A stretch of 64,000 nucleotides of DNA, taken from positions 1 through 64,000 of the forward strand of contig JABXIG010000025.1 in NCBI GenBank assembly GCA_013373205.1, in the 5' to 3' direction. The stretch is from Methylocystaceae bacterium. GTDB lineage: Bacteria; Pseudomonadota; Alphaproteobacteria; Rhodospirillales; Terasakiellaceae. How positions within the stretch are numbered: the first letter of the stretch is position 1; each line of letters opens with the position of its first letter. Below, piece by piece: positions 1 through 64,000 of this stretch. The position numbers and the translations under genes were made by a program. The notes beneath the pieces were generated by a model. It saw nothing but the letters and a program-made list of their open reading frames with translations, was not told the DNA's origin and ran no database searches.

Positions 1-111
1 AATGCTCGATTCCACGCGGTGTACCAAACGGTAGACCATGAAGGCATCTTTTGTTACTTCTGTGGAATTGATAACTTCTTGTTGTTGCGAAAAACACCGA
101 TTAATCAATGA
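1..111 (+). CDS. 3' end of an unidentified gene (partial)
   Basis: The first frame is open from the window edge to a TGA at 109-111 and encodes the last 36 residues of a protein. The segment is rich in aromatic and cysteine residues (DHEGIFCYFCG) and ends in LLLRKTPINQ. A good intrinsic terminator follows 33 bases downstream, which supports it being a real gene end. Too little is present to assign a family. Confidence 0.5.
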   Translation, partial: NARFHAVYQTVDHEGIFCYFCGIDNFLLLRKTPINQ

Positions 112-143
112 CTTCCCTTGGCAGCCCCCGGGCACCATTCTCC

Positions 144-174
144 AAGACTTCGCATGATGGCGAGGTCTTTTTTT
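144..174 (+). terminator. Rho-independent terminator
   Basis: The stem GACTTCGC/GCGAGGTC (146-153 with 160-167, one G-T pair, extended by AA/TT) has a 6-base loop and runs straight into seven T. It ends the transcript of the gene stopping at 111. Confidence 0.8.
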
Positions 175-249
175 GTGGCCTGACTTTACGAAAAACCTTT
201 GCATCATCGCCACCGTTAAGCGGCTCACATTCTATAGAAAGCAAAACAC

Positions 250-468
250 ATGGCAAAACTCGCCCCCAAAGTCCGCCCGGACATCTCCGACTGGACCGCC
301 GCCGACCTTAAAAGCTGGCGTGACAAACACGGCTTCGACCAACTCCAAGCCGCAGCAGCCATCGGCATCGGTCGCCAGACATGGTTGAAGATGGAAAACG
401 GCAAGAAGGCCGTTGATCTGGTCTATTATCTGGCTTGTATGGGGTATGATGCGGTGAAAGGGAAGTAG
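250..468 (+). CDS. Small helix-turn-helix (Cro/CI-like) protein
   Basis: The protein has 72 residues. Residues about 19-60 match the XRE-type HTH pattern: LKSWRDKHGFDQLQAAAAIG, then IGRQTWLKMENGKKAV. It is essentially a lone DNA-binding domain with a basic N terminus and no output domain. It is expected to be a cytoplasmic transcriptional regulator of unknown target. The Shine-Dalgarno is weak (AGAAAG). It stands alone on the plus strand and converges on the next gene with a 4-base gap. Similar lone HTH proteins occur in mobile or accessory DNA, which fits the surroundings. The HTH call is moderately secure; the function is unknown. Confidence 0.6.
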   Translation: MAKLAPKVRPDISDWTAADLKSWRDKHGFDQLQAAAAIGIGRQTWLKMENGKKAVDLVYYLACMGYDAVKGK

Positions 469-472
469 GGCT

Positions 473-919
473 CTAGTCGAACAAATGTCCAAACATAAGT
501 TCACCCACATTCGCATTTTTCCAATAAATTAGGGCTTCTCTTTCGTGCTTTGAAAGAAGTTTTGCTACGTCTTCGGGTGAAGGTTTTGCGTATAGCTCTT
601 CAGGGGTAAGAACAATAATCCCCTCAAAAGTTTTTGTAAGAGCACCTTCAATTACTGGTATCGAAGTATAAGACTCAGCTTGCAAGAGGCAGGAAAAAGA
701 TGTGTAGCAATTCTTTCGAAATGTCACGATCTCGCCATTGCCAGTTTTGAATTCAGCTTCAAAGTAGTTGCATGGGTAGGTCCACCGTTTGACTGCCACA
801 CCTTTTAAATCAATTAAATTTTGAGCGTCAAAACATTTGCCTTTGAAGGATTTGATTTCAGAGGCGACATCGAAGGAAGAATTACCATATCCGGTGAAAC
901 CGTCTAGCAGAAGAAACAT
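473..919 (-). CDS. Hypothetical protein, third gene of a barstar-like operon
   Basis: The protein has 148 residues and no family I recognise. It has no signal peptide or membrane segment. It contains five cysteines and a hydrophilic C-terminal half that includes LTPEELYAKPSPEDVAKLL and HEREALIYW. AGG lies 8 bases before the ATG. It lies 47 bases downstream of a 49-residue membrane protein and is probably co-transcribed with it and the barstar-like gene. Position suggests an accessory or immunity-type role, but nothing in the sequence shows this. Confidence 0.5.
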   Translation of the reverse strand: MFLLLDGFTGYGNSSFDVASEIKSFKGKCFDAQNLIDLKGVAVKRWTYPCNYFEAEFKTGNGEIVTFRKNCYTSFSCLLQAESYTSIPVIEGALTKTFEGIIVLTPEELYAKPSPEDVAKLLSKHEREALIYWKNANVGELMFGHLFD

Positions 920-966
920 TTGGATATACCTGGCTTTTTACTCTGAATAATGGCTGTTTTCCTATC

Positions 967-1116
967 TCAGTCACTTCCCGAGCTATCAGAATGTTCTGAT
1001 GAATTAAAATCACCGATTGAGCTTTCATTGTAACCGGATTTATCAGGTGTGGACCAAAATGCTTTGATCAAAAATAGTCCCATCAGAATCAAGCCGATTA
1101 TTGCCCAGATGCTCAT
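967..1116 (-). CDS. Single-pass membrane small protein, 49 aa
   Basis: This is a short frame of 49 residues. It begins MSIWAIIGLILMGLFLIKAF, a clear single transmembrane segment at residues about 2-20. A strongly hydrophilic Ser/Asp/Glu-rich tail (about residues 21-49) follows. AGG stands 8 bases before the ATG. It starts 18 bases after the stop of the barstar-like gene and 47 bases before the next gene, so all three look like one operon. The function is unknown; the topology fits a small membrane accessory protein. Confidence 0.5.
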   Translation of the reverse strand: MSIWAIIGLILMGLFLIKAFWSTPDKSGYNESSIGDFNSSEHSDSSGSD

Positions 1117-1134
1117 CTGTAAACCTATCAATAA

Positions 1135-1665
1135 CTACAGCTTGCTTGAATTTCTAGCAAGCTGCCCTCCTAAAAACCCATTTGCTCGAAGTTCGAAGAC
1201 ACGGTCCATCTTTGACCACTCTTCAACCTCATCATTTGACTTGGAATATACCATAAGCAGAAGCCCAACACCGAAAATCAGTTGCATTCGAGATGCATCT
1301 TTAAATATGTCCCAAATATCGGCAGTGCGCTGACCAAACCAATTTTTCAATCTGTCCGCATTGTCTATGGATATTAGAATGCGTTGACCGTCAGTGAATT
1401 GGCAAGCCGAAGCGCCATCATTCAATGCATCTAAATTTCCGCTCCACCTTTCATAACCAAATTGTTCTTTCCAAGACAGAGTTTCACTCACTTCATCGTA
1501 AAAAGCTTCTTCGGAATTAAGCGCCCAATGATGTCGTTTGAACCCTCGCGCATTTACAAGCCAGTTTATCCCGTTCTCCCATATAGCCCGGTCACAAGTT
1601 ACAACGATGGGTCCCTCTCTATATAAAAAGAAATCAGTATCTAAATCGTTTGGATCAAAAAGCAT
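1135..1665 (-). CDS. Barstar-family (RNase inhibitor-like) protein
   Basis: The protein has 176 residues. Residues about 42-110 carry the barstar pattern: WALNSEEAFYDEVSETLSW, then YERWSGNLDALNDG, which matches the conserved G-NLDAL-D core of barnase inhibitors. Barstar itself is about 90 residues, so this protein has an N-terminal extension (residues 1-40) and a C-terminal region of about 65 residues containing a hydrophobic stretch (MQLIFGVGLLLMVY). Family members bind and neutralise secreted or toxin ribonucleases. No barnase-like gene lies within the window, so it may be an orphan immunity protein or its toxin may be elsewhere. GAGGGGG precedes the ATG. The family call is likely; the biological role is inferred. 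Confidence 0.6.
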   Translation of the reverse strand: MLFDPNDLDTDFFLYREGPIVVTCDRAIWENGINWLVNARGFKRHHWALNSEEAFYDEVSETLSWKEQFGYERWSGNLDALNDGASACQFTDGQRILISIDNADRLKNWFGQRTADIWDIFKDASRMQLIFGVGLLLMVYSKSNDEVEEWSKMDRVFELRANGFLGGQLARNSSKL

Positions 1666-1938
1666 CAGAGTTCCCCCTCACTGATTTATTCCATCTTAAA
1701 ATAGATAAGGCAACAGGCTTTCAAGTATAAGGTTCCATCCCATATCACGCCAAAACCTGCCTACATCCCCCCACAGCATGTCCGGGGCCTTGTAGGACTT
1801 CCATTCCCGCACGCCGAGGAGTATCTCCCGAGATCACCAGCGCGTTTTGCGTATGTTTGATGGAATTGTTGAAGCGCGTAAAACGTAAAGCGCGCCACCG
1901 ACTCTTAAAACGGGAAAGGGAGCAATCTAAGCCTATGG

Positions 1939-2120
1939 CTATTTTCCAATAAGCTCGCCATGCACATCAACTGTTAGATCGTGTCCGGAAACTTTGAAGC
2001 TTCTGCTTCTTGAAGTTTCATTAGCTCGCTGTTTCGTCTGGCAACTGTTTCATGCCATTCTTGTGCTTCTCTATCCTTGAAGAAATTAGCATTCGGTTCA
2101 AGTCGTTTCACAGCCTCTTG
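1939..2120 (-). pseudogene. Decayed remnant of an unknown gene
   Basis: On the minus strand the frame starting at 2120 reads VKRLEPNANFFKDREAQEW and continues to a stop at 1974-1976. The next frame reads FKVSGHDLTVDVHGELIGK up to a stop at 1939-1941. Both pieces have protein-like composition and join across about 40 bases, as expected for one gene end with a frameshift. The upstream side is cut by a stop exactly where the repeat at 2131-2148 begins. The parent family is not recognised. Confidence 0.3.
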
Positions 2121-2136
2121 TTATTTTTGGGGTCAG

Positions 2137-2181
2137 GTACGAAATTATTTTATCAATTTGGGGGGCCGCGTACGAAATTAT
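2137..2181. repeat. Two direct copies of GTACGAAATTAT
   Basis: The 12-mer GTACGAAATTAT occurs at 2137-2148 and 2170-2181, 33 bases apart, each preceded by a T-rich, G-rich run (TTTTTGGGG and ATTTGGGG). The GGGGTCAGGT leader of the first copy resembles sequence commonly flanking IS200-like REP-associated transposases. No transposase is present, so this is at most an element scar. Confidence 0.4.
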
Positions 2182-2355
2182 ATTTCTTATCTCGTCAGAA
2201 GAGCCTCAAAATTTCGGCTCCATATCACGTCGAGACCTATCCGCATTATCCACCCCACCTTCAGAATCGAATAGATTAAGTTCGTGAGGGTGGCGTCTTC
2301 TGTTAACGCCGTACAGGCATTTAAATGCTATTGAATTAAGTTAATTACACCCCAT

Positions 2356-2414
2356 TTGCATAAATAATATGCAATACACTATAAAGATTAAAATATATGC
2401 AAATCCTGTTGCAT
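2356..2414. promoter_or_regulatory. Paired inverted repeats upstream of the transglutaminase operon
   Basis: Two perfect 6-bp inverted repeats flank an AT-rich segment: TTGCAT-N7-ATGCAA at 2356-2374 and the inverted arrangement ATGCAA-N6-TTGCAT at 2397-2414. They lie 73-131 bases before the ATG at 2487 and look like operator sites for a dimeric regulator. The regulator is unknown. Confidence 0.4.
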
Positions 2415-2486
2415 TTCATGCCCCTCTCTCATTAATCTTAATGCAATTAATTTTTTCAGCACCCACATGGTAAGGCGCTAAAACTG

Positions 2487-5400
2487 ATGTCAATTAAAGC
2501 CAGCATTCATCACTTGACCCATTATCAATATGATCAACCCGTGACCTTGGGTCCGCAGATCATTCGATTAAGGCCAGCGCCCCATTCCCGCACGCGTGTT
2601 ATTTCGCATTCCTTGAAAGTGTCCCCGACTGACCATTTCGTTAATCACCAACAAGACCCTTACGGCAACTGGATGTCGCGTTTCGTCTTTCCGGAACCCG
2701 TGCGCGAATTTAAAATTGAAGTCGACTTGGTTGCTGACATGACGGTTTACAATCCGTTTGACTTTTTTGTAGAGGAAAGCGCTGAAAACTGGCCGTTTGA
2801 CTATCCTGAAGACGTTGCACAGGATTTATCAATCTATAAAGTTGCAGAACCGATGGGGCCGCATCTCGCCGCCTTCATGAAAACGCTTGATCGAACCCAA
2901 GCGCGCTCCGTTGATTTTCTGGTCAACCTGAATGCGCGCATTTCAAATGAAATTGGTTATGTGATCCGAATGGAGCCGGGGGTACAGACACCGGAAGAAA
3001 CCCTTGAACGTAAAACCGCTTCTTGTCGGGACAGCAGCTGGCTTTTAATTCAGGTTTTAAGAAACCTAGGTTTTGCGGCACGGTTTGTGTCTGGCTACCT
3101 TGTTCAATTAAAACCTGATTTAAAGGCTTTGGATGGGCCGAGTGGAACGGATCATGATTTCACTGACCTTCATGCCTGGGCCGAAGTCTATCTGCCGGGG
3201 GCTGGCTGGGTTGGCTTTGATCCCACATCGGGACTGTTAGCTGGTGAAAGCCACATCCCCTTGGCAGCCACACCACATTATAGGAATGCCGCCCCCATCA
3301 CAGGTCTGGCGAGCCCGGCCAATGTTGAATTTAACTTTGATATGCAGGTCTCGCGCGTGGAAGAACACCCGCGTATTACCAAACCGTTCTCCGATGCGTC
3401 TTGGGAAGAATTAAATGAATTAGGCCATAAAGTTGACGAGGTGCTCCAGAAAGAAGATGTCCGCTTGACAATGGGAGGCGAGCCCACTTTTGTGTCCATT
3501 GATGACTTTGAGTCTGCTGAATGGAATACAGATGCGGTTGGCCCGACCAAACGGACACTGGCAGATCAGTTAATCAAACGTTTGCGTGAACGTTTTGCAC
3601 CGGGCGGCATGCTGCATTATGGACAAGGCAAATGGTATCCGGGGGAAAGTCTGCCGCGATGGACCTTTTCTTTATATTGGCGCCGCGATGGGAAACCGAT
3701 CTGGCAGGATGCTGATTTAATTTCCCAAGAAGAAACAGGCAAAGACAGTCATATTGAGGATGCGGAACGCCTGTTAACGCATATTGCGCAAAATCTGAAT
3801 ATCTCATCTGACTTGGTTGTTCCTGCCTATGAAGATCCTGCAGAATGGATTGTCAAAGAAGGTAGCTTGCCGGAAAATGTGACACCTGATAATTCCAAAC
3901 TAGATGATGTCGAAGAAAGAACCCGCATCGCACGCGTGTTTGAACGCGGCTTAACACAGCCCGCTGGATATGTCCTGCCGATACAAGCATGGCAGTCGGA
4001 AAGTCGCCCCACACAATGGCTGTCAGAAGTCTGGTCCTTCAGACGTAAGCACCTGTACCTTGTGCCCGGCGACAGCCCTGTGGGCTACCGCATGCCACTT
4101 GGTTCCCTGCCATATGTGTCAAAGGCCGAATATCCCTATATTTATGAGGAAGATCCAAGCATTCCAAAAGATGAGTTACCGGACTTCCATCAGAAAGCCA
4201 AAAAGAAAGAAAAAGTATCTCAGAAAATTTCTGAATTTAAAGCTGCAGAGTCTGGTCAAGAACAAATCGAACAGACGGTAAGTGACATTAAGGGAACTGT
4301 CCGCACGGCCATGTCGGTCGAACCACGCGATGGGAAACTCTGTGTCTTCATGCCACCTGTTGAACGTGTAGAAGACTATCTGGATCTTTTAGCCTCCGTC
4401 GAAAATGCAGCAAAAGAGCTTGGTCTACCGGTTCATATTGAAGGCTACCAACCACCGCCGGACCCACGACTGAATGTAATCCGTATCGCCCCTGACCCGG
4501 GCGTGCTGGAGGTCAATATTCATCCGGCATCAACTTGGCAGGAATGTGTTCTAACGACTGAAGCCATTTATGAAGAAGCCAGACAATGTCGTCTAGGTGC
4601 GGACAAATTTATGATTGACGGACGTCATACGGGCACAGGTGGTGGCAATCATGTGGTTGTTGGCGGGGCAACACCTTTGGATAGCCCTTTCCTTCGACGT
4701 CCGGACTTATTGAAAAGTCTGATCCTCTACTGGCAGCGTCACCCCAGTCTGTCTTACTTGTTTTCTGGTCTGTTTATCGGCCCAACCAGTCAGGCACCAC
4801 GTATTGATGAAGCGCGACATGACAGTCTTTATGATCTGGAAATTGCCCTTCATCACATTCCATCGCCAAACAATGGAGAAGTGCCACCACCTTGGCAGGT
4901 TGATCGCCTTTTGCGCAACCTGTTGATTGACGTCACCGGCAACACCCATCGCAGCGAAATATGTATCGATAAACTTTATTCGCCTGATGGCCCGACCGGA
5001 CGATTGGGGCTCGTGGAATTTCGTGGATTTGAAATGCCACCGAACCCCCGCATGAGCCTCGCCCAACAGGTTCTACTGCGTGCAATCATTGCCCGACTAT
5101 GGAGAAATCCATTAAAAACCAACAGCCTTGTGAGATGGGGAACCAGCCTGCATGACAGGTTCATGCTGCCTTATTATGTTTGGCAGGACTTTTTGGATGT
5201 CATACGGGACCTGTCCCATGAAGGTTTCGACTTAAAACCGGAATGGTTTAGCGCACAGGCCGAGTTCCGTTTTCCATTCTGCGGTGAAGTCAAATATGAA
5301 GGAATTGAACTGGAAATCCGCCAAGCCCTTGAGCCGTGGCATGTCTTGGGCGAAACAGGCGCGATCGGCGGAACTGTGCGTTACACAGATAGTTCAGTAG

Positions 5401-5819
5401 AACGCTTACAAGTCAAACTGACCTGCGGGGATACGAAACGCTACACCGTAACCTGCAACCAACGAAAGGTCCCATTGCAGGCAACAGGTGAAGCAGGCGT
5501 TTCTGTGGCAGGCGTACGCTTTAAAGCATGGAAGGCGGCACAGTCCCTTCATCCTATTGCCCCTGTCGATGCACCACTGACGTTTGATATCTATGATAAC
5601 TGGACGGATCGGGCATTGGGCGGGTGTGTCTACCGTGTTGCCCATCCGGGTGGACGCAATTATGAAACCTTCCCCGTCAATAATAACGAAGCCGAAGCAC
5701 GACGCCTTGCCAGATTTGAACCACATGGGCATACTGTAGGCAAATATCGACCAGACAGTGAAACGCCACATCCGGAGTTTCCTCTAACGCTGGATTTAAG
5801 ACGGCCAACTGGATTGTAA
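2487..5819 (+). CDS. Transglutaminase-like protein with DUF2126 domain
   Basis: The protein has 1110 residues. It has an N-terminal bacterial transglutaminase beta domain (about 1-100) and a transglutaminase/protease core with the full triad visible: Cys180 in [10 protein letters not shown], His229 in DLHAWAEVY and Asp245 in WVGFDPTSG. From about residue 323 ([12 protein letters not shown]) to the end it is the large DUF2126 domain. It is cytoplasmic, with no signal peptide. This family is typically encoded with circularly permuted ATP-grasp and alpha-E proteins, proposed to make and cleave a peptide or peptide tag. The next gene starts 3 bases downstream. The ATG has only a distant AAGG. The family call is secure; the substrate is unknown. 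Confidence 0.9.
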
Positions 5820-5822
5820 GTT

Positions 5823-8222
5823 ATGTCTTCGCTATCACCCGTAAATAAAATGCCAGCCCCTGCAGAAAAACTGCTGAAGAATTATGAGCGGGTTGAAGGC
5901 GTATCAGATGAACTGTTTGATCATGAGGGCAATATCCGAAACGCTTGGCAACCTTTTGTCAATTTTTTTACCAAGCTTGGTCTCGATGACATACAGCGCA
6001 GAATAGCACGGGGTGACCAATATCTTCGTGATGCGGGGGTGTTTTATCGTCAATATGATGCTTCAGAAGCCTCGGAACGTGACTGGCCGCTCAGCCATAT
6101 TCCCGTCATTCTGGGGTCGTCGGATTGGGAAACCATCACAGCAGGTTTAAAGCAACGTGCTGATCTGCTTGAAATGGTTTTAGCCGACCTTTACGGCCCG
6201 ATGAACCTTGTAACCAATGGATATTTACCCGGCGAATTGATTGCCCGTTCCAGCAGCTGGTTGCGCCCCATGGTTGGTGCACAGCCACACAATGGACATT
6301 TCCTGAATTTTGTGGCTTTTGAAATTGGTCGTGGCCCAGATGGTCGCTGGTGGGTTTTAGGGGATCGAACACAAGCCCCATCAGGTGCCGGATTTGCCTT
6401 GGAAAACCGCGTTGCCACAACGCATGTTTTTTCGGACCATTATCGCAAGGCAAATGTTCATAGGCTGGCCGGATTTTTTAAACGTTTCAGGGACCATCTT
6501 TACAGTATCAGTCGTGAAAATGATTGTGGTGTAGGTGTACTAACACCGGGGCGCTTAAATGATGGATATTTTGAACATGCCTACATTGCCCGTTACTTGG
6601 GGTTTATGCTGCTTGAAGGCGAAGACATAACCGTTCGCAACGGCGAAGCCATGGTGCGCACTGTTGATGGGCTAAAGCCCATAAGTGTGTTGTGGCGGCG
6701 TATGGATTCCTCCTTTGTCGATCCGTTAGAATTGAATTCAGCTTCCATGATTGGAACGCCCGGACTGGCAAATGTTGTCAAACAGGGCAATTTAACCATG
6801 ATTAACAGTCTGGGCAGCGGCATTCTGGAAACACGCAGTATGCTGGCCTTTTTGCCGCGCATCCATCAGGCCATCAACGGGACTGATCTTTTATTACCCA
6901 ATATTGCGACATGGTGGTGCGGTCAGGAAGCAGAACGTCGTTATGTTCTGGATAGTGCCGAAGACATGATGTTTGGGCCAGCCTTATCACGCAGCCTGCC
7001 CTTTGAAGTCAATGAAATGCACCCGATGAGCCGGGATGAAGATGGGCAAACATTAAAACAAAAGATTGTCGAAAATCCTTCAGACTTTGTCGCACAAGAG
7101 ACCGTAAAACTCTCAACAACCCCGGTATTTGAAGATAACCGCCTGAAGGCACGACCCATGACAATTCGGGTCTTTCTAGCGCGCACAGAACAAGGCTGGG
7201 ATGTCATGCCCGGTGGATACGCACGAATTGGAATAGGCGAAGGCAAAACCGTGTTGGCACTGCAAGGCGGTGGTAAAGTTGCCGATGTATGGGTCAGCTC
7301 GAAACAGCATGTTGAACAGGAAACACTCGGGTCTGACACAAAGACGGAATATGTACGTAAAATTGCAGAAGTCCTGCCAAGCCGAGCGGCTGATAATTTA
7401 TTTTGGCTCGGTCGATATATTGAACGTGCCGAAGTCCTGTCACGCATGACACGGGCATATCATACCCGCCTTGAAGAAAGTGATGACTTTGACACCCCCC
7501 TTTTAAACGTGTTTGCACAATACCTGAAGATGCATAACATCAAACCAGATGATGCCATCCCTGAAAGCATCTGTAATGCGCTCATGTCAGCAATGGCAAG
7601 TGCGGGGCATATCCGGGATCGTTTTTCCGTGGATGGCTGGCTTGCGCTTAAGGATGTATCTGATAATGCCTGGAAATTTCATAAACAGGTTCTACCGGGT
7701 GATGATACGGCGGATGCAGCCCAGGTCTTGTTAAGAAAAATCAGCGGCTTTTCCGGTCTTGTGCATGATAGCATGTATCACCATACGGGTTGGCGTTTTA
7801 TGAAAATGGGACGTGCCTTGGAACGTGCCGGTTTAATGGCTTCCGTGCTTCGTCATTTTATAAAGCAGGGCCACCCCGTTGGCTCGTTGGACATCCCCGT
7901 CGATATCGGGGACAGCCTTATGACACATCGACATCGTTATCTGGTCAACACCAATCGGGAAACCGTTGTTGACCTGCTCGCCCTTGATAATTTGAACCCC
8001 CGCTCCATCATTTACCAGATCACGGAATGTCAGCAGCATTTGGGGTTTTTGCCGGGTGAAGATGACCACCGTCAGAAAAGTCTCTTATCACGCAAAATGT
8101 TAAGATTACATACGGACCTGGCAACGACACTCCCACACCAAGTCACAGATAAATTTCTTCAAAATATTGAAAATCGAGTGTATGAAATCTGCGACTTAAT
8201 CTCTTCTACCTATTTGACATAG
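5823..8222 (+). CDS. Circularly permuted ATP-grasp / alpha-E fusion protein
   Basis: The protein has 799 residues. Residues about 1-515 are a circularly permuted ATP-grasp ligase (DUF404/DUF407 type: DQYLRDAGVFYRQYD, LGDRTQAPSGAGFALENR, then MPGGYARIG). From about residue 517 (LPSRAADNLFWLGRYIERAE) it is an alpha-E domain of about 280 residues. In many bacteria these are two separate genes; here they are one chain. ATP-grasp enzymes form amide bonds through acyl-phosphates, so the fusion fits the proposed peptide-ligase role with the flanking transglutaminases. It is 3 bases after one transglutaminase gene and 10 bases before the other. The exact reaction is unknown. Confidence 0.88.
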   Translation: MSSLSPVNKMPAPAEKLLKNYERVEGVSDELFDHEGNIRNAWQPFVNFFTKLGLDDIQRRIARGDQYLRDAGVFYRQYDASEASERDWPLSHIPVILGSSDWETITAGLKQRADLLEMVLADLYGPMNLVTNGYLPGELIARSSSWLRPMVGAQPHNGHFLNFVAFEIGRGPDGRWWVLGDRTQAPSGAGFALENRVATTHVFSDHYRKANVHRLAGFFKRFRDHLYSISRENDCGVGVLTPGRLNDGYFEHAYIARYLGFMLLEGEDITVRNGEAMVRTVDGLKPISVLWRRMDSSFVDPLELNSASMIGTPGLANVVKQGNLTMINSLGSGILETRSMLAFLPRIHQAINGTDLLLPNIATWWCGQEAERRYVLDSAEDMMFGPALSRSLPFEVNEMHPMSRDEDGQTLKQKIVENPSDFVAQETVKLSTTPVFEDNRLKARPMTIRVFLARTEQGWDVMPGGYARIGIGEGKTVLALQGGGKVADVWVSSKQHVEQETLGSDTKTEYVRKIAEVLPSRAADNLFWLGRYIERAEVLSRMTRAYHTRLEESDDFDTPLLNVFAQYLKMHNIKPDDAIPESICNALMSAMASAGHIRDRFSVDGWLALKDVSDNAWKFHKQVLPGDDTADAAQVLLRKISGFSGLVHDSMYHHTGWRFMKMGRALERAGLMASVLRHFIKQGHPVGSLDIPVDIGDSLMTHRHRYLVNTNRETVVDLLALDNLNPRSIIYQITECQQHLGFLPGEDDHRQKSLLSRKMLRLHTDLATTLPHQVTDKFLQNIENRVYEICDLISSTYLT

Positions 8223-8232
8223 CAGGTGGGAT

Positions 8233-9108
8233 GTGCGCTACGAAATCTCACTTGAAATATCTTATGAATACGCCTTCGCAGCCAGCGGTGGGCGACATTT
8301 ATTGCGCATGTTACCTGCACATATTGAGAGCCGCCAACATAGAATAAGTGGCTATGTGAGCGTTAACCCTGCGCAAGAAGAAAGAACGGACCGCTTTGAC
8401 TTTTTCAATAATGCCGTCAGTGAAATTGCCAGCCATCATAGTCACGATATCCTGACATTCAAAATGCTGTCTCAGGTCGAATGTTTTGAACAGTTTCGCA
8501 GTTTTAACCTGTCGCCCGATTTAGAAAAACTGAAAGAGGAAATGTCACAGTTACAAAACCTCTCCAATGAGTCCCCTCTCCACTTTATCGGCGACACACC
8601 CCGTGTACGTATCAATAATGATATCAAACAGTTTGCATTAAATTCCCTGAAGGGGGGAATGGGATGCTTGGATATCATTGAAACTATTGGCCTGAAACTG
8701 CACGAAGAAATGACTTTTGATCCAACCGCGACCACGGTTGAAACCCCCATGGAAGATGCATTTAAAAACCGTGAAGGTGTCTGTCAGGATTATACACATA
8801 TCATGATTGCTTGCCTTAGAAGCATAGGCATCCCGGCAGGCTATGTGAGCGGCTTTATTCGCACCATCCCGCCGGAAGGTCAGGAACGTCTGGAAGGTGC
8901 CGATGCCATGCACGCATGGGTCAGGGCTTGGGCAGGTACTGAAACGGGCTGGATTGAATATGATCCAACAAACGCGCTATTTGTAAACACCGACCATATC
9001 GTTGTCGCTTATGGACGTGATTATGATGACGTTGCCCCGATCAAAGGCGTTCTGAAAATGTTTGGGGAACAGAAAACCACCCAAGCCGTCGATGTTGTTC
9101 TCATCTAA
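8233..9108 (+). CDS. Transglutaminase-like cysteine peptidase, second paralogue
   Basis: The protein has 291 residues. It has an N-terminal beta domain of about 100 residues and then the transglutaminase core. Cys184 (REGVCQDYTH), His227 (DAMHAWVRAW) and Asp244 (WIEYDPTN) form the expected catalytic triad. The start is GTG at 8233 with AGGTGGG just upstream; the ATG two bases earlier is out of frame. It is the last gene of the ATP-grasp operon. It lacks the DUF2126 extension of the first transglutaminase, so the two are probably not interchangeable. It probably hydrolyses or transfers a gamma-glutamyl or peptide bond on the ATP-grasp product (inference). Confidence 0.88.
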   Translation: MRYEISLEISYEYAFAASGGRHLLRMLPAHIESRQHRISGYVSVNPAQEERTDRFDFFNNAVSEIASHHSHDILTFKMLSQVECFEQFRSFNLSPDLEKLKEEMSQLQNLSNESPLHFIGDTPRVRINNDIKQFALNSLKGGMGCLDIIETIGLKLHEEMTFDPTATTVETPMEDAFKNREGVCQDYTHIMIACLRSIGIPAGYVSGFIRTIPPEGQERLEGADAMHAWVRAWAGTETGWIEYDPTNALFVNTDHIVVAYGRDYDDVAPIKGVLKMFGEQKTTQAVDVVLI

Positions 9109-9129
9109 ACGATCAGAGAGGTCCTGACC

Positions 9130-9933
9130 CTAAGGATTGAGCAGTTGTAAGGCGTCATCATGTAGCTGGGCAGATGCAGAGGAAACGACGGCACCACCAG
9201 AAGATAAGGTCAACGGATTGCCTTGCCAATCGGTCATTATGCCACCGGCAGCTTCGACAACGGGGGAAACAGCCAGAAAATCATACGGCTTAAGCCCATA
9301 ATCAACAACACAATCCACATGGCCCGCACTCAACAAGGCATGGGGATAGCAGTCATAGGAAAAACGACGCGTTTTGCCCGCTTTTAGTAAACGGTCCAAC
9401 ACCTGTGGCTGTTCAGCAATCAGTTTGTCCCCTTCATTGATATAGATAATGGCATCATCAATATTCGTTTGACCGGACACCCGGATTGGTTTGCCATTAC
9501 ACGTAGACGGGCACCCTTTAGCCCCACAATAAATCTCGTCCAAGATGGGCATAGAGATCAATCCCCCCTGAACAACCCCCTGTTTGACATAGGCTAGAAG
9601 CAGGCCAAAAAACGGGTTGCCCGAAATAAATGACCGGGTGCCATCAATCGGATCGATAATCCACAAGTTCTCTGTCAAAGAGCCATCAACACCACTTTCT
9701 TCCCCGAAAATCCCATCTTCAGGATACTTCGCTGCGATCGCTTTCTTCAATTCATGTTCAATCAGCTTGTCCGCAACCGTTACCGGGCTTTCGTCGCTTT
9801 TAAATTCAACACGATGAGTTTGGCGGAAATATTTTTTAGCAAGTACGCCAGCCTCTCGCGCCCAATTTTCAGCATCGTTTAAAATTTGCTCCAACTCGCC
9901 TACCTGTGCGTTCAACTTTAAATCATTCTTCAT
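9130..9933 (-). CDS. hisN: Inositol monophosphatase-family phosphatase (HisN-like)
   Basis: The protein has 267 residues from the ATG at 9933, chosen because AGGA lies 6 bases before it; a longer frame from 9963 lacks such a site. The metal-binding motifs of the Li-sensitive phosphatase superfamily are present: FGEESG, IIDPIDGTRSF and PYDFLAVSPVVEAAGG. The closest subgroup by pattern is histidinol-phosphatase HisN, but inositol- or sugar-phosphate phosphatases share these motifs. It is the last gene of the transporter-DeoR operon, 48 bases after deoR, so hydrolysis of an imported phospho-compound is as plausible as histidine synthesis. The fold call is secure; the substrate is uncertain. Confidence 0.75.
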   Translation of the reverse strand: MKNDLKLNAQVGELEQILNDAENWAREAGVLAKKYFRQTHRVEFKSDESPVTVADKLIEHELKKAIAAKYPEDGIFGEESGVDGSLTENLWIIDPIDGTRSFISGNPFFGLLLAYVKQGVVQGGLISMPILDEIYCGAKGCPSTCNGKPIRVSGQTNIDDAIIYINEGDKLIAEQPQVLDRLLKAGKTRRFSYDCYPHALLSAGHVDCVVDYGLKPYDFLAVSPVVEAAGGIMTDWQGNPLTLSSGGAVVSSASAQLHDDALQLLNP

Positions 9934-9981
9934 TTTTTGTCCTATTTGGGCCGGATTATGCACGTCATTTGCCTGATAAAA

Positions 9982-10740
9982 TCAGTAAATTACACGTACG
10001 CCTGCCTTCTTAAATATTTCGATTTGGTCTTTGTCTGCTTTGCTATCTGTTACCAAAATACTAATATCTTCAGCGTTACAGTGATGCACTCGGTTGGTTT
10101 TACCGATTTTGCTGCTATCGGCCAATGTGACTAACTTGACTGATTGCGAAATCATGGCACGTGCGATTTCGGCTTCACGATAATCATATGAATAGGCCCC
10201 GCTCTTGGCATCTACGGACACAGGTGCGATGAAAGCCAAATCAAGATTGAAGCGTCGGATTTCATCTAGTGTCAGTTCCCCAAAAGTGGCGGGGACATCG
10301 GTCACAATTGATCCGCCAAGCAACAGAACATCAATCTTATTGCCTACAGACTTGATATGGGTTGCGATTTCGATCGAATTGGTTACCACCATAATCTCAG
10401 GAATTTTGGCAAGTTCCCGGGCAAACGTCGAAGTCGTTGTACCGGCATCAATAAACAATGATGTGCCGGGACGCACCAGTTCAGCCGCAGAACGCGCAAT
10501 TTCACGTTTAGCCCCCATATTATTTGTTTTGCGCGTTTCAAAAGGGGCTTCTGAACCAGGGCCGGTCAAAATCGCGCCCCCATGGACACGTTTGATTTTT
10601 CCGCCGAACTCAAGGTCTTTCAGATCCCTGCGTACAGTCTCGCGTGAAACATTCAGCATGTCTGCCAATTCGTTGGCGCTTACCTGTTTATTGGCTTTCA
10701 GAAAAGTTAGAATGTGCTTATGACGTTCTGTTGCCAACAT
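9982..10740 (-). CDS. DeoR/GlpR-family transcriptional repressor (transporter operon 1)
   Basis: The protein has 252 residues. The N-terminal winged HTH (ATERHKHILTFLKANKQVSA, then VSRETVRRDLKDLE) is followed by the DeoR sugar-phosphate sensor domain, including DAGTTTSTFARELA, TNSIEIA and the LADSSKIGK signature. Family members are repressors released by phosphorylated sugars or polyols. It starts 1 base after the permease stop with a strong AAAGGAG, so it is translated with the transporter. It probably controls this operon through the TTGTG repeats upstream of the binding-protein gene (inference). A paralogue sits at 27890-28657 in the ugp-like operon. Confidence 0.9.
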   Translation of the reverse strand: MLATERHKHILTFLKANKQVSANELADMLNVSRETVRRDLKDLEFGGKIKRVHGGAILTGPGSEAPFETRKTNNMGAKREIARSAAELVRPGTSLFIDAGTTTSTFARELAKIPEIMVVTNSIEIATHIKSVGNKIDVLLLGGSIVTDVPATFGELTLDEIRRFNLDLAFIAPVSVDAKSGAYSYDYREAEIARAMISQSVKLVTLADSSKIGKTNRVHHCNAEDISILVTDSKADKDQIEIFKKAGVRVIY

Positions 10741-10741
10741 G

Positions 10742-12433
10742 TCAGGCTCCTTTCACTCTGGCTTTGTGCGTCTGCACCAGAACCAGAATACCTTTCATAC
10801 CAAGAAGTGCTAACCCAACGACAACCATCACCGCCGTTGAAAATGCTGCAGCTTGTGACGTTAGGCCCGCATCATCAAGACGCATGATTGTTACCGCTGC
10901 GACGCTTAGTTTCGGTGTTGTCAGAAAAACAACAGCAGATAAGGTCACCATTGAACGCATAAACAGGAAAAAGAAGATCGAAATCAACATCGGCGTCACA
11001 AACGGCGCAATAATGTTGAATGAGATACGCCCTAACCCTGCCCCCAAGGACTCACCGGCTTCTTCCAGTTCAGAGGGAAATTGACGAAACCCTGTCATTA
11101 TGGTCATGAAAGCCTGTGTATGATAGTGGTAAAAATTTACCGCCGCAATTAAAGCAGCAGAACCATATAACAGATACAAAGGCGTAGATGTTGAATTGAA
11201 TGTCAGGATGTAAGCCAAGCCCAGAACCATGCCGGGAACAGCTGCCGGCATAGACGCTAGCACCTGAATGGGTTGAGTCAAAACAGCAGAAGCCCGGCGC
11301 AAACCAACACCCAAAACAAACACCGCAAGTGTGCCTAGCGTTGCCGCGCAAATGGAAATCCAGATGGTAACCCACAAAGATGAATAGCCGCCCGCAAGCG
11401 TAATGAAGTAATGCTTGGTCGTCAGGCTATAGTTATATGGCCACAGCTTCACAAAGCTCGCATAGACCACAACGCCAATCACCAAGACAATCATCGCGGC
11501 AATGACATAGTTTGCCATCGCCATCGGCACATCACGTTTCCCGTAAAAACGCGGCACGTACGGCTGAATGTTTGTAGCTTTCTGGTTTTGCTGACGTTTC
11601 ATTGCCTGACGTTCAATATAATAAGATACCACTGTTGGCAGCAGCAGCATAATGCCGACCACCGCCCCCATGTTAAAGTTTCGCTGACCAATGACCTGAG
11701 AATAAATCTCTGTCGCCAGAACAGAATAGTCCCCACCTATTACAGCGGCGTTACCGAAATCGGTAATCGTGATAATAAAGACAACAAATGCCGCACTTAA
11801 AATAGCATAAATCACGCCGGGCAACGTCAGATCACGAAATTGTCGACTGGGTTTGGCCCCCATGACCTCGGCAGCTTCAAATATACGGGCATCCAACAAA
11901 ACAAGGGCTGCCCCGATAATCATGACGACTTGTGGCAAGGCATAAAGTGTGTTGGAAATTAAAAGTCCCCAAAACCCGTATATTTCCAGCTCCAACCCAA
12001 AAAAACGATTAATTAATCCATTGCGCCCAAAGATGAAAATCAGACCCAAGGCCTGCACCAAAGACGGGGCCAGCATCGGCAGAACAATCGCCACACGGAT
12101 CAGGTTTTTACCGGGAAAGACACAGCGGTGGAGACCATGAGCAATAATGTATCCGAGTACGACACTAACGACAGTCGTCGCCCCACCCATCAAAAGCGAA
12201 TGTTGTGTTGCCCGCCAGAATCCCTTAGAGGCAAGAATTTCCTGATAATTCGCGAGGCCATAGCCCCCGCCTTCCACAGTGATTGAACGCAAAAAGACGA
12301 TAACCATCGGGTAAAGGAAGAACAGAAACAACCCAATGAGAGGAACAATTAAACAGACAACCGCAAGCAGCTTATCACTGTCAAACGTGCGCCCGCCTAT
12401 CGCGGTTTGTTTTGTTGTAAGGGTTTGACTCAT
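10742..12433 (-). CDS. ABC transporter permease with two fused domains (AEP/Fe-type)
   Basis: The protein has 563 residues with about 12 transmembrane segments in two homologous halves. Each half carries an EAA-type coupling loop: EAAEVMGAKPSRQF in the first half and EEAGESLGAGLGRIS in the second. Fused permeases of this size are typical of the putative 2-aminoethylphosphonate and ferric-type importers. It overlaps the ATPase gene by 4 bases (ATGA) and is followed by deoR. It should form the inner-membrane channel with two copies of the ATPase and the periplasmic protein at 13585-14607. No phosphonatase or transaminase gene is nearby, so the substrate is not proven. Confidence 0.85.
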   Translation of the reverse strand: MSQTLTTKQTAIGGRTFDSDKLLAVVCLIVPLIGLFLFFLYPMVIVFLRSITVEGGGYGLANYQEILASKGFWRATQHSLLMGGATTVVSVVLGYIIAHGLHRCVFPGKNLIRVAIVLPMLAPSLVQALGLIFIFGRNGLINRFFGLELEIYGFWGLLISNTLYALPQVVMIIGAALVLLDARIFEAAEVMGAKPSRQFRDLTLPGVIYAILSAAFVVFIITITDFGNAAVIGGDYSVLATEIYSQVIGQRNFNMGAVVGIMLLLPTVVSYYIERQAMKRQQNQKATNIQPYVPRFYGKRDVPMAMANYVIAAMIVLVIGVVVYASFVKLWPYNYSLTTKHYFITLAGGYSSLWVTIWISICAATLGTLAVFVLGVGLRRASAVLTQPIQVLASMPAAVPGMVLGLAYILTFNSTSTPLYLLYGSAALIAAVNFYHYHTQAFMTIMTGFRQFPSELEEAGESLGAGLGRISFNIIAPFVTPMLISIFFFLFMRSMVTLSAVVFLTTPKLSVAAVTIMRLDDAGLTSQAAAFSTAVMVVVGLALLGMKGILVLVQTHKARVKGA

Positions 12434-13458
12434 GGATTGACCCCATCTTCATCATTAGCAACCCAATGGCAAGCTTCAGCAAGGATTTCAAGCGAAACCC
12501 GCTGCCCTTGACGAAGGTCACAGGGACCATGTGTTTCAACCAGAATTTCGCCAAGGGGGCTATCAACTTCAATCCGGTTCAGATTACCCAAAAAACCCGT
12601 TGACAGAACGGTTGATGTTCCATCTTCACGTGCCGAAATCGCAATTTGCTCGGGCCGGATACTAGCAATATATGCATCATCCGGCCCGTCGGGACGAGCC
12701 GTTAGGAGGACTGGCATCTCGTCGCGAATACGTGCAGTGGGGATCAAATTACTTGTCCCCATAAAATCAGCAACAAAGCGTGTTTTCGGGTTTTGATATA
12801 ATTCCTTCGGTGTACCTGCCTGAACAACAACACCGTGATTCATGCAGATGATTTTGTCTGCCAATTCCAAAGCTTCTTCCTGATCGTGGGTTACCATCAA
12901 GGTCGGAATACCCAGTTTCTTTTGCAGGTGACGAATTTCAATACGTAACGAGGCACGTACTTTTGCATCCAGTGCAGAGAGCGGTTCATCAAGAAGCAGC
13001 ACGCTTGGGTCAACTGCAATTGCCCGTGCAATCGCGACCCTTTGTTGTTGACCTCCTGAAAGCTGGCCCGGGTATTTACCCCCGACCTGTGGCAAACTGA
13101 TGGTTTCCAGCAGTTCTTCAACCCGTTCATCTATTTGTGCTTGTGGGGTTTTGCGAATGGTAAGGCCATAGCCAATATTTTCAGCAACCGTCATATTTGG
13201 AAACAAGGAATAGGATTGAAAAACAATCCCGAAGCCACGTTGTCTGGCCGGTACTTTTGTAAGCGGTTTCCCCTGAAGACTGACTTCACCGGAATCAATT
13301 TCTGTCAGACCTGCAATTGTGCGCAACAACGTGGTTTTGCCACATCCACTTGGCCCCAGCAAACAGACAAATTCACCTTGTTCAATGGAGATCGACACAT
13401 CATCAAGGGCTGTGAATTGGCCGTAGTGTTTGGTTGCATTGCTTACGGTAAGGTACAT
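12430..13458 (-). CDS. ABC transporter ATP-binding protein (AEP/Fe-type importer)
   Basis: The protein has 342 residues from the ATG at 13458, which has AGAAGG 6 bases upstream; the frame also extends to a TTG at 13473. It has Walker A GPSGCGKTT, Q-loop VFQSYSLFPNM, signature LSGGQQQRVAIARA and Walker B VLLLDEPLSALDAK. The C-terminal ~110 residues (from about 235) form a TOBE-like regulatory domain. It energises the fused permease, whose start it overlaps by 4 bases. The binding-protein gene is upstream, separated by a hairpin at 13546-13572. Confidence 0.9.
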   Translation of the reverse strand: MYLTVSNATKHYGQFTALDDVSISIEQGEFVCLLGPSGCGKTTLLRTIAGLTEIDSGEVSLQGKPLTKVPARQRGFGIVFQSYSLFPNMTVAENIGYGLTIRKTPQAQIDERVEELLETISLPQVGGKYPGQLSGGQQQRVAIARAIAVDPSVLLLDEPLSALDAKVRASLRIEIRHLQKKLGIPTLMVTHDQEEALELADKIICMNHGVVVQAGTPKELYQNPKTRFVADFMGTSNLIPTARIRDEMPVLLTARPDGPDDAYIASIRPEQIAISAREDGTSTVLSTGFLGNLNRIEVDSPLGEILVETHGPCDLRQGQRVSLEILAEACHWVANDEDGVNP

Positions 13459-13545
13459 GACTGGCCTTCTCAATTATAATTTTAAGCGCAACGACGCGCA
13501 ACCCGCACGAGTAGTTATAAATGTTACATTTTAAAAAGATTAAAA

Positions 13546-13572
13546 TGGCGGGCGACTTGATTGCGCCCGCCA
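13546..13572 (-). terminator. Hairpin between binding-protein and ATPase genes
   Basis: The perfect 8-bp stem TGGCGGGC/GCCCGCCA has an 11-base loop and is followed on the minus strand by T-rich sequence (TTTTAATCTTTTT). It probably causes partial termination or stabilises the binding-protein mRNA relative to the downstream transporter genes. Confidence 0.6.
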
Positions 13573-13584
13573 ATATTGAACAGT

Positions 13585-14607
13585 TTAGCGGCCGAACCGT
13601 TCTTTCCATTCTTTTTTAATGTCTTTCTGACGACCTGCTGATTCAGCAAAATTTACTGGCGCCAGAATTGAACTGATATCAGATGGCAACCCAGCTTTGG
13701 CTGCTGCCTCGGATGTTTCGACACCCGGGATGGTAATTAACGCCTTAAACTTCCCATAAAGGGCCTGCGCCTCTTTGGTCATGGTCCAGTCGAGGAAACG
13801 TTTGGCATCTGACTTATTGTCACTGCTTGCCATAAGGCCAGATGCTTCCAGTTCATAGCCAACACCACCTTCGGGGAAGACCATTGCCAACGGATAACCA
13901 TCTTCAATCGATTTCATCGCTGTGAAGGCCAGTGAAATCCCAACGGCATATTCACCAGCACGCGCCGCTTTACAGGGTTTGGAACCGGAAGATGTATATT
14001 GTGCCATATTCGGATCAACATCTGTCAACACCCCCCAGCCTTTTTCCAGTCCGTTAGATTGTAACACGGCATTAACGTGCAGATATCCGGTCCCGGAAGA
14101 ATTAGGATCAGGCATTAGAATTTCGCCTTTAAAGGCAGGGTCTTTCAGATCAGCCCAGCTTTTGGGCATTGGCAGATTTTTCTGCTCAAGACGTGCGGTA
14201 TTGACACAGAAGGCCCCCATATAACCGATCGGTGCAAACCAGCGGTCCTCAGGGTCACGGAATTCTTTCCCCAGAACATCAGCACCTTTGGCCTTGTAGG
14301 ATTCCAGCAAAGCCAAAACCTGCGGGTCCATCATCGCCGTAACCGCCCAGCCCCAGATCACATCTGCTTGCGGGTTGTCAGCTTCGGCCAAAAGACGGGC
14401 ACCCAACTTGCCTGTAGAAAGGCGAAGAACATTCAATTCAACATCAGGCATGGCTGTTTTAGCCGCTTCAACGTAGCTGGCAATTTCTTCTTCTTCCAAA
14501 GCCGTGTAAACAGTCAATTCGCCTGCCTGGGCAGAAGTCGCCAATAATGATCCTGACATAGCTACCGCGACTGCGGCACTTGTGATGTTTTTGGTCCAGT
14601 TTTTCAT
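13585..14607 (-). CDS. ABC transporter substrate-binding protein (putative AEP-type)
   Basis: The protein has 340 residues from the ATG at 14607 (GGAG 6 bases upstream; an in-frame ATG at 14640 has no such site). A Sec signal peptide (MKNWTKNITSAAVAVAMSGS, cleaved near TSAQA) precedes a ferric/AEP-type periplasmic binding fold. Recognisable segments are LTVYTALEEEEI, DVIWGWAVTAM, PMPKSWADLKDPAFKG and KRFLDWTMTKEAQALY. It is the first gene of the operon and delivers substrate to the fused permease. Relatives bind phosphonates, hexose phosphates or ferric ion. The adjacent DeoR and phosphatase genes favour a phosphorylated organic compound (inference). Confidence 0.85.
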   Translation of the reverse strand: MKNWTKNITSAAVAVAMSGSLLATSAQAGELTVYTALEEEEIASYVEAAKTAMPDVELNVLRLSTGKLGARLLAEADNPQADVIWGWAVTAMMDPQVLALLESYKAKGADVLGKEFRDPEDRWFAPIGYMGAFCVNTARLEQKNLPMPKSWADLKDPAFKGEILMPDPNSSGTGYLHVNAVLQSNGLEKGWGVLTDVDPNMAQYTSSGSKPCKAARAGEYAVGISLAFTAMKSIEDGYPLAMVFPEGGVGYELEASGLMASSDNKSDAKRFLDWTMTKEAQALYGKFKALITIPGVETSEAAAKAGLPSDISSILAPVNFAESAGRQKDIKKEWKERFGR

Positions 14608-14700
14608 ATTTTCTCCAAACTCACCCGCTTGTATTTCCATTTCAAATCAAGAAAACCCCGGGTTACCTCTGTGTTCAGTTACAATGTCTTGCTGCGTTAA

Positions 14701-14734
14701 TTTGTGTATATTTGTGTATATATGTATTTTTGTG
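14701..14734 (-). promoter_or_regulatory. Phased TTGTG repeats, candidate DeoR operator
   Basis: TTGTG occurs at 14702, 14712 and 14730, with a degenerate copy (ATGTA) at 14722. Units repeat every 10 bases, about one helical turn, 95-128 bases upstream of the binding-protein ATG. A similar array precedes the ugp-like operon, which also encodes a DeoR regulator. DeoR proteins commonly bind short direct repeats. Confidence 0.45.
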
Positions 14735-14796
14735 TTTTTTCAACTTTTTTAATCTCCCCTTTTTAAAGAAACGCCTCAACCTCAGTGCCACCGCCC

Positions 14797-14834
14797 AAAA
14801 AAAGAAGAACGCCCCATTAAAAAATGGGGCGTTC
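14797..14834 (-). terminator. Rho-independent terminator of the fmdA-fmdB transcript
   Basis: The perfect 11-bp stem GAACGCCCCAT/ATGGGGCGTTC (14807-14817 with 14824-14834) has a 6-base loop. On the minus strand it is followed by TTCTTTTTTTGGG. It lies 26 bases after the fmdB stop. Confidence 0.85.
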
Positions 14835-14860
14835 CACAGTTCACTCATAGTTTACAAAGC

Positions 14861-15214
14861 CTAGTGGCTAATCATCCAGGGGCGATCGGCCGGGAAGGTT
14901 TTGCTTCCGTCTCCCAAATAAACCGTTTTGGATTTACGCGGTTTACTTGAGCAACAGCCACAACCAGGTTCATGGTCATGTTTGTGTTCGCGATGGCTTA
15001 GAGAAGAGATAAGGGGTTCATGTTTATTCTTTTCATTTGTTTCCATCGCTTTACGCTTGGCGGGGTCCATTCCCAAGATCGACGGTGCAATCGCAATCAC
15101 ACGCGGCGACATGGTTTTGCATTGCGGGCATTCAGTCGGCAGCGCCGCCTTATCTGCAACCTGCAACTCTTCAAAAACCCCGTGTTCAGGACATTTGTAA
15201 TGATACAAAGGCAT
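14861..15214 (-). CDS. fmdB: FmdB-family zinc-ribbon protein
   Basis: The protein has 117 residues. The start at 15214 (MPLYHYKCPEHG) matches the family and has AAGGAG 8 bases upstream; the ATG at 15220 is too close to the ribosome site. The zinc ribbon is formed by CPEH near residue 9 and CPQC near residue 32. The C-terminal half carries an unusual His/Cys-rich segment (HREHKHDHEPGCGCC) that could bind metal. FmdB proteins accompany formamidase and have been proposed as regulators; their biochemical role is not settled. It follows fmdA by 5 bases and ends at a strong terminator. Confidence 0.85.
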   Translation of the reverse strand: MPLYHYKCPEHGVFEELQVADKAALPTECPQCKTMSPRVIAIAPSILGMDPAKRKAMETNEKNKHEPLISSLSHREHKHDHEPGCGCCSSKPRKSKTVYLGDGSKTFPADRPWMISH

Positions 15215-15219
15215 GAGCA

Positions 15220-16452
15220 TTACTCCTTATCTGGAGAAAGCGGAACATCCACACTACCATCATAATATTTGGTCGGACCTTCTGCGTTTGGCTGAACATC
15301 CTTTTCAAAAATATCTGTTGGCAGCCACAAGGTCGCACAAGCGTTCGGAATATCCACAACGCCACTGATATGACCCTGAACAGGTGCCGTCCCAAGGATG
15401 GCGTAGGCTTGAGCACCCGTGTAGCCAAATTTCTTGAGATATTCAATCGCGTTCAAACATGCCTGACGATAGGCAACATGAACGTCCAGATAGTGCTGTT
15501 CACCTTCTTCATCGACAGAGATACCTTCAAAGATCAGGTAGTCGTCGTATTTAGGTGTGATCGGGCTTGGCTTAAAGATCGGGTTTTTGATTGCATATTT
15601 TTCCATGCCATCTTTGATCAGGTTCACACGCATGTGGATCCAGCCAGCCATTTCAATCGCACCACAGAATGTGATCTCACCATCACCTTGGCTGAAGTGC
15701 AAGTCACCTACAGACAGACCACCATCTTTTACATAAACCGGGAAGTAAACTTTAGAACCACGGGACAAATCTTTAATGTCGCAGTTACCACCATGTTCGC
15801 GTGGCGGAACTGTACGGGCAGCTTCAGCTGCAGCTTCTTTCGCCGCTTCAGGTGACATGCGTCCCATGTGGGCTGTATCAGCACATGGCAAAGCCGCAAG
15901 TTCAGGAATACGATCAGGTTCAGTGTCGTAAAGCCCTTTTTCACGCTCGTTCCACATGTCCAGCATCTCTTTTGAAGGCAGACAACCGATCAGGCCCGGG
16001 TGGATCATACCCGCAAATTCAACGCCCGGAATGTGACGAGAGCTTGTGAACATACCATTGAAGTCCCAGATGGATTTCTGCGCTTCAGGGAAATGTTCCG
16101 TCAGGAAGCCACCGCCATTTTGCTTGGAGAAGAAGCCGTTAAAACCCCACTGGCTATCTTCGAATGTACCAATATCAAGAATATCAACAACCAGAAGGTC
16201 ACCCGGTTCCGCACCTTCCACACCAATTGGGCCGGAAAGGAAGTGAACCTGTGTCAAGTCAACATCACGCACGTCGTCCGCGCTATCGTCATTCTTGATC
16301 TGACCACCTGTCCAGTCAACACACTCAACGATGAAATCATCACCGGGTTTCACCATGGCTGCCATCGGAATATCCGGGTGCCAGCGGTTATGGATTTTGT
16401 CGTTTTCGTACGCTGATTTACTCAGGTCAACTTTAATAATCGTCTCAGCCAT
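15220..16452 (-). CDS. fmdA: Formamidase (FmdA, acetamidase/formamidase family)
   Basis: The protein has 410 residues, the normal length for FmdA (formamide + water to formate + ammonia, cytoplasmic). Diagnostic stretches include HNRWHPDIPM near the N terminus, GPIGVEGAEPGDLLVVDILD, FAGMIHPGLIGC, PPREHGGNCDIKDLSRGSK and LHFSQGDGEITFCGAIE; acidic and histidine residues here bind the metal. It heads a two-gene operon with fmdB. Upstream are two operator-like palindromes, one shared with amiF and urtA and one shared with amiF. It probably releases ammonium from formamide imported by the adjacent Urt-type transporter. Confidence 0.93.
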   Translation of the reverse strand: MAETIIKVDLSKSAYENDKIHNRWHPDIPMAAMVKPGDDFIVECVDWTGGQIKNDDSADDVRDVDLTQVHFLSGPIGVEGAEPGDLLVVDILDIGTFEDSQWGFNGFFSKQNGGGFLTEHFPEAQKSIWDFNGMFTSSRHIPGVEFAGMIHPGLIGCLPSKEMLDMWNEREKGLYDTEPDRIPELAALPCADTAHMGRMSPEAAKEAAAEAARTVPPREHGGNCDIKDLSRGSKVYFPVYVKDGGLSVGDLHFSQGDGEITFCGAIEMAGWIHMRVNLIKDGMEKYAIKNPIFKPSPITPKYDDYLIFEGISVDEEGEQHYLDVHVAYRQACLNAIEYLKKFGYTGAQAYAILGTAPVQGHISGVVDIPNACATLWLPTDIFEKDVQPNAEGPTKYYDGSVDVPLSPDKE

Positions 16453-16516
16453 GATTACCTACTACAGTTAAAATTAATGGACTTGAGAAAGACTACATGC
16501 GGACCTTTTTTTGGGT

Positions 16517-16538
16517 AAATACGTCTAATGACGTATTT
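16517..16538. promoter_or_regulatory. TACGTC-N4-GACGTA operator upstream of fmdA
   Basis: It is an inverted repeat with perfect 9-bp arms, AAATACGTC and GACGTATTT, around TAAT. Its centre is about 75 bases before the fmdA ATG. Variants occur at 17896 (amiF) and 23330 (urtA), suggesting one regulator for all three units. Confidence 0.65.
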
Positions 16539-16553
16539 ATTCCTTTAAAAACA

Positions 16554-16574
16554 ATATGTTATAACATAACATAT
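16554..16574. promoter_or_regulatory. ATATGTTAT-AAC-ATAACATAT palindrome upstream of fmdA
   Basis: It has perfect 9-bp arms around AAC. The 21 bases at 16552-16572 recur identically at 18158-18178 upstream of amiF. It is distinct from the TACGTC element and suggests a second regulator. Confidence 0.55.
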
Positions 16575-16764
16575 CAGAAGAGTTGTTTTAAATTTAATGC
16601 CCTTTAAAAAAAATGGCCTAATTATATATAGTTAGACTGCATGACATAAAATTTATGAAAATGCGGATTAAACTTAATTCGTATATATGCCGCGACATTA
16701 AACACAAAATATTTATGCGATTGAGCTGAAGCCCAGGATGTCAGCTTGCGAACTTACAAAAACA

Positions 16765-16792
16765 GTTGGCTCTCCCCTTCGGAAGAGCCAAC
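16765..16792 (-). terminator. Terminator of amiF
   Basis: The perfect 9-bp stem GTTGGCTCT/AGAGCCAAC (16765-16773 with 16784-16792) is followed on the minus strand by TGTTTTTG. It lies 20 bases after the amiF stop. Confidence 0.75.
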
Positions 16793-16812
16793 AAAGCGAG
16801 AATCTTATTCTC

Positions 16813-17823
16813 TTAATCCTTCGGCAATGGGCCTAGTTTGACGCCATCAGGATAGTATTTCCAACCGTCCTTAACCTTGATTTTATCATCCCAAGGCAGT
16901 TTGTATTCCCCTTTGGCCAAGTCTTCGACCCAAGTAAGATAATTTTCACGTTCACCGCCTGGCTTACCAACATAAGCACGGCAACCAACGTTATAAATAT
17001 TATTCTCCAGCGCCCAGTTTTCGCGCGCTTTATCCACCAAGCGTGGGAAGAGTTCAGCGGTCACAATCTCCCAAGGGTTACGATGGCCTTGTTGAATAAC
17101 ATTACCGTCATAGTTACATACAGTCCCTTCACCAAAGTAGTAGAAGACACCATCATAACCAGCCAGGTTGACAGAGATCGTATACATCAGGTTCTGCCAC
17201 GCATTTGTACGGTTTGTCCAAATCCATTGATCGTTCACTTGTGTTGAATAACCGGAAATACGGATATAAACATTTGCGCCTTTATAAGCGGCTTCACGCG
17301 CCAGTTCAGGGAACATGCCATCATGACAAATACAAACAGCCAGTTTAGAACCTTTAGGGCCATCACATACAGGCATACCAAAGTTACCTGGTGACCAAGG
17401 TTCAATCGGCACCCAAGGCTGTAATTTACGGTAGTGAAGTGCAATCCCGCCTTCATCATTGATGATAAGCGCAGTGTTGTACGGCGGCAGAGTGGGGTCT
17501 TCATTTTTTTCCATGATGGAAAAGACACCCCATACCTTATTATCGATACACGCCTGCTTGAAACGTCCTACTTCCGGGCTGTCAATATCCAACAGCATTT
17601 CATCATATGTCCAGATGGATGTATTCAAACCTTGCGTGGAATATTCCGGGAATACAATCAAATCAAGATCTGGGTATCCGGCCTTTGTACTCGCCAGACA
17701 CTTACAAATCTGATCGACTTGAGTTTGAATATCTTCAGGTCCGGTAATAACCGGAACCGGATATTGCACCATTGCTGTAAGAAGAGCTTCTTCCCATGCA
17801 CTCACACTACCTGTACTACCCAT
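16813..17823 (-). CDS. amiF: Formamidase AmiF (nitrilase superfamily)
   Basis: The protein has 336 residues and is unrelated to FmdA although it catalyses the same hydrolysis of formamide. The C-N hydrolase triad sits at the positions known for Helicobacter AmiF: Glu60 ([10 protein letters not shown]), Lys133 (HYRKLQPW) and Cys166 ([15 protein letters not shown]). [20 protein letters not shown] and [16 protein letters not shown] separate it from longer-chain amidases. It starts with GGAG at a good distance. It stands alone between two terminators, with its own copies of both operators found before fmdA. A second formamidase in one locus may serve another substrate range or condition (inference). 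Confidence 0.93.
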
Positions 17824-17895
17824 TGCGTTAATCTCCTTTAGATTACATATTGAAAACTAAGTACAAGATCACTATGCCACACAGAAAATTTGAAT

Positions 17896-17917
17896 AAATA
17901 CGTCAATTAACGTAATA
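17896..17917. promoter_or_regulatory. TACGTC-type operator upstream of amiF
   Basis: The left arm AAATACGTC is identical to that at fmdA. The right arm is AACGTA after an AATT spacer, one change from GACGTA. The centre is about 83 bases before the amiF ATG, nearly the same distance as at fmdA. Confidence 0.6.
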
Positions 17918-18157
17918 AAAGTATTTATAAATACTATAATACCTCTTTCAAATATAAAAATTAATTATATTATTTATTATTAAAAATTATTAATTATTTT
18001 TTTTATTATTTATTTAATATAAGTATAAAATATAAATTATAAAATACTTTTATTAATTATATTTGATAATTAACAACTGAAAAAATAGGTATGGAAAATA
18101 CAATTTAATTTTTTCTATTATCACTTTGTCACCACGTCACTTATACATAGTCGCAAG

Positions 18158-18178
18158 CAATATGTTATAACATAACAT
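18158..18178. promoter_or_regulatory. Second copy of the 21-base palindromic element
   Basis: It is identical over 21 bases to 16552-16572, including the 12-bp palindrome ATGTTATAACAT. It lies about 345 bases before the amiF ATG, at the far side of the AT-rich block. Confidence 0.55.
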
Positions 18179-18207
18179 TAAACTTACTTAAAGCAAGCCG
18201 TAAAGAC

Positions 18208-18245
18208 AAAAAAATAAGGGCATGGATTTCTATCCATACCCTTAT
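18208..18245 (-). terminator. Terminator of the urtABCDE operon
   Basis: The 14-bp stem ATAAGGG-C-ATGGAT/ATCCAT-A-CCCTTAT has one mismatch and a TTCT loop, followed on the minus strand by six T. A second hairpin with arms ACCGCATG/CATGCGGT (18279-18309) lies between it and the urtE stop. Confidence 0.75.
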
Positions 18246-18320
18246 AAAATTAAGATAAACTCTCCCCAATCCGCTAAAACCGCATGAGCAAACCCCTAGC
18301 CCATGCGGTCAAATTGTCGC

Positions 18321-19010
18321 CTAAACGGAAAGGAAACTTGCGATCTTTTCTTCATTAATATCATCACGTGTGGCTTCGTGAACGATTTCGCCATTTTCAA
18401 GAACCAGTACACGGTCTGCGACATCCAACGCAAAACTTAGGACCTGTTCAGAAACGACAATACTTAGCCCACGTTCATCACGGATCTGTTTTAAGACCCG
18501 ACCCATTTCACGAATGATAGACGGTTGAATCCCTTCTGTTGGTTCATCCAACAACAAGACTTTCGGCTCGGTTGCAAGTGCTCTTGCGATTGCCAATTGT
18601 TGTTGTTGCCCCCCTGAAAGGTTCCCACCCCGACGCGATTGCATTTCCAGCAACACTGGGAAAAGTTCATAAAGGTCTTCCGGTACCGACTTCTTCTTTG
18701 TCGTTACAAGACCCGTTTCGATATTTTCCTTCACCGTCATGGACGGAAAGATCATCCGACCTTGGGGAACATAAGCCAACCCATTGATAACACGGTCATG
18801 ACTTTTCATATCCGTCACGGCCGTATCACCGATTGTTGCCTGCCCCTTACTTGTTGGGACCAGCCCCATCAACGATTTCATGAGCGTTGTTTTACCCATG
18901 CCGTTACGACCCATAATCGCAACGATCTCATTGGGCGCGACTTCAAAATCAAGCCCGTGAAGGACTTCACTCTGTCCATAAGAGACGTGATAATCAGATA
19001 CTGCTAACAT
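18321..19010 (-). CDS. urtE: Urea/short-chain amide ABC transporter ATPase UrtE
   Basis: The protein has 229 residues, of the LivF type. It has Walker A GRNGMGKTT, signature LSGGQQQQLAIARA and Walker B VLLLDEPTEGIQPSII; the GIQPSI stretch is characteristic of UrtE. AGGAG precedes the ATG. It is the last of five minus-strand transporter genes and pairs with UrtD to drive the UrtBC channel. Next to two formamidases, the transporter may carry formamide or acetamide as well as or instead of urea, as FmdDEF does in Methylophilus (inference). Confidence 0.92.
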   Translation of the reverse strand: MLAVSDYHVSYGQSEVLHGLDFEVAPNEIVAIMGRNGMGKTTLMKSLMGLVPTSKGQATIGDTAVTDMKSHDRVINGLAYVPQGRMIFPSMTVKENIETGLVTTKKKSVPEDLYELFPVLLEMQSRRGGNLSGGQQQQLAIARALATEPKVLLLDEPTEGIQPSIIREMGRVLKQIRDERGLSIVVSEQVLSFALDVADRVLVLENGEIVHEATRDDINEEKIASFLSV

Positions 19011-19028
19011 TTATATGTCTCCTGTTTC

Positions 19029-19778
19029 TTAGTGACCGAGATAGACTTCAACAACTTTCGGATCATTCTGGACATGGTCCATGGAACCTTCCGAAAGCAT
19101 CTTGCCCTGGTGAAGAACCGTCACACGGTGTGCGATATCTTCAACGAACTTCATGTCATGCTCGATCACCAGAACCGAACGGCCCTTGATAATGCGTTGC
19201 AAGAGTTCAGCTGTTTTCACCCGTTCAGAGACACTCATGCCCGCAACAGGTTCATCCAACATCAAAAGATCGGGATCTTGGATCAACAACATGCCGATTT
19301 CGAGCCATTGCTTTTGTCCATGGCTCAACAGGCCGGCAGGTTGCTGCAGATGGTCTGACAAGAAAATATCAGCTGCGATTTCTTCAACACGGTCGATTAC
19401 TTCTTTGTCACGTTTAAACACCAACGCCCCAAAGACGCCATGCCCACGCGGGAAAGAGAGTTCAAGGTTTTCGAAAACCGTCAAATCTTCATAAATGGAT
19501 GGATTTTGGAACTTACGACCAACCCCGGCATGAACGATTTGGTTTTCTGACAAATCTGTCAGTTCTGTATCACGGAACTTGATCGAGCCGTGCGATGCCT
19601 GAGTTTTGCCACAGATCAAATCCAGAACAGTCGTTTTACCCGCACCGTTCGGACCAATGATGACACGGATTTCTTCTTCTTCTACGTAAAAGGAGAGATC
19701 ATCCACCGCTTTAAAGCCATCAAATGAAACTGTTAAACCTTCAACGGACAGAACAAAGTCTTTTACTTCTGTTTGCAT
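19029..19778 (-). CDS. urtD: Urea/short-chain amide ABC transporter ATPase UrtD
   Basis: The protein has 249 residues, of the LivG type. The ATG at 19778 has AAGGAG 6 bases upstream; a GTG codon directly before it is in frame but too close. It has Walker A GPNGAGKTT, GVGRKFQNPSIYEDLTVFEN, signature LSHGQKQWLEIGM and Walker B LLMLDEPVAGM. The LSHGQKQW variant of the ABC signature is typical of UrtD. Eighteen bases separate it from urtE. Confidence 0.92.
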   Translation of the reverse strand: MQTEVKDFVLSVEGLTVSFDGFKAVDDLSFYVEEEEIRVIIGPNGAGKTTVLDLICGKTQASHGSIKFRDTELTDLSENQIVHAGVGRKFQNPSIYEDLTVFENLELSFPRGHGVFGALVFKRDKEVIDRVEEIAADIFLSDHLQQPAGLLSHGQKQWLEIGMLLIQDPDLLMLDEPVAGMSVSERVKTAELLQRIIKGRSVLVIEHDMKFVEDIAHRVTVLHQGKMLSEGSMDHVQNDPKVVEVYLGH

Positions 19779-19789
19779 CACAATCTCCT

Positions 19790-20947
19790 TTATTCTGCTG
19801 CTTGTTTGCTGGCAAGAGGCACATCCGCATCTGAATCATCATCTGCATCTTTACCACCATTGCCCGACAGGAACTTTGGAAGGCGCGGTTCAACATATGT
19901 TGTATAAAGGCCCGCAAGTCCGTTCGGAAACGCCATCACAACCGCGATGAACAATCCACCCATAGCCAACAGCCACAGTTCAGGGAATGCTTCGGAAAGA
20001 AGTGTTTTAGCCTGGTTAATGATCAAAGCACCCCAGACAGCGCCAAGAATAGACAAGCGCCCGCCAACGGCCGTAAAGATCACCATTTCAATACTTGGTA
20101 CGATCCCCACAAATGACGGGGACATAAACCCGACCTGCAACGTGAACATTGCGCCACCGATCGCAGAGAAAGCCGCACCAAGACAGAAAACAAAGATTTT
20201 AAAGTTGGCAACGCTGTAACCTGAGAAGCGAACACGATCTTCTTTTTCGCGCATCGCAACCAGCAATCTACCCAGTTTTGATTTACGCACATATTGAGCG
20301 ACGAGCAAAACAACGAACAAGAGGAATGCGTTCACGAAATAAAGGGTGTATTGCGCACTTTCAGTACGAATATCCCAGCCCATCAGGGTGCGCAGATCGG
20401 TGATACCGTTTACACCACCTGTATACCCTTGCTGACCGATAATCAAAATGGTCAGGATTGCTGCAATTGCTTGCGTGATGATGGCAAAATATACACCACC
20501 TACACGACGTTTAAACATCGCAACACCAAGAATATAGGCAAAGACGGTCGGGACAACGAGAATAGCAACCAATGTTAAGGGAAACGAATGGAACGGCTCC
20601 CAGAACCAAGGGAGTTCTGTCAGCTGGTTCCAGTCCATAAAGTCAGGGATACCAGGCGTTGACTGAATTTTGGTTGCTTCCGGTGTGGACGCTTCCAATT
20701 TCAGGAACATTGCCATGCAGTACCCGCCAAGGCCAAAGAAAACCCCCTGGCCAAGGCTCAGGATACCGCCTGCCCCCCAACAAAGGACAAGACCGATCGC
20801 CACAAAGGCGTATGTGAGATATTTGCCAATAAGATTTAAGCGGAAGATATCCAATGCCAAGGGCAAGATCACAACGATCAGCACAGCAAGGACTAGAAAT
20901 CCGAAAATCTCTGTTCTGTTGGCAAATGATGAAATTTTAAAATTCAT
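19790..20947 (-). CDS. urtC: Urea/short-chain amide ABC transporter permease UrtC
   Basis: The protein has 385 residues and is a LivM-type polytopic permease with about 10 transmembrane segments. Recognisable parts are GLVLCWGAGGILSLGQGVFF, GGVYFAIITQAI and VGGRLSILGAVWGALII. A hydrophilic acidic tail (KDADDDSDADVP) closes the protein. AAGGAGG precedes the ATG, and 12 bases separate it from urtB. It forms the inner-membrane channel with UrtB. Confidence 0.92.
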   Translation of the reverse strand: MNFKISSFANRTEIFGFLVLAVLIVVILPLALDIFRLNLIGKYLTYAFVAIGLVLCWGAGGILSLGQGVFFGLGGYCMAMFLKLEASTPEATKIQSTPGIPDFMDWNQLTELPWFWEPFHSFPLTLVAILVVPTVFAYILGVAMFKRRVGGVYFAIITQAIAAILTILIIGQQGYTGGVNGITDLRTLMGWDIRTESAQYTLYFVNAFLLFVVLLVAQYVRKSKLGRLLVAMREKEDRVRFSGYSVANFKIFVFCLGAAFSAIGGAMFTLQVGFMSPSFVGIVPSIEMVIFTAVGGRLSILGAVWGALIINQAKTLLSEAFPELWLLAMGGLFIAVVMAFPNGLAGLYTTYVEPRLPKFLSGNGGKDADDDSDADVPLASKQAAE

Positions 20948-20959
20948 GACGTATCCTCC

Positions 20960-21886
20960 TTAGCGACGAATTTTCAGAGAAAACAGTCCCTGCGGACGTA
21001 ACATCAAAATGCCGACAACTGTCAGAAGTGTCAGAATTTTCGCCATGGAACCGCTGAGGAAGAATTCAAGTGTGGATTGTGACTGAGAGATCGCAAAAGC
21101 AGATGCGATTGTTCCCAGCAAGCTTTGTGCGCCACCGAATACAACAACAAGGAATGTGTCTACGATATAGAGCTGACCTGAAGTCGGGCCGGTTGAACCA
21201 ACCATTGTAAAGGCACTGCCTGCAACACCTGCGATACCGCAACCCAATGCATATGTACCACGGTCAACTTTGGCCGTATTAATCCCAACAGCGCCCGCCA
21301 TCGCACGGTTTTGCACAACGGCGCGCACTTGGCGGCCCCATGCAGATTTAAACATCAGATAAGCAACGCCAGCTGTAATCAAAATGGTCAGGCACATAAC
21401 GAACACGCCGTTAATCGGCACTTCAACCATGTCGGTCAACTGGAAAGAGCCCAGAAGATAATCTGGCAAAGTTACACCCACTTCGCGGGCACCAAAGACG
21501 GAACGATAAACCTGCTGAAGAATGAGGCTTAACCCCCATGTTGCCAGAAGCGTATCCAAAGGACGTTTGTAAAGGTGTCGGATCATTGTCCATTCCACGG
21601 CTGCCCCTAAGGCGCCTGAGGCTATAAAGGCGAGGATCATCGCGACAAAGAAATAAATTCCGAAAAGGGAAGGCAAATACGTTGAAAAAACGTTGGAACA
21701 GATATAGGTGACATATGCGCCGAGGATCATGAACTCGCCATGCGCCATATTGATCACACCCATCTGACCGAAAATAATCGCAAGGCCAAGGGCCATCAGG
21801 ACAAATACAGAAAACAGAATAAGCCCGGCGAAACCTTGCATCGCAAGAATGGAGGTGAGTTCGCTGAATGTATATCCATCAAACAT
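20960..21886 (-). CDS. urtB: Urea/short-chain amide ABC transporter permease UrtB
   Basis: The protein has 308 residues and is a LivH-type permease with about 8 transmembrane segments. MGVINMAHGEFMILGAYVTY, WGLSLILQQVYRSVFGAREV and VVQNRAMAGAVGINTAKVD are family hallmarks. The N-terminal ~200-residue domain found in some UrtB proteins is absent, so this is the short form. AAGGAG is well placed. It lies 100 bases downstream of urtA with a strong hairpin in the gap. Confidence 0.92.
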   Translation of the reverse strand: MFDGYTFSELTSILAMQGFAGLILFSVFVLMALGLAIIFGQMGVINMAHGEFMILGAYVTYICSNVFSTYLPSLFGIYFFVAMILAFIASGALGAAVEWTMIRHLYKRPLDTLLATWGLSLILQQVYRSVFGAREVGVTLPDYLLGSFQLTDMVEVPINGVFVMCLTILITAGVAYLMFKSAWGRQVRAVVQNRAMAGAVGINTAKVDRGTYALGCGIAGVAGSAFTMVGSTGPTSGQLYIVDTFLVVVFGGAQSLLGTIASAFAISQSQSTLEFFLSGSMAKILTLLTVVGILMLRPQGLFSLKIRR

Positions 21887-21945
21887 GTTTACTCTCCTTA
21901 TGTTGTTGGGGGGACGGATTGAGGTGGTCTAACTAAAATCAGAAA

Positions 21946-21977
21946 TCCCGGATGGCGGGGAGATAAGCCATCCGGGA
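21946..21977 (-). terminator. Hairpin between urtA and urtB
   Basis: The perfect 11-bp stem TCCCGGATGGC/GCCATCCGGGA has a 10-base loop, 10 bases after the urtA stop. The following minus-strand sequence is only moderately T-rich, so it probably stabilises urtA mRNA or gives partial readthrough rather than full termination. Confidence 0.6.
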
Positions 21978-21986
21978 AAGGTCTGC

Positions 21987-23240
21987 TTATTGGTAACCTT
22001 CAGGGAACGGGTTCGGTTCCATCAGCTCTTCTGTTTCGTAGAGCACGTCATATTGACCGTCTTTCTTGGCCAAACCGATGCGTGTCTTAGACCACAGGTG
22101 GTGGTTTTCGTGGATACGAACGTATCCTTCAGGCGCTGTTGTCAGCTCGATACCAGGAGAGGCAGCACGAACTTTATCGATGTCAAAGCTACCAGCTTTT
22201 TCAACAGCTGCTTTCCACAACCATGGACCAAGGTAAGCGGCTTGAGTTACGTCACCGATTACGATGTCATCACCCCACATTTCCTTGAACGCGCTAACGA
22301 AAGCTTTGTTGTTTTCGTTATCCAGGCTTTGGAAATATTTCATTGCAGCGTATGCACCTTCGATGTTTTCACCACCGATGCCACGAATTTCGTCTTCAGT
22401 TACAGAGATAGTCAGAAGTGTTACATTGTCTTTCGTCAGATCGATACCAGCAGCTTTAAGCTGTTTGTAGAAAGCAACATTAGAACCACCAACAACGATG
22501 GCGTAGATAACGTCCGGTTTTTTCAGACGGATTTTGTTGATCACAGAGTTAAACTGTGTGTGACCCAGCGGGTAGTATTCTTCACCAACAACTTTAAGAC
22601 CAAGTTTTTCGATGTGCTTGCGTGCGATTTTGTTGGATGTGCGCGGCCAGATGTAATCTGAACCCAGCAGGAAGAAGCTCTTCGCGCCTTTTTCTTTTAC
22701 AACCCAGTCAATACCAGCAAGGATTTGCTGTGTTGCTTCTTGACCTGTGTAGATCACGTTCGGTGATTGCTCCAGACCTTCGTAGAAAGTCGGATAGTAC
22801 AGCATGCCGTTATATTGTTCGAAAACAGGCAGAACAGCTTTACGTGATGCTGATGTCCAGCAACCGAAAACGGCCGCGACTTTGTCATTCACCAGAAGCT
22901 TTTTGGATTTTTCAGCAAAAGTCGGCCAATCGCTGGCACCGTCTTCCTGAATGTACTTGATCTTGCGACCCAGAACGCCGCCCATAGCGTTGATTTGTTC
23001 AATCGCCAGTTTTTCTGCTTGTACAGAACCTGTTTCAGAGATTGCCATTGTACCCGTTACAGAGTGAAGGATACCAACTGTAACTTCATCATCAGTAACC
23101 GCCAGGCCTGTTGTGTTTGCATCAGAAGCAACAGCTGCTAATGGCGACATTGCCATAACAGGTAAAGCTGCCATACCTAAAATCAGTTTGCGGCGCAGGC
23201 TGCTCAGTAGCCCGGACTTATCTTCAATTTTTCTAACCAT
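21987..23240 (-). CDS. urtA: Urea/short-chain amide substrate-binding protein UrtA
   Basis: The protein has 417 residues from the ATG at 23240, which has GAGG 6 bases upstream; the frame extends upstream but without a ribosome site. The signal sequence (LRRKLILGMAALPVMAM) ends near AVASD. The mature protein has the UrtA/FmdD/AmiC fold: VTVGILHSVTGTMAISE, EDGASDWPTFAEKSKKLL, FGCWTSASRKAVLPVFE, YYPTFYEGLEQSPN, LLGSDYIWPRTSN. It binds urea or short amides in the periplasm and passes them to UrtBCDE. It is the first gene of the operon, with the third TACGTC element about 98 bases upstream. Confidence 0.93.
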   Translation of the reverse strand: MVRKIEDKSGLLSSLRRKLILGMAALPVMAMSPLAAVASDANTTGLAVTDDEVTVGILHSVTGTMAISETGSVQAEKLAIEQINAMGGVLGRKIKYIQEDGASDWPTFAEKSKKLLVNDKVAAVFGCWTSASRKAVLPVFEQYNGMLYYPTFYEGLEQSPNVIYTGQEATQQILAGIDWVVKEKGAKSFFLLGSDYIWPRTSNKIARKHIEKLGLKVVGEEYYPLGHTQFNSVINKIRLKKPDVIYAIVVGGSNVAFYKQLKAAGIDLTKDNVTLLTISVTEDEIRGIGGENIEGAYAAMKYFQSLDNENNKAFVSAFKEMWGDDIVIGDVTQAAYLGPWLWKAAVEKAGSFDIDKVRAASPGIELTTAPEGYVRIHENHHLWSKTRIGLAKKDGQYDVLYETEELMEPNPFPEGYQ

Positions 23241-23329
23241 ATTTTCCTCATCTAATTTGAATATTACTGAAAGCACGAAGGCATTCATGGTTGATGAGCT
23301 ATGCTTAATTTTTTTTCGCAATGCAGCAA

Positions 23330-23359
23330 TGCGTCAAATGACGTATGGCGTTTGACGTA
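23330..23359. promoter_or_regulatory. TACGTC-type operator between urtA and the permease-kinase
   Basis: TGCGTC-AAAT-GACGTA at 23330-23345 matches the fmdA element with one change. An extra GACGTA half-site follows at 23354-23359, 14 bases after the first. It lies about 98 bases before urtA and in the divergent promoter region of the kinase gene. Confidence 0.6.
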
Positions 23360-23553
23360 CTGTAAAGTTAGTATTTGATGCATGGGAATGTAATGAATGG
23401 CTGCAAAGCAACCAGAGATAACATCTATAATCTATAAGTATCAATAGTTTAAATATGCTCGCAAAATATATCTTTTTTGCTCCTGCGCGCCTGTATAAAT
23501 TAAGAACCGGACTTGCCGCAATGCACAATACCGAAGGTGGTGTCGAAGAAAAG

Positions 23554-26500
23554 ATGAAAAATAGCCAGAGCGTCACACGTGTTCGCAGACAATATAACCA
23601 GTGGGTAGCCAACCAGACACTGGAAGATTTTGCACTTCGCTTTACAGCCAAAAAAGCGCGTAAGTGGTCTGCTTTTCGTGTCGGCAATACCGCATTGGGG
23701 GCTATTTCCTTTCTGGCCCTGGAAGCCATTGGCGGTGCGATCACGTTAAGTTATGGGTTCTATAATTCTTTTCTGGCTATCCTGGTTGTCAGTGCCATCC
23801 TGTTTTTAACAGCTTTACCCATCGCCTATTATGCCGCCAAGCATGGGTTGGACATTGACCTGCTCTCTCGGGGGGCTGGATTCGGATATATCGGTTCAAC
23901 GATTACTTCCTTAATCTATGCGTCCTTCACCTTTATCTTTTTTGCCATCGAAGCCGCCATCATGTCAGCGGCGCTGGAAATGCTGTTTGGCATCCCCCTC
24001 TCAGTGGGCTATCTCATCAGTGCTGGTATTGTGATCCCCCTTGTGACCCACGGTATTACGTTTATCAGCCGTTTACAGCTTTGGACCCAGCCGATCTGGC
24101 TTCTTTTGCACCTGTTGCCTTTTGTCTATCTGGGCGTTACCAGCATTGAAAGCTTTCATTCCTGGACATATTATATGGGGGCAGCGGGTGAAACGGCGTT
24201 AAGTTTTAACATCCTGTTGTTTGGGGCAGCCAGTCTCGTCCTTTTTTCCCTGATTGCACAAATTGGGGAACAAGTCGATTTCCTGCGTTTCCTTCCTGAA
24301 AAGACTGAAGAAAACCGGGTTTCCTGGTGGTTTTCCATGTTAATGGCTGGGCCCGGCTGGATCATTGTCGGAGGCCTGAAACTAATTGCAGGGTCTTTTT
24401 TGGCCTACTATGCCATTTCACAAATGCTGGCCCCTCGCTTTGCGATGGAACCCAGCCATATGTATCTGACGGCTTTTCAGGCTGTTTTCAGCAAACCTGA
24501 AATTGCTTTGGCTGTCACAGGTATTTTTGTCATCCTGTCACAAATCAAAATCAACGTGACCAATGCGTATGCCGGGTCAATCGCCTGGTCTAATTTCTTT
24601 TCCCGTCTGACCCATAGCCATCCGGGACGTGTCGTCTGGCTTGTCTTTAATGTTGTAATTGCCTATTTGCTGATGGAAATGGGCATTTATAAAGCCTTGG
24701 AAAAAATCCTTGGCATGTATTCCATCATTGCCGTTGCGTGGGTTGGTGCACTTGTCGCCGATTTGACGATTAACAAACCGTTTGGCCTGAGCCCCCCGAT
24801 CATCGAATTCAAGCGCGCCCATCTTTACGACATTAACCCTGTCGGCGTTGGATCAATGCTCATTGCGACCATTGTCGCGCTTGTTTCCTATATGGGTGTC
24901 TTTGGGGAAACAGCACAGGCACTTGCTTCTTTTATCGCATTAGGGACAGCCTTTATCTGTGCACCGATGATCGCCTACCTCACAAAAGGGAAATATTATC
25001 TCGCCAGAGAACATCACGTCCACACCCACAGTGAACAAACCTGTTCCATCTGTGCCAATACCTTTGAATCTGAAGACATGACCTACTGCCCTGTCTATGA
25101 TGGCACTATTTGTTCCTTGTGCTGTTCGCTGGATGCACGATGTCACGATAACTGTAAAAAGAAATTTCACCTGACCGAACGATTAGCCAGCTTGGTACAA
25201 AACCTGCTGCCACAACCTGTGCACCATCATATCACCTCGCGGGTGATCCATTATTTTGGGGTGCATCTTTTAATTGGAATTGTGATCGCCAGCGTTTTAC
25301 TGCTTTTATATTTTCAGACCTCCCTTTATGCCCAGGAATCACAGGAAATCATTTCAGCGACATTATGGGAAGCCTTCATCATTTTGATGATCGTTTCCGG
25401 GGTTGTGTCATGGCTATTCGTCCTTGCCAGAGAAAGCCGTCAGGTCGCAGAGCAGGAAAGCCAAAGGCAAACAGAAAAACTGCGCGCGGAAATTGAAGCC
25501 CACGAATTAACCGATGCAGAATTGCAAAAAGCAAAAGAAGCTGCCGATGCCGCCAACATTGCCAAAAGCCGATATGTCACCGGACTGGCCCATGAACTGC
25601 GCACACCGCTTAATGCAATTTATGGATATGCGCAGCTTCTTGAAAAAAATAACGAAATTCCATCATCTCAACGACCCGGGATCAGTGTCATTCGCAGAAA
25701 TGCCGATCATCTTGCCCAACTGATTGATGGAATTTCTGACATTTCAAAGATCGAATCCGGGCGCTTACACCTTATTCGTGAACAAATCAATCTGGTCGAA
25801 CTGCTTGACCAGTTGGAAGATATTTTCGGCCTGCAGGCAAGAAATGCAAACATTCAGTTTAACATGAAGCGCCCGTCAAATTTGCCAACTCTTGTCTACA
25901 CAGATGGGAAACGCCTCAAGCAAATCCTTATTAATTTGCTCACCAACGCGATCAAGTTTACCCAGAAGGGCAGCGTGACCTTCAGCATGACCTATCGCAG
26001 CGAGGTTGCAGAATTTTCTATTGAAGATACAGGTATTGGTATTCCCCTTGAGGATCGCGAGCGGATTTTCCAGCCCTTTGAACGTGGTAGCACACCTCAT
26101 ACACAGGCAACCCGCGGCATCGGCCTTGGATTAGCTATTACGCGTGTTCTAACCCAAGTGCTTGGCGGCGAAATTAATGTCTATAGTAAAGTCGGAAGAG
26201 GCAGCCGTTTTACAGTCAAACTCTTCCTTTCTGAAATTAAGGAAACGCATGAAAATGTTTCTTCCTATGAAGATATTGTGGGCTACAAAGGCGCGCGCAA
26301 AACCGTTCTGATTGCCGATGACACGCCGGAACACCGGGGACTTCTGGAAGATGTCCTGACCCCATTGGGATTCTTTGTGTATGCCGCACAAGATGGTGAG
26401 TCTGCGCTTAGGATCCTGAATAACATCACACCTGATTTGTGCTTGTTGGATGTCTCAATGCCGAAAATCAATGGCTGGCAGCTTTCACGTATGATCCGAA

Positions 26501-26937
26501 AAAACATAGGGCACGACATTCCCATTATGATGATTTCTGCCAATAACAGAAACGAACGCATCATCGCATCAGGCATAAAAGATGAATTTTATCTGATGAA
26601 GCCAATTGTTGTGCCGGTATTACTGGAAAAAATAGCTTCCATCCTACAGTTAGAATGGATTGTTCAACATAAACAGGGCCTTCAGGATACCCATGTTATC
26701 AGCGGTTCAACCAAACCAACACGAGATAACATGCCCCCTCATACGGATCGTGAAGAACTTAAAAGGCTGGGGGAAATTGGCCATGTCATTGCCATTCGAA
26801 AAAAACTGGAATTCCTGCAAAACAATAACAAACAATATGACCCCTTTGTTGAATATTTAATGCCCAGTATTCAACGTTTTGAAATCAAAGCCTTTATGAC
26901 GTTGCTCACGGAGATTGAAAATGAACACTGCTGTTGA
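23554..26937 (+). CDS. NCS1-type permease / hybrid histidine kinase fusion
   Basis: The protein has about 1127 residues from the ATG at 23554. The frame is open from 23455 and the start is uncertain. Residues about 20-480 are a polytopic domain of about 12 segments resembling NCS1 cytosine/allantoin-type permeases (NTALGAISFLALEAIGGAIT, SRGAGFGYIGSTITSLIYAS). A Cys cluster follows (497-534: CSIC, YCP, CSLCC, C-HDNC), then two more membrane helices and a coiled coil. The kinase domain has His680 in GLAHELRTPLN, followed by a HATPase (NLLTNAIKFT, IEDTGIGIP). A receiver with Asp966 (CLLDVSMPK) comes next. It overlaps the next regulator gene by 17 bases. It probably senses amides or urea through the permease domain (inference). 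Confidence 0.85.
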   Translation: MKNSQSVTRVRRQYNQWVANQTLEDFALRFTAKKARKWSAFRVGNTALGAISFLALEAIGGAITLSYGFYNSFLAILVVSAILFLTALPIAYYAAKHGLDIDLLSRGAGFGYIGSTITSLIYASFTFIFFAIEAAIMSAALEMLFGIPLSVGYLISAGIVIPLVTHGITFISRLQLWTQPIWLLLHLLPFVYLGVTSIESFHSWTYYMGAAGETALSFNILLFGAASLVLFSLIAQIGEQVDFLRFLPEKTEENRVSWWFSMLMAGPGWIIVGGLKLIAGSFLAYYAISQMLAPRFAMEPSHMYLTAFQAVFSKPEIALAVTGIFVILSQIKINVTNAYAGSIAWSNFFSRLTHSHPGRVVWLVFNVVIAYLLMEMGIYKALEKILGMYSIIAVAWVGALVADLTINKPFGLSPPIIEFKRAHLYDINPVGVGSMLIATIVALVSYMGVFGETAQALASFIALGTAFICAPMIAYLTKGKYYLAREHHVHTHSEQTCSICANTFESEDMTYCPVYDGTICSLCCSLDARCHDNCKKKFHLTERLASLVQNLLPQPVHHHITSRVIHYFGVHLLIGIVIASVLLLLYFQTSLYAQESQEIISATLWEAFIILMIVSGVVSWLFVLARESRQVAEQESQRQTEKLRAEIEAHELTDAELQKAKEAADAANIAKSRYVTGLAHELRTPLNAIYGYAQLLEKNNEIPSSQRPGISVIRRNADHLAQLIDGISDISKIESGRLHLIREQINLVELLDQLEDIFGLQARNANIQFNMKRPSNLPTLVYTDGKRLKQILINLLTNAIKFTQKGSVTFSMTYRSEVAEFSIEDTGIGIPLEDRERIFQPFERGSTPHTQATRGIGLGLAITRVLTQVLGGEINVYSKVGRGSRFTVKLFLSEIKETHENVSSYEDIVGYKGARKTVLIADDTPEHRGLLEDVLTPLGFFVYAAQDGESALRILNNITPDLCLLDVSMPKINGWQLSRMIRKNIGHDIPIMMISANNRNERIIASGIKDEFYLMKPIVVPVLLEKIASILQLEWIVQHKQGLQDTHVISGSTKPTRDNMPPHTDREELKRLGEIGHVIAIRKKLEFLQNNNKQYDPFVEYLMPSIQRFEIKAFMTLLTEIENEHCC

Positions 26938-27847
26938 GAACTCAGAAACAATTCTTGTGGTGGATGACTCGCCAGACACCTTGGGAATGGTCACAACCGC
27001 CTTGGAAAACCTCGGGGTGACGTTGCTGGTTGCGCTTGATGGGGAAAGCGCCCTTAAAATTACGCAGCAGATCACGCCTGACGTTATATTGATGGATTGC
27101 GTTATGCCCGGCATGGATGGTTTTGAAACCTGTGTTGCCTTGAAACAAAATCCCACTTTCAAACATACCCCTGTTATTTTCATGACCGGGTTAAGCGATA
27201 CGGACCATATCGTTCAGGGATTCTCTAGCGGTGGTATTGACTATTTGACCAAGCCGATTAATCCGGCAGAGTTGATCGCGCGCATTAAGGTTCATCTCTT
27301 TAATGCCCGTCAAACACAGAAAGTTCAATCTGCACTAGATAATTCCAGACGTCATATAATTGCGACCAACGATGAAGGCGAGATCATATGGGCCACACCT
27401 GAGGCCCAGCTTTTACTGTCCAAAACATATGATACTTTTTCCGAAGGGACAAACCGCTTACCTGAAAAATTGCTCAATTGGTTAAAGACATATACAGATC
27501 ATCAGGGAACACCCGCCCCCGATTTTAGTTTTATTGACGAAGCAAACCGTCAAATTATGATCAATTTCAAAGGCACAGATAGCAATGGCGAATACCTGTT
27601 TCGTATTTCTGAAATCAATGAAACAAAAGATCAGGAAACCCTGAAACAGCATTTCCATTTAACGGATCGTGAGGCTGAAGTTCTTTTTTGGATTGCAAAC
27701 GGTAAAGCCAACAAAGATATCGGTGAAATCCTTGAAATCAGCCCCCGGACCATTAACAAGCACCTTCAGATCATCTTCACCAAACTCGGCATCGAAAACC
27801 GGACCTCTGCCGCGACAATGGTGATGAAGGTCCTTTGGGATGCCTAA
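26921..27847 (+). CDS. Response regulator, REC - LuxR-type HTH
   Basis: The protein has 308 residues from the ATG at 26921 (GGAG 7 bases upstream); a TTG at 26915 is also in frame. An N-terminal receiver has VVDDSPD, phosphoacceptor ILMDCVMPGMDG and the TKPI lysine. A middle ~100-residue PAS-like region (HIIATNDEGEIIWATPEA) is followed by a GerE/LuxR HTH (LTDREAEVLFWIANGKANKD, then SPRTINKHLQIIFTKLG). Translation is coupled to the permease-kinase, its evident partner. It is the best candidate to bind the TACGTC-N4-GACGTA sites before fmdA, amiF and urtA (inference). Confidence 0.9.
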   Translation: MNTAVENSETILVVDDSPDTLGMVTTALENLGVTLLVALDGESALKITQQITPDVILMDCVMPGMDGFETCVALKQNPTFKHTPVIFMTGLSDTDHIVQGFSSGGIDYLTKPINPAELIARIKVHLFNARQTQKVQSALDNSRRHIIATNDEGEIIWATPEAQLLLSKTYDTFSEGTNRLPEKLLNWLKTYTDHQGTPAPDFSFIDEANRQIMINFKGTDSNGEYLFRISEINETKDQETLKQHFHLTDREAEVLFWIANGKANKDIGEILEISPRTINKHLQIIFTKLGIENRTSAATMVMKVLWDA

Positions 27848-27889
27848 GTGACCTAAACACTATGATGCCCGAAGACCGCAACCGCATTT

Positions 27890-28657
27890 TCACGCAACAA
27901 CAATTTTGCCATGTTTCATTTTGTCCGCAACGGACTTAGGGACAGCTTGATCGGTGACAAGTGTATTGAAAGCCGATAAATCACAAACCTTGATCAACCC
28001 GGATTTATCGAATTTACTATGATCGCTCAGTAAAACGACCTGATCTGCCAAGGGGATTACAGCCCGCTTAAAATCACTTTCGAATAAATCGAAATCCATA
28101 CAGCCATGTATGGGGCTAACAGCTGCAACCGAAATAAAGCACATATTTGGTGTAAATTGGGTAATGAAGTTTATCGCTTCTGTCCCGGTTAATGTTTGGT
28201 CTTCTGCGCGTAACTCACCACCAGAAAGAATAACCCGGTTTCCTTTTGGGCCTGTTGACAAAATATTTGCGATTTCCAGTGACAACGTAATAATGGTCAG
28301 GTCATTACGTTTGGCCAGTTGCCGAGCCAAAAAACAAGCCGTCGATGAATTATCAAGGAAAACCGTTGCTTCGTTCTCGATAAGTTTTGCCGCCCGCACG
28401 GCGATTTGTGATTTTTCCTGTGCCATCACCCGCATACGGCTTTTAAAAGGGGCTTCTGCTGATGGCACATTAAAGCGCACACCACCATGAAACTTTTCAA
28501 CCAATCCATTCTCTGAAAGGTGTCGCAAATCGCGCCTGATTGTCTCATCAGAAACACGAAATTGATCGCTTAAATCTTGAATAGTTGCAGATTGCACTTG
28601 ATGAAGCCACTCAGCAATGTCCTGCTGGCGGATATTGAGACCATTTTTATTCCACAT
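27890..28657 (-). CDS. DeoR/GlpR-family transcriptional repressor (ugp-like operon)
   Basis: The protein has 255 residues. A winged HTH (IAEWLHQVQSATIQDLSDQF, VSDETIRRDLRHLSENGLV) is followed by the DeoR sensor domain with DNSSTACFLARQLA, TLSLEIANIL and LLSDHSKFDKSG. It is the last gene of the ugp-like operon, 15 bases after the ATPase. The Shine-Dalgarno is weak. By family and context it probably responds to a glycerol-phosphate-type ligand and represses the transporter and the divergent phosphodiesterase through the TTGTG array at 33013-33048 (inference). Confidence 0.9.
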   Translation of the reverse strand: MWNKNGLNIRQQDIAEWLHQVQSATIQDLSDQFRVSDETIRRDLRHLSENGLVEKFHGGVRFNVPSAEAPFKSRMRVMAQEKSQIAVRAAKLIENEATVFLDNSSTACFLARQLAKRNDLTIITLSLEIANILSTGPKGNRVILSGGELRAEDQTLTGTEAINFITQFTPNMCFISVAAVSPIHGCMDFDLFESDFKRAVIPLADQVVLLSDHSKFDKSGLIKVCDLSAFNTLVTDQAVPKSVADKMKHGKIVVA

Positions 28658-28672
28658 TGTTATAACTCGGAC

Positions 28673-29746
28673 TTAAATATGTATCGCTTTCCCTGTCTCG
28701 AAATTGTAAATCCGCAAGTGATCCGTGTCAAACTTCAGCCCAACGTCACTTCCAATCGCGGGAACCTGATCTACACGCAGACGGGTTGTCAGGCGATCTT
28801 CCCCAATACTAATCTCGGCCAATGCTTCGGGACCCAAAAGTTCGACGCGCTCAACATAACCTTTTAATGTCGCCTGATCGAGAGGGGCAAGGCTGATCTC
28901 TTCTGGACGAACGCCAAGAATAACTTTTTCCTCAGTCGTGTTAAGCGAATTTTCCTGTAAAGAAATGGGCGATTGCAGACCCGGATGCCCCACAAAGCCT
29001 TTATCAATCTTACAATGAAGCAGGTTCATTTCCGGTGCCCCAATGAAAGAGGCAACAAACAGGTTTTCCGGCTTTTTGTAAACCGTCATTGGTTCATCGA
29101 GCTGTTGAATACGTGCATCATGCATCACAGCAATACGTGAGCCCAAGGTCATGGCTTCGACTTGATCGTGAGTCACATAAATCACCGTGATCCCCAGTTC
29201 ACTATGCAGGCGCTTGAGTTCCGCGCGCATATGCCCTCTTAGCTTTGCATCAAGGTTAGAAAGAGGTTCATCAAACAAATAGACCTTTGGCTTGCGCACA
29301 AGGGCGCGACCAATAGCAACCCGTTGACGTTGCCCACCTGACATTTCCTGCGGTTTTCTATCCAAAAGATCATGAATATTAAGAATATCCGCTGCTTCCA
29401 TAATCCGTTTTCGGATTTCGTCCTTGCTCAGCTTTGTGGTTTTCATCAAGCCAAACGCCATATTCATATAGGTCGTCATATGGGGGTAAAGAGCATAAGA
29501 TTGGAAAACCATGGCAATATCACGCTGGCTTGGTTCTGCATGGGTGACATCCACCCCATCAATCAGCAACTGACCGGCGCTGATGTCTTCCAGACCTGCG
29601 ATCATGCGTAATGTGGTTGATTTACCGCAGCCGGACGGACCGACAAGGACCATGAATTCTTTGTCTTCAACTTCAAGGTCCAGGTTTTTAACGGCAGTTT
29701 GCGTACCATAGTTTTTAGTGATTTGGCGAAGAGAAACGGTAGCCAT
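28673..29746 (-). CDS. ugpC: ABC transporter ATP-binding protein, UgpC/MalK family
   Basis: The protein has 357 residues. It has Walker A GPSGCGKSTT, Q-loop VFQSYALYPHM, signature MSGGQRQRVAIGRA and Walker B VYLFDEPLSNLDAKLR. A C-terminal OB/TOBE domain (from about 235; GVRPEEISLAP) completes a MalK/UgpC-type sugar importer ATPase. AAGGA precedes the ATG. It is the fourth gene of the operon. Gene order and the neighbouring GpdQ-like enzyme point to glycerol-3-phosphate or glycerophosphodiesters, but other polyols or sugars are possible. Confidence 0.88.
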   Translation of the reverse strand: MATVSLRQITKNYGTQTAVKNLDLEVEDKEFMVLVGPSGCGKSTTLRMIAGLEDISAGQLLIDGVDVTHAEPSQRDIAMVFQSYALYPHMTTYMNMAFGLMKTTKLSKDEIRKRIMEAADILNIHDLLDRKPQEMSGGQRQRVAIGRALVRKPKVYLFDEPLSNLDAKLRGHMRAELKRLHSELGITVIYVTHDQVEAMTLGSRIAVMHDARIQQLDEPMTVYKKPENLFVASFIGAPEMNLLHCKIDKGFVGHPGLQSPISLQENSLNTTEEKVILGVRPEEISLAPLDQATLKGYVERVELLGPEALAEISIGEDRLTTRLRVDQVPAIGSDVGLKFDTDHLRIYNFETGKAIHI

Positions 29747-29763
29747 AAATTTATTCCTTAAGT

Positions 29764-30588
29764 CTATTTCAAGCCGGCATGCATAAAGCTGTCGACAAAG
29801 CGACGCTGGAAGATGACGAAAAGCAGAAGAAGCGGTGAGATAACGATAACGGTTGCAGCCATCAGGCGTGTCCAGTCTGCCCCACTGTCAGATTTGGCAA
29901 GTAGCCCAAGGCCAATTGGCAGCGTGCGCACAGATTCTGAATTGGTCACAAGAAGCGGCCACATATAATCATTCCAGTGGGTCACAACCGAAATAATGGC
30001 AAATGCGATCAATGTTGGGCGCACCAACGGTAAATAGACATGCCATAGCGTGCTGAAATGCCCACAGCCATCAAGTTTTGCCGCATCGCTTAATTCCGAC
30101 GGGACCTGCATAAAGGCCTGTCGGAGCATGAAAGTCCCATAGCCACTGGCAACAAAAGGAACGATCATAGCGGGCAGACTGTTCATCAGGCCCAGTTCAC
30201 GAACCGTGATGAAATTTGTCAGAAAGATTGCATAGATCGGAAACATGATCTGAAGCAAAAAGAGAGAGAAAATCACATTTTTAAATGGAAACTTGATCCG
30301 CGCAAACGCATAGGCCGCAAGGGATATGGTCACGATTTGACAAATCAGGATCCCCCCGGTCACCATGAATGAATTCATCATGTACGTGCCGAAAGGCGCA
30401 ACGGACATAGCCGCCGGGTAATTATCCCAGATGAAATTTTGCGGCAAAAGGCCACTGTTGCTGTCAAAGACTTCCACACGGGTCTTAACAGACGTGACCA
30501 AAATCCAGATCAGGGGACCAATCCAGAGAATTGCCACCGGAAACAAAATCGCGTGCAGGCCATATTTTTTGAACATTGATTGTTTCAT
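29764..30588 (-). CDS. ABC transporter permease, UgpE-like
   Basis: The protein has 274 residues with six transmembrane segments, of the MalG/UgpE type. It has the N-terminal ILVTSVKTRVEVFDSNSGLL region and the coupling loop SELSDAAKLDGCGHFSTLWH (EAA-type). A second in-frame ATG at 30576 is possible. It starts 7 bases after the upstream permease gene and pairs with it in the membrane. Confidence 0.88.
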   Translation of the reverse strand: MKQSMFKKYGLHAILFPVAILWIGPLIWILVTSVKTRVEVFDSNSGLLPQNFIWDNYPAAMSVAPFGTYMMNSFMVTGGILICQIVTISLAAYAFARIKFPFKNVIFSLFLLQIMFPIYAIFLTNFITVRELGLMNSLPAMIVPFVASGYGTFMLRQAFMQVPSELSDAAKLDGCGHFSTLWHVYLPLVRPTLIAFAIISVVTHWNDYMWPLLVTNSESVRTLPIGLGLLAKSDSGADWTRLMAATVIVISPLLLLFVIFQRRFVDSFMHAGLK

Positions 30589-30595
30589 TGTCTTG

Positions 30596-31492
30596 TTATC
30601 TCCCCAGATAATGTACGCGACGTCCCAGTGTCGCGGCGATCAAGCCAATCAGGATGCAAATGAACAAAAGCAGCATGTTGGCAACTGTGCTGGCAAAGCC
30701 GATGTCCTGATATTGAAACGCATTTTGATAGATATAGAGGGTGAGCACGTTCGTGGCATCCGCAGGCCCGCCTTGGGTCATGACAAACACATAATCAAAA
30801 ATCTGATAGGAATGTAAAATCCCGATAATCACCACAAAATAAATCGTCGGGGAAATCAACGGCACCGTGATATGGATCAGTTGATGCCAGGTTGAAACGC
30901 CATCCAGCTTCGCCGCTTCATAAAGATCGCGCGGCACCAGTTGCAGGGCGGCAAGCAGGATCAACATGAAATAGCCAGAATATTTCCAGATGCTCATGAC
31001 CATGATCGCGGGCAATGCCCAATCAGATGAGTAAAGCCATTCCAACTTTGGCAAGCCCAACGCATCCATCATGCCATTTATGGGCCCGTATCCCGGTGCA
31101 TAGAGAAAAACCCAGACCATACCTGCTGCAACTGACGGGATCATGACAGGATAAAAGAAAGCGGAACGATAAAGCGAAACGCCCTTGATTTTCGTATCCA
31201 GTGCCACGGCAAGCAATAAGGCGCAGACAATCGCGACAGGGATCGTAATCAATGTATAAAAAGCAGTGTTGCGAAACGACTTCCAAAAGAGACCGTCAGT
31301 AAGGACTCGCTCGTAATTTTCCCAACCGAGGAAATAAATTTTATCGGAACCGAGCATGACATCATGAAAGCTGAAATATAGCGAACGCAAGATCGGCCAG
31401 TAGGTAAAGGCTGTCAGAAAGATCAAAGACGGTAGCAACATAGCCAAGGCTACCAATGATTCTTTCGTTGTATTTTGGAAAGGAAAGCGCAT
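30596..31492 (-). CDS. ABC transporter permease, UgpA-like
   Basis: The protein has 298 residues from the ATG at 31492; a TTG at 31498 is in frame. It has six transmembrane segments of the MalF/UgpA type. MLLPSLIFLTAFTYWPILRS opens the protein, and the coupling loop is DLYEAAKLDGVSTWHQLIHI. It heteroligomerises with the UgpE-like permease. The ribosome site is weak (AAAGAA). Confidence 0.88.
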   Translation of the reverse strand: MRFPFQNTTKESLVALAMLLPSLIFLTAFTYWPILRSLYFSFHDVMLGSDKIYFLGWENYERVLTDGLFWKSFRNTAFYTLITIPVAIVCALLLAVALDTKIKGVSLYRSAFFYPVMIPSVAAGMVWVFLYAPGYGPINGMMDALGLPKLEWLYSSDWALPAIMVMSIWKYSGYFMLILLAALQLVPRDLYEAAKLDGVSTWHQLIHITVPLISPTIYFVVIIGILHSYQIFDYVFVMTQGGPADATNVLTLYIYQNAFQYQDIGFASTVANMLLLFICILIGLIAATLGRRVHYLGR

Positions 31493-31565
31493 CGGCAAAA
31501 TTCTTTAAAGAAAATATAAAAAGGAAATTCCGACCCGCACAAATGCACGGGCCGGAAAGTGTCTT

Positions 31566-32870
31566 TTAGGAACGGCGGCGCATCAAACGTTCGATTTCAC
31601 GGTTCGATTGTTTCGTTGCGTCCTTAAGGGCTGATGTGGGATCTATTTCGCCCGCAAGGGTACGATCCAACGCACTTTTGAGATACTCACGTACTTTGTG
31701 ATAGCCCGGCACCTGCAAGAAAGCACCCGCATAAGCCGCTTGATCAAGGGCAACCTTGGCAGCCGGAACTTCATTCACGAAAGTTTTCAGATCTTCGCCT
31801 TCCCAAGAAGATTTACGTGCGGCGATATAACCTGTTTCCTTACACCAATGTGTCTGGTTTTGAGTGTTGGTCATCCAGCGCGCGAACGTCCAGCTTGCAT
31901 TCAGATGGGCATCTGGTTGATTTTTTGCCATCAGGATTGGGCCACCGCCGATGGTTGCGCCGTATGTTTTATTTTTTGGCATAAAGGCAACGCCAACTTC
32001 AAACGGTGAAGATTTGCGAAGGTTGGTCAAGGAACCTGTAGAGTGATACAGCATCGCCGTACGACCCGCCATAAAGTCGTTTGCAGAGCCTTGCCATGTA
32101 GAAGCAGACGGCATAACACCTTCTTTCACCATCTTAACCCAGAATTCGAGGGCATCGATGGCTTCGGGTGCATCAAACATAACCTTGTCTTTTTGCCATG
32201 GCACAAGTGCGTTCTGACGAACGAAGCTTTCAAAGATCCAATCGTGCCAGCCGCCACCAAATGTGACACCCCATTGCGAAACATCCGAGCCGTTACGGAT
32301 CGTCAAGGCTTTAGCTGTTTCCAGCAATTCTGTCCAGTTATCTGGCGCTTTGTTGATGCCAGCTTTCGCAAACAGGTCTTTGTTGTAATAAAGAACAGGC
32401 GTTGAACACTGGAACGGCAAACCGTAGAGTTTTTCTTCAGATTCGCAGATGCTCAGGAAGCCCGGTAAAAAGTCCTGATAGATATCATCGGCTTTGGCCA
32501 ATGAAGTCACATCAGCCAGCGCATCCATGCCAAGGAACGTCTGAAGTGCAGAGTTGATCGGCAACCATGTTGCCGGCGGCTCCCCAACACCCAAAGAAGT
32601 CATGACTTTTTGTTCTGTGTTGTCGTAGCTACCTGCGTAGATAGGCTCTACCTGAATTTTTTCATGGCTTGAATTAAAGTTGTTAATCATGCCCGTCACG
32701 ATACGGTTAATATCACCAGATACACCAACCGGGTACATGAACTGCAACTTCACAACATCAGTGCCTGATGCAAACAAGGGCGTCGTACCAAGCATGCCTG
32801 CAGCTGTGATCGCACCAGCACTGGTCTGCAGGAAATGGCGTCGTGAAATGTTTGTTTTTGTCGACTTCAT
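31566..32870 (-). CDS. ABC transporter substrate-binding protein, UgpB-like
   Basis: The protein has 434 residues from the ATG at 32870 (GGAAG just upstream); the frame continues upstream without a site. The N terminus has a twin-arginine signal, SRRHFLQTSAGAITAAGM, so export in folded form by Tat is likely. The mature part is a family 1 extracellular solute-binding protein: VKLQFMYPVGVSGDINRIVT, TPVLYYNKDLFAKAGINKAP, WQGSANDFMAGRTAMLYHST. PVGVSGDINRIV near the N terminus resembles the glycerol-3-phosphate-binding UgpB group. It is the first gene of the operon. Confidence 0.87.
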   Translation of the reverse strand: MKSTKTNISRRHFLQTSAGAITAAGMLGTTPLFASGTDVVKLQFMYPVGVSGDINRIVTGMINNFNSSHEKIQVEPIYAGSYDNTEQKVMTSLGVGEPPATWLPINSALQTFLGMDALADVTSLAKADDIYQDFLPGFLSICESEEKLYGLPFQCSTPVLYYNKDLFAKAGINKAPDNWTELLETAKALTIRNGSDVSQWGVTFGGGWHDWIFESFVRQNALVPWQKDKVMFDAPEAIDALEFWVKMVKEGVMPSASTWQGSANDFMAGRTAMLYHSTGSLTNLRKSSPFEVGVAFMPKNKTYGATIGGGPILMAKNQPDAHLNASWTFARWMTNTQNQTHWCKETGYIAARKSSWEGEDLKTFVNEVPAAKVALDQAAYAGAFLQVPGYHKVREYLKSALDRTLAGEIDPTSALKDATKQSNREIERLMRRRS

Positions 32871-33012
32871 TGTAACTTCCTTCTGAGGATTCCACCTGAA
32901 TTTGGGGTGCCGAACACGATAGCCGCACCTAGCTTGCGACATGCAGAACAACCCAAAACTGAGCCTCTAAAATTACGAATTGATGTTACAATGAGATGAC
33001 AGAATGATGTAA

Positions 33013-33048
33013 TTTGTGGGAAATTGTGTCTTTTTTTGGTTTTTTGTG
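33013..33048. promoter_or_regulatory. Phased TTGTG repeats between ugp-like operon and gpdQ-like gene
   Basis: TTGTG occurs at 33014, 33024 and 33044, spaced 10 and 20 bases, embedded in T-rich sequence. The layout matches 14701-14734 upstream of the other DeoR-linked transporter. It lies 143-178 bases before the binding-protein gene and 79-114 bases before the divergent phosphodiesterase gene. Confidence 0.45.
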
Positions 33049-33126
33049 AGTATTGCAATATTTGCGTAATATATTTCAGTAATGTTTGAATCACGCGCTT
33101 ATTAACAATGATTTGGAGTTTATTTC

Positions 33127-33933
33127 ATGCTCATCGCACAAATTACGGACCTTCATGTGACCCGTGAAGGTGAATTGCTCAGTGGTCGTGTGGATACACG
33201 AAAAGCCCTTACTTTGTGTATGAAGAAGCTTTCCAGCCTGTCTCCCAGACCGGACGTACTTTTAATCAGTGGCGATTTAACTGAAACAGCCACAGAAGAA
33301 GAGTATGCCTTCATAAATGATAAGCTAAGTACTCTCGGTATCCCCACCTATGTTGTACCGGGCAACCATGATGACAGAGCTACAATGAGAAAGGCTTTTA
33401 AAGGCATGGCATTGGGGCAAGATGAGGACCCATTCTGTTATGCCGTTGATAAAACCGAATGGCCAGTGCTGTTCATTGGGCTTGATAGCACTATTCCCAA
33501 AAATTCTGAGGGAGCCCTGTGCCCTGAACGTCTTGAATGGTTGAAAGACGTGCTACAAAAAGCAACACCTTCACGCCCTGCCCTGATTTTCATGCATCAC
33601 CCCCCTTTCACAACAGGCATCGCCCCTATGGATGCCTGTGGGATTTTGCAAGGACTGCCAGCGTTTCGTCAACTGATTGAGGATCATTCAAATTCAATTG
33701 CGGGCGTTTTATGTGGGCATGTTCATCGAATGATTAACAGTTCCATTTATGGCGTTCCTGTCCTGCTGGCACCCTCTTCAGCGCATCAGATTACTTTTGA
33801 TATCGACCCGGATGCATCGCTCACTTTCACACTGGAGCCATCAAAGATCGCGCTGCATAGCTGGACAGAAGACAACGCCCTTGTATCGCATCTGATCTAT
33901 GTTGATGACTTTCCCGGACCTTATGCCTTTTAA
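33127..33933 (+). CDS. GpdQ/CpdA-like metallophosphodiesterase
   Basis: The protein has 268 residues, cytoplasmic. All class III phosphodiesterase motifs are present: Asp8 and His10 in QITDLHVT, GDLTE, GNHDD, MHHPPF and the terminal GHVHR. The best match by pattern is GpdQ/CpdA (glycerophosphodiesterase or cyclic-nucleotide phosphodiesterase). Its divergent position next to a ugp-like importer with a DeoR regulator favours cleavage of imported glycerophosphodiesters (inference). GGAG lies 8 bases before the ATG. Confidence 0.85.
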   Translation: MLIAQITDLHVTREGELLSGRVDTRKALTLCMKKLSSLSPRPDVLLISGDLTETATEEEYAFINDKLSTLGIPTYVVPGNHDDRATMRKAFKGMALGQDEDPFCYAVDKTEWPVLFIGLDSTIPKNSEGALCPERLEWLKDVLQKATPSRPALIFMHHPPFTTGIAPMDACGILQGLPAFRQLIEDHSNSIAGVLCGHVHRMINSSIYGVPVLLAPSSAHQITFDIDPDASLTFTLEPSKIALHSWTEDNALVSHLIYVDDFPGPYAF

Positions 33934-34316
33934 AAATAAAATTATCTGTTGGCACGCATCCTGATCCCGCAATCTTTGGATGCCCCCTGCCCGCGTGGGG
34001 AACGATTCGTCGTAATAAGAAAGATCTCTTCCCCCTGAACTAAAACAGAACGATATCGATCTTGTGTGGATATAACAGGCATTGGCCTTTAGCCAATTCC
34101 CGAATATTTCTGTGAGATGGTTATTCATTGAAGATGTCCTCAATCAAAAAAGAAAGTGGTCATAACGTCAAGAGCCACTGATCCACAGTGTTCCGATTAA
34201 TGAAATTAAAGATGTATAAAAATAGTGTTTTTGTGGCACCTCTCCCCATATGAGGGCAGAAAAGAATTTTTTTTAAAGATATACCAACTGCATTCACTTT
34301 TGATGAGAGGCCCCTT
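33934..34316. other. 383-bp intergenic region before the signalling island
   Basis: No secure gene is visible. A minus-strand frame (33841-34143) crosses it but runs 93 bases into the phosphodiesterase gene. The promoter side carries the CCCC-ATATGA-GGG box at 34244-34256. Confidence 0.5.
34244..34256. promoter_or_regulatory. CCC(C)/GGG(G) inverted repeat, copy 1
   Basis: CCCC-ATATGA-GGG lies about 66 bases before the ATG of the receiver gene at 34317. It is one of five related boxes upstream of receiver genes in this island. Confidence 0.45.
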
Positions 34317-34715
34317 ATGCAAGATTTACCCCATATCCTTTTTGTTGATGATGATCTCTCCATTTTAAGTTCAATTAAACGTAACCTTCATCGTTCCCGC
34401 ATTAAATGGAAATTCAGTTATGCCCAATCGGGTAGTGCAGCTCTTACATTATTACGAGAATCCGAAAAAATCGACGTGGTAGTAACCGATGTAATGATGC
34501 CCGGGATTAATGGCTATGAACTGGTGCAAGAGATCAGAAAAGAATATCCCGATATACACATCATCGTTCTATCCGGGCATTGTGATGCAGAAGACCGAGA
34601 AGAGTTTGAAAAGATCCATATTCCCTTTTTCACAAAACCCTTTCCAGTCTTGGACCTCACCACCGCCATCTCTTTATTGGTGAATATGGATAATGTGACG
34701 TATCAGCCATCTTGA
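34317..34715 (+). CDS. Stand-alone receiver (REC) protein
   Basis: The protein has 132 residues and is a single receiver domain with no output. The acidic pocket is LFVDDDLSI, the phosphoacceptor is VVVTDVMMPGINGYE, the switch residues are VLSGH, and the conserved lysine is in FFTKPF. The opening FVDDDLSILSSIKRNLHRS resembles the other receivers of the island. It converges on the HD-GYP gene with a 6-base gap. It is probably a phosphorelay intermediate or an adaptor for a neighbouring effector (inference). Confidence 0.88.
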   Translation: MQDLPHILFVDDDLSILSSIKRNLHRSRIKWKFSYAQSGSAALTLLRESEKIDVVVTDVMMPGINGYELVQEIRKEYPDIHIIVLSGHCDAEDREEFEKIHIPFFTKPFPVLDLTTAISLLVNMDNVTYQPS

Positions 34716-34721
34716 TAGCGT

Positions 34722-35990
34722 TTAATATCCTTGAACACCTTCACAAATCGAAACATTGTACAGTTCTTCTTTGTTTTCAACGACCAGATGATAAATTTGA
34801 CTATCAATTTGCCCATCCTGTGCAATCTTATTCATAATATCCAGAACTTCATCAACAGATAGGCGTTCACGGTACGGGCGTTTTTGCGATAAAGCCTGAA
34901 AAATGTCAGCAATAGTCAGGACGCGGGTTGGTAAATCAATTTCATTTTCTGTCCACCCATATGGATAACCAGACCCATCCAGTTTTTCATGATGTTCAGA
35001 CGCCCATTTTGCAATCGGTGTGTTGGGGAAAATCGCTTTAAGGACGCGTTTGCTATCCATGGGATGACACCGCATCCTCGACATTTCAAGGGGGCTTAGT
35101 TTTTTTGGTTTTTCCAAAATCTCATCAGGTGTTCTAAGCTTCCCAACATCATGAAGTAATCCGGCAACGCGCAAAATTTTGCGGTCTTGTTCATGCATAC
35201 CACAATAACCCGCAATCACATAAGCCAGATCAGCCACGCGCAGGCTGTGATAATGTGTAAAGGGACTTTTCGCATCCACAATCATGGACAGCATTTCACC
35301 CAGTGCTTCGACTTTATCAAAACTGAGTTTCATTTTATGGTCTGCGAAATCCAGCGTTTCAAAGATCGCGTCATCCAGATATTCATCGCGAAGTTCAATC
35401 CAGAAACTATCCCTTTGACTGGCTTTTTGGGCAGCTTTAAAAAATGCAGGAGCAAAGAGCGTCCCGACATATGGTTCCAGTTCATTCAATATATCTTCTT
35501 TATGGATCAAAAGCTCATCGCGGCCATGTGTCGCTGTATAGATAGCTTGGGCAACATCAAGACGGTCTGCGAAAAAGACAAGATTGGCGTATTCTTTTGT
35601 CTGTCCGTTTAGCTCTTTTGGTAAATTTTCCCAACGGGTATGATGGTATCGAATGGATTGTGCATATTGTGAAAAAGGTGGAAAACCCTTCAGAAAAAAT
35701 TCACCGCGTTCACAATGCTGATCGGCCCCTTCCCATTCCATTTCATTAACAAGTTTCTGGTGGGTCAATGTGGATGAGACACCGCAATCATGCAGCATTC
35801 CGCATATCAGGATAAAGTGGCGTCTGTCTTGGTCCCACCCGAGTTGGTGAGCAAGACGGTGACAAATCAGGCCGACCCGGCGGCCATGGCTTTTGTCATC
35901 AATCCCCACATAATCCAGCGCTTTTGTGACCGTATGCGCGGCACGCCCAATATCCATTTCAAGCATTTCGAAAGTCGGAATAGAACACAT
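34722..35990 (-). CDS. Tandem HD / HD-GYP domain phosphodiesterase
   Basis: The protein has 422 residues. An N-terminal HD domain (about 40-160) has CGMLHDCGVSS and IRYHHTRWENLP. The C-terminal HD-GYP domain (about 235-400) has AGLLHDVGKLRTPDEIL, CHPMDSKRVL and the intact HHEKLDGSGYPYG motif, so c-di-GMP hydrolysis is likely. There is no receiver or membrane segment, so control must come from a partner such as the neighbouring stand-alone receivers (inference). AAGGA precedes the ATG. Confidence 0.88.
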   Translation of the reverse strand: MCSIPTFEMLEMDIGRAAHTVTKALDYVGIDDKSHGRRVGLICHRLAHQLGWDQDRRHFILICGMLHDCGVSSTLTHQKLVNEMEWEGADQHCERGEFFLKGFPPFSQYAQSIRYHHTRWENLPKELNGQTKEYANLVFFADRLDVAQAIYTATHGRDELLIHKEDILNELEPYVGTLFAPAFFKAAQKASQRDSFWIELRDEYLDDAIFETLDFADHKMKLSFDKVEALGEMLSMIVDAKSPFTHYHSLRVADLAYVIAGYCGMHEQDRKILRVAGLLHDVGKLRTPDEILEKPKKLSPLEMSRMRCHPMDSKRVLKAIFPNTPIAKWASEHHEKLDGSGYPYGWTENEIDLPTRVLTIADIFQALSQKRPYRERLSVDEVLDIMNKIAQDGQIDSQIYHLVVENKEELYNVSICEGVQGY

Positions 35991-36080
35991 TTTCTTTATC
36001 CTTTTTCAGTCGCTTCCTTAATTTCAATTAAGGATTGTTCAACCTAACTTCAATAATATATTTCAGACGTATTTTTATTA

Positions 36081-36473
36081 TTAGCGTTTATCCGTTAAAC
36101 GCGCACGCTTCACAAAATCTTTATTCCTCAACGACGACAGCAAATAAATTTTACCTGCCTTTCCCACTTCAAAAACAAACACACCAATCGCCTTTTTATT
36201 TGCAAACACCACCATGCAGGGATGCGCAGGTGTATCGTCCAGATCAATAATCCCAAGCGCGGCTTCTAGTTTTTTATTAAACTTTTCTGCCCGCGCCCAA
36301 AACTTTGACACACGTGCCAAAACACAGGCTTTACCTACCTGCACGCCCTCACGGCGTTGACTTGACGAAATGATCGCCTCATCCAACAAGTCGCTTATGC
36401 AGTGCAGACATTGTTTGTTAAAGGCATCGATATAATTTTTTGTTTGCTCCAAACATTGACTGTACGTGTTCAT
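36081..36473 (-). CDS. Hypothetical protein of the signalling island
   Basis: The protein has 130 residues, cytoplasmic and basic. It has no domain I recognise. The N-terminal half looks helical (SQCLEQTKNYIDAFNKQCLH); the C-terminal half is more beta-like (HPCMVVFANKKAIGVFVFEV). GAGG stands before the ATG. It is 30 bases downstream of a receiver gene in the same direction and may be its effector or partner. Confidence 0.6.
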   Translation of the reverse strand: MNTYSQCLEQTKNYIDAFNKQCLHCISDLLDEAIISSSQRREGVQVGKACVLARVSKFWARAEKFNKKLEAALGIIDLDDTPAHPCMVVFANKKAIGVFVFEVGKAGKIYLLSSLRNKDFVKRARLTDKR

Positions 36474-36503
36474 AAAAACCTCACTATCTTCTTCTTTTAT
36501 GGA

Positions 36504-37112
36504 TTAATATGTCTCATCCACCCAAGCGATATATTCCTCGGCCTGATCTGCAACCGATCCCTGAAAATATTCATTTGCATCCAGATTTGGGCCAAAGGAC
36601 TGCAGTAAATAATCTTTCAACAAATAGCTGATTGAACCGGGGATATCGGATTTGGAAATACGCCCACTTATCAGCAACGAAGTGAGTAACTTACGCACTT
36701 CTTCTTCGAGTTGTTCTTTTGTCTGCACCTTGTCCGCACTATGATGCAGATCAGACAGCTCTTTTGCTTTTTCAATTGTTTCGATCAACAAATTAAAGGA
36801 ACATGGCTTTGACAGATATAAATGTTCACAGCCAACAAGGCGGAAGGTTTTTTCTTGGGAATAATGCCCCGACAAAACCACACAGGCTGTTCGGGGGTAA
36901 TGGTTGACGACATAGTTTAAAAGCTCATCGCCCCCCATCTGCGGCATCATCATGTCCGTAACCAGAACATCAAAAGGCTGTTCCTCAAACAGGGCGATTG
37001 CCCCTTGGGCCCCATTTACATACTGAATATCCCAATCCAGATGACTGCGATTAAATGAACGTTTCAACGCATTCAAAACATTCATTTCGTCATCCACAAA
37101 CAGAACTCTCAT
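36504..37112 (-). CDS. Response regulator: REC plus unknown C-terminal region
   Basis: The protein has 202 residues. The receiver (1-118) has LFVDDEMNVLNALKRSF, phosphoacceptor VLVTDMMMPQMGGDELL, VLSGH and YLSKPC. Residues 120-202 have no known output domain; the region is helical and acidic, ending QAEEYIAWVDETY. AAAGGAG precedes the ATG. A CCC-ATTT-GGGG box lies about 55 bases upstream. It is probably co-transcribed with the hypothetical gene at 36081. Confidence 0.87.
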   Translation of the reverse strand: MRVLFVDDEMNVLNALKRSFNRSHLDWDIQYVNGAQGAIALFEEQPFDVLVTDMMMPQMGGDELLNYVVNHYPRTACVVLSGHYSQEKTFRLVGCEHLYLSKPCSFNLLIETIEKAKELSDLHHSADKVQTKEQLEEEVRKLLTSLLISGRISKSDIPGSISYLLKDYLLQSFGPNLDANEYFQGSVADQAEEYIAWVDETY

Positions 37113-37164
37113 CGTCTTTCTCCTTTGATACTCTATTCTGAGTAAAAAAGAGCGACTTTCATAT

Positions 37165-37177
37165 TCCCATTTGGGGA
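37165..37177. promoter_or_regulatory. CCC(C)/GGG(G) inverted repeat, copy 2
   Basis: TCCC-ATTT-GGGGA lies between two minus-strand receiver genes, about 55 bases before the ATG at 37112. Confidence 0.4.
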
Positions 37178-37196
37178 GGATCAGAAAAGGAGTTTA

Positions 37197-38159
37197 TCAA
37201 CCAGCAATCGTGGCGGGTGAAGTCAGCACCAGTTTCACCAGTTCTGCCTGCCTGTTTGTTTCTGTTTTTGCAAAGACCTGTTTCAAATAAGTCCGGGCCG
37301 TGCTGATTGTCAGCCCGATATGTTCAGCCGCCATTTCAAGGGTATAGCCCTGCGATAACTCAGCCGCCAATTTGGCTTCTGATTTTGTTAGCCCGAATAA
37401 ACGTGAAAGAATAAGGAAATCAATAGCTGGCGGACTTTCAGGATCTCCGATGAACAGAAGAACCTGATTTGGTTTTGCCTCCCCAAGAGGCAGGCAACGA
37501 ATGGATAAGTCCCTTTTTCCACAATGACGCGGCAAAGCAATGGCGCCATTATTTTTCTCTTCTTCTTCAAAGGCTGCACTCGCAATAGCCTCGTGCAATG
37601 CGGTCGTTTTGGCGCTGTTCTCCGCCCTTAAGATACGGGTCGGGCTGAGGAAAATTCCTTCTGCCGCTTTAAAAATATTTTGAGCAACCAAATTGCTAAA
37701 CAACAAGCGTGCTTCCAGATCAACAACGCACACCCCCACAGGCATGTGATCAAGCGCCTGATTGCCAATGGCTTTAAAAGATTCACTTTCCAGATCCGCC
37801 AAAGCCTCTTCTATTCCCTGACATAAGTCTTCAAGGTCGCAAGGCTTGGTATAAAAGCGAAAAACATTGGTTTTGTTGATGGAATTGACAGCCGTTTGCA
37901 GGTCTGCCGTTCCGGTTAAAAAGATAATTCGGCAATCTTGATGCTGCTGATGAATGCGTTTTGCCAGCTCTAGACCCGTTAGTTCCGGCATGCGCATATC
38001 TGCGATGATCACATCGACTTTTTCTTTGTTCAGATAATCCAGAACATCATAGGGGCGTTCAAAAAAAGACATATCCCATTCATTGCAACGACCTTTCAGA
38101 TTGCGCTGCATTGAATGCAAAATATTGGCGTCATCATCGACAAATAAAATATGCTTCAC
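37197..38159 (-). CDS. Response regulator, REC - PAS-like - LuxR HTH
   Basis: The protein has 320 residues from a GTG at 38159 (VKHILFVDDD). An ATG at 38210 is in frame but lacks a ribosome site and would place the operator-like box inside the gene. The receiver has LFVDDDANIL, phosphoacceptor VIIADMRMPELTGLE, LTGTAD and YTKPC. A PAS-like middle domain (DHMPVGVCVVDLEARLLFSN) precedes a LuxR HTH (LTKSEAKLAAELSQGYTLEM, ISTARTYLKQVFAKTE). It is a DNA-binding regulator and the likely transcription factor of this island (inference). Confidence 0.85.
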   Translation of the reverse strand: MKHILFVDDDANILHSMQRNLKGRCNEWDMSFFERPYDVLDYLNKEKVDVIIADMRMPELTGLELAKRIHQQHQDCRIIFLTGTADLQTAVNSINKTNVFRFYTKPCDLEDLCQGIEEALADLESESFKAIGNQALDHMPVGVCVVDLEARLLFSNLVAQNIFKAAEGIFLSPTRILRAENSAKTTALHEAIASAAFEEEEKNNGAIALPRHCGKRDLSIRCLPLGEAKPNQVLLFIGDPESPPAIDFLILSRLFGLTKSEAKLAAELSQGYTLEMAAEHIGLTISTARTYLKQVFAKTETNRQAELVKLVLTSPATIAG

Positions 38160-38188
38160 TTCGATTTTACCTGATTTTTCAAAAACCT

Positions 38189-38201
38189 CCCTATACGGGG
38201 A
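38189..38201. promoter_or_regulatory. CCC(C)/GGG(G) inverted repeat, copy 3
   Basis: CCC-TATAC-GGGG sits between the divergent REC-LuxR and PhnD-like genes, 31 bases before the GTG at 38159 and 69 bases before the ATG at 38269. Confidence 0.45.
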
Positions 38202-38268
38202 TATTAGCATATATCAAGACCACGTAATATCGTAACAATAAATAACTTGGTATGAGAGGAATAAAGTA

Positions 38269-39150
38269 ATGTTTTCGTCTTCACGACTAAGAAAAGGCTC
38301 TACCCTTTTGTTGATACTCGGTTTGGGGATCCTTTGCATACCTGTCAAAGCCGATGAAACCGTTCAGGAGAAAACATACCTCTTTGGGATTGTCCCGCAA
38401 CAATCTGCCAGCCGATTGGTTAAAATGTGGTTTCCTTTCATTAATCAATTATCACTGGAAACTGGCTTAAAGATTAGCTTCGCAACAACCAAGGATATTC
38501 CAACCTTCGAAGTTTGCCTTGCTGATGGGGCGTTCGAATTTTCATATATGAACCCTTATCACTACACTGTTTTTAACGAGCTGTCCGGCTATCAAGCCTT
38601 TGCCCATCAAGCCGATAAAAAACTAAAAGGGGTCATCGTCAGTAAAAAAGACAGTTCTTACAATACGCTGGAAGACCTTGACGGAAAAAATATCGCCTTC
38701 CCCTCACCTGCTGCGTTTGGGGCCTCTGTCTTACCGCAAGCCGAAATGCGACAAAAGGGCATCCGGTTTAATCCACATTATGTCAAATCCCATGATTCCG
38801 TCTATCGTTCTGTCGCAGGCGGCTTCCATCCAGCAGGCGGCGGTGTGGGGCGGACCTTTAATGCAACAGCAAGTGATGTAAAAGAAGATTTACGCATTAT
38901 ATATAAAACCAAAGGGTATACCCCCCATGCCTTTGCAACAGCACCACACGTCCCGGCGGAACATGTTTTGAAAGTACAAAACACTATGATGAAAATTGCC
39001 AAAGAAAATCCTGAACTGGTTAAGGCTATTGGTATGTCAGGTTTTAAAAAGGCACAAAACACCGACTGGGACGACGTGCGCGCCTTAAACTTAAAAAACG
39101 ATGTCACGGGGATCATCAGGGAAGGGCAAATCGTATGTCGTTTAAATTAA
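38269..39150 (+). CDS. PhnD-like periplasmic binding protein (sensor input)
   Basis: The protein has 293 residues with a Sec signal peptide (residues 1-28, ending PVKAD). The phosphate/phosphite/phosphonate-binding fold is recognised from YLFGIVPQQSASRLVKMW, FPFINQLSLETGLKISFATT, FEFSYMNPYHYTVFNE, LDGKNIAFPSPAAFGAS and FATAPHVPAEHVLKV. No phnC/phnE transport genes adjoin it. Its stop overlaps the histidine kinase start by 16 bases, so it probably delivers a ligand signal to that kinase (inference). GAGG is well placed. Confidence 0.85.
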   Translation: MFSSSRLRKGSTLLLILGLGILCIPVKADETVQEKTYLFGIVPQQSASRLVKMWFPFINQLSLETGLKISFATTKDIPTFEVCLADGAFEFSYMNPYHYTVFNELSGYQAFAHQADKKLKGVIVSKKDSSYNTLEDLDGKNIAFPSPAAFGASVLPQAEMRQKGIRFNPHYVKSHDSVYRSVAGGFHPAGGGVGRTFNATASDVKEDLRIIYKTKGYTPHAFATAPHVPAEHVLKVQNTMMKIAKENPELVKAIGMSGFKKAQNTDWDDVRALNLKNDVTGIIREGQIVCRLN

Positions 39151-41072
39151 AGACAATTCTAGGCGTTGGGCTTATTCAGCTTATTCTGCTCAGTATCCTT
39201 GTCTATAACAGCCTGCAATATTTAAAAAAATCAAACCAAGAACAGTTCCTGCAAAGGGCGGATACGACAGCCCATCTGATTGCGACAATGACAAGCGATG
39301 CCTTGGTGGCCCTTGATCTCGCAACTTTGGATGCATTGGTTTCACAAACTTTATTGAACAAAGATGTTCTCTATCTACGCATCATTCACACAAATGGTAA
39401 AACTCTCGCCCAAGGTGGTCATAAAGACGCGCTAACAAAACCTTTTCATAAAGATGCGACGATCGATCAAGCCATGCATGATGGCATTTTTCATGCACAG
39501 TCCGATATAAGGATTTCCGACCATTCCCTTGGACAGGTTCAGATCGGACTGGATATAGGGGTCTATGCGCAGTTGATGACACAAGCGCGCAAACGCATGC
39601 TTGGCGTTGCAGCTACCGAGATTATCTTTGTCGCTTTATTTGGCTATCTCCTTGGCTACCTGCTGACAAAACAACTTACTGCAATCCAGTCAGGGGCCAA
39701 GGAAGTTGCAAAAGGTGACTTCGGCCACACAATTCCCGTGAAAGGAAAAGACGAACTGGCTGATACGGCCATCAGCTTCAATAAAATGTCTGTTGCGTTA
39801 AAAGAATTTGCAGAAGAACTTAAAGAAGCCAAAGACAAGGCGGAAGCCAGACAAGTACGGGCAGAAACAATTTTACAATCTGCCGTCAGCAGTATTCATG
39901 CCGGCGTTCTGATCGTCAATGAAAATAATGAAACAGTCCTGACAAACCAATCACTTAAGGATTTTTGGGACACAACTTCCCTATCGTTGGAAGAGCTCAT
40001 CAGCATGAGTAAGGATAATAAAGCCTTGCGAGCCCAAAGACCCATTATCTCTCTTTTTGAAGAGGCTGATAAATATGTTCGATGGACCGAGGTGCATGAG
40101 GGCGATCAATATGTTCTAATCTCGCGTTACAAAATTGATATTGGCGGCTTTATCATTACCATGACCGATGTCAGTTCCATGTATGAAGCAGAAAAACGTG
40201 AAAAAGATCTTCAGCGCAATTTACTGCAAAGCCAAAAACTGGAAGCCTTGGGCACCCTTGCAGGCGGCATTGCCCATGAAATTAACACACCGGTGCAATA
40301 TATAGGGGATAACCTGCATTTCCTGAAAAGTTCGGTCGAACAGCTTGCTGAGGCATTTTCACTCTATCACGCGCTCGTGCAAAACCTGAAAGAAGGTGAA
40401 CACGCCCAACAGGCTGAACAATGCCTGAATAAATATGAAGAGGTCGAAGTCGACTATCTTCTGGAAGAAAGTGTAACGGCTGCCGAAGAATCTATAAATG
40501 GGGTCAAGCAGGTCAGTAACATCGTCCATGCCATGAAAGAGTTTTCCCACCCGGCGAACAAAGCAAAAATGGCAATCGACCTTAATCATGTGATCGAAAG
40601 AACCTCTATCGTTTGTAAAAATGAATGGAAACATCACGCTGAACTTATTTTCAACTTTGATGAGAACATGCCGGAAGTACCGGCATTTGAAGGAGAAATG
40701 AACCAGGTCTTTCTAAATCTAATTGTCAATGCCGCCCATGCTATTGCGGATAAAGGCGGGCGAGATAACACGATTACCATCACAACCAGCTATGATGCAG
40801 ATCATGCCTACATTGAAATCAAAGACACCGGAAGCGGGGTGCCCGACAAGATCAAAGACCGCATTTTCGAACCCTTCTTCACGACAAAGGATGTCGGCAA
40901 AGGCAGCGGTCAAGGTCTTGCCATTTGCCATGACGCCATTGTGAATAAGCATGACGGTGAGATCGAGGTTTCATCACAAGAAAATATAGGCACGACCTTT
41001 AAGATCACCTTGCCACGCCATACAGCGAATAAAGCTCCAAAAACCCCTAACACGGGAGATGATCATGCCTGA
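39135..41072 (+). CDS. Membrane sensor histidine kinase
   Basis: The protein has 645 residues. One N-terminal membrane helix (5-24) and one at about 160-178 bound a periplasmic domain of about 130 residues. A HAMP domain (KGDFGHTIPVKGKDELADTA), a coiled coil and a PAS-like segment follow. The dimerisation/phosphoacceptor segment has His381 in LAGGIAHEINTPVQYI, and the HATPase has NLIVNAAHAIADKGG, IEIKDTGSGVPD and GKGSGQGLAI. It overlaps both the PhnD-like gene (16 bases) and the next receiver gene (8 bases). It is the only full kinase in the island and may serve several receivers (inference). Confidence 0.9.
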   Translation: MSFKLKTILGVGLIQLILLSILVYNSLQYLKKSNQEQFLQRADTTAHLIATMTSDALVALDLATLDALVSQTLLNKDVLYLRIIHTNGKTLAQGGHKDALTKPFHKDATIDQAMHDGIFHAQSDIRISDHSLGQVQIGLDIGVYAQLMTQARKRMLGVAATEIIFVALFGYLLGYLLTKQLTAIQSGAKEVAKGDFGHTIPVKGKDELADTAISFNKMSVALKEFAEELKEAKDKAEARQVRAETILQSAVSSIHAGVLIVNENNETVLTNQSLKDFWDTTSLSLEELISMSKDNKALRAQRPIISLFEEADKYVRWTEVHEGDQYVLISRYKIDIGGFIITMTDVSSMYEAEKREKDLQRNLLQSQKLEALGTLAGGIAHEINTPVQYIGDNLHFLKSSVEQLAEAFSLYHALVQNLKEGEHAQQAEQCLNKYEEVEVDYLLEESVTAAEESINGVKQVSNIVHAMKEFSHPANKAKMAIDLNHVIERTSIVCKNEWKHHAELIFNFDENMPEVPAFEGEMNQVFLNLIVNAAHAIADKGGRDNTITITTSYDADHAYIEIKDTGSGVPDKIKDRIFEPFFTTKDVGKGSGQGLAICHDAIVNKHDGEIEVSSQENIGTTFKITLPRHTANKAPKTPNTGDDHA

Positions 41073-42234
41073 TAATGTTAATATCCTTCTCGTCGATGAT
41101 GAAGAAAACATTCTTTCCAGTTTAAAACGCAGCCTCAGAGGAAGTTTTCATGTCACCACGGCGAAAAGTGGGGCCGAGGCCCTGAACCTAGCAGCAGAAC
41201 ATGATCCACCCTTTGCCGTGGTCGTCAGCGATATGCGCATGCCCGAAATGAACGGTGTGGAAACACTTGAACAATTTGCCAAGGTTTCCCCGGATACAGT
41301 GCGCATCATGTTAACAGGCAACGCCGAACAACAAACCGCCATTGATGCGATTAACACAGGTAAAATTTTTCGTTTCCTCAACAAACCATGTGACAGTGCG
41401 GTTTTATCACAGGCTATTCAGGACGGCATCCATCAACACAAGCTTCTTGTGAGCGAAAAGACCTTGCTGGAAAACACCTTATCCGGCAGCATCAAGCTAT
41501 TGTCCGACATGGCCTATATGATTGCCCCTTTACATAGCTTTCACACCGAAGTTCTTAGACGCTGGGCCAAAGAGCTTGGGTTTCAGCTGGGTTTTAAAAA
41601 TCAATGGGAGCTGGATTTTGCCATTATGCTTTCCCAGATCGGTCGTGTGTCTATTCCGGCTGAAACCTTAACCAGAATTAGTCAAAATGAAAAACTGACA
41701 GACCTTGAACAATCCATTGTCAAAGCCATCCCAGAGGTAGGCTGTAATTTACTGTCCAACATCCCGCGCATGCAAAATGTCGCCAAGATCATTTTATATC
41801 AGGATAAAAATTATGATGGCAGCGGCTTTCCGGCTGATGATGTGAAAGAAGACGATATTCCGTATTTTGCCCGCATTCTCCATGTTCTGAAAGAACTGGG
41901 CAGCATCACCAACGGCAATGAACCCTCACTGAGCGTCATTGCCGAATTTGAAAAACATCCCGATATTTTTGATCATAACATTGTGGCCGCTGTTCATAAA
42001 TATATTGCTCATCATCCGGATGATCTTGAAAAAGCAAGCGCGCGCAAGATCATGGAAACCTGCGGGCTGTTTTCAATTAAAGCCGGTGGCGTTTTACAAT
42101 CCGACCTTTACTATGAAGATGGTCGTTTACTATTGGCAAAAGGAAACACCCTGAGCAGCTCACTTCTGGCAAAATTAAAAAGCATCAGCCGTGTACATAA
42201 AATTCAGGAACCCATTCATGTTCTTTACCGCTAG
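41065..42234 (+). CDS. REC - degenerate HD-GYP response regulator
   Basis: The protein has 389 residues from the ATG at 41065 (GGGAG 6 bases upstream). The receiver has LLVDDEENIL, phosphoacceptor VVVSDMRMPEMNG, MLTGNAEQ and LNKPC. The C-terminal domain follows the HD-GYP layout but has lost catalytic residues: MLSQIGRVSIP replaces LLHDIGK, and YQDKNYDGSGFP replaces HHEKxDGSGYP. It is therefore probably a binding or scaffold protein rather than a phosphodiesterase. It is translationally coupled to the kinase. Confidence 0.85.
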   Translation: MPDNVNILLVDDEENILSSLKRSLRGSFHVTTAKSGAEALNLAAEHDPPFAVVVSDMRMPEMNGVETLEQFAKVSPDTVRIMLTGNAEQQTAIDAINTGKIFRFLNKPCDSAVLSQAIQDGIHQHKLLVSEKTLLENTLSGSIKLLSDMAYMIAPLHSFHTEVLRRWAKELGFQLGFKNQWELDFAIMLSQIGRVSIPAETLTRISQNEKLTDLEQSIVKAIPEVGCNLLSNIPRMQNVAKIILYQDKNYDGSGFPADDVKEDDIPYFARILHVLKELGSITNGNEPSLSVIAEFEKHPDIFDHNIVAAVHKYIAHHPDDLEKASARKIMETCGLFSIKAGGVLQSDLYYEDGRLLLAKGNTLSSSLLAKLKSISRVHKIQEPIHVLYR

Positions 42235-42238
42235 ATGG

Positions 42239-43429
42239 TCATAAAACCCCTTTTGCATCAACAATATCCGCAAACAACGATGTTTTGCGCAAGAATGCTT
42301 TATTGAGCTTTTTATTTGGTTCACCGTCCACACAACACTGTTTCGACATAGCCCAGGCGATATGAAGACAGGATAACATTTTTGTCTCTACTCCCGTAAA
42401 CTTGTCCGGTTCTACATGAAAGGCAATCATTTCCAGAATTTTGTAATTAAATCCCCATAATCCAAGCAGATAGGCACTGATCTCCCCATGTGTCGCCCCA
42501 AAACTTTCTAGTTCCGCCTCTGCCAGACTTGTGCCCTTGGCAAGCTTATCGCGAAAAATGGAAAAATCATCCGGGCGCTGATCCAACAAGATAATCAGTC
42601 CCAAATTACATAGGATGGACGCTGTTAAAAGACGGGTTTTTTCCGGGGGACTAAGATCATATTTCTTGGCAATGTCTTTTGCTAATTCCGCAATCGACAG
42701 GCTGCTTCTATTAATAGATTCCAACATCTCAACCAACCGTTTATCCCCTTGATATTGTCGGAAAATGCCGACCTTGAAAATCAACGCACGGATGGTATCA
42801 AAGCCGATCATACTGACGGCTTCCTGCACATTCAAAATTTGATTAGGACGAGAAAAATAGGACGAATTGGCGAGCTTAAGAATCTCAGTCGTCATCGCAA
42901 CATCTTTTGCGATAATGGCAGACAACTCATTACCGGATGTGTTGGGGTTTTCCAAAGCCTCGATCATTTGTGAATAATGCGTGGGCAAACTAGGGATCGT
43001 TTCCAAAGAACAGATCAACTGGGTCAAGCCCCGCGATGTCAAAAACTGTCGCAGACTCAATGTTTTTTCGACAGTTTCAATCAATAAATCCGGATCACAC
43101 GGTTTGCCCAAAAACTGATGGGCTGGCCCGATGGTTTTAAGAACACTTTCCTGTTCAGCATATCCAGATAAAATAATACGCACAGTCTCCGGCCGCAGGT
43201 CACGCACGCGGGCAAGCAATTCCGCACCGTCCATACCGGGCATACGCATATCCGAGATGACAATATCTATTTCGTCGCTTTTCATAACCTCCAATGCATC
43301 AGGACCGGAAGCGACAAACTGCATATCCCATTCATTTCGTTTCGGGCGCAGCATACGGCGAAGACCTTGCAAAACATTCTTTTCATCATCGACAAACAGA
43401 ATTTTTATTTTTTCGTCTTTCTGCATCAT
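42239..43429 (-). CDS. REC - HDOD response regulator
   Basis: The protein has 396 residues. The receiver has LFVDDEKNVLQGLRRML, phosphoacceptor IVISDMRMPGMDGAE, ILSGYAEQ and FLGKPC. The HDOD domain (about 145-350) includes LETIPSLPTHYSQMIEAL, LKLANSSYFSRPNQILNVQE and the AVSMIGFDTIRAL segment. HDOD proteins are usually non-catalytic signal transducers. It converges on the REC-HD gene with a 4-base gap. Two CCC/GGG boxes (43500 and 43530) lie in its divergent promoter region. Confidence 0.88.
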   Translation of the reverse strand: MMQKDEKIKILFVDDEKNVLQGLRRMLRPKRNEWDMQFVASGPDALEVMKSDEIDIVISDMRMPGMDGAELLARVRDLRPETVRIILSGYAEQESVLKTIGPAHQFLGKPCDPDLLIETVEKTLSLRQFLTSRGLTQLICSLETIPSLPTHYSQMIEALENPNTSGNELSAIIAKDVAMTTEILKLANSSYFSRPNQILNVQEAVSMIGFDTIRALIFKVGIFRQYQGDKRLVEMLESINRSSLSIAELAKDIAKKYDLSPPEKTRLLTASILCNLGLIILLDQRPDDFSIFRDKLAKGTSLAEAELESFGATHGEISAYLLGLWGFNYKILEMIAFHVEPDKFTGVETKMLSCLHIAWAMSKQCCVDGEPNKKLNKAFLRKTSLFADIVDAKGVL

Positions 43430-43499
43430 CTAAGTTTCTCTTTTATATCCTTTTGTCATTCTCTTTCTTCATCCTACTGTTTTTCTCTCTCCCTCACTG

Positions 43500-43516
43500 C
43501 CCCTATATAGGGGGGG
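43500..43516. promoter_or_regulatory. CCC(C)/GGG(G) inverted repeat, copy 4
   Basis: CCCC-TATATA-GGGGGGG is the most perfect copy. It lies 71 bases before the REC-HDOD start, in the divergent promoter shared with REC-EAL. Confidence 0.5.
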
Positions 43517-43529
43517 AAGAAAACTTACT

Positions 43530-43543
43530 CCCCCTGTTTGGGG
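43530..43543. promoter_or_regulatory. CCC(C)/GGG(G) inverted repeat, copy 5
   Basis: CCCCC-TGTTT-GGGG lies 13 bases from copy 4 and 84 bases before the REC-EAL ATG at 43627. Confidence 0.5.
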
Positions 43544-43626
43544 ATAGTCGCTTACTGACTTTCACAACATATTGCCCCCAAAATTAAACGAATATAATGA
43601 TACCTCGCATTCTACCGGGAAATACA

Positions 43627-44886
43627 ATGGTTAAAGTCTTGCTTGTCGACGATGATCAAATGGTGATTAACGGCTTAAAACGCAACCTAAAAAGATTACG
43701 ACCAAACTGGAAAATTATTTCTAGCAATAGTGGGACTGAAGCTCTGGATATTTTACAGGCCCTGAGCCGGAGTGATGATCACAAGATCATTCATTGCAAT
43801 AAAAAAATCAATCGAAGCCTGAATTCCTGTTGGCCTGACCTGATTATCAGTGATGTGCGTATGCCACAAATGAATGGCTATGACTTTTTAAATATTCTGC
43901 GTCAACGTTTTCCCCATAATGCGGATATTCCTGTCATCTTTTTAACCGGTAACAGTACACCAAAAGAGATTTTGCAAGGCCGCCGTGCTGGCATTGACGA
44001 TTACCTACTCAAACCCATCAATCAGGACCTGCTGATCACCACCATTGAATGTCGCTTGGATCAGGTCCGACGCATTCGTAAAGCAGAAGAAGTTCGCCAG
44101 CTTTATTATGCCGAAAAATCCAGAACAAAAGAAAATGGCAAACTGGTAAATGCTCTTTTTCATGCCGTGGATAATGACGAATTTAAGGTCTTTTACCAAC
44201 CCAAAGTCTCTAAAGACGGAAAGGCACATAAAGCAGAAGCCCTTATTCGTTGGATGCCGGATGATGTCACCATGATCCCGCCAAATGTCTTTATCGAAGT
44301 TGCCGAAAAATCTCACATTATCCTCCCCATGACAGAAAGACTTTTGGAGCTTGTGATAGAAGATGTCCGAAATTGGAAAGCAATGGGATATAAAGATATT
44401 CAAGTCGCGATCAATACATCGTCCCTACATTTTATTTCCGGTGAATTTCAAACCCTTATTCGGGAAATCCCAAATGATTTAAGGCGCAATATAAGTTTCG
44501 AGATTACAGAAAGGGATCTCGTGGCTATGAACGCCGATACATTGGCCCAATTAAATGAGGCTAAAAAAATCGGGATTGATGTCTATATTGATGATTTTGG
44601 CGTTGGTCATTCTTCCCTTGCCTATTTAAAAAATATGCCTGTCACGGGAATTAAAATCGATAAATCTTTCATCGATGACATTGAACATTCCGAAACCAGC
44701 GTCCTTCTGTTGGAAAACATCATCCAACTTGGAAAAATATTCGAACTGGCCATCGTCGCAGAAGGTGTGGAAACAGAAGGACAAACTAAAATTTTGTTTG
44801 AACGTGATTGCGACTTCATTCAGGGGTTCTATTTTAGCAAGCCTATGCCGGGTGATCACTACACGACTTTTTTGCAAAGCCTTTAG
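43627..44886 (+). CDS. REC - EAL c-di-GMP phosphodiesterase
   Basis: The protein has 419 residues from the ATG at 43627 (MVKVLLVDDDQ); the frame extends to 43597 but the receiver begins here. The receiver phosphoacceptor is LIISDVRMPQMNGYD, with FLTGNS and LLKPI. An insert of about 20 residues separates the first half of the receiver. The EAL domain is intact: KAEALIRW, INTSSLHF, FEITERDL, YIDDFGVGHSSLAYL, IKIDKSFI and VAEGVETEGQ. It should hydrolyse c-di-GMP to pGpG under phosphorylation control. Confidence 0.9.
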   Translation: MVKVLLVDDDQMVINGLKRNLKRLRPNWKIISSNSGTEALDILQALSRSDDHKIIHCNKKINRSLNSCWPDLIISDVRMPQMNGYDFLNILRQRFPHNADIPVIFLTGNSTPKEILQGRRAGIDDYLLKPINQDLLITTIECRLDQVRRIRKAEEVRQLYYAEKSRTKENGKLVNALFHAVDNDEFKVFYQPKVSKDGKAHKAEALIRWMPDDVTMIPPNVFIEVAEKSHIILPMTERLLELVIEDVRNWKAMGYKDIQVAINTSSLHFISGEFQTLIREIPNDLRRNISFEITERDLVAMNADTLAQLNEAKKIGIDVYIDDFGVGHSSLAYLKNMPVTGIKIDKSFIDDIEHSETSVLLLENIIQLGKIFELAIVAEGVETEGQTKILFERDCDFIQGFYFSKPMPGDHYTTFLQSL

Positions 44887-45002
44887 GCCATACGTCTCAC
44901 ATGCATACCTGCATCTGAAAGTAAGGATAAAAGGGCGCGGTTTACTATTTCACAGACAAGCACAAGGTTCCTCTGATCCATAGCGTTCACCGCGCGCCTT
45001 TT

Positions 45003-46166
45003 TTAGAAGTGCTTTTTATCCAGTGTTTTCATCACTTTTATCGTTTTGAACTGCACAGCCATCAGCGGCAGAATCATAATAAAATGCACAGGAGATAAAG
45101 GCGCAACGAGACCATTTTTAACAAGGCCGACATGAATAAAAAACATGCCGAAAACCATCAGCGCAACCCCCGGGCAAATAAGCGCATAAGACCCGGAAGA
45201 AAGCTTGTCCCCTTTGATGAAATCCGCAAAGTAATTATTAGCTTTCATCACTCGATATCCGATTAAACCAATGAACAGCTGAATAGAAAAAAACACAACA
45301 ATAAAAACAAAATTGCTGCCTTTGCTGGGCGAAAGATCAAACAGATAGTCATAGCCGTGGCTTAATCTGACAATAGCAATCCCGCAGACTGTTAATACAG
45401 GAATTAAAATCCACAAAGAAGGTGCCCCTTCTGTGCTGACCCCTCGTTCCAAAATATCACGAAACCCAAAGACCAGCTTCAAAAGACCGAGAATAGCGAC
45501 AACCGACAAAAAGAAAATTGAACAGATCATAGCGATCAGGGCCGTCACTTTTATATGGCTCATTGCAGCCGGTGCTGCAAAGCCAACGGCAACCATGGAA
45601 AAAGCAAAAATCGCCAACAGTTGGGACAGGTTATTGTTAGACGTCCAGTTCTGATGGCCTTTTTGCACCAGATTGGCAAAATAATGCGTATATATCTTGA
45701 TCGCAAAATAAGCCACCACGGCAAACCCGATCAGGGCCATAGGAAAGAGATACTCTACAATCGTCCACAGGCCGGGGACAAACAGAGCACCCAGAACAAA
45801 CCCCACATTGATCGTCATCGCATAGGTCAATGGCAACGCCATTAATTGCACCTCTGCGGCACTATCCATCATACTTTCCAGACCACCGCTTTTCTTGAAC
45901 TTCAGATATTGTTTGGTGTTCCAGATTAATGAGCGAATATGCCCAATGGAAAACCAGACCACGCCTGACAGCGAAAACACGACCAAGGCCCGATGAGCCA
46001 GCGAACCTTCCATCAAAGCCCGTGACCAATCGGCAAAAACCGGCATGGGCGTGCCGGGATGGGGCAGCAGAAACATCATGTAAATGAAGAAGGAAACGGC
46101 GAGACCGCCGTTTCCTAAAGCTGCAAGATAGTAAAGAGGGCTATAATTTTGTTCAGCCGGCTTCAT
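45003..46166 (-). CDS. Ten-helix membrane protein of the octaheme cytochrome operon
   Basis: The protein has 387 residues from the ATG at 46166 (GGGAG upstream). About ten transmembrane segments span the whole length, beginning LYYLAALGNGGLAVSFFIYM. I do not recognise the family with certainty. The ten-helix count and size are compatible with a SLAC1/TehA-type anion channel, but no diagnostic motif was confirmed. It overlaps the cytochrome b gene by 14 bases and is third in the octaheme operon. Its role could be substrate or product transport, or quinone/electron transfer; neither is shown by the sequence. Confidence 0.75.
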   Translation of the reverse strand: MKPAEQNYSPLYYLAALGNGGLAVSFFIYMMFLLPHPGTPMPVFADWSRALMEGSLAHRALVVFSLSGVVWFSIGHIRSLIWNTKQYLKFKKSGGLESMMDSAAEVQLMALPLTYAMTINVGFVLGALFVPGLWTIVEYLFPMALIGFAVVAYFAIKIYTHYFANLVQKGHQNWTSNNNLSQLLAIFAFSMVAVGFAAPAAMSHIKVTALIAMICSIFFLSVVAILGLLKLVFGFRDILERGVSTEGAPSLWILIPVLTVCGIAIVRLSHGYDYLFDLSPSKGSNFVFIVVFFSIQLFIGLIGYRVMKANNYFADFIKGDKLSSGSYALICPGVALMVFGMFFIHVGLVKNGLVAPLSPVHFIMILPLMAVQFKTIKVMKTLDKKHF

Positions 46167-46803
46167 CAGATTTTCTCCCTTGATCCGCTTTATCCGGATA
46201 CACATATTCATAGCCACTCAGCATGGCTTTCAGATATTTTGTCACTGGTTTTGCCGTAAAGACCATATAAACATGACTGATAAAGAAGATCAGCATACCA
46301 AAGGCAGCCGCCACATGGACAAAAGCAACATTGGCAAGCGTCAGATCCTGCAACCCGATCACCGCCCAGTCATTGTAAAAGAAATAGAGCAGACCTGAAA
46401 TCCAGATCATAGGCATAATCAACAACATTAAGCCTACATAAGCAATACGTTGCAAAGGGTTGTGTTTATATTTACGGGTCTTGCGATAGGGGTGAACAGC
46501 ATCCGCTTTGAAAATATCGATAGAATAATAACGTGCAACTTCTATGATTTTTTCAGTGGTGGGAATGAATTGTTTCCATTCCCCGGTGATCAGCATCCAA
46601 AATAGAGCAAACACCCACAATCCCATTAATGCCCAAGCCGCCGTTCTATGTAAAATCGCTGCGGCTTCGTATGGCAACAGGTCATGTGCCCCATTAACGC
46701 CAAACCCGGTAAACATCATTCCGATAATCAACAGAGCCTGTGTCCAGTGCCAAAAACGTTCAAAACGCGTAAATATCAGTGTTTTAATTTTTTCATTTGT
46801 CAT
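46153..46803 (-). CDS. Cytochrome b561-type membrane subunit
   Basis: The protein has 216 residues with four main transmembrane helices. Haem-ligand candidates are the histidines in RFERFWHWTQALLI, AAILHRTAAW, AFVHVAAAFG and FISHVYMVF, the pattern of NiFe-hydrogenase/thiosulfate-reductase cytochromes b. It probably oxidises quinol and passes electrons to the octaheme protein encoded 3 bases upstream. GGAGG precedes the ATG. Confidence 0.85.
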   Translation of the reverse strand: MTNEKIKTLIFTRFERFWHWTQALLIIGMMFTGFGVNGAHDLLPYEAAAILHRTAAWALMGLWVFALFWMLITGEWKQFIPTTEKIIEVARYYSIDIFKADAVHPYRKTRKYKHNPLQRIAYVGLMLLIMPMIWISGLLYFFYNDWAVIGLQDLTLANVAFVHVAAAFGMLIFFISHVYMVFTAKPVTKYLKAMLSGYEYVYPDKADQGRKSDEAG

Positions 46804-46806
46804 GAT

Positions 46807-48402
46807 TTAGTTTCCTCCACGTTTTGAAGTGACAATTCGGATAAGGCCATGCGCAATAGAACCGATCAATGTCAGTAATGCCAAGCCCCAGCCAATCGTA
46901 GAGAGCAATGGGAAATGATCACGTCCCGGGATGTAGATGTCTGTGATGGCTGCCAATCGACTATCTGTCTTTGTATGACATTCCTGACATTTCAGAGCAT
47001 CTTCTTTAGGCGCAACCATATGAGTGATCGGCCAATGCATCGTGGTTTCAACAAAACCAAACTCACCTGAATAGGATTGCCCGGCTTTTTCAGTGCCAAA
47101 CTTAAGGGCTTTTTCCCAGTTGAAGTTAGTCCAGAAAGAGGAATCATCTTTACCAAAGACATGGTTAATCAGCAGATGTTTTTCTTTCGTGTCATAGGGT
47201 TGCTTGCCACGCATCACCTTAAAAGGCCAAATCCGGCTATCCGGGTCATCCGCACTGCCACCAAATTTATTCATCGCGACGACACCCTGATCATTAATCG
47301 GTTCATCACGCAGGGTATAATTCATTTGACCATCAAACCAGGCATAGGTCGGGACCACATTTTCTTCGTATTTAAAGTCACCTTTCGTCGCCAGATAAGA
47401 GAAATGACCATGGTCATCCTTAATGTTCAAAGGCTTGCCATTTTCATCCATTTTGCCGGCCGTTGACCAGTCCCACCATGTTTTGGTCGCAACACCGCCA
47501 CGGGCAAACTCTGGAATATGACAGGTTTGACAGGCAATCTTGTCTGTATGGTCATTCAACTTTTGTTCTGTCTTATGCGGTTTATCACCATGGCATGACT
47601 CACAAGTTGCATGATCTTTATAGTGGTTACTGGGCACATCAACGCCATCCTTATCAACCGCTTTGCTCGCATAGCGACTGCCCGGGACATTGTGGGCATC
47701 CGGATTATGACATGTTGCACAGCTCATATTGGCCCCATCCTTGGCCATATGCACATCCAGTGACTTCGGCGGATTAACCAGTGAACTATCCAGATCACCA
47801 TGTTTCACCCCATCGCCGCCGCCGCCATAAAAGTGACAGGCCCCACAATTTTCACGATTGGTTTGCCCTACATTCTGCGCGATCTTAGTCAGGTTCGGGG
47901 GCATTTTCATTTTCCCCTTAACCTCTTTCGGTTCATAAAGCGGATGCCCTGCCATTGTCGGGAACTTGGAATATGTTCCGGTATTGTCATGACAGACAAG
48001 ACAGTCAACCTGATGCTCGCCCAATGCCTCAGAACTCGCAACATTCATGTCATCCCAGCCATAACCGATATGACAACTGGTACAGCGCGGCTCATTTGAA
48101 GCAACATTTCCGCAAAAGGAATTTAGAACATTACGTTTACCCAACTTCTCGCCCGTTGTGGGATGATCAAATTCCCATGTCCAGTGGGTCGTCTGCATTA
48201 ATTGTTTTGATGCTTCGGTATGACAGGAAAGGCAAGCTTTCGTCACCTCTGGCCCTGATTTGAAATCTTGTTGAAGCTCCTTGAACTTCGAATGGTCTGC
48301 CGTGCTTTTACCCGTTTCTGCCTGAAGGCCTGTGAAACTGAATAAAGCAAATGCTATGACCCATATAGAAAAAGTGATCTTTCGATCTAAAATATGACGC
48401 AT
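46807..48402 (-). CDS. Octaheme c-type cytochrome, tetrathionate reductase (OTR) family
   Basis: The protein has 531 residues from the ATG at 48402 (GGGGAGG 4 bases upstream). A signal peptide (residues 8-28) leads to a periplasmic domain with exactly eight CXXCH sites: CLSCH, CTSCH, CLVCH, CGACH, CATCH, CESCH, CQTCH and CQECH. A C-terminal helix (about 500-522) anchors it. Shewanella OTR reduces tetrathionate, nitrite and hydroxylamine in vitro, so the natural substrate here is open. It is the first gene of the operon with cytochrome b. An FNR-like half-conserved site lies about 75 bases upstream. Confidence 0.9.
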   Translation of the reverse strand: MRHILDRKITFSIWVIAFALFSFTGLQAETGKSTADHSKFKELQQDFKSGPEVTKACLSCHTEASKQLMQTTHWTWEFDHPTTGEKLGKRNVLNSFCGNVASNEPRCTSCHIGYGWDDMNVASSEALGEHQVDCLVCHDNTGTYSKFPTMAGHPLYEPKEVKGKMKMPPNLTKIAQNVGQTNRENCGACHFYGGGGDGVKHGDLDSSLVNPPKSLDVHMAKDGANMSCATCHNPDAHNVPGSRYASKAVDKDGVDVPSNHYKDHATCESCHGDKPHKTEQKLNDHTDKIACQTCHIPEFARGGVATKTWWDWSTAGKMDENGKPLNIKDDHGHFSYLATKGDFKYEENVVPTYAWFDGQMNYTLRDEPINDQGVVAMNKFGGSADDPDSRIWPFKVMRGKQPYDTKEKHLLINHVFGKDDSSFWTNFNWEKALKFGTEKAGQSYSGEFGFVETTMHWPITHMVAPKEDALKCQECHTKTDSRLAAITDIYIPGRDHFPLLSTIGWGLALLTLIGSIAHGLIRIVTSKRGGN

Positions 48403-48470
48403 AAATCCTCCCCAGATTAGAAAAGTTCTATATTTATTGTACCTAATATAGATGAAGATTATATGCGACA

Positions 48471-48484
48471 TTGATAATTCGCAA
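48471..48484. promoter_or_regulatory. FNR-like site upstream of the octaheme operon
   Basis: Read on the minus strand it is TTGCG-N4-ATCAA, matching 8 of 10 positions of TTGAT-N4-ATCAA, about 75 bases before the start codon. It fits anaerobic activation of a respiratory reductase. Confidence 0.4.
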
Positions 48485-48514
48485 TGACAAGATAAAAAAA
48501 AGGGTCAAAGTTGC

Positions 48515-50149
48515 TTAGTTCAGCATTTTTATCTGATCAAAAGTCAGGTAATCCATATCTTGATGGGAGATAACAATCAAAGAACGGCCATTTCGTTTTG
48601 CCATGATTTGTTCCATCATATATTTCCCTGTCTCATAATCCAGACCCTCTGTGGGCTCATCCAGAATAAGCACAGGTGCTTTTTTCAAAAGGGCACGTGC
48701 AACGCCAAGCCTGCGAATTTGCCCGCCTGAGAGGTTATATCCTTGTTCCCCAATGTAGGTGCTTAACCTGTCGGGAAGGCTCTCAAGCAAGCTTTTAAGC
48801 TGGCACATCTCCAAGACTTCATTCACATCATCCAGATTACAGGTATCACAGCCCAAATTCAGGTTATTAAGAAAAGAGCCTGAAAAAATATGTGTATGCT
48901 GCGGTGAAATACTGAATGTCGCAACAAGCTGTTGTTCAGTCATGTTTTTGATCGTCTGCCCATTCAGGCTGATTTCACCTTTTTGCACAAAACGATCCCC
49001 AACAAGCAGATCAATCAATGTGCTTTTCCCAATCCCGGAAGGCCCCTTAATCAAAAGCGTCTGGCCTGCCGGCAGTTCAAAATCGAACTTAACCGGGTAA
49101 ATTTGAAAGTCATTAAAACGATATTCCACTTGCTTTAGTGCAAGGTCAGGATAACCCGGATTTTGTTCAGGTTCTTCTGTCTGGTTCTGCGTATCAGGAT
49201 TGACAAAAAAGATCCGTTCAGCCGCTGCTTTATTTTGTGGAATTTGCATTAAAGCCGGGGCAACTTGTGCAATACTTTCAAAACAGGCCAGCGCAAACAT
49301 AGAAACCATAACAAAATCAGCCTGTGTAAGCTGACGTGCCTGCAAAAGATCCGCAGCCAACAAGACTGTCGCGATAAAAGTCAGCTGTGAGATCAGCCAG
49401 ATTGCATTTTTGGTTAACAACCCCACTGTTTCAACACTTTTAAGGATTTTTAGCCGATCAGCGCTATGATCCCTGAAATCCTGCTGTGCCTTTGCCAGAT
49501 TGTTATAAACCATCAACTCGCCCAACCCGTCTAGCAAATCAATGCTCTTTTTCTTCAGGGTTTCAGCCGACACGAAAATATCATTCGCATTCTTTAAAAC
49601 AGCACGAAACGCCAATACCGGAAGCAGAGCCCCGGCAATCACCAAACCGGACACAACCGGCAAAACAATGGTGATGTCATATTTCAGGAGATAAAGAACA
49701 CAGATAAGGGCTGTAAAGAAACTCGCGCATAAAGGCACAAGAACCCGGACATAGAAACCTTGCAGGGATTCAATGTCATATTGGACTCTGCTGGTTAAAT
49801 CCGTGCTATGCAGGCGCTCGACTTGTTCAAGCGGAATTTGGGTATAGTTTTTAAATGTCCGAAGACGCAATGCCCCCAAAAAACGGAACGTGGCTTCATG
49901 TGTCACCAGTCTTTCCACATATCGCCCCACTGTGCGAAAGATCGCACAGCCGCGAATAATTGCTGCTGGTGTGAAATAATTTATACTCGCCCCCGCCAGT
50001 CCCGCAACGCCCATAGCTGTGATAAACCAGGCGGACGTCGCCAAGAGGGCAATATTGGCCAGCATTGTCGCCATGCTCAACAGAACGCCGAGCAGTGCCC
50101 ATCCCCAAAAAGGGCGAAAGAGCTGAAAAAGATATATGAGCTGTTTCAT
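48515..50149 (-). CDS. cydC: Cytochrome bd biogenesis ABC exporter subunit CydC
   Basis: The protein has 544 residues. Six N-terminal transmembrane helices (LLGVLLSMATMLANIALLAT) are fused to an ABC ATPase with Walker A GPSGIGKST, signature LSGGQIRRLGVARA and Walker B VLILDEPTEGLDYETG. CydDC is needed to assemble cytochrome bd by exporting thiols and/or handling haem. It overlaps cydD by 4 bases (ATGA), the usual arrangement. Confidence 0.93.
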   Translation of the reverse strand: MKQLIYLFQLFRPFWGWALLGVLLSMATMLANIALLATSAWFITAMGVAGLAGASINYFTPAAIIRGCAIFRTVGRYVERLVTHEATFRFLGALRLRTFKNYTQIPLEQVERLHSTDLTSRVQYDIESLQGFYVRVLVPLCASFFTALICVLYLLKYDITIVLPVVSGLVIAGALLPVLAFRAVLKNANDIFVSAETLKKKSIDLLDGLGELMVYNNLAKAQQDFRDHSADRLKILKSVETVGLLTKNAIWLISQLTFIATVLLAADLLQARQLTQADFVMVSMFALACFESIAQVAPALMQIPQNKAAAERIFFVNPDTQNQTEEPEQNPGYPDLALKQVEYRFNDFQIYPVKFDFELPAGQTLLIKGPSGIGKSTLIDLLVGDRFVQKGEISLNGQTIKNMTEQQLVATFSISPQHTHIFSGSFLNNLNLGCDTCNLDDVNEVLEMCQLKSLLESLPDRLSTYIGEQGYNLSGGQIRRLGVARALLKKAPVLILDEPTEGLDYETGKYMMEQIMAKRNGRSLIVISHQDMDYLTFDQIKMLN

Positions 50150-51822
50150 GCGACATCCTCTTTTTTAGGCTGTGACAGAATCTGCCCCTGATCCAGATAA
50201 AGCACGCGGTCTGCCATGGCTATAGTCTGCTCGCGATGGGCTGCAATCAGCATGGTTGTCTTTTGCTTTTTCAGCTGTTTTAACTGCTCAAGGATCAACT
50301 GTTCGGTTTCTGAATCAAGGTTGGCAGACGGCTCATCCATAATCATAACCGATGCCTCTTTAATCAACATGCGCGCCATTGCAAGCCTGCGCCCTTCTCC
50401 ACCCGACATCAAACGACCTTGCTCACCCGTTCTTTGCAGCAAGTGATCTGGAAAATGTTCAACCGTTTTGGAAAGATGGACTTTCTCAACTGCAACCCGA
50501 ACGGCCCATTCGTCCTGAAATTCCGGTGCCAGCGCGATGTTATGGGCGATTGTTGTATCGAAAATGTGGGGCTGTTGTGCCATCCATGAAATGTCACGAT
50601 GCCACTGCTTTAACCCGCTTTGACTTAATGTGCTGCCATTTAGATAAATATTACCCGATGTTGGACGCAGAAAGCCAAGCGCAAGATTAAGCAATGTGCT
50701 TTTGCCCGCACCACTTGAACCGACAAGTACAACACATTCGCCCTCTTTAATTTCGAAACTAACATCCGACAAAACAGACTTGCCATCGGGGTATGCATAA
50801 GACACCCCATCAAAAGCGATCTTGGCCTGTGTGGAAATCGGCCGTGTTTCCTGTGGGAAAGCTGGTTCTTCCATATTCAATATTTTGACAATTTCATCCG
50901 CAGCGGCCATGGCTTCCATTTTTACATGATAATTGGTGCCAAGATTTCGCAACGGCTGGTAAAATTCCGGGGCCAAAAGCAAAATCAGAAAACCGTCCTG
51001 AAAAGCCATTTCCCCCGCAAGCAGGCGAAACCCGATAAAGACGGCGATTAAGGCAATCGAAATAGTTGAAAAAAATTCAAGCGTCACTGAAGACAAAAAC
51101 GCGATGCGTAAAACCTTCATGACCTTGGATTTATAGGCCATGGAAATTTCGTTGATGCGTTGCGTTTCTTTTTGCGTTGCCCCAAAAAGCTTAAGCGTCT
51201 GCAATCCTCTTAAACTTTCCTGCAAGCGCGCGCCCAGTCGCCCCAGCGCTTTCCAATGGTTTTGATGAACCTGTTCCGCCCCTTTACCAATCAAAATCAT
51301 AAATAAAGGTATCAAAGGTGCTGTCAGCATGAAAACAAGTGCTGAGATCAAATCCAGTGGCAACACAACAGCAAGAACACAAATCGGAATGAGTGCTACA
51401 TGAAACAATGCGGGTAAAAATGCCGAAAAATACTGGCCGAATTTTTCAATCCCTTCGACCGTCAATGTCGCAAAATGCCCACGTTTTATGGATGCTGTGG
51501 CGCAAGGGCCCAATCTTTCAAGCTTTAAAAGCAACTCATCATACACATGCTGAATAACGTGCTGCCCCAGTTCAACGGCTTTGCGATCACTATATGAATT
51601 TAGAATAAAACGAATAAAAATAATGAATATGACAGGATACACATCCTGCAACACATCAGACAGACCCTGCCCCTCAAAGGCAACAGCCGTCATCAAGCGG
51701 GCCATTAACCAGACCTGCAAAACCAGCAGCATGGCATTTAGGGCCCCCACAACAGTAATCTGTCGGAGCAAACCTTTTAAGGGGCGTTTTTGTTGCCTGA
51801 TAAATTCTTTTGTCTGTGTCAT
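50146..51822 (-). CDS. cydD: Cytochrome bd biogenesis ABC exporter subunit CydD
   Basis: The protein has 558 residues with a six-helix membrane domain and an ATPase: Walker A GSSGAGKST, signature MSGGEGRRLAMARM and Walker B VMIMDEPSANLDSETE. It forms the CydDC heterodimer. GAAGGGAGAGG gives a strong start. A hairpin terminator or attenuator separates it from cydX by about 30 bases, so it is probably expressed at a lower level than cydAB. Confidence 0.93.
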   Translation of the reverse strand: MTQTKEFIRQQKRPLKGLLRQITVVGALNAMLLVLQVWLMARLMTAVAFEGQGLSDVLQDVYPVIFIIFIRFILNSYSDRKAVELGQHVIQHVYDELLLKLERLGPCATASIKRGHFATLTVEGIEKFGQYFSAFLPALFHVALIPICVLAVVLPLDLISALVFMLTAPLIPLFMILIGKGAEQVHQNHWKALGRLGARLQESLRGLQTLKLFGATQKETQRINEISMAYKSKVMKVLRIAFLSSVTLEFFSTISIALIAVFIGFRLLAGEMAFQDGFLILLLAPEFYQPLRNLGTNYHVKMEAMAAADEIVKILNMEEPAFPQETRPISTQAKIAFDGVSYAYPDGKSVLSDVSFEIKEGECVVLVGSSGAGKSTLLNLALGFLRPTSGNIYLNGSTLSQSGLKQWHRDISWMAQQPHIFDTTIAHNIALAPEFQDEWAVRVAVEKVHLSKTVEHFPDHLLQRTGEQGRLMSGGEGRRLAMARMLIKEASVMIMDEPSANLDSETEQLILEQLKQLKKQKTTMLIAAHREQTIAMADRVLYLDQGQILSQPKKEDVA

Positions 51823-51853
51823 GACCTCTCCCTTCTAAAATGTAGATGGAGAA

Positions 51854-51889
51854 AAGGGTGCCTGACCTGAAATCACGCCAGGCACCCTT
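51854..51889 (-). terminator. Terminator/attenuator between cydX and cydD
   Basis: The perfect 11-bp stem AAGGGTGCCTG/CAGGCACCCTT is followed on the minus strand by TTTTCTCC. It probably reduces readthrough from cydABX into cydDC. Confidence 0.75.
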
Positions 51890-51893
51890 GTCT

Positions 51894-52004
51894 TCAGTCT
51901 TTTTTGTCTTTGTCAAAGGCCATTTCAGCCTCATACCAAAGCGCGTTGATGATACCGATTGACAGGGCGGCAGTCAGTCCCAGGCCCCATGCGAAATACC
52001 ACAT
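51894..52004 (-). CDS. cydX: Cytochrome bd small subunit CydX
   Basis: The protein has 36 residues. It starts MWYFAWGLGLTAALSIGIIN, the MWYFAW opening diagnostic of CydX/YbgT, with one transmembrane helix and a charged tail (DKDKKD). CydX stabilises the cytochrome bd complex. It lies 22 bases after cydB, with GGAG upstream of the ATG. Confidence 0.9.
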   Translation of the reverse strand: MWYFAWGLGLTAALSIGIINALWYEAEMAFDKDKKD

Positions 52005-52026
52005 GATTAATCTCCTTTTCTATTGG

Positions 52027-53181
52027 TTAGTAGGCAGAATGACTGCGCACTTTAATTTCATCGACCGTGACTTTCCCCCACATGCGGTAGTAACACCACA
52101 CGGTGTAGGTCAGAACAATCGGCAAGAAAATGACAGTCGCCCAGAACATAACGGTAAGCGTAAGATGACTAGATGCAGCATCCCACACAGTCAGGCTTGA
52201 ATTTGGTTGAATGCTGGATGGCATAATGAAGGGGAACATAGACAGACCCGCTGTCCCGATAATCCCTGTCATGCCGATACCACTGGTCACAAAGCCCAGT
52301 CCCGGCTTGCCCCATTTAGAGAATAACATGGTCAAAGCAATCCCCGCAAAACCAGCCAATGGGGCCAGAATAGCAATAGGGAGTGTGTCATACACCTTGA
52401 GCCATGCACCGGCTTCAACAATAACTTCTTTTGCCAATGGGTTTGGCAGCGCATCGGTTGGAGGTTGCTGCACAATGACATAACCATCAATTCCGTAAGC
52501 AACCCAGACACCAGCCAAGGCAAAACAGACTGCCGCAATCGTCCCCATAACCATCACCGCTTTTGAGGCTCTGGATGCAATCGGGTCTTCAGTTCTCATT
52601 TGAAGCCAGATGCCGCCATGCATGGTCAGCATGGAAAAGCTGATCACACCCGCCAACAAGGCAAACGGATTAAGCAAAGGCAAAAGAGCCGTCAGCAGTG
52701 AGCCATGATAATGCGCACGCAGCAATTCATCCAAATGGAAAGGAACCCCTTGAAGCAAGTTACCAAAGGCAACACCGAAAATAAGTGACGGAATGGCACC
52801 ACCGGCAAACAGCCCCCAGTCCCATGCGTTTCTCCAGCGCGCATCACCTAGTTTTGATCGATAGTCAAACCCGACAGGCCTGAAGAACAAAGCAAACAGC
52901 ACCAACAGCATCGCCATATAGAAGCCAGAAAAAGCAGCTGCATATACCGCAGGCCAAGCCGCAAAGATCGCCCCGCCAGCAGTGATAAACCAGACCTGGT
53001 TTCCGTCCCAGTGCGGGCCGACTGTGTTAATAATGACGCGGCGTTCTTCATCAGATTTTCCGACAAATGGCAACAGGTTTCCAACACCCATGTCCATACC
53101 ATCGGTTACAGCAAAACCAATCAGCAAGGCCCCGACAAGGATCCACCAGACAAGTTTCAGGATTTCATATTCGAGTATCAT
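52027..53181 (-). CDS. cydB: Cytochrome bd ubiquinol oxidase subunit II, CydB
   Basis: The protein has 384 residues with about eight to nine transmembrane segments. Family hallmarks are WWILVGALLIGFAVTDGMDM, VGPHWDGNQVWFITAGGAIF and FRPVGFDYRSK. It partners CydA in the high-affinity quinol oxidase. GAGGAGG precedes the ATG and 12 bases separate it from cydA. Confidence 0.95.
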   Translation of the reverse strand: MILEYEILKLVWWILVGALLIGFAVTDGMDMGVGNLLPFVGKSDEERRVIINTVGPHWDGNQVWFITAGGAIFAAWPAVYAAAFSGFYMAMLLVLFALFFRPVGFDYRSKLGDARWRNAWDWGLFAGGAIPSLIFGVAFGNLLQGVPFHLDELLRAHYHGSLLTALLPLLNPFALLAGVISFSMLTMHGGIWLQMRTEDPIASRASKAVMVMGTIAAVCFALAGVWVAYGIDGYVIVQQPPTDALPNPLAKEVIVEAGAWLKVYDTLPIAILAPLAGFAGIALTMLFSKWGKPGLGFVTSGIGMTGIIGTAGLSMFPFIMPSSIQPNSSLTVWDAASSHLTLTVMFWATVIFLPIVLTYTVWCYYRMWGKVTVDEIKVRSHSAY

Positions 53182-53193
53182 AATAACCTCCTC

Positions 53194-54756
53194 TTACTCT
53201 GCTGGTTGGGCTGTTTCGCCGTAATATTTACCGGTGTGCAGAGATGCCGGACCTTTACGAGCAAATTTAAACATGAGGTACATTTCGATACACAAAAGGA
53301 AGGTATAGAAAGTAATGAACCCAACGAGTGAGAAGATCAGATCCCCGGTTGTGAGCGAAGATGTCGCCAGTGACGTTGGCAGAATTTCACCAATCGCCCA
53401 GGGTTGACGTCCATATTCAGCCACAAACCAACCCATTTCACAGGCAAGCCACGGCATTGGGATTGACCAAAGCAAGGCCTTTAACAGCCAACGTTGTTCG
53501 TGAATATTACGCTTGATCGTGAAATAGAAGGTTGCGGCAAACAGCCCCAACATGGCAAAGCCCAACGCCACCATAAAGCGGAAAGACCAGAACAACGGAG
53601 CGACAGCAGGAATTGTATCTTCCACAGCCAAGGCAATTTGCTCTTCTGTCGCATCAACCACATTTGGTGTATAGGTTTTCAGCAAAAGCCCATAGCCAAG
53701 GTCGACTTTATGTTCTTCGAATTTTGCCATGACTGCTTCAGATTTATCGCCTTTGCGGATTTTCTGTAACTCGCCATAAGCGATCATACCTGAACGGATA
53801 CGTTCTTCATGTTGGATCTTCAAATCCTTGATGCCGGTCACTTGCTTGTCAACAGAACGCGTCGCAATCAAACCAAGCGCATAAGGAATTTGAACCGCAT
53901 ATTCGGTTTCCATTGTTTCATCATTGGGGAAGCCAAAGGCGGTAAATGCGGCAGGGGCTGGTTCCGTTTCATATTCTGCTTCAATCGCGGCCAATTTCAC
54001 TTTTTGAACATCGCCAAGTTCATAGCCACTTTCATCACCTAACACGATGACGGATAGAGATGCAGCCAAACCAAAGCCACAGGCAATCGCCATAGAACGT
54101 TTGGCAAAACCCATGTCGCGCCCTTTAAGCAGGTAATAGGCACTGATCCCCATCACAAACATGGAAGCTGTTACATAACCCGCTGCCACCGTATGGACGA
54201 ATTTAACTTGCGCAACCGGGTTCAGCACGATTTCTGCAAAACTGGTCATTTCCATACGCATGGTTTCGGGTGAAAATTCAGAACCGATCGGGTTCTGCAT
54301 CCAGCCATTGGCAACCAAAATCCACATGGCAGACAAGTTGGACCCAAAGGCGGTGAAGAAAGTCACCATCAGGTGTTGACGTTTGCTCAGTTTATCCCAG
54401 CCTAAGAAGAACAGACCGATAAAGGTTGATTCAAGGAAGAAGGCCATCAGACCCTCAATCGCAAGCGGGGCACCAAAAACATCACCCACATAATGAGAAT
54501 AATAAGACCAGTTGGTTCCGAATTCGAATTCCATGGTCAGCCCTGTGGTGACACCAAGGGCAAAGTTGATCCCAAAAAGTTTACCCCAGAATTTTGTCAT
54601 ATCCCGGTAAACTTCGTTATTTGTCATCACGTAACAAGATTCCATGATGAACAGTATCCACGATATCCCAAGTGTAAGCGGGACAAAAAGAAAGTGGTAC
54701 ATTGCTGTCGCAGCAAACTGCCAGCGCGACAATTCGATAAATGTTTGGTCGAACAT
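53194..54756 (-). CDS. cydA: Cytochrome bd ubiquinol oxidase subunit I, CydA
   Basis: The protein has 520 residues. His19-type haem ligand region [20 protein letters not shown] and the long Q-loop ([20 protein letters not shown], then [16 protein letters not shown] with HEERIRSG) mark the E. coli-like long-loop class. The C-terminal part has [19 protein letters not shown]. It reduces oxygen to water with quinol at low oxygen. GGAG is well placed. It is the third gene of an FNR-box-controlled operon. Confidence 0.95.
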
Positions 54757-54801
54757 TGAATGGCTCCATTAGCCAAAAATTAAGAAAAAATGTAATTTTG
54801 A

Positions 54802-54816
54802 ACCTGTCAGACAGGT
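54802..54816. terminator. Small palindrome at the end of the DUF2946-like gene
   Basis: ACCTGT-CAG-ACAGGT overlaps the stop codon and is followed on the minus strand by an AT-rich run. It could be a weak terminator or an operator for cydA. Confidence 0.3.
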
Positions 54817-55220
54817 GTTCTTAATTCTGGTGGAGCTCTTGGTGCTTGCTTAACAACACTTAAACACTTTGGAACCCAGCATATATCAAAATCGGGCCTA
54901 TTCAGTTCGGGAAGAGAAACCTGAATAACGTCCAGTATTTGTTCAGATTGTAAGAAGGGGGCATCTGTATGAAAGAAAGACACATAACAATCGTCACAGA
55001 TAAAATTACCCGTATGTTCAATTGAAGATGTGCCTCTTTCCCGGTTTCCAAAGCAAATACTTTCGCGAAGCTCGGCAACAAAAGCATGTTCTTGCGCTTC
55101 TTCATGCGACAACGCGAATATTGGGAAAATATTCTGAAAAACCAGCGCGATCAACAGAACCGCGCAAATATCCGGCTTTATAAGTCTTATCAGTTTTTTA
55201 TAGGGGGAAAAGCCTGACAT
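54807..55220 (-). CDS. DUF2946-like protein
   Basis: The protein has 137 residues. One N-terminal membrane helix (ICAVLLIALVFQNIFPIFAL) is followed by a periplasmic tail with a CDDCY motif, two further cysteines and the APRAPPELRTPV ending typical of DUF2946 proteins. That family is often found near copper or respiratory genes; its function is unknown. It is the second gene of the FNR-controlled operon, 12 bases after the NifX-like gene and 50 bases before cydA. A metal-related role in oxidase assembly is possible (inference). Confidence 0.65.
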   Translation of the reverse strand: MSGFSPYKKLIRLIKPDICAVLLIALVFQNIFPIFALSHEEAQEHAFVAELRESICFGNRERGTSSIEHTGNFICDDCYVSFFHTDAPFLQSEQILDVIQVSLPELNRPDFDICWVPKCLSVVKQAPRAPPELRTPV

Positions 55221-55232
55221 CGACCTGGTCCT

Positions 55233-55556
55233 TTAAGATGCTTCTTTTAGCTGGAGATACTCACGAATGGCATCTTCAGGCAGTTCCAGGTCGGTTTTAT
55301 GGACATCCACATTGAAAGACGCCATCCGGTTTTTAAAGTTCTCACCACAACTTCCCACAATCAATGCATCCATCAAGTAAATCGGATGATCCACGTCTCT
55401 GCTGACTTCATGCAGGGACATATCTTTGGGGAGGTCGAGTCTGTTAACTTCTGAAAATTGACCCTTTTCATCAACTTTAAACACCAAAAAGCGTCTTGTC
55501 TTCGCGGCGTGTTTCGTAACCGTTTTGAAGTTCTGGCTTGTAAGGGCGATTAACAT
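55233..55556 (-). CDS. NifX/NifB-type dinitrogenase-cofactor-domain protein
   Basis: The protein has 107 residues. The small alpha/beta domain of the FeMo-cofactor-binding family is recognised from MLIALTSQNFKTVTKHAAKT, RRFLVFKVDEKG and LMDALIVGSCGENF. Stand-alone members bind metal clusters or act as carriers; no nitrogenase gene is in the window. It is the first gene after a perfect FNR box, upstream of DUF2946 and cydABX, so it is probably induced at low oxygen. Confidence 0.75.
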   Translation of the reverse strand: MLIALTSQNFKTVTKHAAKTRRFLVFKVDEKGQFSEVNRLDLPKDMSLHEVSRDVDHPIYLMDALIVGSCGENFKNRMASFNVDVHKTDLELPEDAIREYLQLKEAS

Positions 55557-55618
55557 GTCTAAAGACCTTTTAAATTATTATTGTGACCAGAACTTAAAGA
55601 AATTCTAATATAGAGGCA

Positions 55619-55632
55619 TTGATATTTATCAA
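55619..55632. promoter_or_regulatory. Perfect FNR/FnrL box before the cyd operon
   Basis: TTGAT-ATTT-ATCAA matches the consensus at all ten positions. The centre is 69 bases before the ATG of the NifX-like gene, a distance that allows an activating position near -41. Confidence 0.8.
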
Positions 55633-55721
55633 TGGCCCCAATTTCAAAAACTGCCCGCGCGCTTATTTAAATGATCACAAAACGTATAACTTATTTAAAA
55701 TAAAAACAAATTATACTCAAC

Positions 55722-55760
55722 AAAAAAGGCGGGCCGATGAAAATCAGCTCGCCTTTTTTT
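55722..55760. terminator. Bidirectional-type terminator after the CobN-like gene
   Basis: AAAAAAGGCGGGC and GCTCGCCTTTTTTT form a 13-bp stem with one G-T pair; the A and T runs make it work on the minus strand, 20 bases after the CobN-like stop. Confidence 0.85.
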
Positions 55761-55779
55761 CGCTAACAATATTCAAGCC

Positions 55780-58700
55780 TTAGTCCGAAAAAGACAGCAT
55801 TGAACGTCGGAAATATCTGGGTGCAACCTGTTGCCAGACAACACCGGCAAGGAAGAACGCAAGGATCAGAGCGAAGAGATAATATTTAGTCATATCATCT
55901 TCGATTTCTGTTGTTTGTTCCACTTTTGCCAGTTTTTGACCCTCAACCTGTTCAGCTGCCGGATTGGCTGAAGGTTGCGGGATATTGATCGTTGGCAATT
56001 CTACAGGTGTGACATCCGGTTTGGACAATCCATAGCCTTTTGCCAATTGCTCAACATAGTCTTTGAACTTTTCATTATCACTGACCACGTCATATTTCGC
56101 CTGCATTTCCTGATAGGTTTCCACCAGCTTTTTCATCGTTTCATCATTCGGCTTCCAATAGTCTTTGCGAATAACTTCCAGCATGCGTTCCGCAATCTGC
56201 GCAAGCGCTTCCGGGTTGCTTTTTTCAAACCACTCTTTCATATCCAGTTCAAGCTTATCATTGACGTAAACTTCAAAGAATTCCTGCCATTGATCTGCAC
56301 GGACATTTTGCGGGTCCACAACCTGCCAGCCGGTAAAGTTATTGATGGTATCAATGATATTAAGCGCCCCGGCATAGCCTTCATCCTGCATAGCCTTGAC
56401 CCAACGCGGATGGAAATAACGCGTGCGCAGCTCTTTTGACATAAAGCTGTTCAGGCTTTCCATTTTCCCCTGATTGGGATCACGCAAGTTGGAAATTGCC
56501 ATTTCGGGACTTTTACCATCCAGATTACGCACGGCCAGCGAAAGCCCACCAAGATACTGGAACGGATCATCCGACGCCAGCATACCAAACACATTGGAAG
56601 AACGTGAGAAAAGCGCCACATCTGTACCGGACAGGTTTTTGGCATAAAGCTGTGCTGCTTCATTCTTTTCGTTCCAACGCTTTGGATCCTTGCCAAATGC
56701 ATAGCCCATCCGGTCCATATAAAGTCCGGCAAGTTTGGAATCATTTTCCCATGTATCCGTTGCCAAAACCGTATCGCCAAGGCCGGAACCATAAGTCCCT
56801 GATTGTGCAGAAAAAATTCGAACCGTAGAAAGATAATCTGCCTCTTTCGGATTGACCCCATCGGCTTCAAGGGTTTTTGCTATTTTTTGGGCATTGAGAT
56901 AAACATTGTTGCCTTCTTCTTTAAGGCGTGCAACTTCGTCAATGGCTTCTGCCAGCAATTTCATCACACCGGGGAAAGCATCGCGATACAACCCTGTTGC
57001 CGAAAGAACAACATCAACGCGCGGACGTTTTAAGTCAGAAAACGGTATAATCTCTGTCCCCACCACGCGACCACTATCAGCCCATTTGGGTTTAACGCCC
57101 AGTGCATACATGGCTTGGGCCTCCAAGACACCGTGATGGCGCATGGCTTCCATAGACCAAAGCGAAAAGGCAAGCTTGTCTGGGTATCTCCCATGTTTGG
57201 TGTAATACTCATTGATCAGATCGGTCACCAGTTGTTTGCCCGTTTCCCACGCCGCTTGGGTGGGTAAACGCGATGGATCAAAACCATAAAGGTTACGACC
57301 TGTGGGCAGTGTTTCATCATTACGAACCGGATCACCGCCTGTCGAAGGTTCAATGAAGCGCCCGTTCAGCGCCAGAACCATACTCTTTAACTCGAGAATA
57401 CCTTTCATGCGCTGCCCGATTTCAACCGCACGCTCCAAATGAGCCCGCAGTTCATCAGAAGCATCTTGTGGGATCGGCTGTTGTTTAATCAAAACATCAT
57501 GAAGTTCCTTAAAACCAATAATGTTTTCCAGTTGGGTTTCTTCCCCAAACAAACCGTCCTTGCCCAGTTCACCATGACCATGATCAACTTCTTCTTCATC
57601 AAACCCCAGATAGGTATACACATCTGTGAGATAGTCTTTCCCTAGGATTTGCATAACGGTCGTTGTCATGAGGCGATCTACAGGCAATTTACCAAATGTG
57701 TGCAGACCAAGAGGCTGGTTTTCCAGTGCAAGTTCATGCAGATAGTCATGCAGAACAACCAAGAATTCATCAAAGCGTTGTTCCATCCCCTCAGCCGTCC
57801 ATCCAAGGTCTTTCGGGATATTTAACTTCTTCACTTTGCTGATCAGCTGCTCCTTGTTTTTCTCGCGCACCTGACCGGGGTCAACCTGTTGATAATGGTG
57901 AATTAATTCATGAACTTCCGTTAGCTCCCGATAAAGGCCACTTGGGGCAAACGGGGGTGTCATATGACTAATCATTGTCGCACGCCCGCGACGTTTGGCC
58001 TGAAGGGCTTCGCCCACATCATCGACAATATAAGGATAAATAATCGGCACATCATCCGCCGTTAGTATCCCCGGGTCAAAGGCCCAAAGCCCGCGTTCCT
58101 TGCCGGGCAACCATTCATGTGTGCCATGCGTGCCGAGATGGATAATCGCATCTGCTGCAAAATTTTTCCGAACATAATAATAAACGGCAAGATAGAAGTG
58201 GTTCACGGGGATGGCTTTATTGTGATAAAGCGTTTTCTCTTTATCATTTTTATCCCCGCGCGGCGGCTGTGGAAGAACCATCAAATTGCCCGAATTCATC
58301 ATCGGTATGACGAACTGTTTCTGACCATCAATGTCAGTAACCATGAAATGATCATCCGGCTGGCCCCAATAGTCATTCACCTGTTGTTGAACAGTTTCAG
58401 GTAACGTCTGAAACCATGCTTTATAGTCCGCAACACTTAATGTTTTGCCAAATCCTTTATCATATATTGTTTTGGGTGATTCTTCGCGATAGAGCGGGCG
58501 TTGCAGGTTTGCTATCGCATCAATCATCAGCTGTTCTTTGATAACATAATTATTGTAGCCTTCCTTTTTCATCAAAGACGAGATGCTTTCTACACTTGTT
58601 GGTACATTGAGGAAAGAGGATTGCGCACTGCGTTCACCCGGGGGGTAATTGTAATAAAAAAGGGCAACTTTTTTATCCTTGTTCGGCTTGTGCGCAAGGT

Positions 58701-59790
58701 TTGCCAGACGCACAGCTTTGCGCACGGTCTGATCCACCTGTTCTGCAATCGGGTGATATCGGCCATCTTCTTTATCAATTGCACCGATGACCAAAGGATC
58801 TACCATCCCCGCCATCTCAGGAATTGTGATGTAAAAAGGTATGCCTGAACCGGGAATACCGCCATTATCTGCGCGCCATTCCTGTTCACTGCGTTTATCA
58901 CGCACCGTATTCACAACGGAAACACCAAGCTTGGTAAAGAGTTCCCTATGTTCATCCGCCCAGTGAATAATCCGCGCATTAATCAAGCTATCCGCAACTG
59001 ATTGCCCATCCTTCATAAGCCAATCAGCCATTTGTGAGACTGAATCGCCATTGGCATAATAAAATGGCATAGCAATCGCCCCTGCTTTGGCAAGTCGATC
59101 AATCATATCATCAATGACAAGCAGATCTTCGCTGGCAATGCTGGCGCGTTGTACGATGATCCCGACAATGGGGGCGTCACTATTCTGGGGATACTGTTCT
59201 TTGTACCAGTTCAGATACGCCTGTGGTGTTTCAAAAATTTCATCTGATTGAGGGTGATAAACACCTTGTTTAGGATAGATAATCGCGGGTTCAACAGCAA
59301 CATTTTCTGCAAAAAACTCTGAACGAATATAGGTAAACAAACGTTCAAAGTTTTTACGTCCCCCATTGTAATAATAGTCTTTCAGCTTGGTTGATTGGTC
59401 CAAAGAAACATCTTTATGCAGGCCCCGACCTTCTGGCCACATAAGCGTGCTGATTTTGACATTCGGTTTGACCGCTGCCAGTTTCCCCTGAAGGAAACCA
59501 AAACCTCTTTTTGTTTGCCCAACACTGACGCCATCTAAAAGGACCAAATCATACTGACTAAAGACCATCGCCCAATCGGTTTGTGCCGGATAGGATTCAA
59601 GCTTTTTTTGTTGAAGGTCAACACCTTGGTCCTTCGCAATTTTTCCAATCAGCTTTGATTTGGCCTGATTGACGTGACCTGCTGACAACATTAAAATCGA
59701 AGCTGCATTTGGTGTGTTTGCCTGTGCAGGCATAAGCGTTGCACCCATCAGATAAAATGCGACAAATAAACTGGTGATGATGTGCCTCAT
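55780..59790 (-). CDS. Exported, membrane-anchored CobN-like chelatase (HmuS-type)
   Basis: The protein has 1336 residues. It has the CobN/BchH large-subunit fold with the conserved IIHLGTHGTHEWLPGKERGL block, NVFGMLASDDPFQYLGG and FSLWSMEAMRHHGVLEAQAM. Unlike cytoplasmic CobN it has a signal peptide (1-24, ending MPAQA) and a C-terminal helix (YYLFALILAFFLAGVVW) followed by basic residues, so the catalytic part is periplasmic. No CobS/CobT or ChlI/ChlD partner is nearby. It overlaps the DUF2149 gene (ATGA) and ends an operon with a TonB receptor and a proton-channel protein. In Bacteroidota this layout belongs to HmuS, reported to remove iron from haem (recalled from the literature). Substrate here is unproven. 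Confidence 0.88.
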   Translation of the reverse strand: MRHIITSLFVAFYLMGATLMPAQANTPNAASILMLSAGHVNQAKSKLIGKIAKDQGVDLQQKKLESYPAQTDWAMVFSQYDLVLLDGVSVGQTKRGFGFLQGKLAAVKPNVKISTLMWPEGRGLHKDVSLDQSTKLKDYYYNGGRKNFERLFTYIRSEFFAENVAVEPAIIYPKQGVYHPQSDEIFETPQAYLNWYKEQYPQNSDAPIVGIIVQRASIASEDLLVIDDMIDRLAKAGAIAMPFYYANGDSVSQMADWLMKDGQSVADSLINARIIHWADEHRELFTKLGVSVVNTVRDKRSEQEWRADNGGIPGSGIPFYITIPEMAGMVDPLVIGAIDKEDGRYHPIAEQVDQTVRKAVRLANLAHKPNKDKKVALFYYNYPPGERSAQSSFLNVPTSVESISSLMKKEGYNNYVIKEQLMIDAIANLQRPLYREESPKTIYDKGFGKTLSVADYKAWFQTLPETVQQQVNDYWGQPDDHFMVTDIDGQKQFVIPMMNSGNLMVLPQPPRGDKNDKEKTLYHNKAIPVNHFYLAVYYYVRKNFAADAIIHLGTHGTHEWLPGKERGLWAFDPGILTADDVPIIYPYIVDDVGEALQAKRRGRATMISHMTPPFAPSGLYRELTEVHELIHHYQQVDPGQVREKNKEQLISKVKKLNIPKDLGWTAEGMEQRFDEFLVVLHDYLHELALENQPLGLHTFGKLPVDRLMTTTVMQILGKDYLTDVYTYLGFDEEEVDHGHGELGKDGLFGEETQLENIIGFKELHDVLIKQQPIPQDASDELRAHLERAVEIGQRMKGILELKSMVLALNGRFIEPSTGGDPVRNDETLPTGRNLYGFDPSRLPTQAAWETGKQLVTDLINEYYTKHGRYPDKLAFSLWSMEAMRHHGVLEAQAMYALGVKPKWADSGRVVGTEIIPFSDLKRPRVDVVLSATGLYRDAFPGVMKLLAEAIDEVARLKEEGNNVYLNAQKIAKTLEADGVNPKEADYLSTVRIFSAQSGTYGSGLGDTVLATDTWENDSKLAGLYMDRMGYAFGKDPKRWNEKNEAAQLYAKNLSGTDVALFSRSSNVFGMLASDDPFQYLGGLSLAVRNLDGKSPEMAISNLRDPNQGKMESLNSFMSKELRTRYFHPRWVKAMQDEGYAGALNIIDTINNFTGWQVVDPQNVRADQWQEFFEVYVNDKLELDMKEWFEKSNPEALAQIAERMLEVIRKDYWKPNDETMKKLVETYQEMQAKYDVVSDNEKFKDYVEQLAKGYGLSKPDVTPVELPTINIPQPSANPAAEQVEGQKLAKVEQTTEIEDDMTKYYLFALILAFFLAGVVWQQVAPRYFRRSMLSFSD

Positions 59791-60116
59791 TTCGGGGCCT
59801 CCCCTTCTTTTTCACCTTCGGGAACATAGACGATGGACCCATCTTCCATGCGATACGCCACACCTGCTTTGATGCCGTTCCCTTGTCCAATCTGACCGTC
59901 GGATTCGTATTTTTCGATTTTCTCGCCCTTCTTGATCATCATCTCCATATTCTTCTTGCCGGGATTTTTAATCACGATCACATCTTCATCCTGAAACGGA
60001 TTTAACGGATTTTGGGCAATAAAAATCAAAAGCGCGGCGATGATGACCAAAAACAAATCAACGAGGTTCACCACCGATAACATCGGGTTATTTGATTCAT
60101 CTTCCTCAAGCAACAT
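59787..60116 (-). CDS. DUF2149 single-helix membrane protein
   Basis: The protein has 109 residues from the ATG at 60116 (GAGG 6 bases upstream); 60128 is an alternative start with a poorer site. NPMLSVVNLVDLFLVIIAAL is the DUF2149 core and its only transmembrane helix, with a conserved Asp inside, as in ExbD/MotB-type proteins. A charged periplasmic domain (about 40-109) follows. It overlaps both neighbours. It probably pairs with the MotA/TolQ-like protein to energise the CobN-like protein (inference). Confidence 0.82.
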   Translation of the reverse strand: MLLEEDESNNPMLSVVNLVDLFLVIIAALLIFIAQNPLNPFQDEDVIVIKNPGKKNMEMMIKKGEKIEKYESDGQIGQGNGIKAGVAYRMEDGSIVYVPEGEKEGEAPK

Positions 60117-60681
60117 CTGCGGCCTCATTTTTCAAAATAACAGACGGCTTGAACTCATGAACATTTGTCTCGCGCCAGTGTTCAACGAAACGGATGTCGC
60201 GGATCAGCCATTGTTTTTTCACACTCTGAATCCAGAACGTCAGACTGGCAGCCAAAAGGGCAAAAATAACCGATGTAAAAGCAATAATCAGATTTTCACT
60301 GATCCCCTGAACATTGCCATTAGCCAATGATTTCAAGGCGGGTCCCATCGGGATCATAGTTGCAACCAATCCCAACATCGGGGCAATACGGGTCGTGATG
60401 CGCAGGAAATCCAACTCTTTTGATGCCGCAAGTTCCAGATCTTCACGGGAAATACAGGGGTTGGTGGAAAACAGGGCAAGAATTGAATGCCCATGAATAG
60501 AGGACATATCTTCGGGTGCTTCGACTTTGTGTAGTTTTGAAGACCCTAGTTTTCGTTGACCATATTGCATAACGAATTCGCCCAAGGCGAAAATCGAATA
60601 GGCAAAAAGAATAACGACACCGATTTGTACGGGAAGCAGGAAGAAGTTTGATAATTCATAAAGATAGCTGTCAAGTGACAT
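60106..60681 (-). CDS. MotA/TolQ/ExbB-type proton channel protein
   Basis: The protein has 191 residues with three transmembrane helices (QIGVVILFAYSIFALGEFVM, TRIAPMLGLVATMIPMGPAL and IIAFTSVIFALLAASLTFWI). The helix 2-3 region has the family's Pro/Thr/Ala-rich channel segment. It differs from the ExbB encoded divergently at 62969, so the locus has two such channels. GAGG lies 8 bases before the ATG. It is encoded between the TonB receptor and DUF2149. Confidence 0.85.
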   Translation of the reverse strand: MSLDSYLYELSNFFLLPVQIGVVILFAYSIFALGEFVMQYGQRKLGSSKLHKVEAPEDMSSIHGHSILALFSTNPCISREDLELAASKELDFLRITTRIAPMLGLVATMIPMGPALKSLANGNVQGISENLIIAFTSVIFALLAASLTFWIQSVKKQWLIRDIRFVEHWRETNVHEFKPSVILKNEAADVA

Positions 60682-60713
60682 AAAAAGATCCTCGTCTGAT
60701 TAAATCGGAAAAA

Positions 60714-60744
60714 GCGCATGCCTTATCAAAAACAAGACATGCGC
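60714..60744 (-). terminator. Hairpin after the TonB receptor gene
   Basis: GCGCATG/CATGCGC arms with a 17-base loop are followed on the minus strand by TTTTTCC. It could attenuate transcription into the inner-membrane genes. Confidence 0.5.
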
Positions 60745-60774
60745 AAACCCGATTATTAGGGGGAGTATTCGGGA

Positions 60775-62700
60775 TTAGAATGAGGCGCGCAAACCAACAA
60801 AGACAAAACGACCACGTTCTTCCTGTGCCCCAAAGTCTGCGTCTTTACTCGCCAGTCGAGTGTCGAAAATATTCGTCATACCAAAACGAGCTTCAAAGGT
60901 TTCATTCAAGGGTTTTACGAAAGTCAAATCAACGAGTGAGTAACCCGGCACAGACTCTTCTTCACCTTCTGCCATGTACTGACGGCCAACATATTCAACA
61001 TTAAAGGTCGATCTTAAATCCCATGGGGCGTAAGTGTGGGTCAGGCCAAGGTTACCGAAAAGCTTCGGACGTTGAGACAGTTCCTTGCCGTCATTGTCAC
61101 CGTCTTCGGTCTTCATTGCCGTCATATTGAAAGAAGCATCGAGACTTTCCAGCAATGGATAAGAAGCTTCAAATTCAAGCCCCATTGTCTTGGCTGTACT
61201 GACATTCGAATACTGCTTGGTCGTGCCTGTGATATCTTTCGTGTTAATCAGGTTTTTAATATTGTTATAGAAAGCACCTGTGCGTAGCTGTGCTGTCCCA
61301 TTGTTATAAGCCCAATTCAGTTCGAAGTTATCGCTTGTTTCCGGCTTGAGGTCTGAGTTCCCGAGATAAGTACTACCGTGAGACACCGAATTATAGGCAT
61401 CAGACCCTTCTGTGATGCTCGGCGCTTTAAAGCCATGCCCATAACCGAAGCCAACCGTATGGTCATCATTCAAATCATAGCTGATATAGGCTTTCGGGCT
61501 TAGCTCGCCACTGAAGTTTTCATGATGGTCATAACGCAAACCCAACGTCACGGTCAGCGTATCTTCCACCATAGAGGTTTCATTTTGAAGGAAAAGAGAG
61601 TTGTAATGAACGCGATCACTGAAGTCACTTGATGAAGGTCGATCATATTCTTTGCGATATTCTTCGGACCGATGTTCCAACCCACCAATCAAGCGGTTGT
61701 TTTCATTCAGGTCCGTCACCGCATCAACAGAATAGATCCAATCTGTCAGATTGTGGGTATAAGGGTTGCCAGAATCGACAAATTTATTTGCAGAATGCGT
61801 TCTGTAGACTTTTGCATCCAGTTCAATATCTGAAATCGTGCCTTTGTAGCCCACTCCACCAAGGTTATTTTTGATTTCATAATAAGGATCATCGCGGAAA
61901 CGTTTATCATAACCTTGGTTATAATCTATGGAAACCTGATGGTTTTCAGTAATGCCATAGCTTAGATTTGTTGTGAAGTTATGAGCTCTGCTGCCTTCCA
62001 TTTCAAGAGTAGGCCAACCCTGATCTTTATCAGCTGTCGCTTTGACCTCGCCTGTTTCTGCGCCAATGCGGAATTTTAATTGATCGCTGATCGGACCAGC
62101 AAGTGAGGCGCTATATCGGCGTTCCTGCCCACCGTTCGCATCTGTTTCATCCCCGTAAAAAGCATCAACCGTTGCCGAAAATTCCTTACCTGCTTTCCTT
62201 GTGACCACATTGACCACACCTGCCATACCGGCAGAGCCATAAAGGCTCGACATGGGACCACGGATAATTTCGATCCGTTCAATCGTGTCCATCGGCACAG
62301 AGCTGAGCTGGAAGTTAGAGTGGCTAATCTGAGAATCCGTACCCGTCAGACGTTTGCCATCAACCAACATCAGAACATGGTCACTTTGCATACCCCGAAT
62401 TTGGATAGACTTGCGCCCACCGACCGAATTGCTGTTTGACCCAACTGTAATGCCAGCCGTGCGACGAATGGCTTCAAAGACGTCTTTGGCGCCGGATGCA
62501 CGAATTTCATCTGCAGTCACAACGGAAATCGAGCCCTGCACATCTTCAACAGCGACTTGAGTTTTTGTGACAGAGACCTGTAAAGGCGCAAGATTCTGTT
62601 CTTCTGCGGATGCAGAAACAGTCATCGCACATGTTCCAGCCGCAATAGCCAGACATAACTTAAGGTTATTATTAAATGGGGAGGATGGATTAAAATTCAC
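60775..62700 (-). CDS. TonB-dependent outer-membrane receptor
   Basis: The protein has 641 residues from a GTG start (AAGGATATCACC upstream). Signal peptide (1-32, ending SASAE), a TonB-box-like LQVSVTKT, a plug domain (VQGSISVVTADEIRASGAKD, IQIRGMQSDHVLMLVDGKRL, IERIEIIRGPMSSLYGSAGM) and a 22-strand barrel ending in FVGLRASF. GHGFKAPSITEG and NSDLKPETSDNFELN correspond to the FRAP- and NPNL-like boxes seen in haem and siderophore receptors. It is the first gene of the CobN-like operon, behind Fur-like sites. Confidence 0.92.
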   Translation of the reverse strand: MNFNPSSPFNNNLKLCLAIAAGTCAMTVSASAEEQNLAPLQVSVTKTQVAVEDVQGSISVVTADEIRASGAKDVFEAIRRTAGITVGSNSNSVGGRKSIQIRGMQSDHVLMLVDGKRLTGTDSQISHSNFQLSSVPMDTIERIEIIRGPMSSLYGSAGMAGVVNVVTRKAGKEFSATVDAFYGDETDANGGQERRYSASLAGPISDQLKFRIGAETGEVKATADKDQGWPTLEMEGSRAHNFTTNLSYGITENHQVSIDYNQGYDKRFRDDPYYEIKNNLGGVGYKGTISDIELDAKVYRTHSANKFVDSGNPYTHNLTDWIYSVDAVTDLNENNRLIGGLEHRSEEYRKEYDRPSSSDFSDRVHYNSLFLQNETSMVEDTLTVTLGLRYDHHENFSGELSPKAYISYDLNDDHTVGFGYGHGFKAPSITEGSDAYNSVSHGSTYLGNSDLKPETSDNFELNWAYNNGTAQLRTGAFYNNIKNLINTKDITGTTKQYSNVSTAKTMGLEFEASYPLLESLDASFNMTAMKTEDGDNDGKELSQRPKLFGNLGLTHTYAPWDLRSTFNVEYVGRQYMAEGEEESVPGYSLVDLTFVKPLNETFEARFGMTNIFDTRLASKDADFGAQEERGRFVFVGLRASF

Positions 62701-62803
62701 GGTGATATCCTTATTTTTCCTTGGCGCGCCTCAGTCAAATAGAATGAGAAATAGCCAAAACGGTTAAAACTTTTACCCACTCATACACACAAAATATTTA
62801 TAT

Positions 62804-62824
62804 TGCAAATAAGAATCGTTTGCA
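62804..62824. promoter_or_regulatory. Fur-like site near the TonB receptor promoter
   Basis: It has TGCAAA/TTTGCA arms around TAAGAATCG, like alphaproteobacterial iron-responsive boxes. It lies 104-124 bases before the receptor start. Confidence 0.6.
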
Positions 62825-62920
62825 TTATATGCTTAGGAAGCTGTGAGCTCATTGGAAAGCCAAGGAAATTTATAAATGTGGTTAGTCGGAAGCGATGTGA
62901 GTGATGAGTTCGCGGAAGAT

Positions 62921-62939
62921 AATAAGAGTCATTCTTATT
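62921..62939. promoter_or_regulatory. Fur-like site near the exbB promoter
   Basis: AATAAGA-GTCAT-TCTTATT is a perfect 7-bp inverted repeat 30-48 bases before the exbB ATG, overlapping the expected promoter. With the site at 62804 it suggests iron control of both directions. Confidence 0.6.
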
Positions 62940-62968
62940 TGCAATAACTTTTTTCTAGAGGTTAGAAA

Positions 62969-63688
62969 ATGGATTCACAGCTACTTTTTAAAAATGCAAG
63001 CAATGGGTTAATTAATCTTTTTTCACTAATCATGGAATCAGGTGGCCCGGTCATGTTTGTCTTGCTTGGCATGTCCGTGCTGGGCAGTGTTGTGATTGTG
63101 TTAAAGGTTGGACAATTCTTTCATTTAAAAATTTCGTCCTTCAAAGAAATCCGCCTTGCAATCAACGCCTATCGCAAGAACCAAATTGCGATTGCGCAAA
63201 AGACGCTGCAAAAGACGCGAAACCCGGCCTCTGAAATCGTGCATGTTATCATCATGGGCCAACAAAGCGGCGCCCCCGTTGAAATGATAAAAGAAGAAGC
63301 CCAAAGAATGGGCAACCTTATGCTGGCAAGCCTGCGAAAACATTTCAGAACTTTGGAAATAATTGGCACCCTAAGCCCCTTGCTTGGTCTTTTGGGGACG
63401 GTGCTTGGTATTATTGATGCCTTTCACCAATTGGAATTGGCTGGCAGTAAAGTCGACATCAGCCAACTGTCTGGAGGGATTTGGGTTGCTTTGCTGACAA
63501 CCGCTGCAGGGCTTTCAGTCGGTATTCCAGCCGTCATTGCCCTGAATTGGCTGGAATCAAAAACCGAAGATACCGCCCAGCAAATGGAAGATGTGGCAAC
63601 CCAGTTGTTCACGCATGAAGTCTATCCATCAACGGAAAAGGAAGAGGTCGTATGCAACTCGTTTCGCAGCGTCAGCCAAAGCGCCTGA
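62969..63688 (+). CDS. exbB: ExbB-type energy-transduction protein
   Basis: The protein has 239 residues with three transmembrane helices (GGPVMFVLLGMSVLGSVVIV, LEIIGTLSPLLGLLGTVLGI and GIWVALLTTAAGLSVGIPAV). The TLSPLLGLLGTVLGI segment is the ExbB signature. With ExbD and TonB it powers outer-membrane receptors. AGAGG precedes the ATG. It overlaps exbD by 37 bases and is divergent from the receptor operon. Confidence 0.9.
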   Translation: MDSQLLFKNASNGLINLFSLIMESGGPVMFVLLGMSVLGSVVIVLKVGQFFHLKISSFKEIRLAINAYRKNQIAIAQKTLQKTRNPASEIVHVIIMGQQSGAPVEMIKEEAQRMGNLMLASLRKHFRTLEIIGTLSPLLGLLGTVLGIIDAFHQLELAGSKVDISQLSGGIWVALLTTAAGLSVGIPAVIALNWLESKTEDTAQQMEDVATQLFTHEVYPSTEKEEVVCNSFRSVSQSA

Positions 63689-64000
63689 TCAGTCTGACAC
63701 CGTTAATTGATGTTGTTTTTATCCTGCTAGTGTTCTTCATGATTTCATCGAACTTCGTTGAATGGAAACGCCTTCCGGTACAAAGCACGCAACAAGGGGC
63801 CTCTGCGGGCACAAGCAAGAATAACCTGCTGATTGTCATAACAGAGCGCCATCTCAAAATAAACGACGCGGTTGTCAGTCGTGGCGATATTAAGGAACGA
63901 TTGGATACATTGGCGCAAAGATCCCCCGTTCAGGTTTTCTTACGCGCCGAAAAAAATATTGATCTGCAACGCACCGTTCAAGTCATTGACTGGCTGGGCC
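63652..64000 (+). CDS. exbD: ExbD-type energy-transduction protein (partial)
   Basis: The frame runs from the ATG at 63652 to the window end, about 116 residues. LISLTPLIDVVFILLVFFMI is the single ExbD helix with the essential Asp. A periplasmic domain follows (FLRAEKNIDLQRTVQVIDWL). GAAGAGG stands before the ATG. A tonB gene probably lies just beyond the window (inference). Confidence 0.9.
   Translation, partial: MQLVSQRQPKRLISLTPLIDVVFILLVFFMISSNFVEWKRLPVQSTQQGASAGTSKNNLLIVITERHLKINDAVVSRGDIKERLDTLAQRSPVQVFLRAEKNIDLQRTVQVIDWLG

Follow-up and report, generated by a model that had tools for sequence, protein, structure and literature searches.

Can a bacterium outside the Bacteroidota free the iron of haem in its periplasm, and what would drive the reaction? 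Removal of haem iron by a relative of CobN is known from gut and mouth Bacteroidota, and CobN, ChlH and HmuS have tetrapyrroles as their common class of substrate. Periplasmic haem dechelation has been shown for that phylum, to which the complete operon is called confined in the cited part of a survey (PMC10100974). HmuS, a homologue of the protein described below, strips iron from haem, and the H538A exchange stops its activity (PMC12583661). The question is raised here by an alphaproteobacterial stretch of 64,000 nucleotides (the window), in which an iron-controlled locus probably imports haem and strips its iron outside the cytoplasm by means of an exported CobN relative.

Organization of the locus and its promoter

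The locus consists of four genes, all on the minus strand, and their description in an earlier note made from the sequence was borne out by the ORF list and Pfam. They encode a TonB receptor (62700-60775; 641 aa, GTG start; Plug 97 bits, TonB barrel 176.7 bits), a MotA/TolQ/ExbB-type protein (60681-60106; 191 aa; MotA_ExbB 27.1 bits, cut-off 22.9), a DUF2149 protein (60128-59787; 113 aa; 99.7 bits) and a BtuS/HmuS-like, exported CobN-like protein (59790-55780; 1336 aa; CobN-Mg_chel, PF02514, 1061 bits). A gap of 93 bp separates the receptor gene from the MotA-like gene, the ORF of which overlaps that of DUF2149 by 23 bp; the latter overlaps the CobN-like ORF by 4 bp. The neighbours of the locus are cyd genes and haem genes, among which Pfam scans recovered no HmuY. 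The four-gene operon holds no further ORF of HmuT size, a statement based on ORF layout since HmuT has no Pfam family. Base composition (GC 0.43-0.49 over 44000-64000) gave no signal of a foreign origin.

Divergently oriented and sharing the promoter region is an operon with the order ExbB-ExbD-ExbD-TonB-HemS-HmuT-HmuU-HmuV, which by its gene content is a classic haem importer of the HemS-HmuTUV kind found in Pseudomonadota. According to ORF and Pfam assignments it begins with exbB (62969-63688, plus strand), continues with exbD (63652-64000, plus strand, running past the window end to C39:64035) and ends at C39:69065. Its HemS reaches 219 bits in Pfam and its HmuV exceeds the heme-ABC-ATPase cut-off (305.7 versus 261). 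A host equipped with HmuTUV and HemS has no strict need of a periplasmic dechelatase, and the HemS-HmuTUV stretches fetched from two other genomes of the genus (L072, L073) differ from the window in holding no CobN-like gene; one of these congeners (G434) encodes canonical CobN only. A canonical CobN is also encoded in the genome studied here (L001).

Two Fur-like boxes occupy the region between receptor gene and exbB: GCAAATAAGAATCGTTTGC (62805-62823, plus strand), nearer the receptor gene, and a second (62918-62942, minus strand) just upstream of exbB, which holds GCAAATAAGAAT at 62942-62931. Across the genome of 4.09 Mb the box GCAAATRAGAAT has four occurrences, versus two for the reversed control pattern, a rarity that is no clean test because the pattern was picked after the sequence had been read. 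Two copies lie in this intergenic region, one inside an ORF and one ahead of an imelysin gene, in the vicinity of which a di-haem peroxidase and two ferritin-like proteins are encoded. With a Fur match at p 0.025 in its promoter, the locus is predicted to be a Fur-controlled haem uptake locus.

The MotA-like and DUF2149 pair

The gene linkage to which the earlier note drew attention recurs in relatives. A MotA-like gene lies at most 1.5 kb from DUF2149 in 54/55 loci, and a CobN-like gene at most 10 kb away in 51/55 (L012/L032 and L013/L033, below the Pfam cut-off, are excluded from the 55). Eleven of the 55 had been found through CobN, and it is present in 40 of the remaining 44 (window included); chance is excluded as the source of this linkage. 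The uniqueness that the earlier note implied does not hold, given that DUF2149 was found in 17/398 sampled Pseudomonadota genomes and that a related gene set, PA1922-PA1925, is in print (PMC4542158). The cited parts of the descriptions report a TonB receptor, a CobN-like gene and one gene of proton-channel type in one metal-regulated operon, which is set apart from the window by its Zur control and its link to zinc starvation (PMC4542158, PMC8456098).

The two proteins are named HmuU (MotA-like) and HmuV (DUF2149) in Bacteroidota. In the MotA-like protein P101, G104 and T108 are invariant with four ExbB proteins, and the DUF2149 protein has one transmembrane segment with a nearly invariant Asp within it. 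The profile match of DUF2149 to ExbD is weak (hhalign probability 15%, 31 columns only), and its AlphaFold model is poor (pLDDT 60.8).

Does the pair serve the chelatase or the receptor? It is possible, albeit in our view distinctly the less probable arrangement, that the pair energises the TonB receptor only and the chelatase runs without it, which would be compatible with a haem substrate. Such a role was proposed for HmuU/HmuV of Bacteroides in the cited part of one study (PMC10100974), and recombinant HmuS alone is reported, in the part of the work cited, to turn over haem, so that HmuU/HmuV would not be strictly needed in vitro for that homologue (PMC12583661). However, the locus has its own ExbB-ExbD-ExbD-TonB set, and in another stretch (L017, 21 kb) CobN is followed by MotA and DUF2149 with no receptor gene. 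Methanosarcina acetivorans, an archaeon and thus a cell lacking an outer membrane, also carries both the DUF2149 and CobN families, a co-occurrence at the level of the genome. These three observations support the pair as the partner of the chelatase. Cytosolic CobN and BchH/ChlH work with AAA+ partners; here, proton-driven coupling by MotA/DUF2149 would fit the linkage, with proton-motive power perhaps replacing the AAA+ partner.

An exported CobN relative distinct from cytosolic CobN and lacking defining HmuS residues

Judged by a hydropathy scan, the protein begins with a hydrophobic stretch resembling a signal peptide and ends in a second hydrophobic segment that starts near residue 1305, in agreement with the signal peptide and anchor proposed previously. 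Cytosolic CobN and BchH/ChlH share the PF02514 superfamily with the window protein; they differ from it in that their scanned rows lack membrane segments at the termini, and they fall into other clades. The best PDB sequence match is HmuS (9d26, 452.9 bits; CobN 399). The protein also passes NF004644 of NCBIfam (1363 bits, cut-off 1248), whose name, cobaltochelatase subunit CobN, was taken as a family label only.

Topology tests rejected every grouping with cytosolic CobN, be it of the window protein alone (p-AU 0.000192), of its 7-row clade (p-AU 2.67e-29) or of a 14-row set of exported Pseudomonadota proteins (p-AU 0.00159). The clustering with cytosolic cobaltochelatases that would have overturned the earlier note's reading was thus not recovered, and its distinction from cytosolic CobN holds. 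A clade of the window protein and three HmuS rows alone, leaving the window's kin outside, was likewise rejected (p-AU 2.08e-5), whereas one joining HmuS and the 14 exported Pseudomonadota rows was not (p-AU 0.119). The clades were named after the trees had been seen; L063 and L088 were excluded from both trees and L133_b from the second.

The HmuS-type motif HFG(T/A)HG is present, with HLGTHG at 551-556, where H555 corresponds to the catalytic His538 of HmuS; this residue is common to the whole superfamily and hence weak evidence for HmuS membership. The HmuS motif LSLDHxxEFMGG, with His1209 and Glu1212, is absent from the window protein, which reads LASDDPFQYLGG; its D1075/Q1078 at these columns resemble the pair of cobalt CobN. 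Also absent are Met79 and His254 of the HmuS head/neck haem site, the columns holding V and I. Met79 is missing from one HmuS row too, that of Aureibacter. Two columns past that of His254 the window protein has H276, kept in its 21 related rows when up to one mismatch and two gaps are allowed. The methionine-rich domain IV insertion is lacking, with at most 4 Met per 60 residues as against 18 in the Prevotella protein, 7 in the HmuS of B. finegoldii and 5 in that of Aureibacter; the latter two have no large Met-rich insertion, so that this feature varies within HmuS. Finally, H1127 stands at the column of HmuS Asn1261, which is Asn in HmuS, CobN and BchH rows. The HmuS-type label of the earlier note therefore survives in the sense of an exported CobN relative with an ExbB-type partner and a TonB receptor; membership of the HmuS family is not supported, in view of the missing Met79, His254 and His1209/Glu1212 and the rejected nesting with HmuS (p 2.1e-5), though the wider joint clade was compatible with the data (p 0.119).

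Nearest relatives and the fate of haem

The nearest CobN rows (45% identity, L122) belong to gammaproteobacterial operons of the type receptor-HmuY-MotA-DUF2149-CobN (L061, L122, L130-L135 and L137). HmuY exceeds the Pfam cut-off in all nine, a Fur-like match reaches p ≤ 0.06 in seven of them, and their CobN proteins share the window's D/H residue pattern. They are unlike the window in the presence of HmuY and in a receptor of another subgroup. No HemS or HmuTUV match was found among the genes listed for eight of these loci, which suggests that the CobN-like protein can function there with no such importer in its vicinity. An ABC importer beside two HmuY loci (L132; binding protein in L137) resembled an iron-ion importer on inspection, which would have favoured iron release; as no model came over its cut-off, it is given no weight here.

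The Bacteroidota hmuYRSTUV operon, in the cited parts of its descriptions, likewise combines a TonB receptor with an exported CobN relative anchored at both ends (PMC12583661, PMC6460266, PMC10100974), and shares with the window MotA/ExbB-type and DUF2149 partners, iron control and an HxGTHG motif. In contrast, the window locus has no HmuY or HmuT-type gene beside R, S, U and V, has H1127 in a protein without Met79, His254, His1209 and Glu1212, and is coupled to a classic HemS-HmuTUV importer.

This coupling invites a reading in which the CobN-like protein merely relays haem from receptor to HmuT, to be imported intact, with the chelatase fold serving for ring binding only. We consider it unlikely. 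In its favour, the adjacent operon encodes HmuT-HmuU-HmuV and HemS, the protein lacks part of the catalytic pair of HmuS, and the HmuS head/neck site holds a non-substrate haem (PMC12583661). On the other hand, H555, the equivalent of an essential HmuS residue, is kept, the dedicated proton channel is less well explained, and the eight HmuY loci show no match to such an importer among the genes listed. The CobN-like protein of the window, as judged from its sequence, probably removes iron from haem.

Receptor, regulators and substrate

The window receptor is CirA-like and falls below the cut-off of every model among the matches listed (25 of 30), including TonB-hemin (205, cut-off 317); these scores do not mark it as a recognised haem receptor. 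It clusters with the receptors of loci that have Zur boxes and so another metal control. This genome lacks a full-length homologue of the haem receptor usual in the genus, which speaks for the haem reading. The receptor could also bring in a siderophore-type ferric chelate, from which the CobN-like protein would release the iron, haem being handled by the divergent operon only, a reading we hold slightly less probable still than the relay. The CirA-like matches and the grouping favour it, but HmuS acts on a tetrapyrrole (PMC12583661) and either HmuY or a haem receptor accompanies the CobN-like protein in its nearest relatives: six sister-group receptors cluster (99) with the haem receptors of the genus, and the sole one scanned (L060) passes both heme/haemoglobin cut-offs. 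Moreover, a His is present in the loop that links the FKAP and NSDL motifs of the window receptor; two Bacteroidota HmuR rows lack it. The haem ligand of known haem receptors lies in this loop.

Regulatory matches vary with the position of the His. Relatives with the HmuS-type His have Zur matches in 3/6 and Fur matches in none, whereas those of the window's His type have Fur matches in 16/26 at p 0.06, a line drawn after the values were seen (11/26 at 0.05), and Zur matches in none; L118 (a placeholder stretch) and L127 (inside its operon) are excluded from these counts. The swap of the His involved four changes at one site and two at the other, events too few for independent pairs to reach significance. 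A cobalt corrinoid or a nickel or zinc tetrapyrrole is a very improbable substrate. In its favour, relatives lie by B12 riboswitches, in a hyp hydrogenase cluster (L019) or near nikR (L016) or have Zur matches (L029, L030, L064), the Asp/Gln pair is CobN-like, and PA1922-PA1925 is described as zinc-responsive in the cited part of its report (PMC4542158). Against it, no Rfam riboswitch match was found in window positions 48000-64000, the best Zur match in the window promoter is 8/12 (p 0.88, against the Fur value given above), and those rows that are linked to B12 or hyp carry Asn at 1261 and lie outside the window's clade. The zinc and cobalt/B12 readings were rejected on these grounds.

Haem is the likeliest substrate on present sequence evidence. 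Where the earlier note had allowed haem, a cobalt corrinoid or another tetrapyrrole, haem is favoured over corrinoid because the locus is divergent from HemS-HmuTUV, shares Fur-like boxes with it and has HmuY-linked nearest relatives.

A model for the locus

On balance we favour, with moderate confidence, a Fur-type iron-repressed haem-iron locus that combines import, periplasmic dechelation and a MotA/DUF2149 drive. Its genes, export signals, linkage, Fur-like boxes and kinship are read directly from the sequence, while substrate, reaction direction, ligand roles and energy coupling are what we infer. Haem or a haem-like iron tetrapyrrole would enter the periplasm through the receptor (60775-62700), powered by ExbB-ExbD-TonB of the divergent operon. 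Intact haem could pass by HmuT-HmuUV to the cytosol and to HemS; alternatively, it may be bound by the membrane-anchored periplasmic CobN-like protein, with H555 and either H1127 or D1075 as the two residues that ligate its metal. The protein would protonate the ring and free the iron, which FeoB, encoded in this genome, could import. MotA/DUF2149 would act as a dedicated proton-channel partner that drives or resets the chelatase, in place of AAA+ CobST/ChlID.

The variant differs from the known HmuS kind in its residues and its coupling to a classic importer, the chemistry being predicted. If true, a haem-linked alphaproteobacterial version with Fur-like boxes and nine five-part gammaproteobacterial HmuY loci would mean that oxygen-independent release of haem iron is more widespread. 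How such enzymes hold and release metal can be tested directly through the natural residue swap, and because TonB-ExbB-ExbD forms a separate set here, the locus is well suited to deciding whether it is the chelatase, rather than the receptor, that MotA/DUF2149 drive. More tentatively, CobN-like proteins with MotA/DUF2149 might form a general class of proton-motive-force-driven periplasmic metal strippers for metallo-tetrapyrroles, the metal being set by the regulator (Fur for iron, Zur for zinc, B12 riboswitch or NikR/hyp for cobalt or nickel) and the second ligand His having moved between HmuS positions 1209 and 1261; the window would represent its iron/haem branch, here joined to a classic haem importer.

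Gene content of the haem locus

The CobN-like protein is exported, and the haem locus in which it lies is real and has Fur-like boxes. The four genes described in the earlier note, which lie on the reverse strand and encode a TonB receptor (62700-60775), a MotA/ExbB-like protein (60681-60106), a DUF2149 protein (60128-59787) and the CobN-like protein (59790-55780), were recovered as ORFs and each was confirmed by Pfam. The CobN-like protein scores above the NCBIfam NF004644 cut-off (1363 vs 1248 bits), and a sequence search against solved structures ranked HmuS (9d26, 452.9 bits), the exported haem dechelatase of Bacteroidota, ahead of Mycobacterium CobN (399) and ChlH (374). A second, canonical CobN is encoded on a different contig of the same genome and groups with Sinorhizobium CobN in the tree.

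The divergent operon on the forward strand starts with exbB at 62969 and, on a host contig that extends past the window end, continues with exbD, exbD, tonB, hemS, hmuT, hmuU and hmuV. HemS was identified by Pfam (219 bits) and HmuV exceeds the curated heme-ABC-ATPase cut-off (305.7 vs 261). HemS was found in 3/6 genomes of the genus, and the haem loci of the other two (L072, L073) encode a receptor, a 252-aa protein (TonB-like in L073 only, and weakly), HemS, ExbB, ExbD, HmuT, HmuU and HmuV, with HmuU 78 and 83% identical to the copy studied here. Their receptor differs and the fetched stretches contain no CobN-like gene. One CobN-family gene and no DUF2149 occur in the three same-genus genomes checked for both families, and the only DUF2149 among 60 sampled genomes of the order is that of the window genome itself. 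The CobN module is therefore an accessory to the haem locus of this species. No full-length counterpart of the usual haem receptor of the genus is present in this genome, the three matches being partial (25-28% identity).

Downstream of the CobN-like gene, 55233-55556 encodes a protein of 107 aa whose Nitro_FeMo-Co (NifX-type) domain is weak (Pfam 27.4 bits vs a cut-off of 26.3) and which might bind a released cofactor. The 137-aa protein encoded at 54807-55220, for which the Pfam scan gave no matches, includes a hydrophobic stretch and the sequence CDDC. Immediately downstream of the operon, on the same strand, lie cydDC and cydAB (48515-54756), assigned by ORF reading to bd oxidase and its ABC exporter. 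Hox-type NiFe hydrogenase genes, with a confirmed large subunit, occur about 4 kb past the haem operon (host contig 73182-78199, L024).

Regulation of the shared promoter

Two copies of GCAAATAAGAAT, one per strand, are present in the 268-base intergenic region (62805-62816 and 62942-62931). The pattern GCAAATRAGAAT has four occurrences in the 4.09 Mb genome, against two for a reversed control: two in this region, one within an ORF, and one between di-haem peroxidase and imelysin genes, with two ferritin-like genes near. The window would be expected to hold 0.02 occurrences, and two were not attained in any of 100 shuffles, for a pattern picked after the sequence was read. The best match of the promoter to the Fur consensus was 14/19 (p 0.025, 200 letter shuffles), and to Zur 8/12 (p 0.88). 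A riboswitch scan of 48000-64000 found none.

Phylogenetic position of the CobN-like protein

In trees of 42 and 60 rows the protein falls among exported, MotA/DUF2149-linked proteins, apart from an eight-row cytosolic CobN clade (support 100). Its 21-row clade in the second tree (100) contains proteins of HmuY operons and of loci with divergent receptors, the closest being that of L122 (45% identity). Clustering with cytosolic CobN, which the earlier note had held to be incompatible with its reading, was rejected for this protein alone, for its seven-row clade and for the 14-row exported Pseudomonadota set (p-AU 0.000192, 2.67e-29 and 0.00159; 28 rows, groups named after the first trees had been viewed). 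In the same 28 rows a clade of this protein and HmuS alone was rejected (p-AU 2.08e-5), and one of HmuS with the whole 14-row set was not (p 0.119). On these comparisons the protein is not nested within HmuS, and the two branches may share an origin.

Distribution and linkage of the module

With DUF2149 as marker, the system was detected in 9/385 alphaproteobacterial genomes at E 0.001 (seven above the cut-off), in 17/398 Pseudomonadota genomes, a sample overlapping the former, and in 53/246 genomes of a single gammaproteobacterial family. A receptor-HmuY-MotA-DUF2149-CobN layout occurs in 8 of 20 loci fetched from this family and in L061, found earlier; all nine HmuY proteins exceed the Pfam cut-off. 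In 8 of the remaining 12 the receptor is divergent from MotA-DUF2149(-CobN), the CobN of L129 being a fragment at a contig end. The sole divergent-type receptor scanned, that of L060, exceeds both curated heme/haemoglobin receptor cut-offs, and the six included in the receptor tree cluster with the haem receptors of the host's genus (99). L118 and L127 encode true HmuS (44-45% identity to the Aureibacter protein) alongside HmuU- and HmuV-type genes, L136 has CobN-MotA-DUF2149 with no receptor matches among the neighbours shown, and L119 has a MotA-DUF2149 pair with none of the CobN-like genes inside 10 kb.

The linkage noted earlier recurs in relatives: a MotA-like gene lies within 1.5 kb in 54/55 DUF2149 loci and a CobN-like gene within 10 kb in 51/55, although 11 of the 55 were found via CobN and are thus not independent for this count. 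Not fitting this pattern are L022, L026 at a contig edge, L028, where a fragment of CobN runs off the contig, and L119.

HmuS and HmuV homologues have been reported in Proteobacteria, with complete operons described only in Bacteroidetes (PMC10100974). Among titles and abstracts, in a coverage that leaves out most subscription journals, no paper was found to deal with CobN/MotA/DUF2149 loci linked to haem in Alpha- or Gammaproteobacteria.

Active-site residues and metal

In HmuS the bound cation is flanked by His538 and His1209, Glu1212 is bonded to His1209, and H538A is reported inactive (PMC12583661). Columns 1209/1212/1261 were read over 63 rows. The combination H,E,N occurs in 10 rows, of which five are HmuS and five alphaproteobacterial; both BchH rows show H,D,N; the window protein is one of 22 with D,Q,H; D,E,H is seen in seven, all from HmuY loci, and H,E,H in one (L003). 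In the other 21, most of them canonical CobN and proteins linked to B12 or hyp genes, position 1261 is Asn and 1209 is not His. These columns suggest, as a lead and not as proof, that enzymes tied to iron or zinc promoters and the magnesium enzyme retain His at 1209 or 1261, and cobalt-type enzymes at neither; the tree requires just 4 and 2 changes at the two His sites, and the paired test is powerless.

Among 26 D/H-type promoters tested (L065 and L066 outside the count), Fur-like matches occurred in 16 at p <=0.06 and in 11 at 0.05, and Zur matches at 0.06 in none. D/H rows without a known regulator are L017, L065, L066 and L136. Of six exported loci other than HmuS that have a His at 1209, three gave a Zur match, two of these being near-copies (L030, L064), and none a Fur match. 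The third Zur match is L029; a CobW-type GTPase gene lies near it and likewise near L027. PA1922-PA1925 has been described as zinc-responsive, with Zur sites (PMC4542158, PMC8456098). One HmuY locus, L133, carries two different tandem CobN-like genes, one D,Q,H and one D,E,H.

The name "HmuS-type" given earlier is apt in part: the protein most likely strips iron from haem in the manner of HmuS, but it falls outside HmuS by the residues that define that family, lacking His1209 and Glu1212 among them. BtuS proteins have been put forward as a third kind of CobN that would salvage metalloporphyrins, with FeoAB required for the released iron (PMC6460266); FeoB is present in this genome.

TonB receptor

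The loop His of known haem receptors binds haem. A His between FxAP and NPDL is present in the window receptor, L015b, L057, haem-type receptors and nine HmuY-type receptors, and absent from L029, L030, L064, L062 and the second receptor of L003; it is an imperfect marker, missing in Prevotella and Bacteroides HmuR rows and present in the B12-linked receptor L018b. Contrary to a simple haem story, the window receptor falls in a seven-row clade with Zur-box receptors (99), and it stays below every haem-receptor cut-off among the 25 models listed of 30 matched.

Possible energy coupling

The MotA-like protein has Pro, Gly and Thr positions in common with ExbB, and DUF2149, a weak match to ExbD in profile comparison, has at its TM segment an Asp that is almost invariant. 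In the published view HmuU and HmuV power the receptor (PMC10100974), and recombinant HmuS is reported to turn over haem by itself (PMC12583661); the authors of a P. gingivalis study leave possible an influence of HmuT, HmuU and HmuV on HmuS activity (PMC13227078). The divergent operon encodes a full TonB set in addition to MotA/DUF2149, L017 has the pair with no receptor gene in its stretch, and the Methanosarcina acetivorans genome holds both the DUF2149 and CobN families. M. barkeri is described as having two BtuS proteins and no complete operon of the Bacteroides kind (PMC10846266). On balance, the putative partner of MotA/DUF2149 is probably the chelatase.

Related loci

CobN-MotA-DUF2149 sets share their stretches with B12 riboswitches in L018, L056, L028, L031, L067, L068, L070 and L071, L056 also having CbiK and CbiZ, which suggests that one branch of this machine serves cobalt. 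In Azospirillum brasilense (L016) such a set is near nikR and a B12 riboswitch, and a related CobN locus of Runella (L019) is embedded in a hyp hydrogenase cluster. Among the HmuY loci, the CobN gene of L132 is followed by genes for the binding protein, permease and ATPase of an ABC importer (13752-17537), and L137 encodes a similar binding protein (3148-4173).
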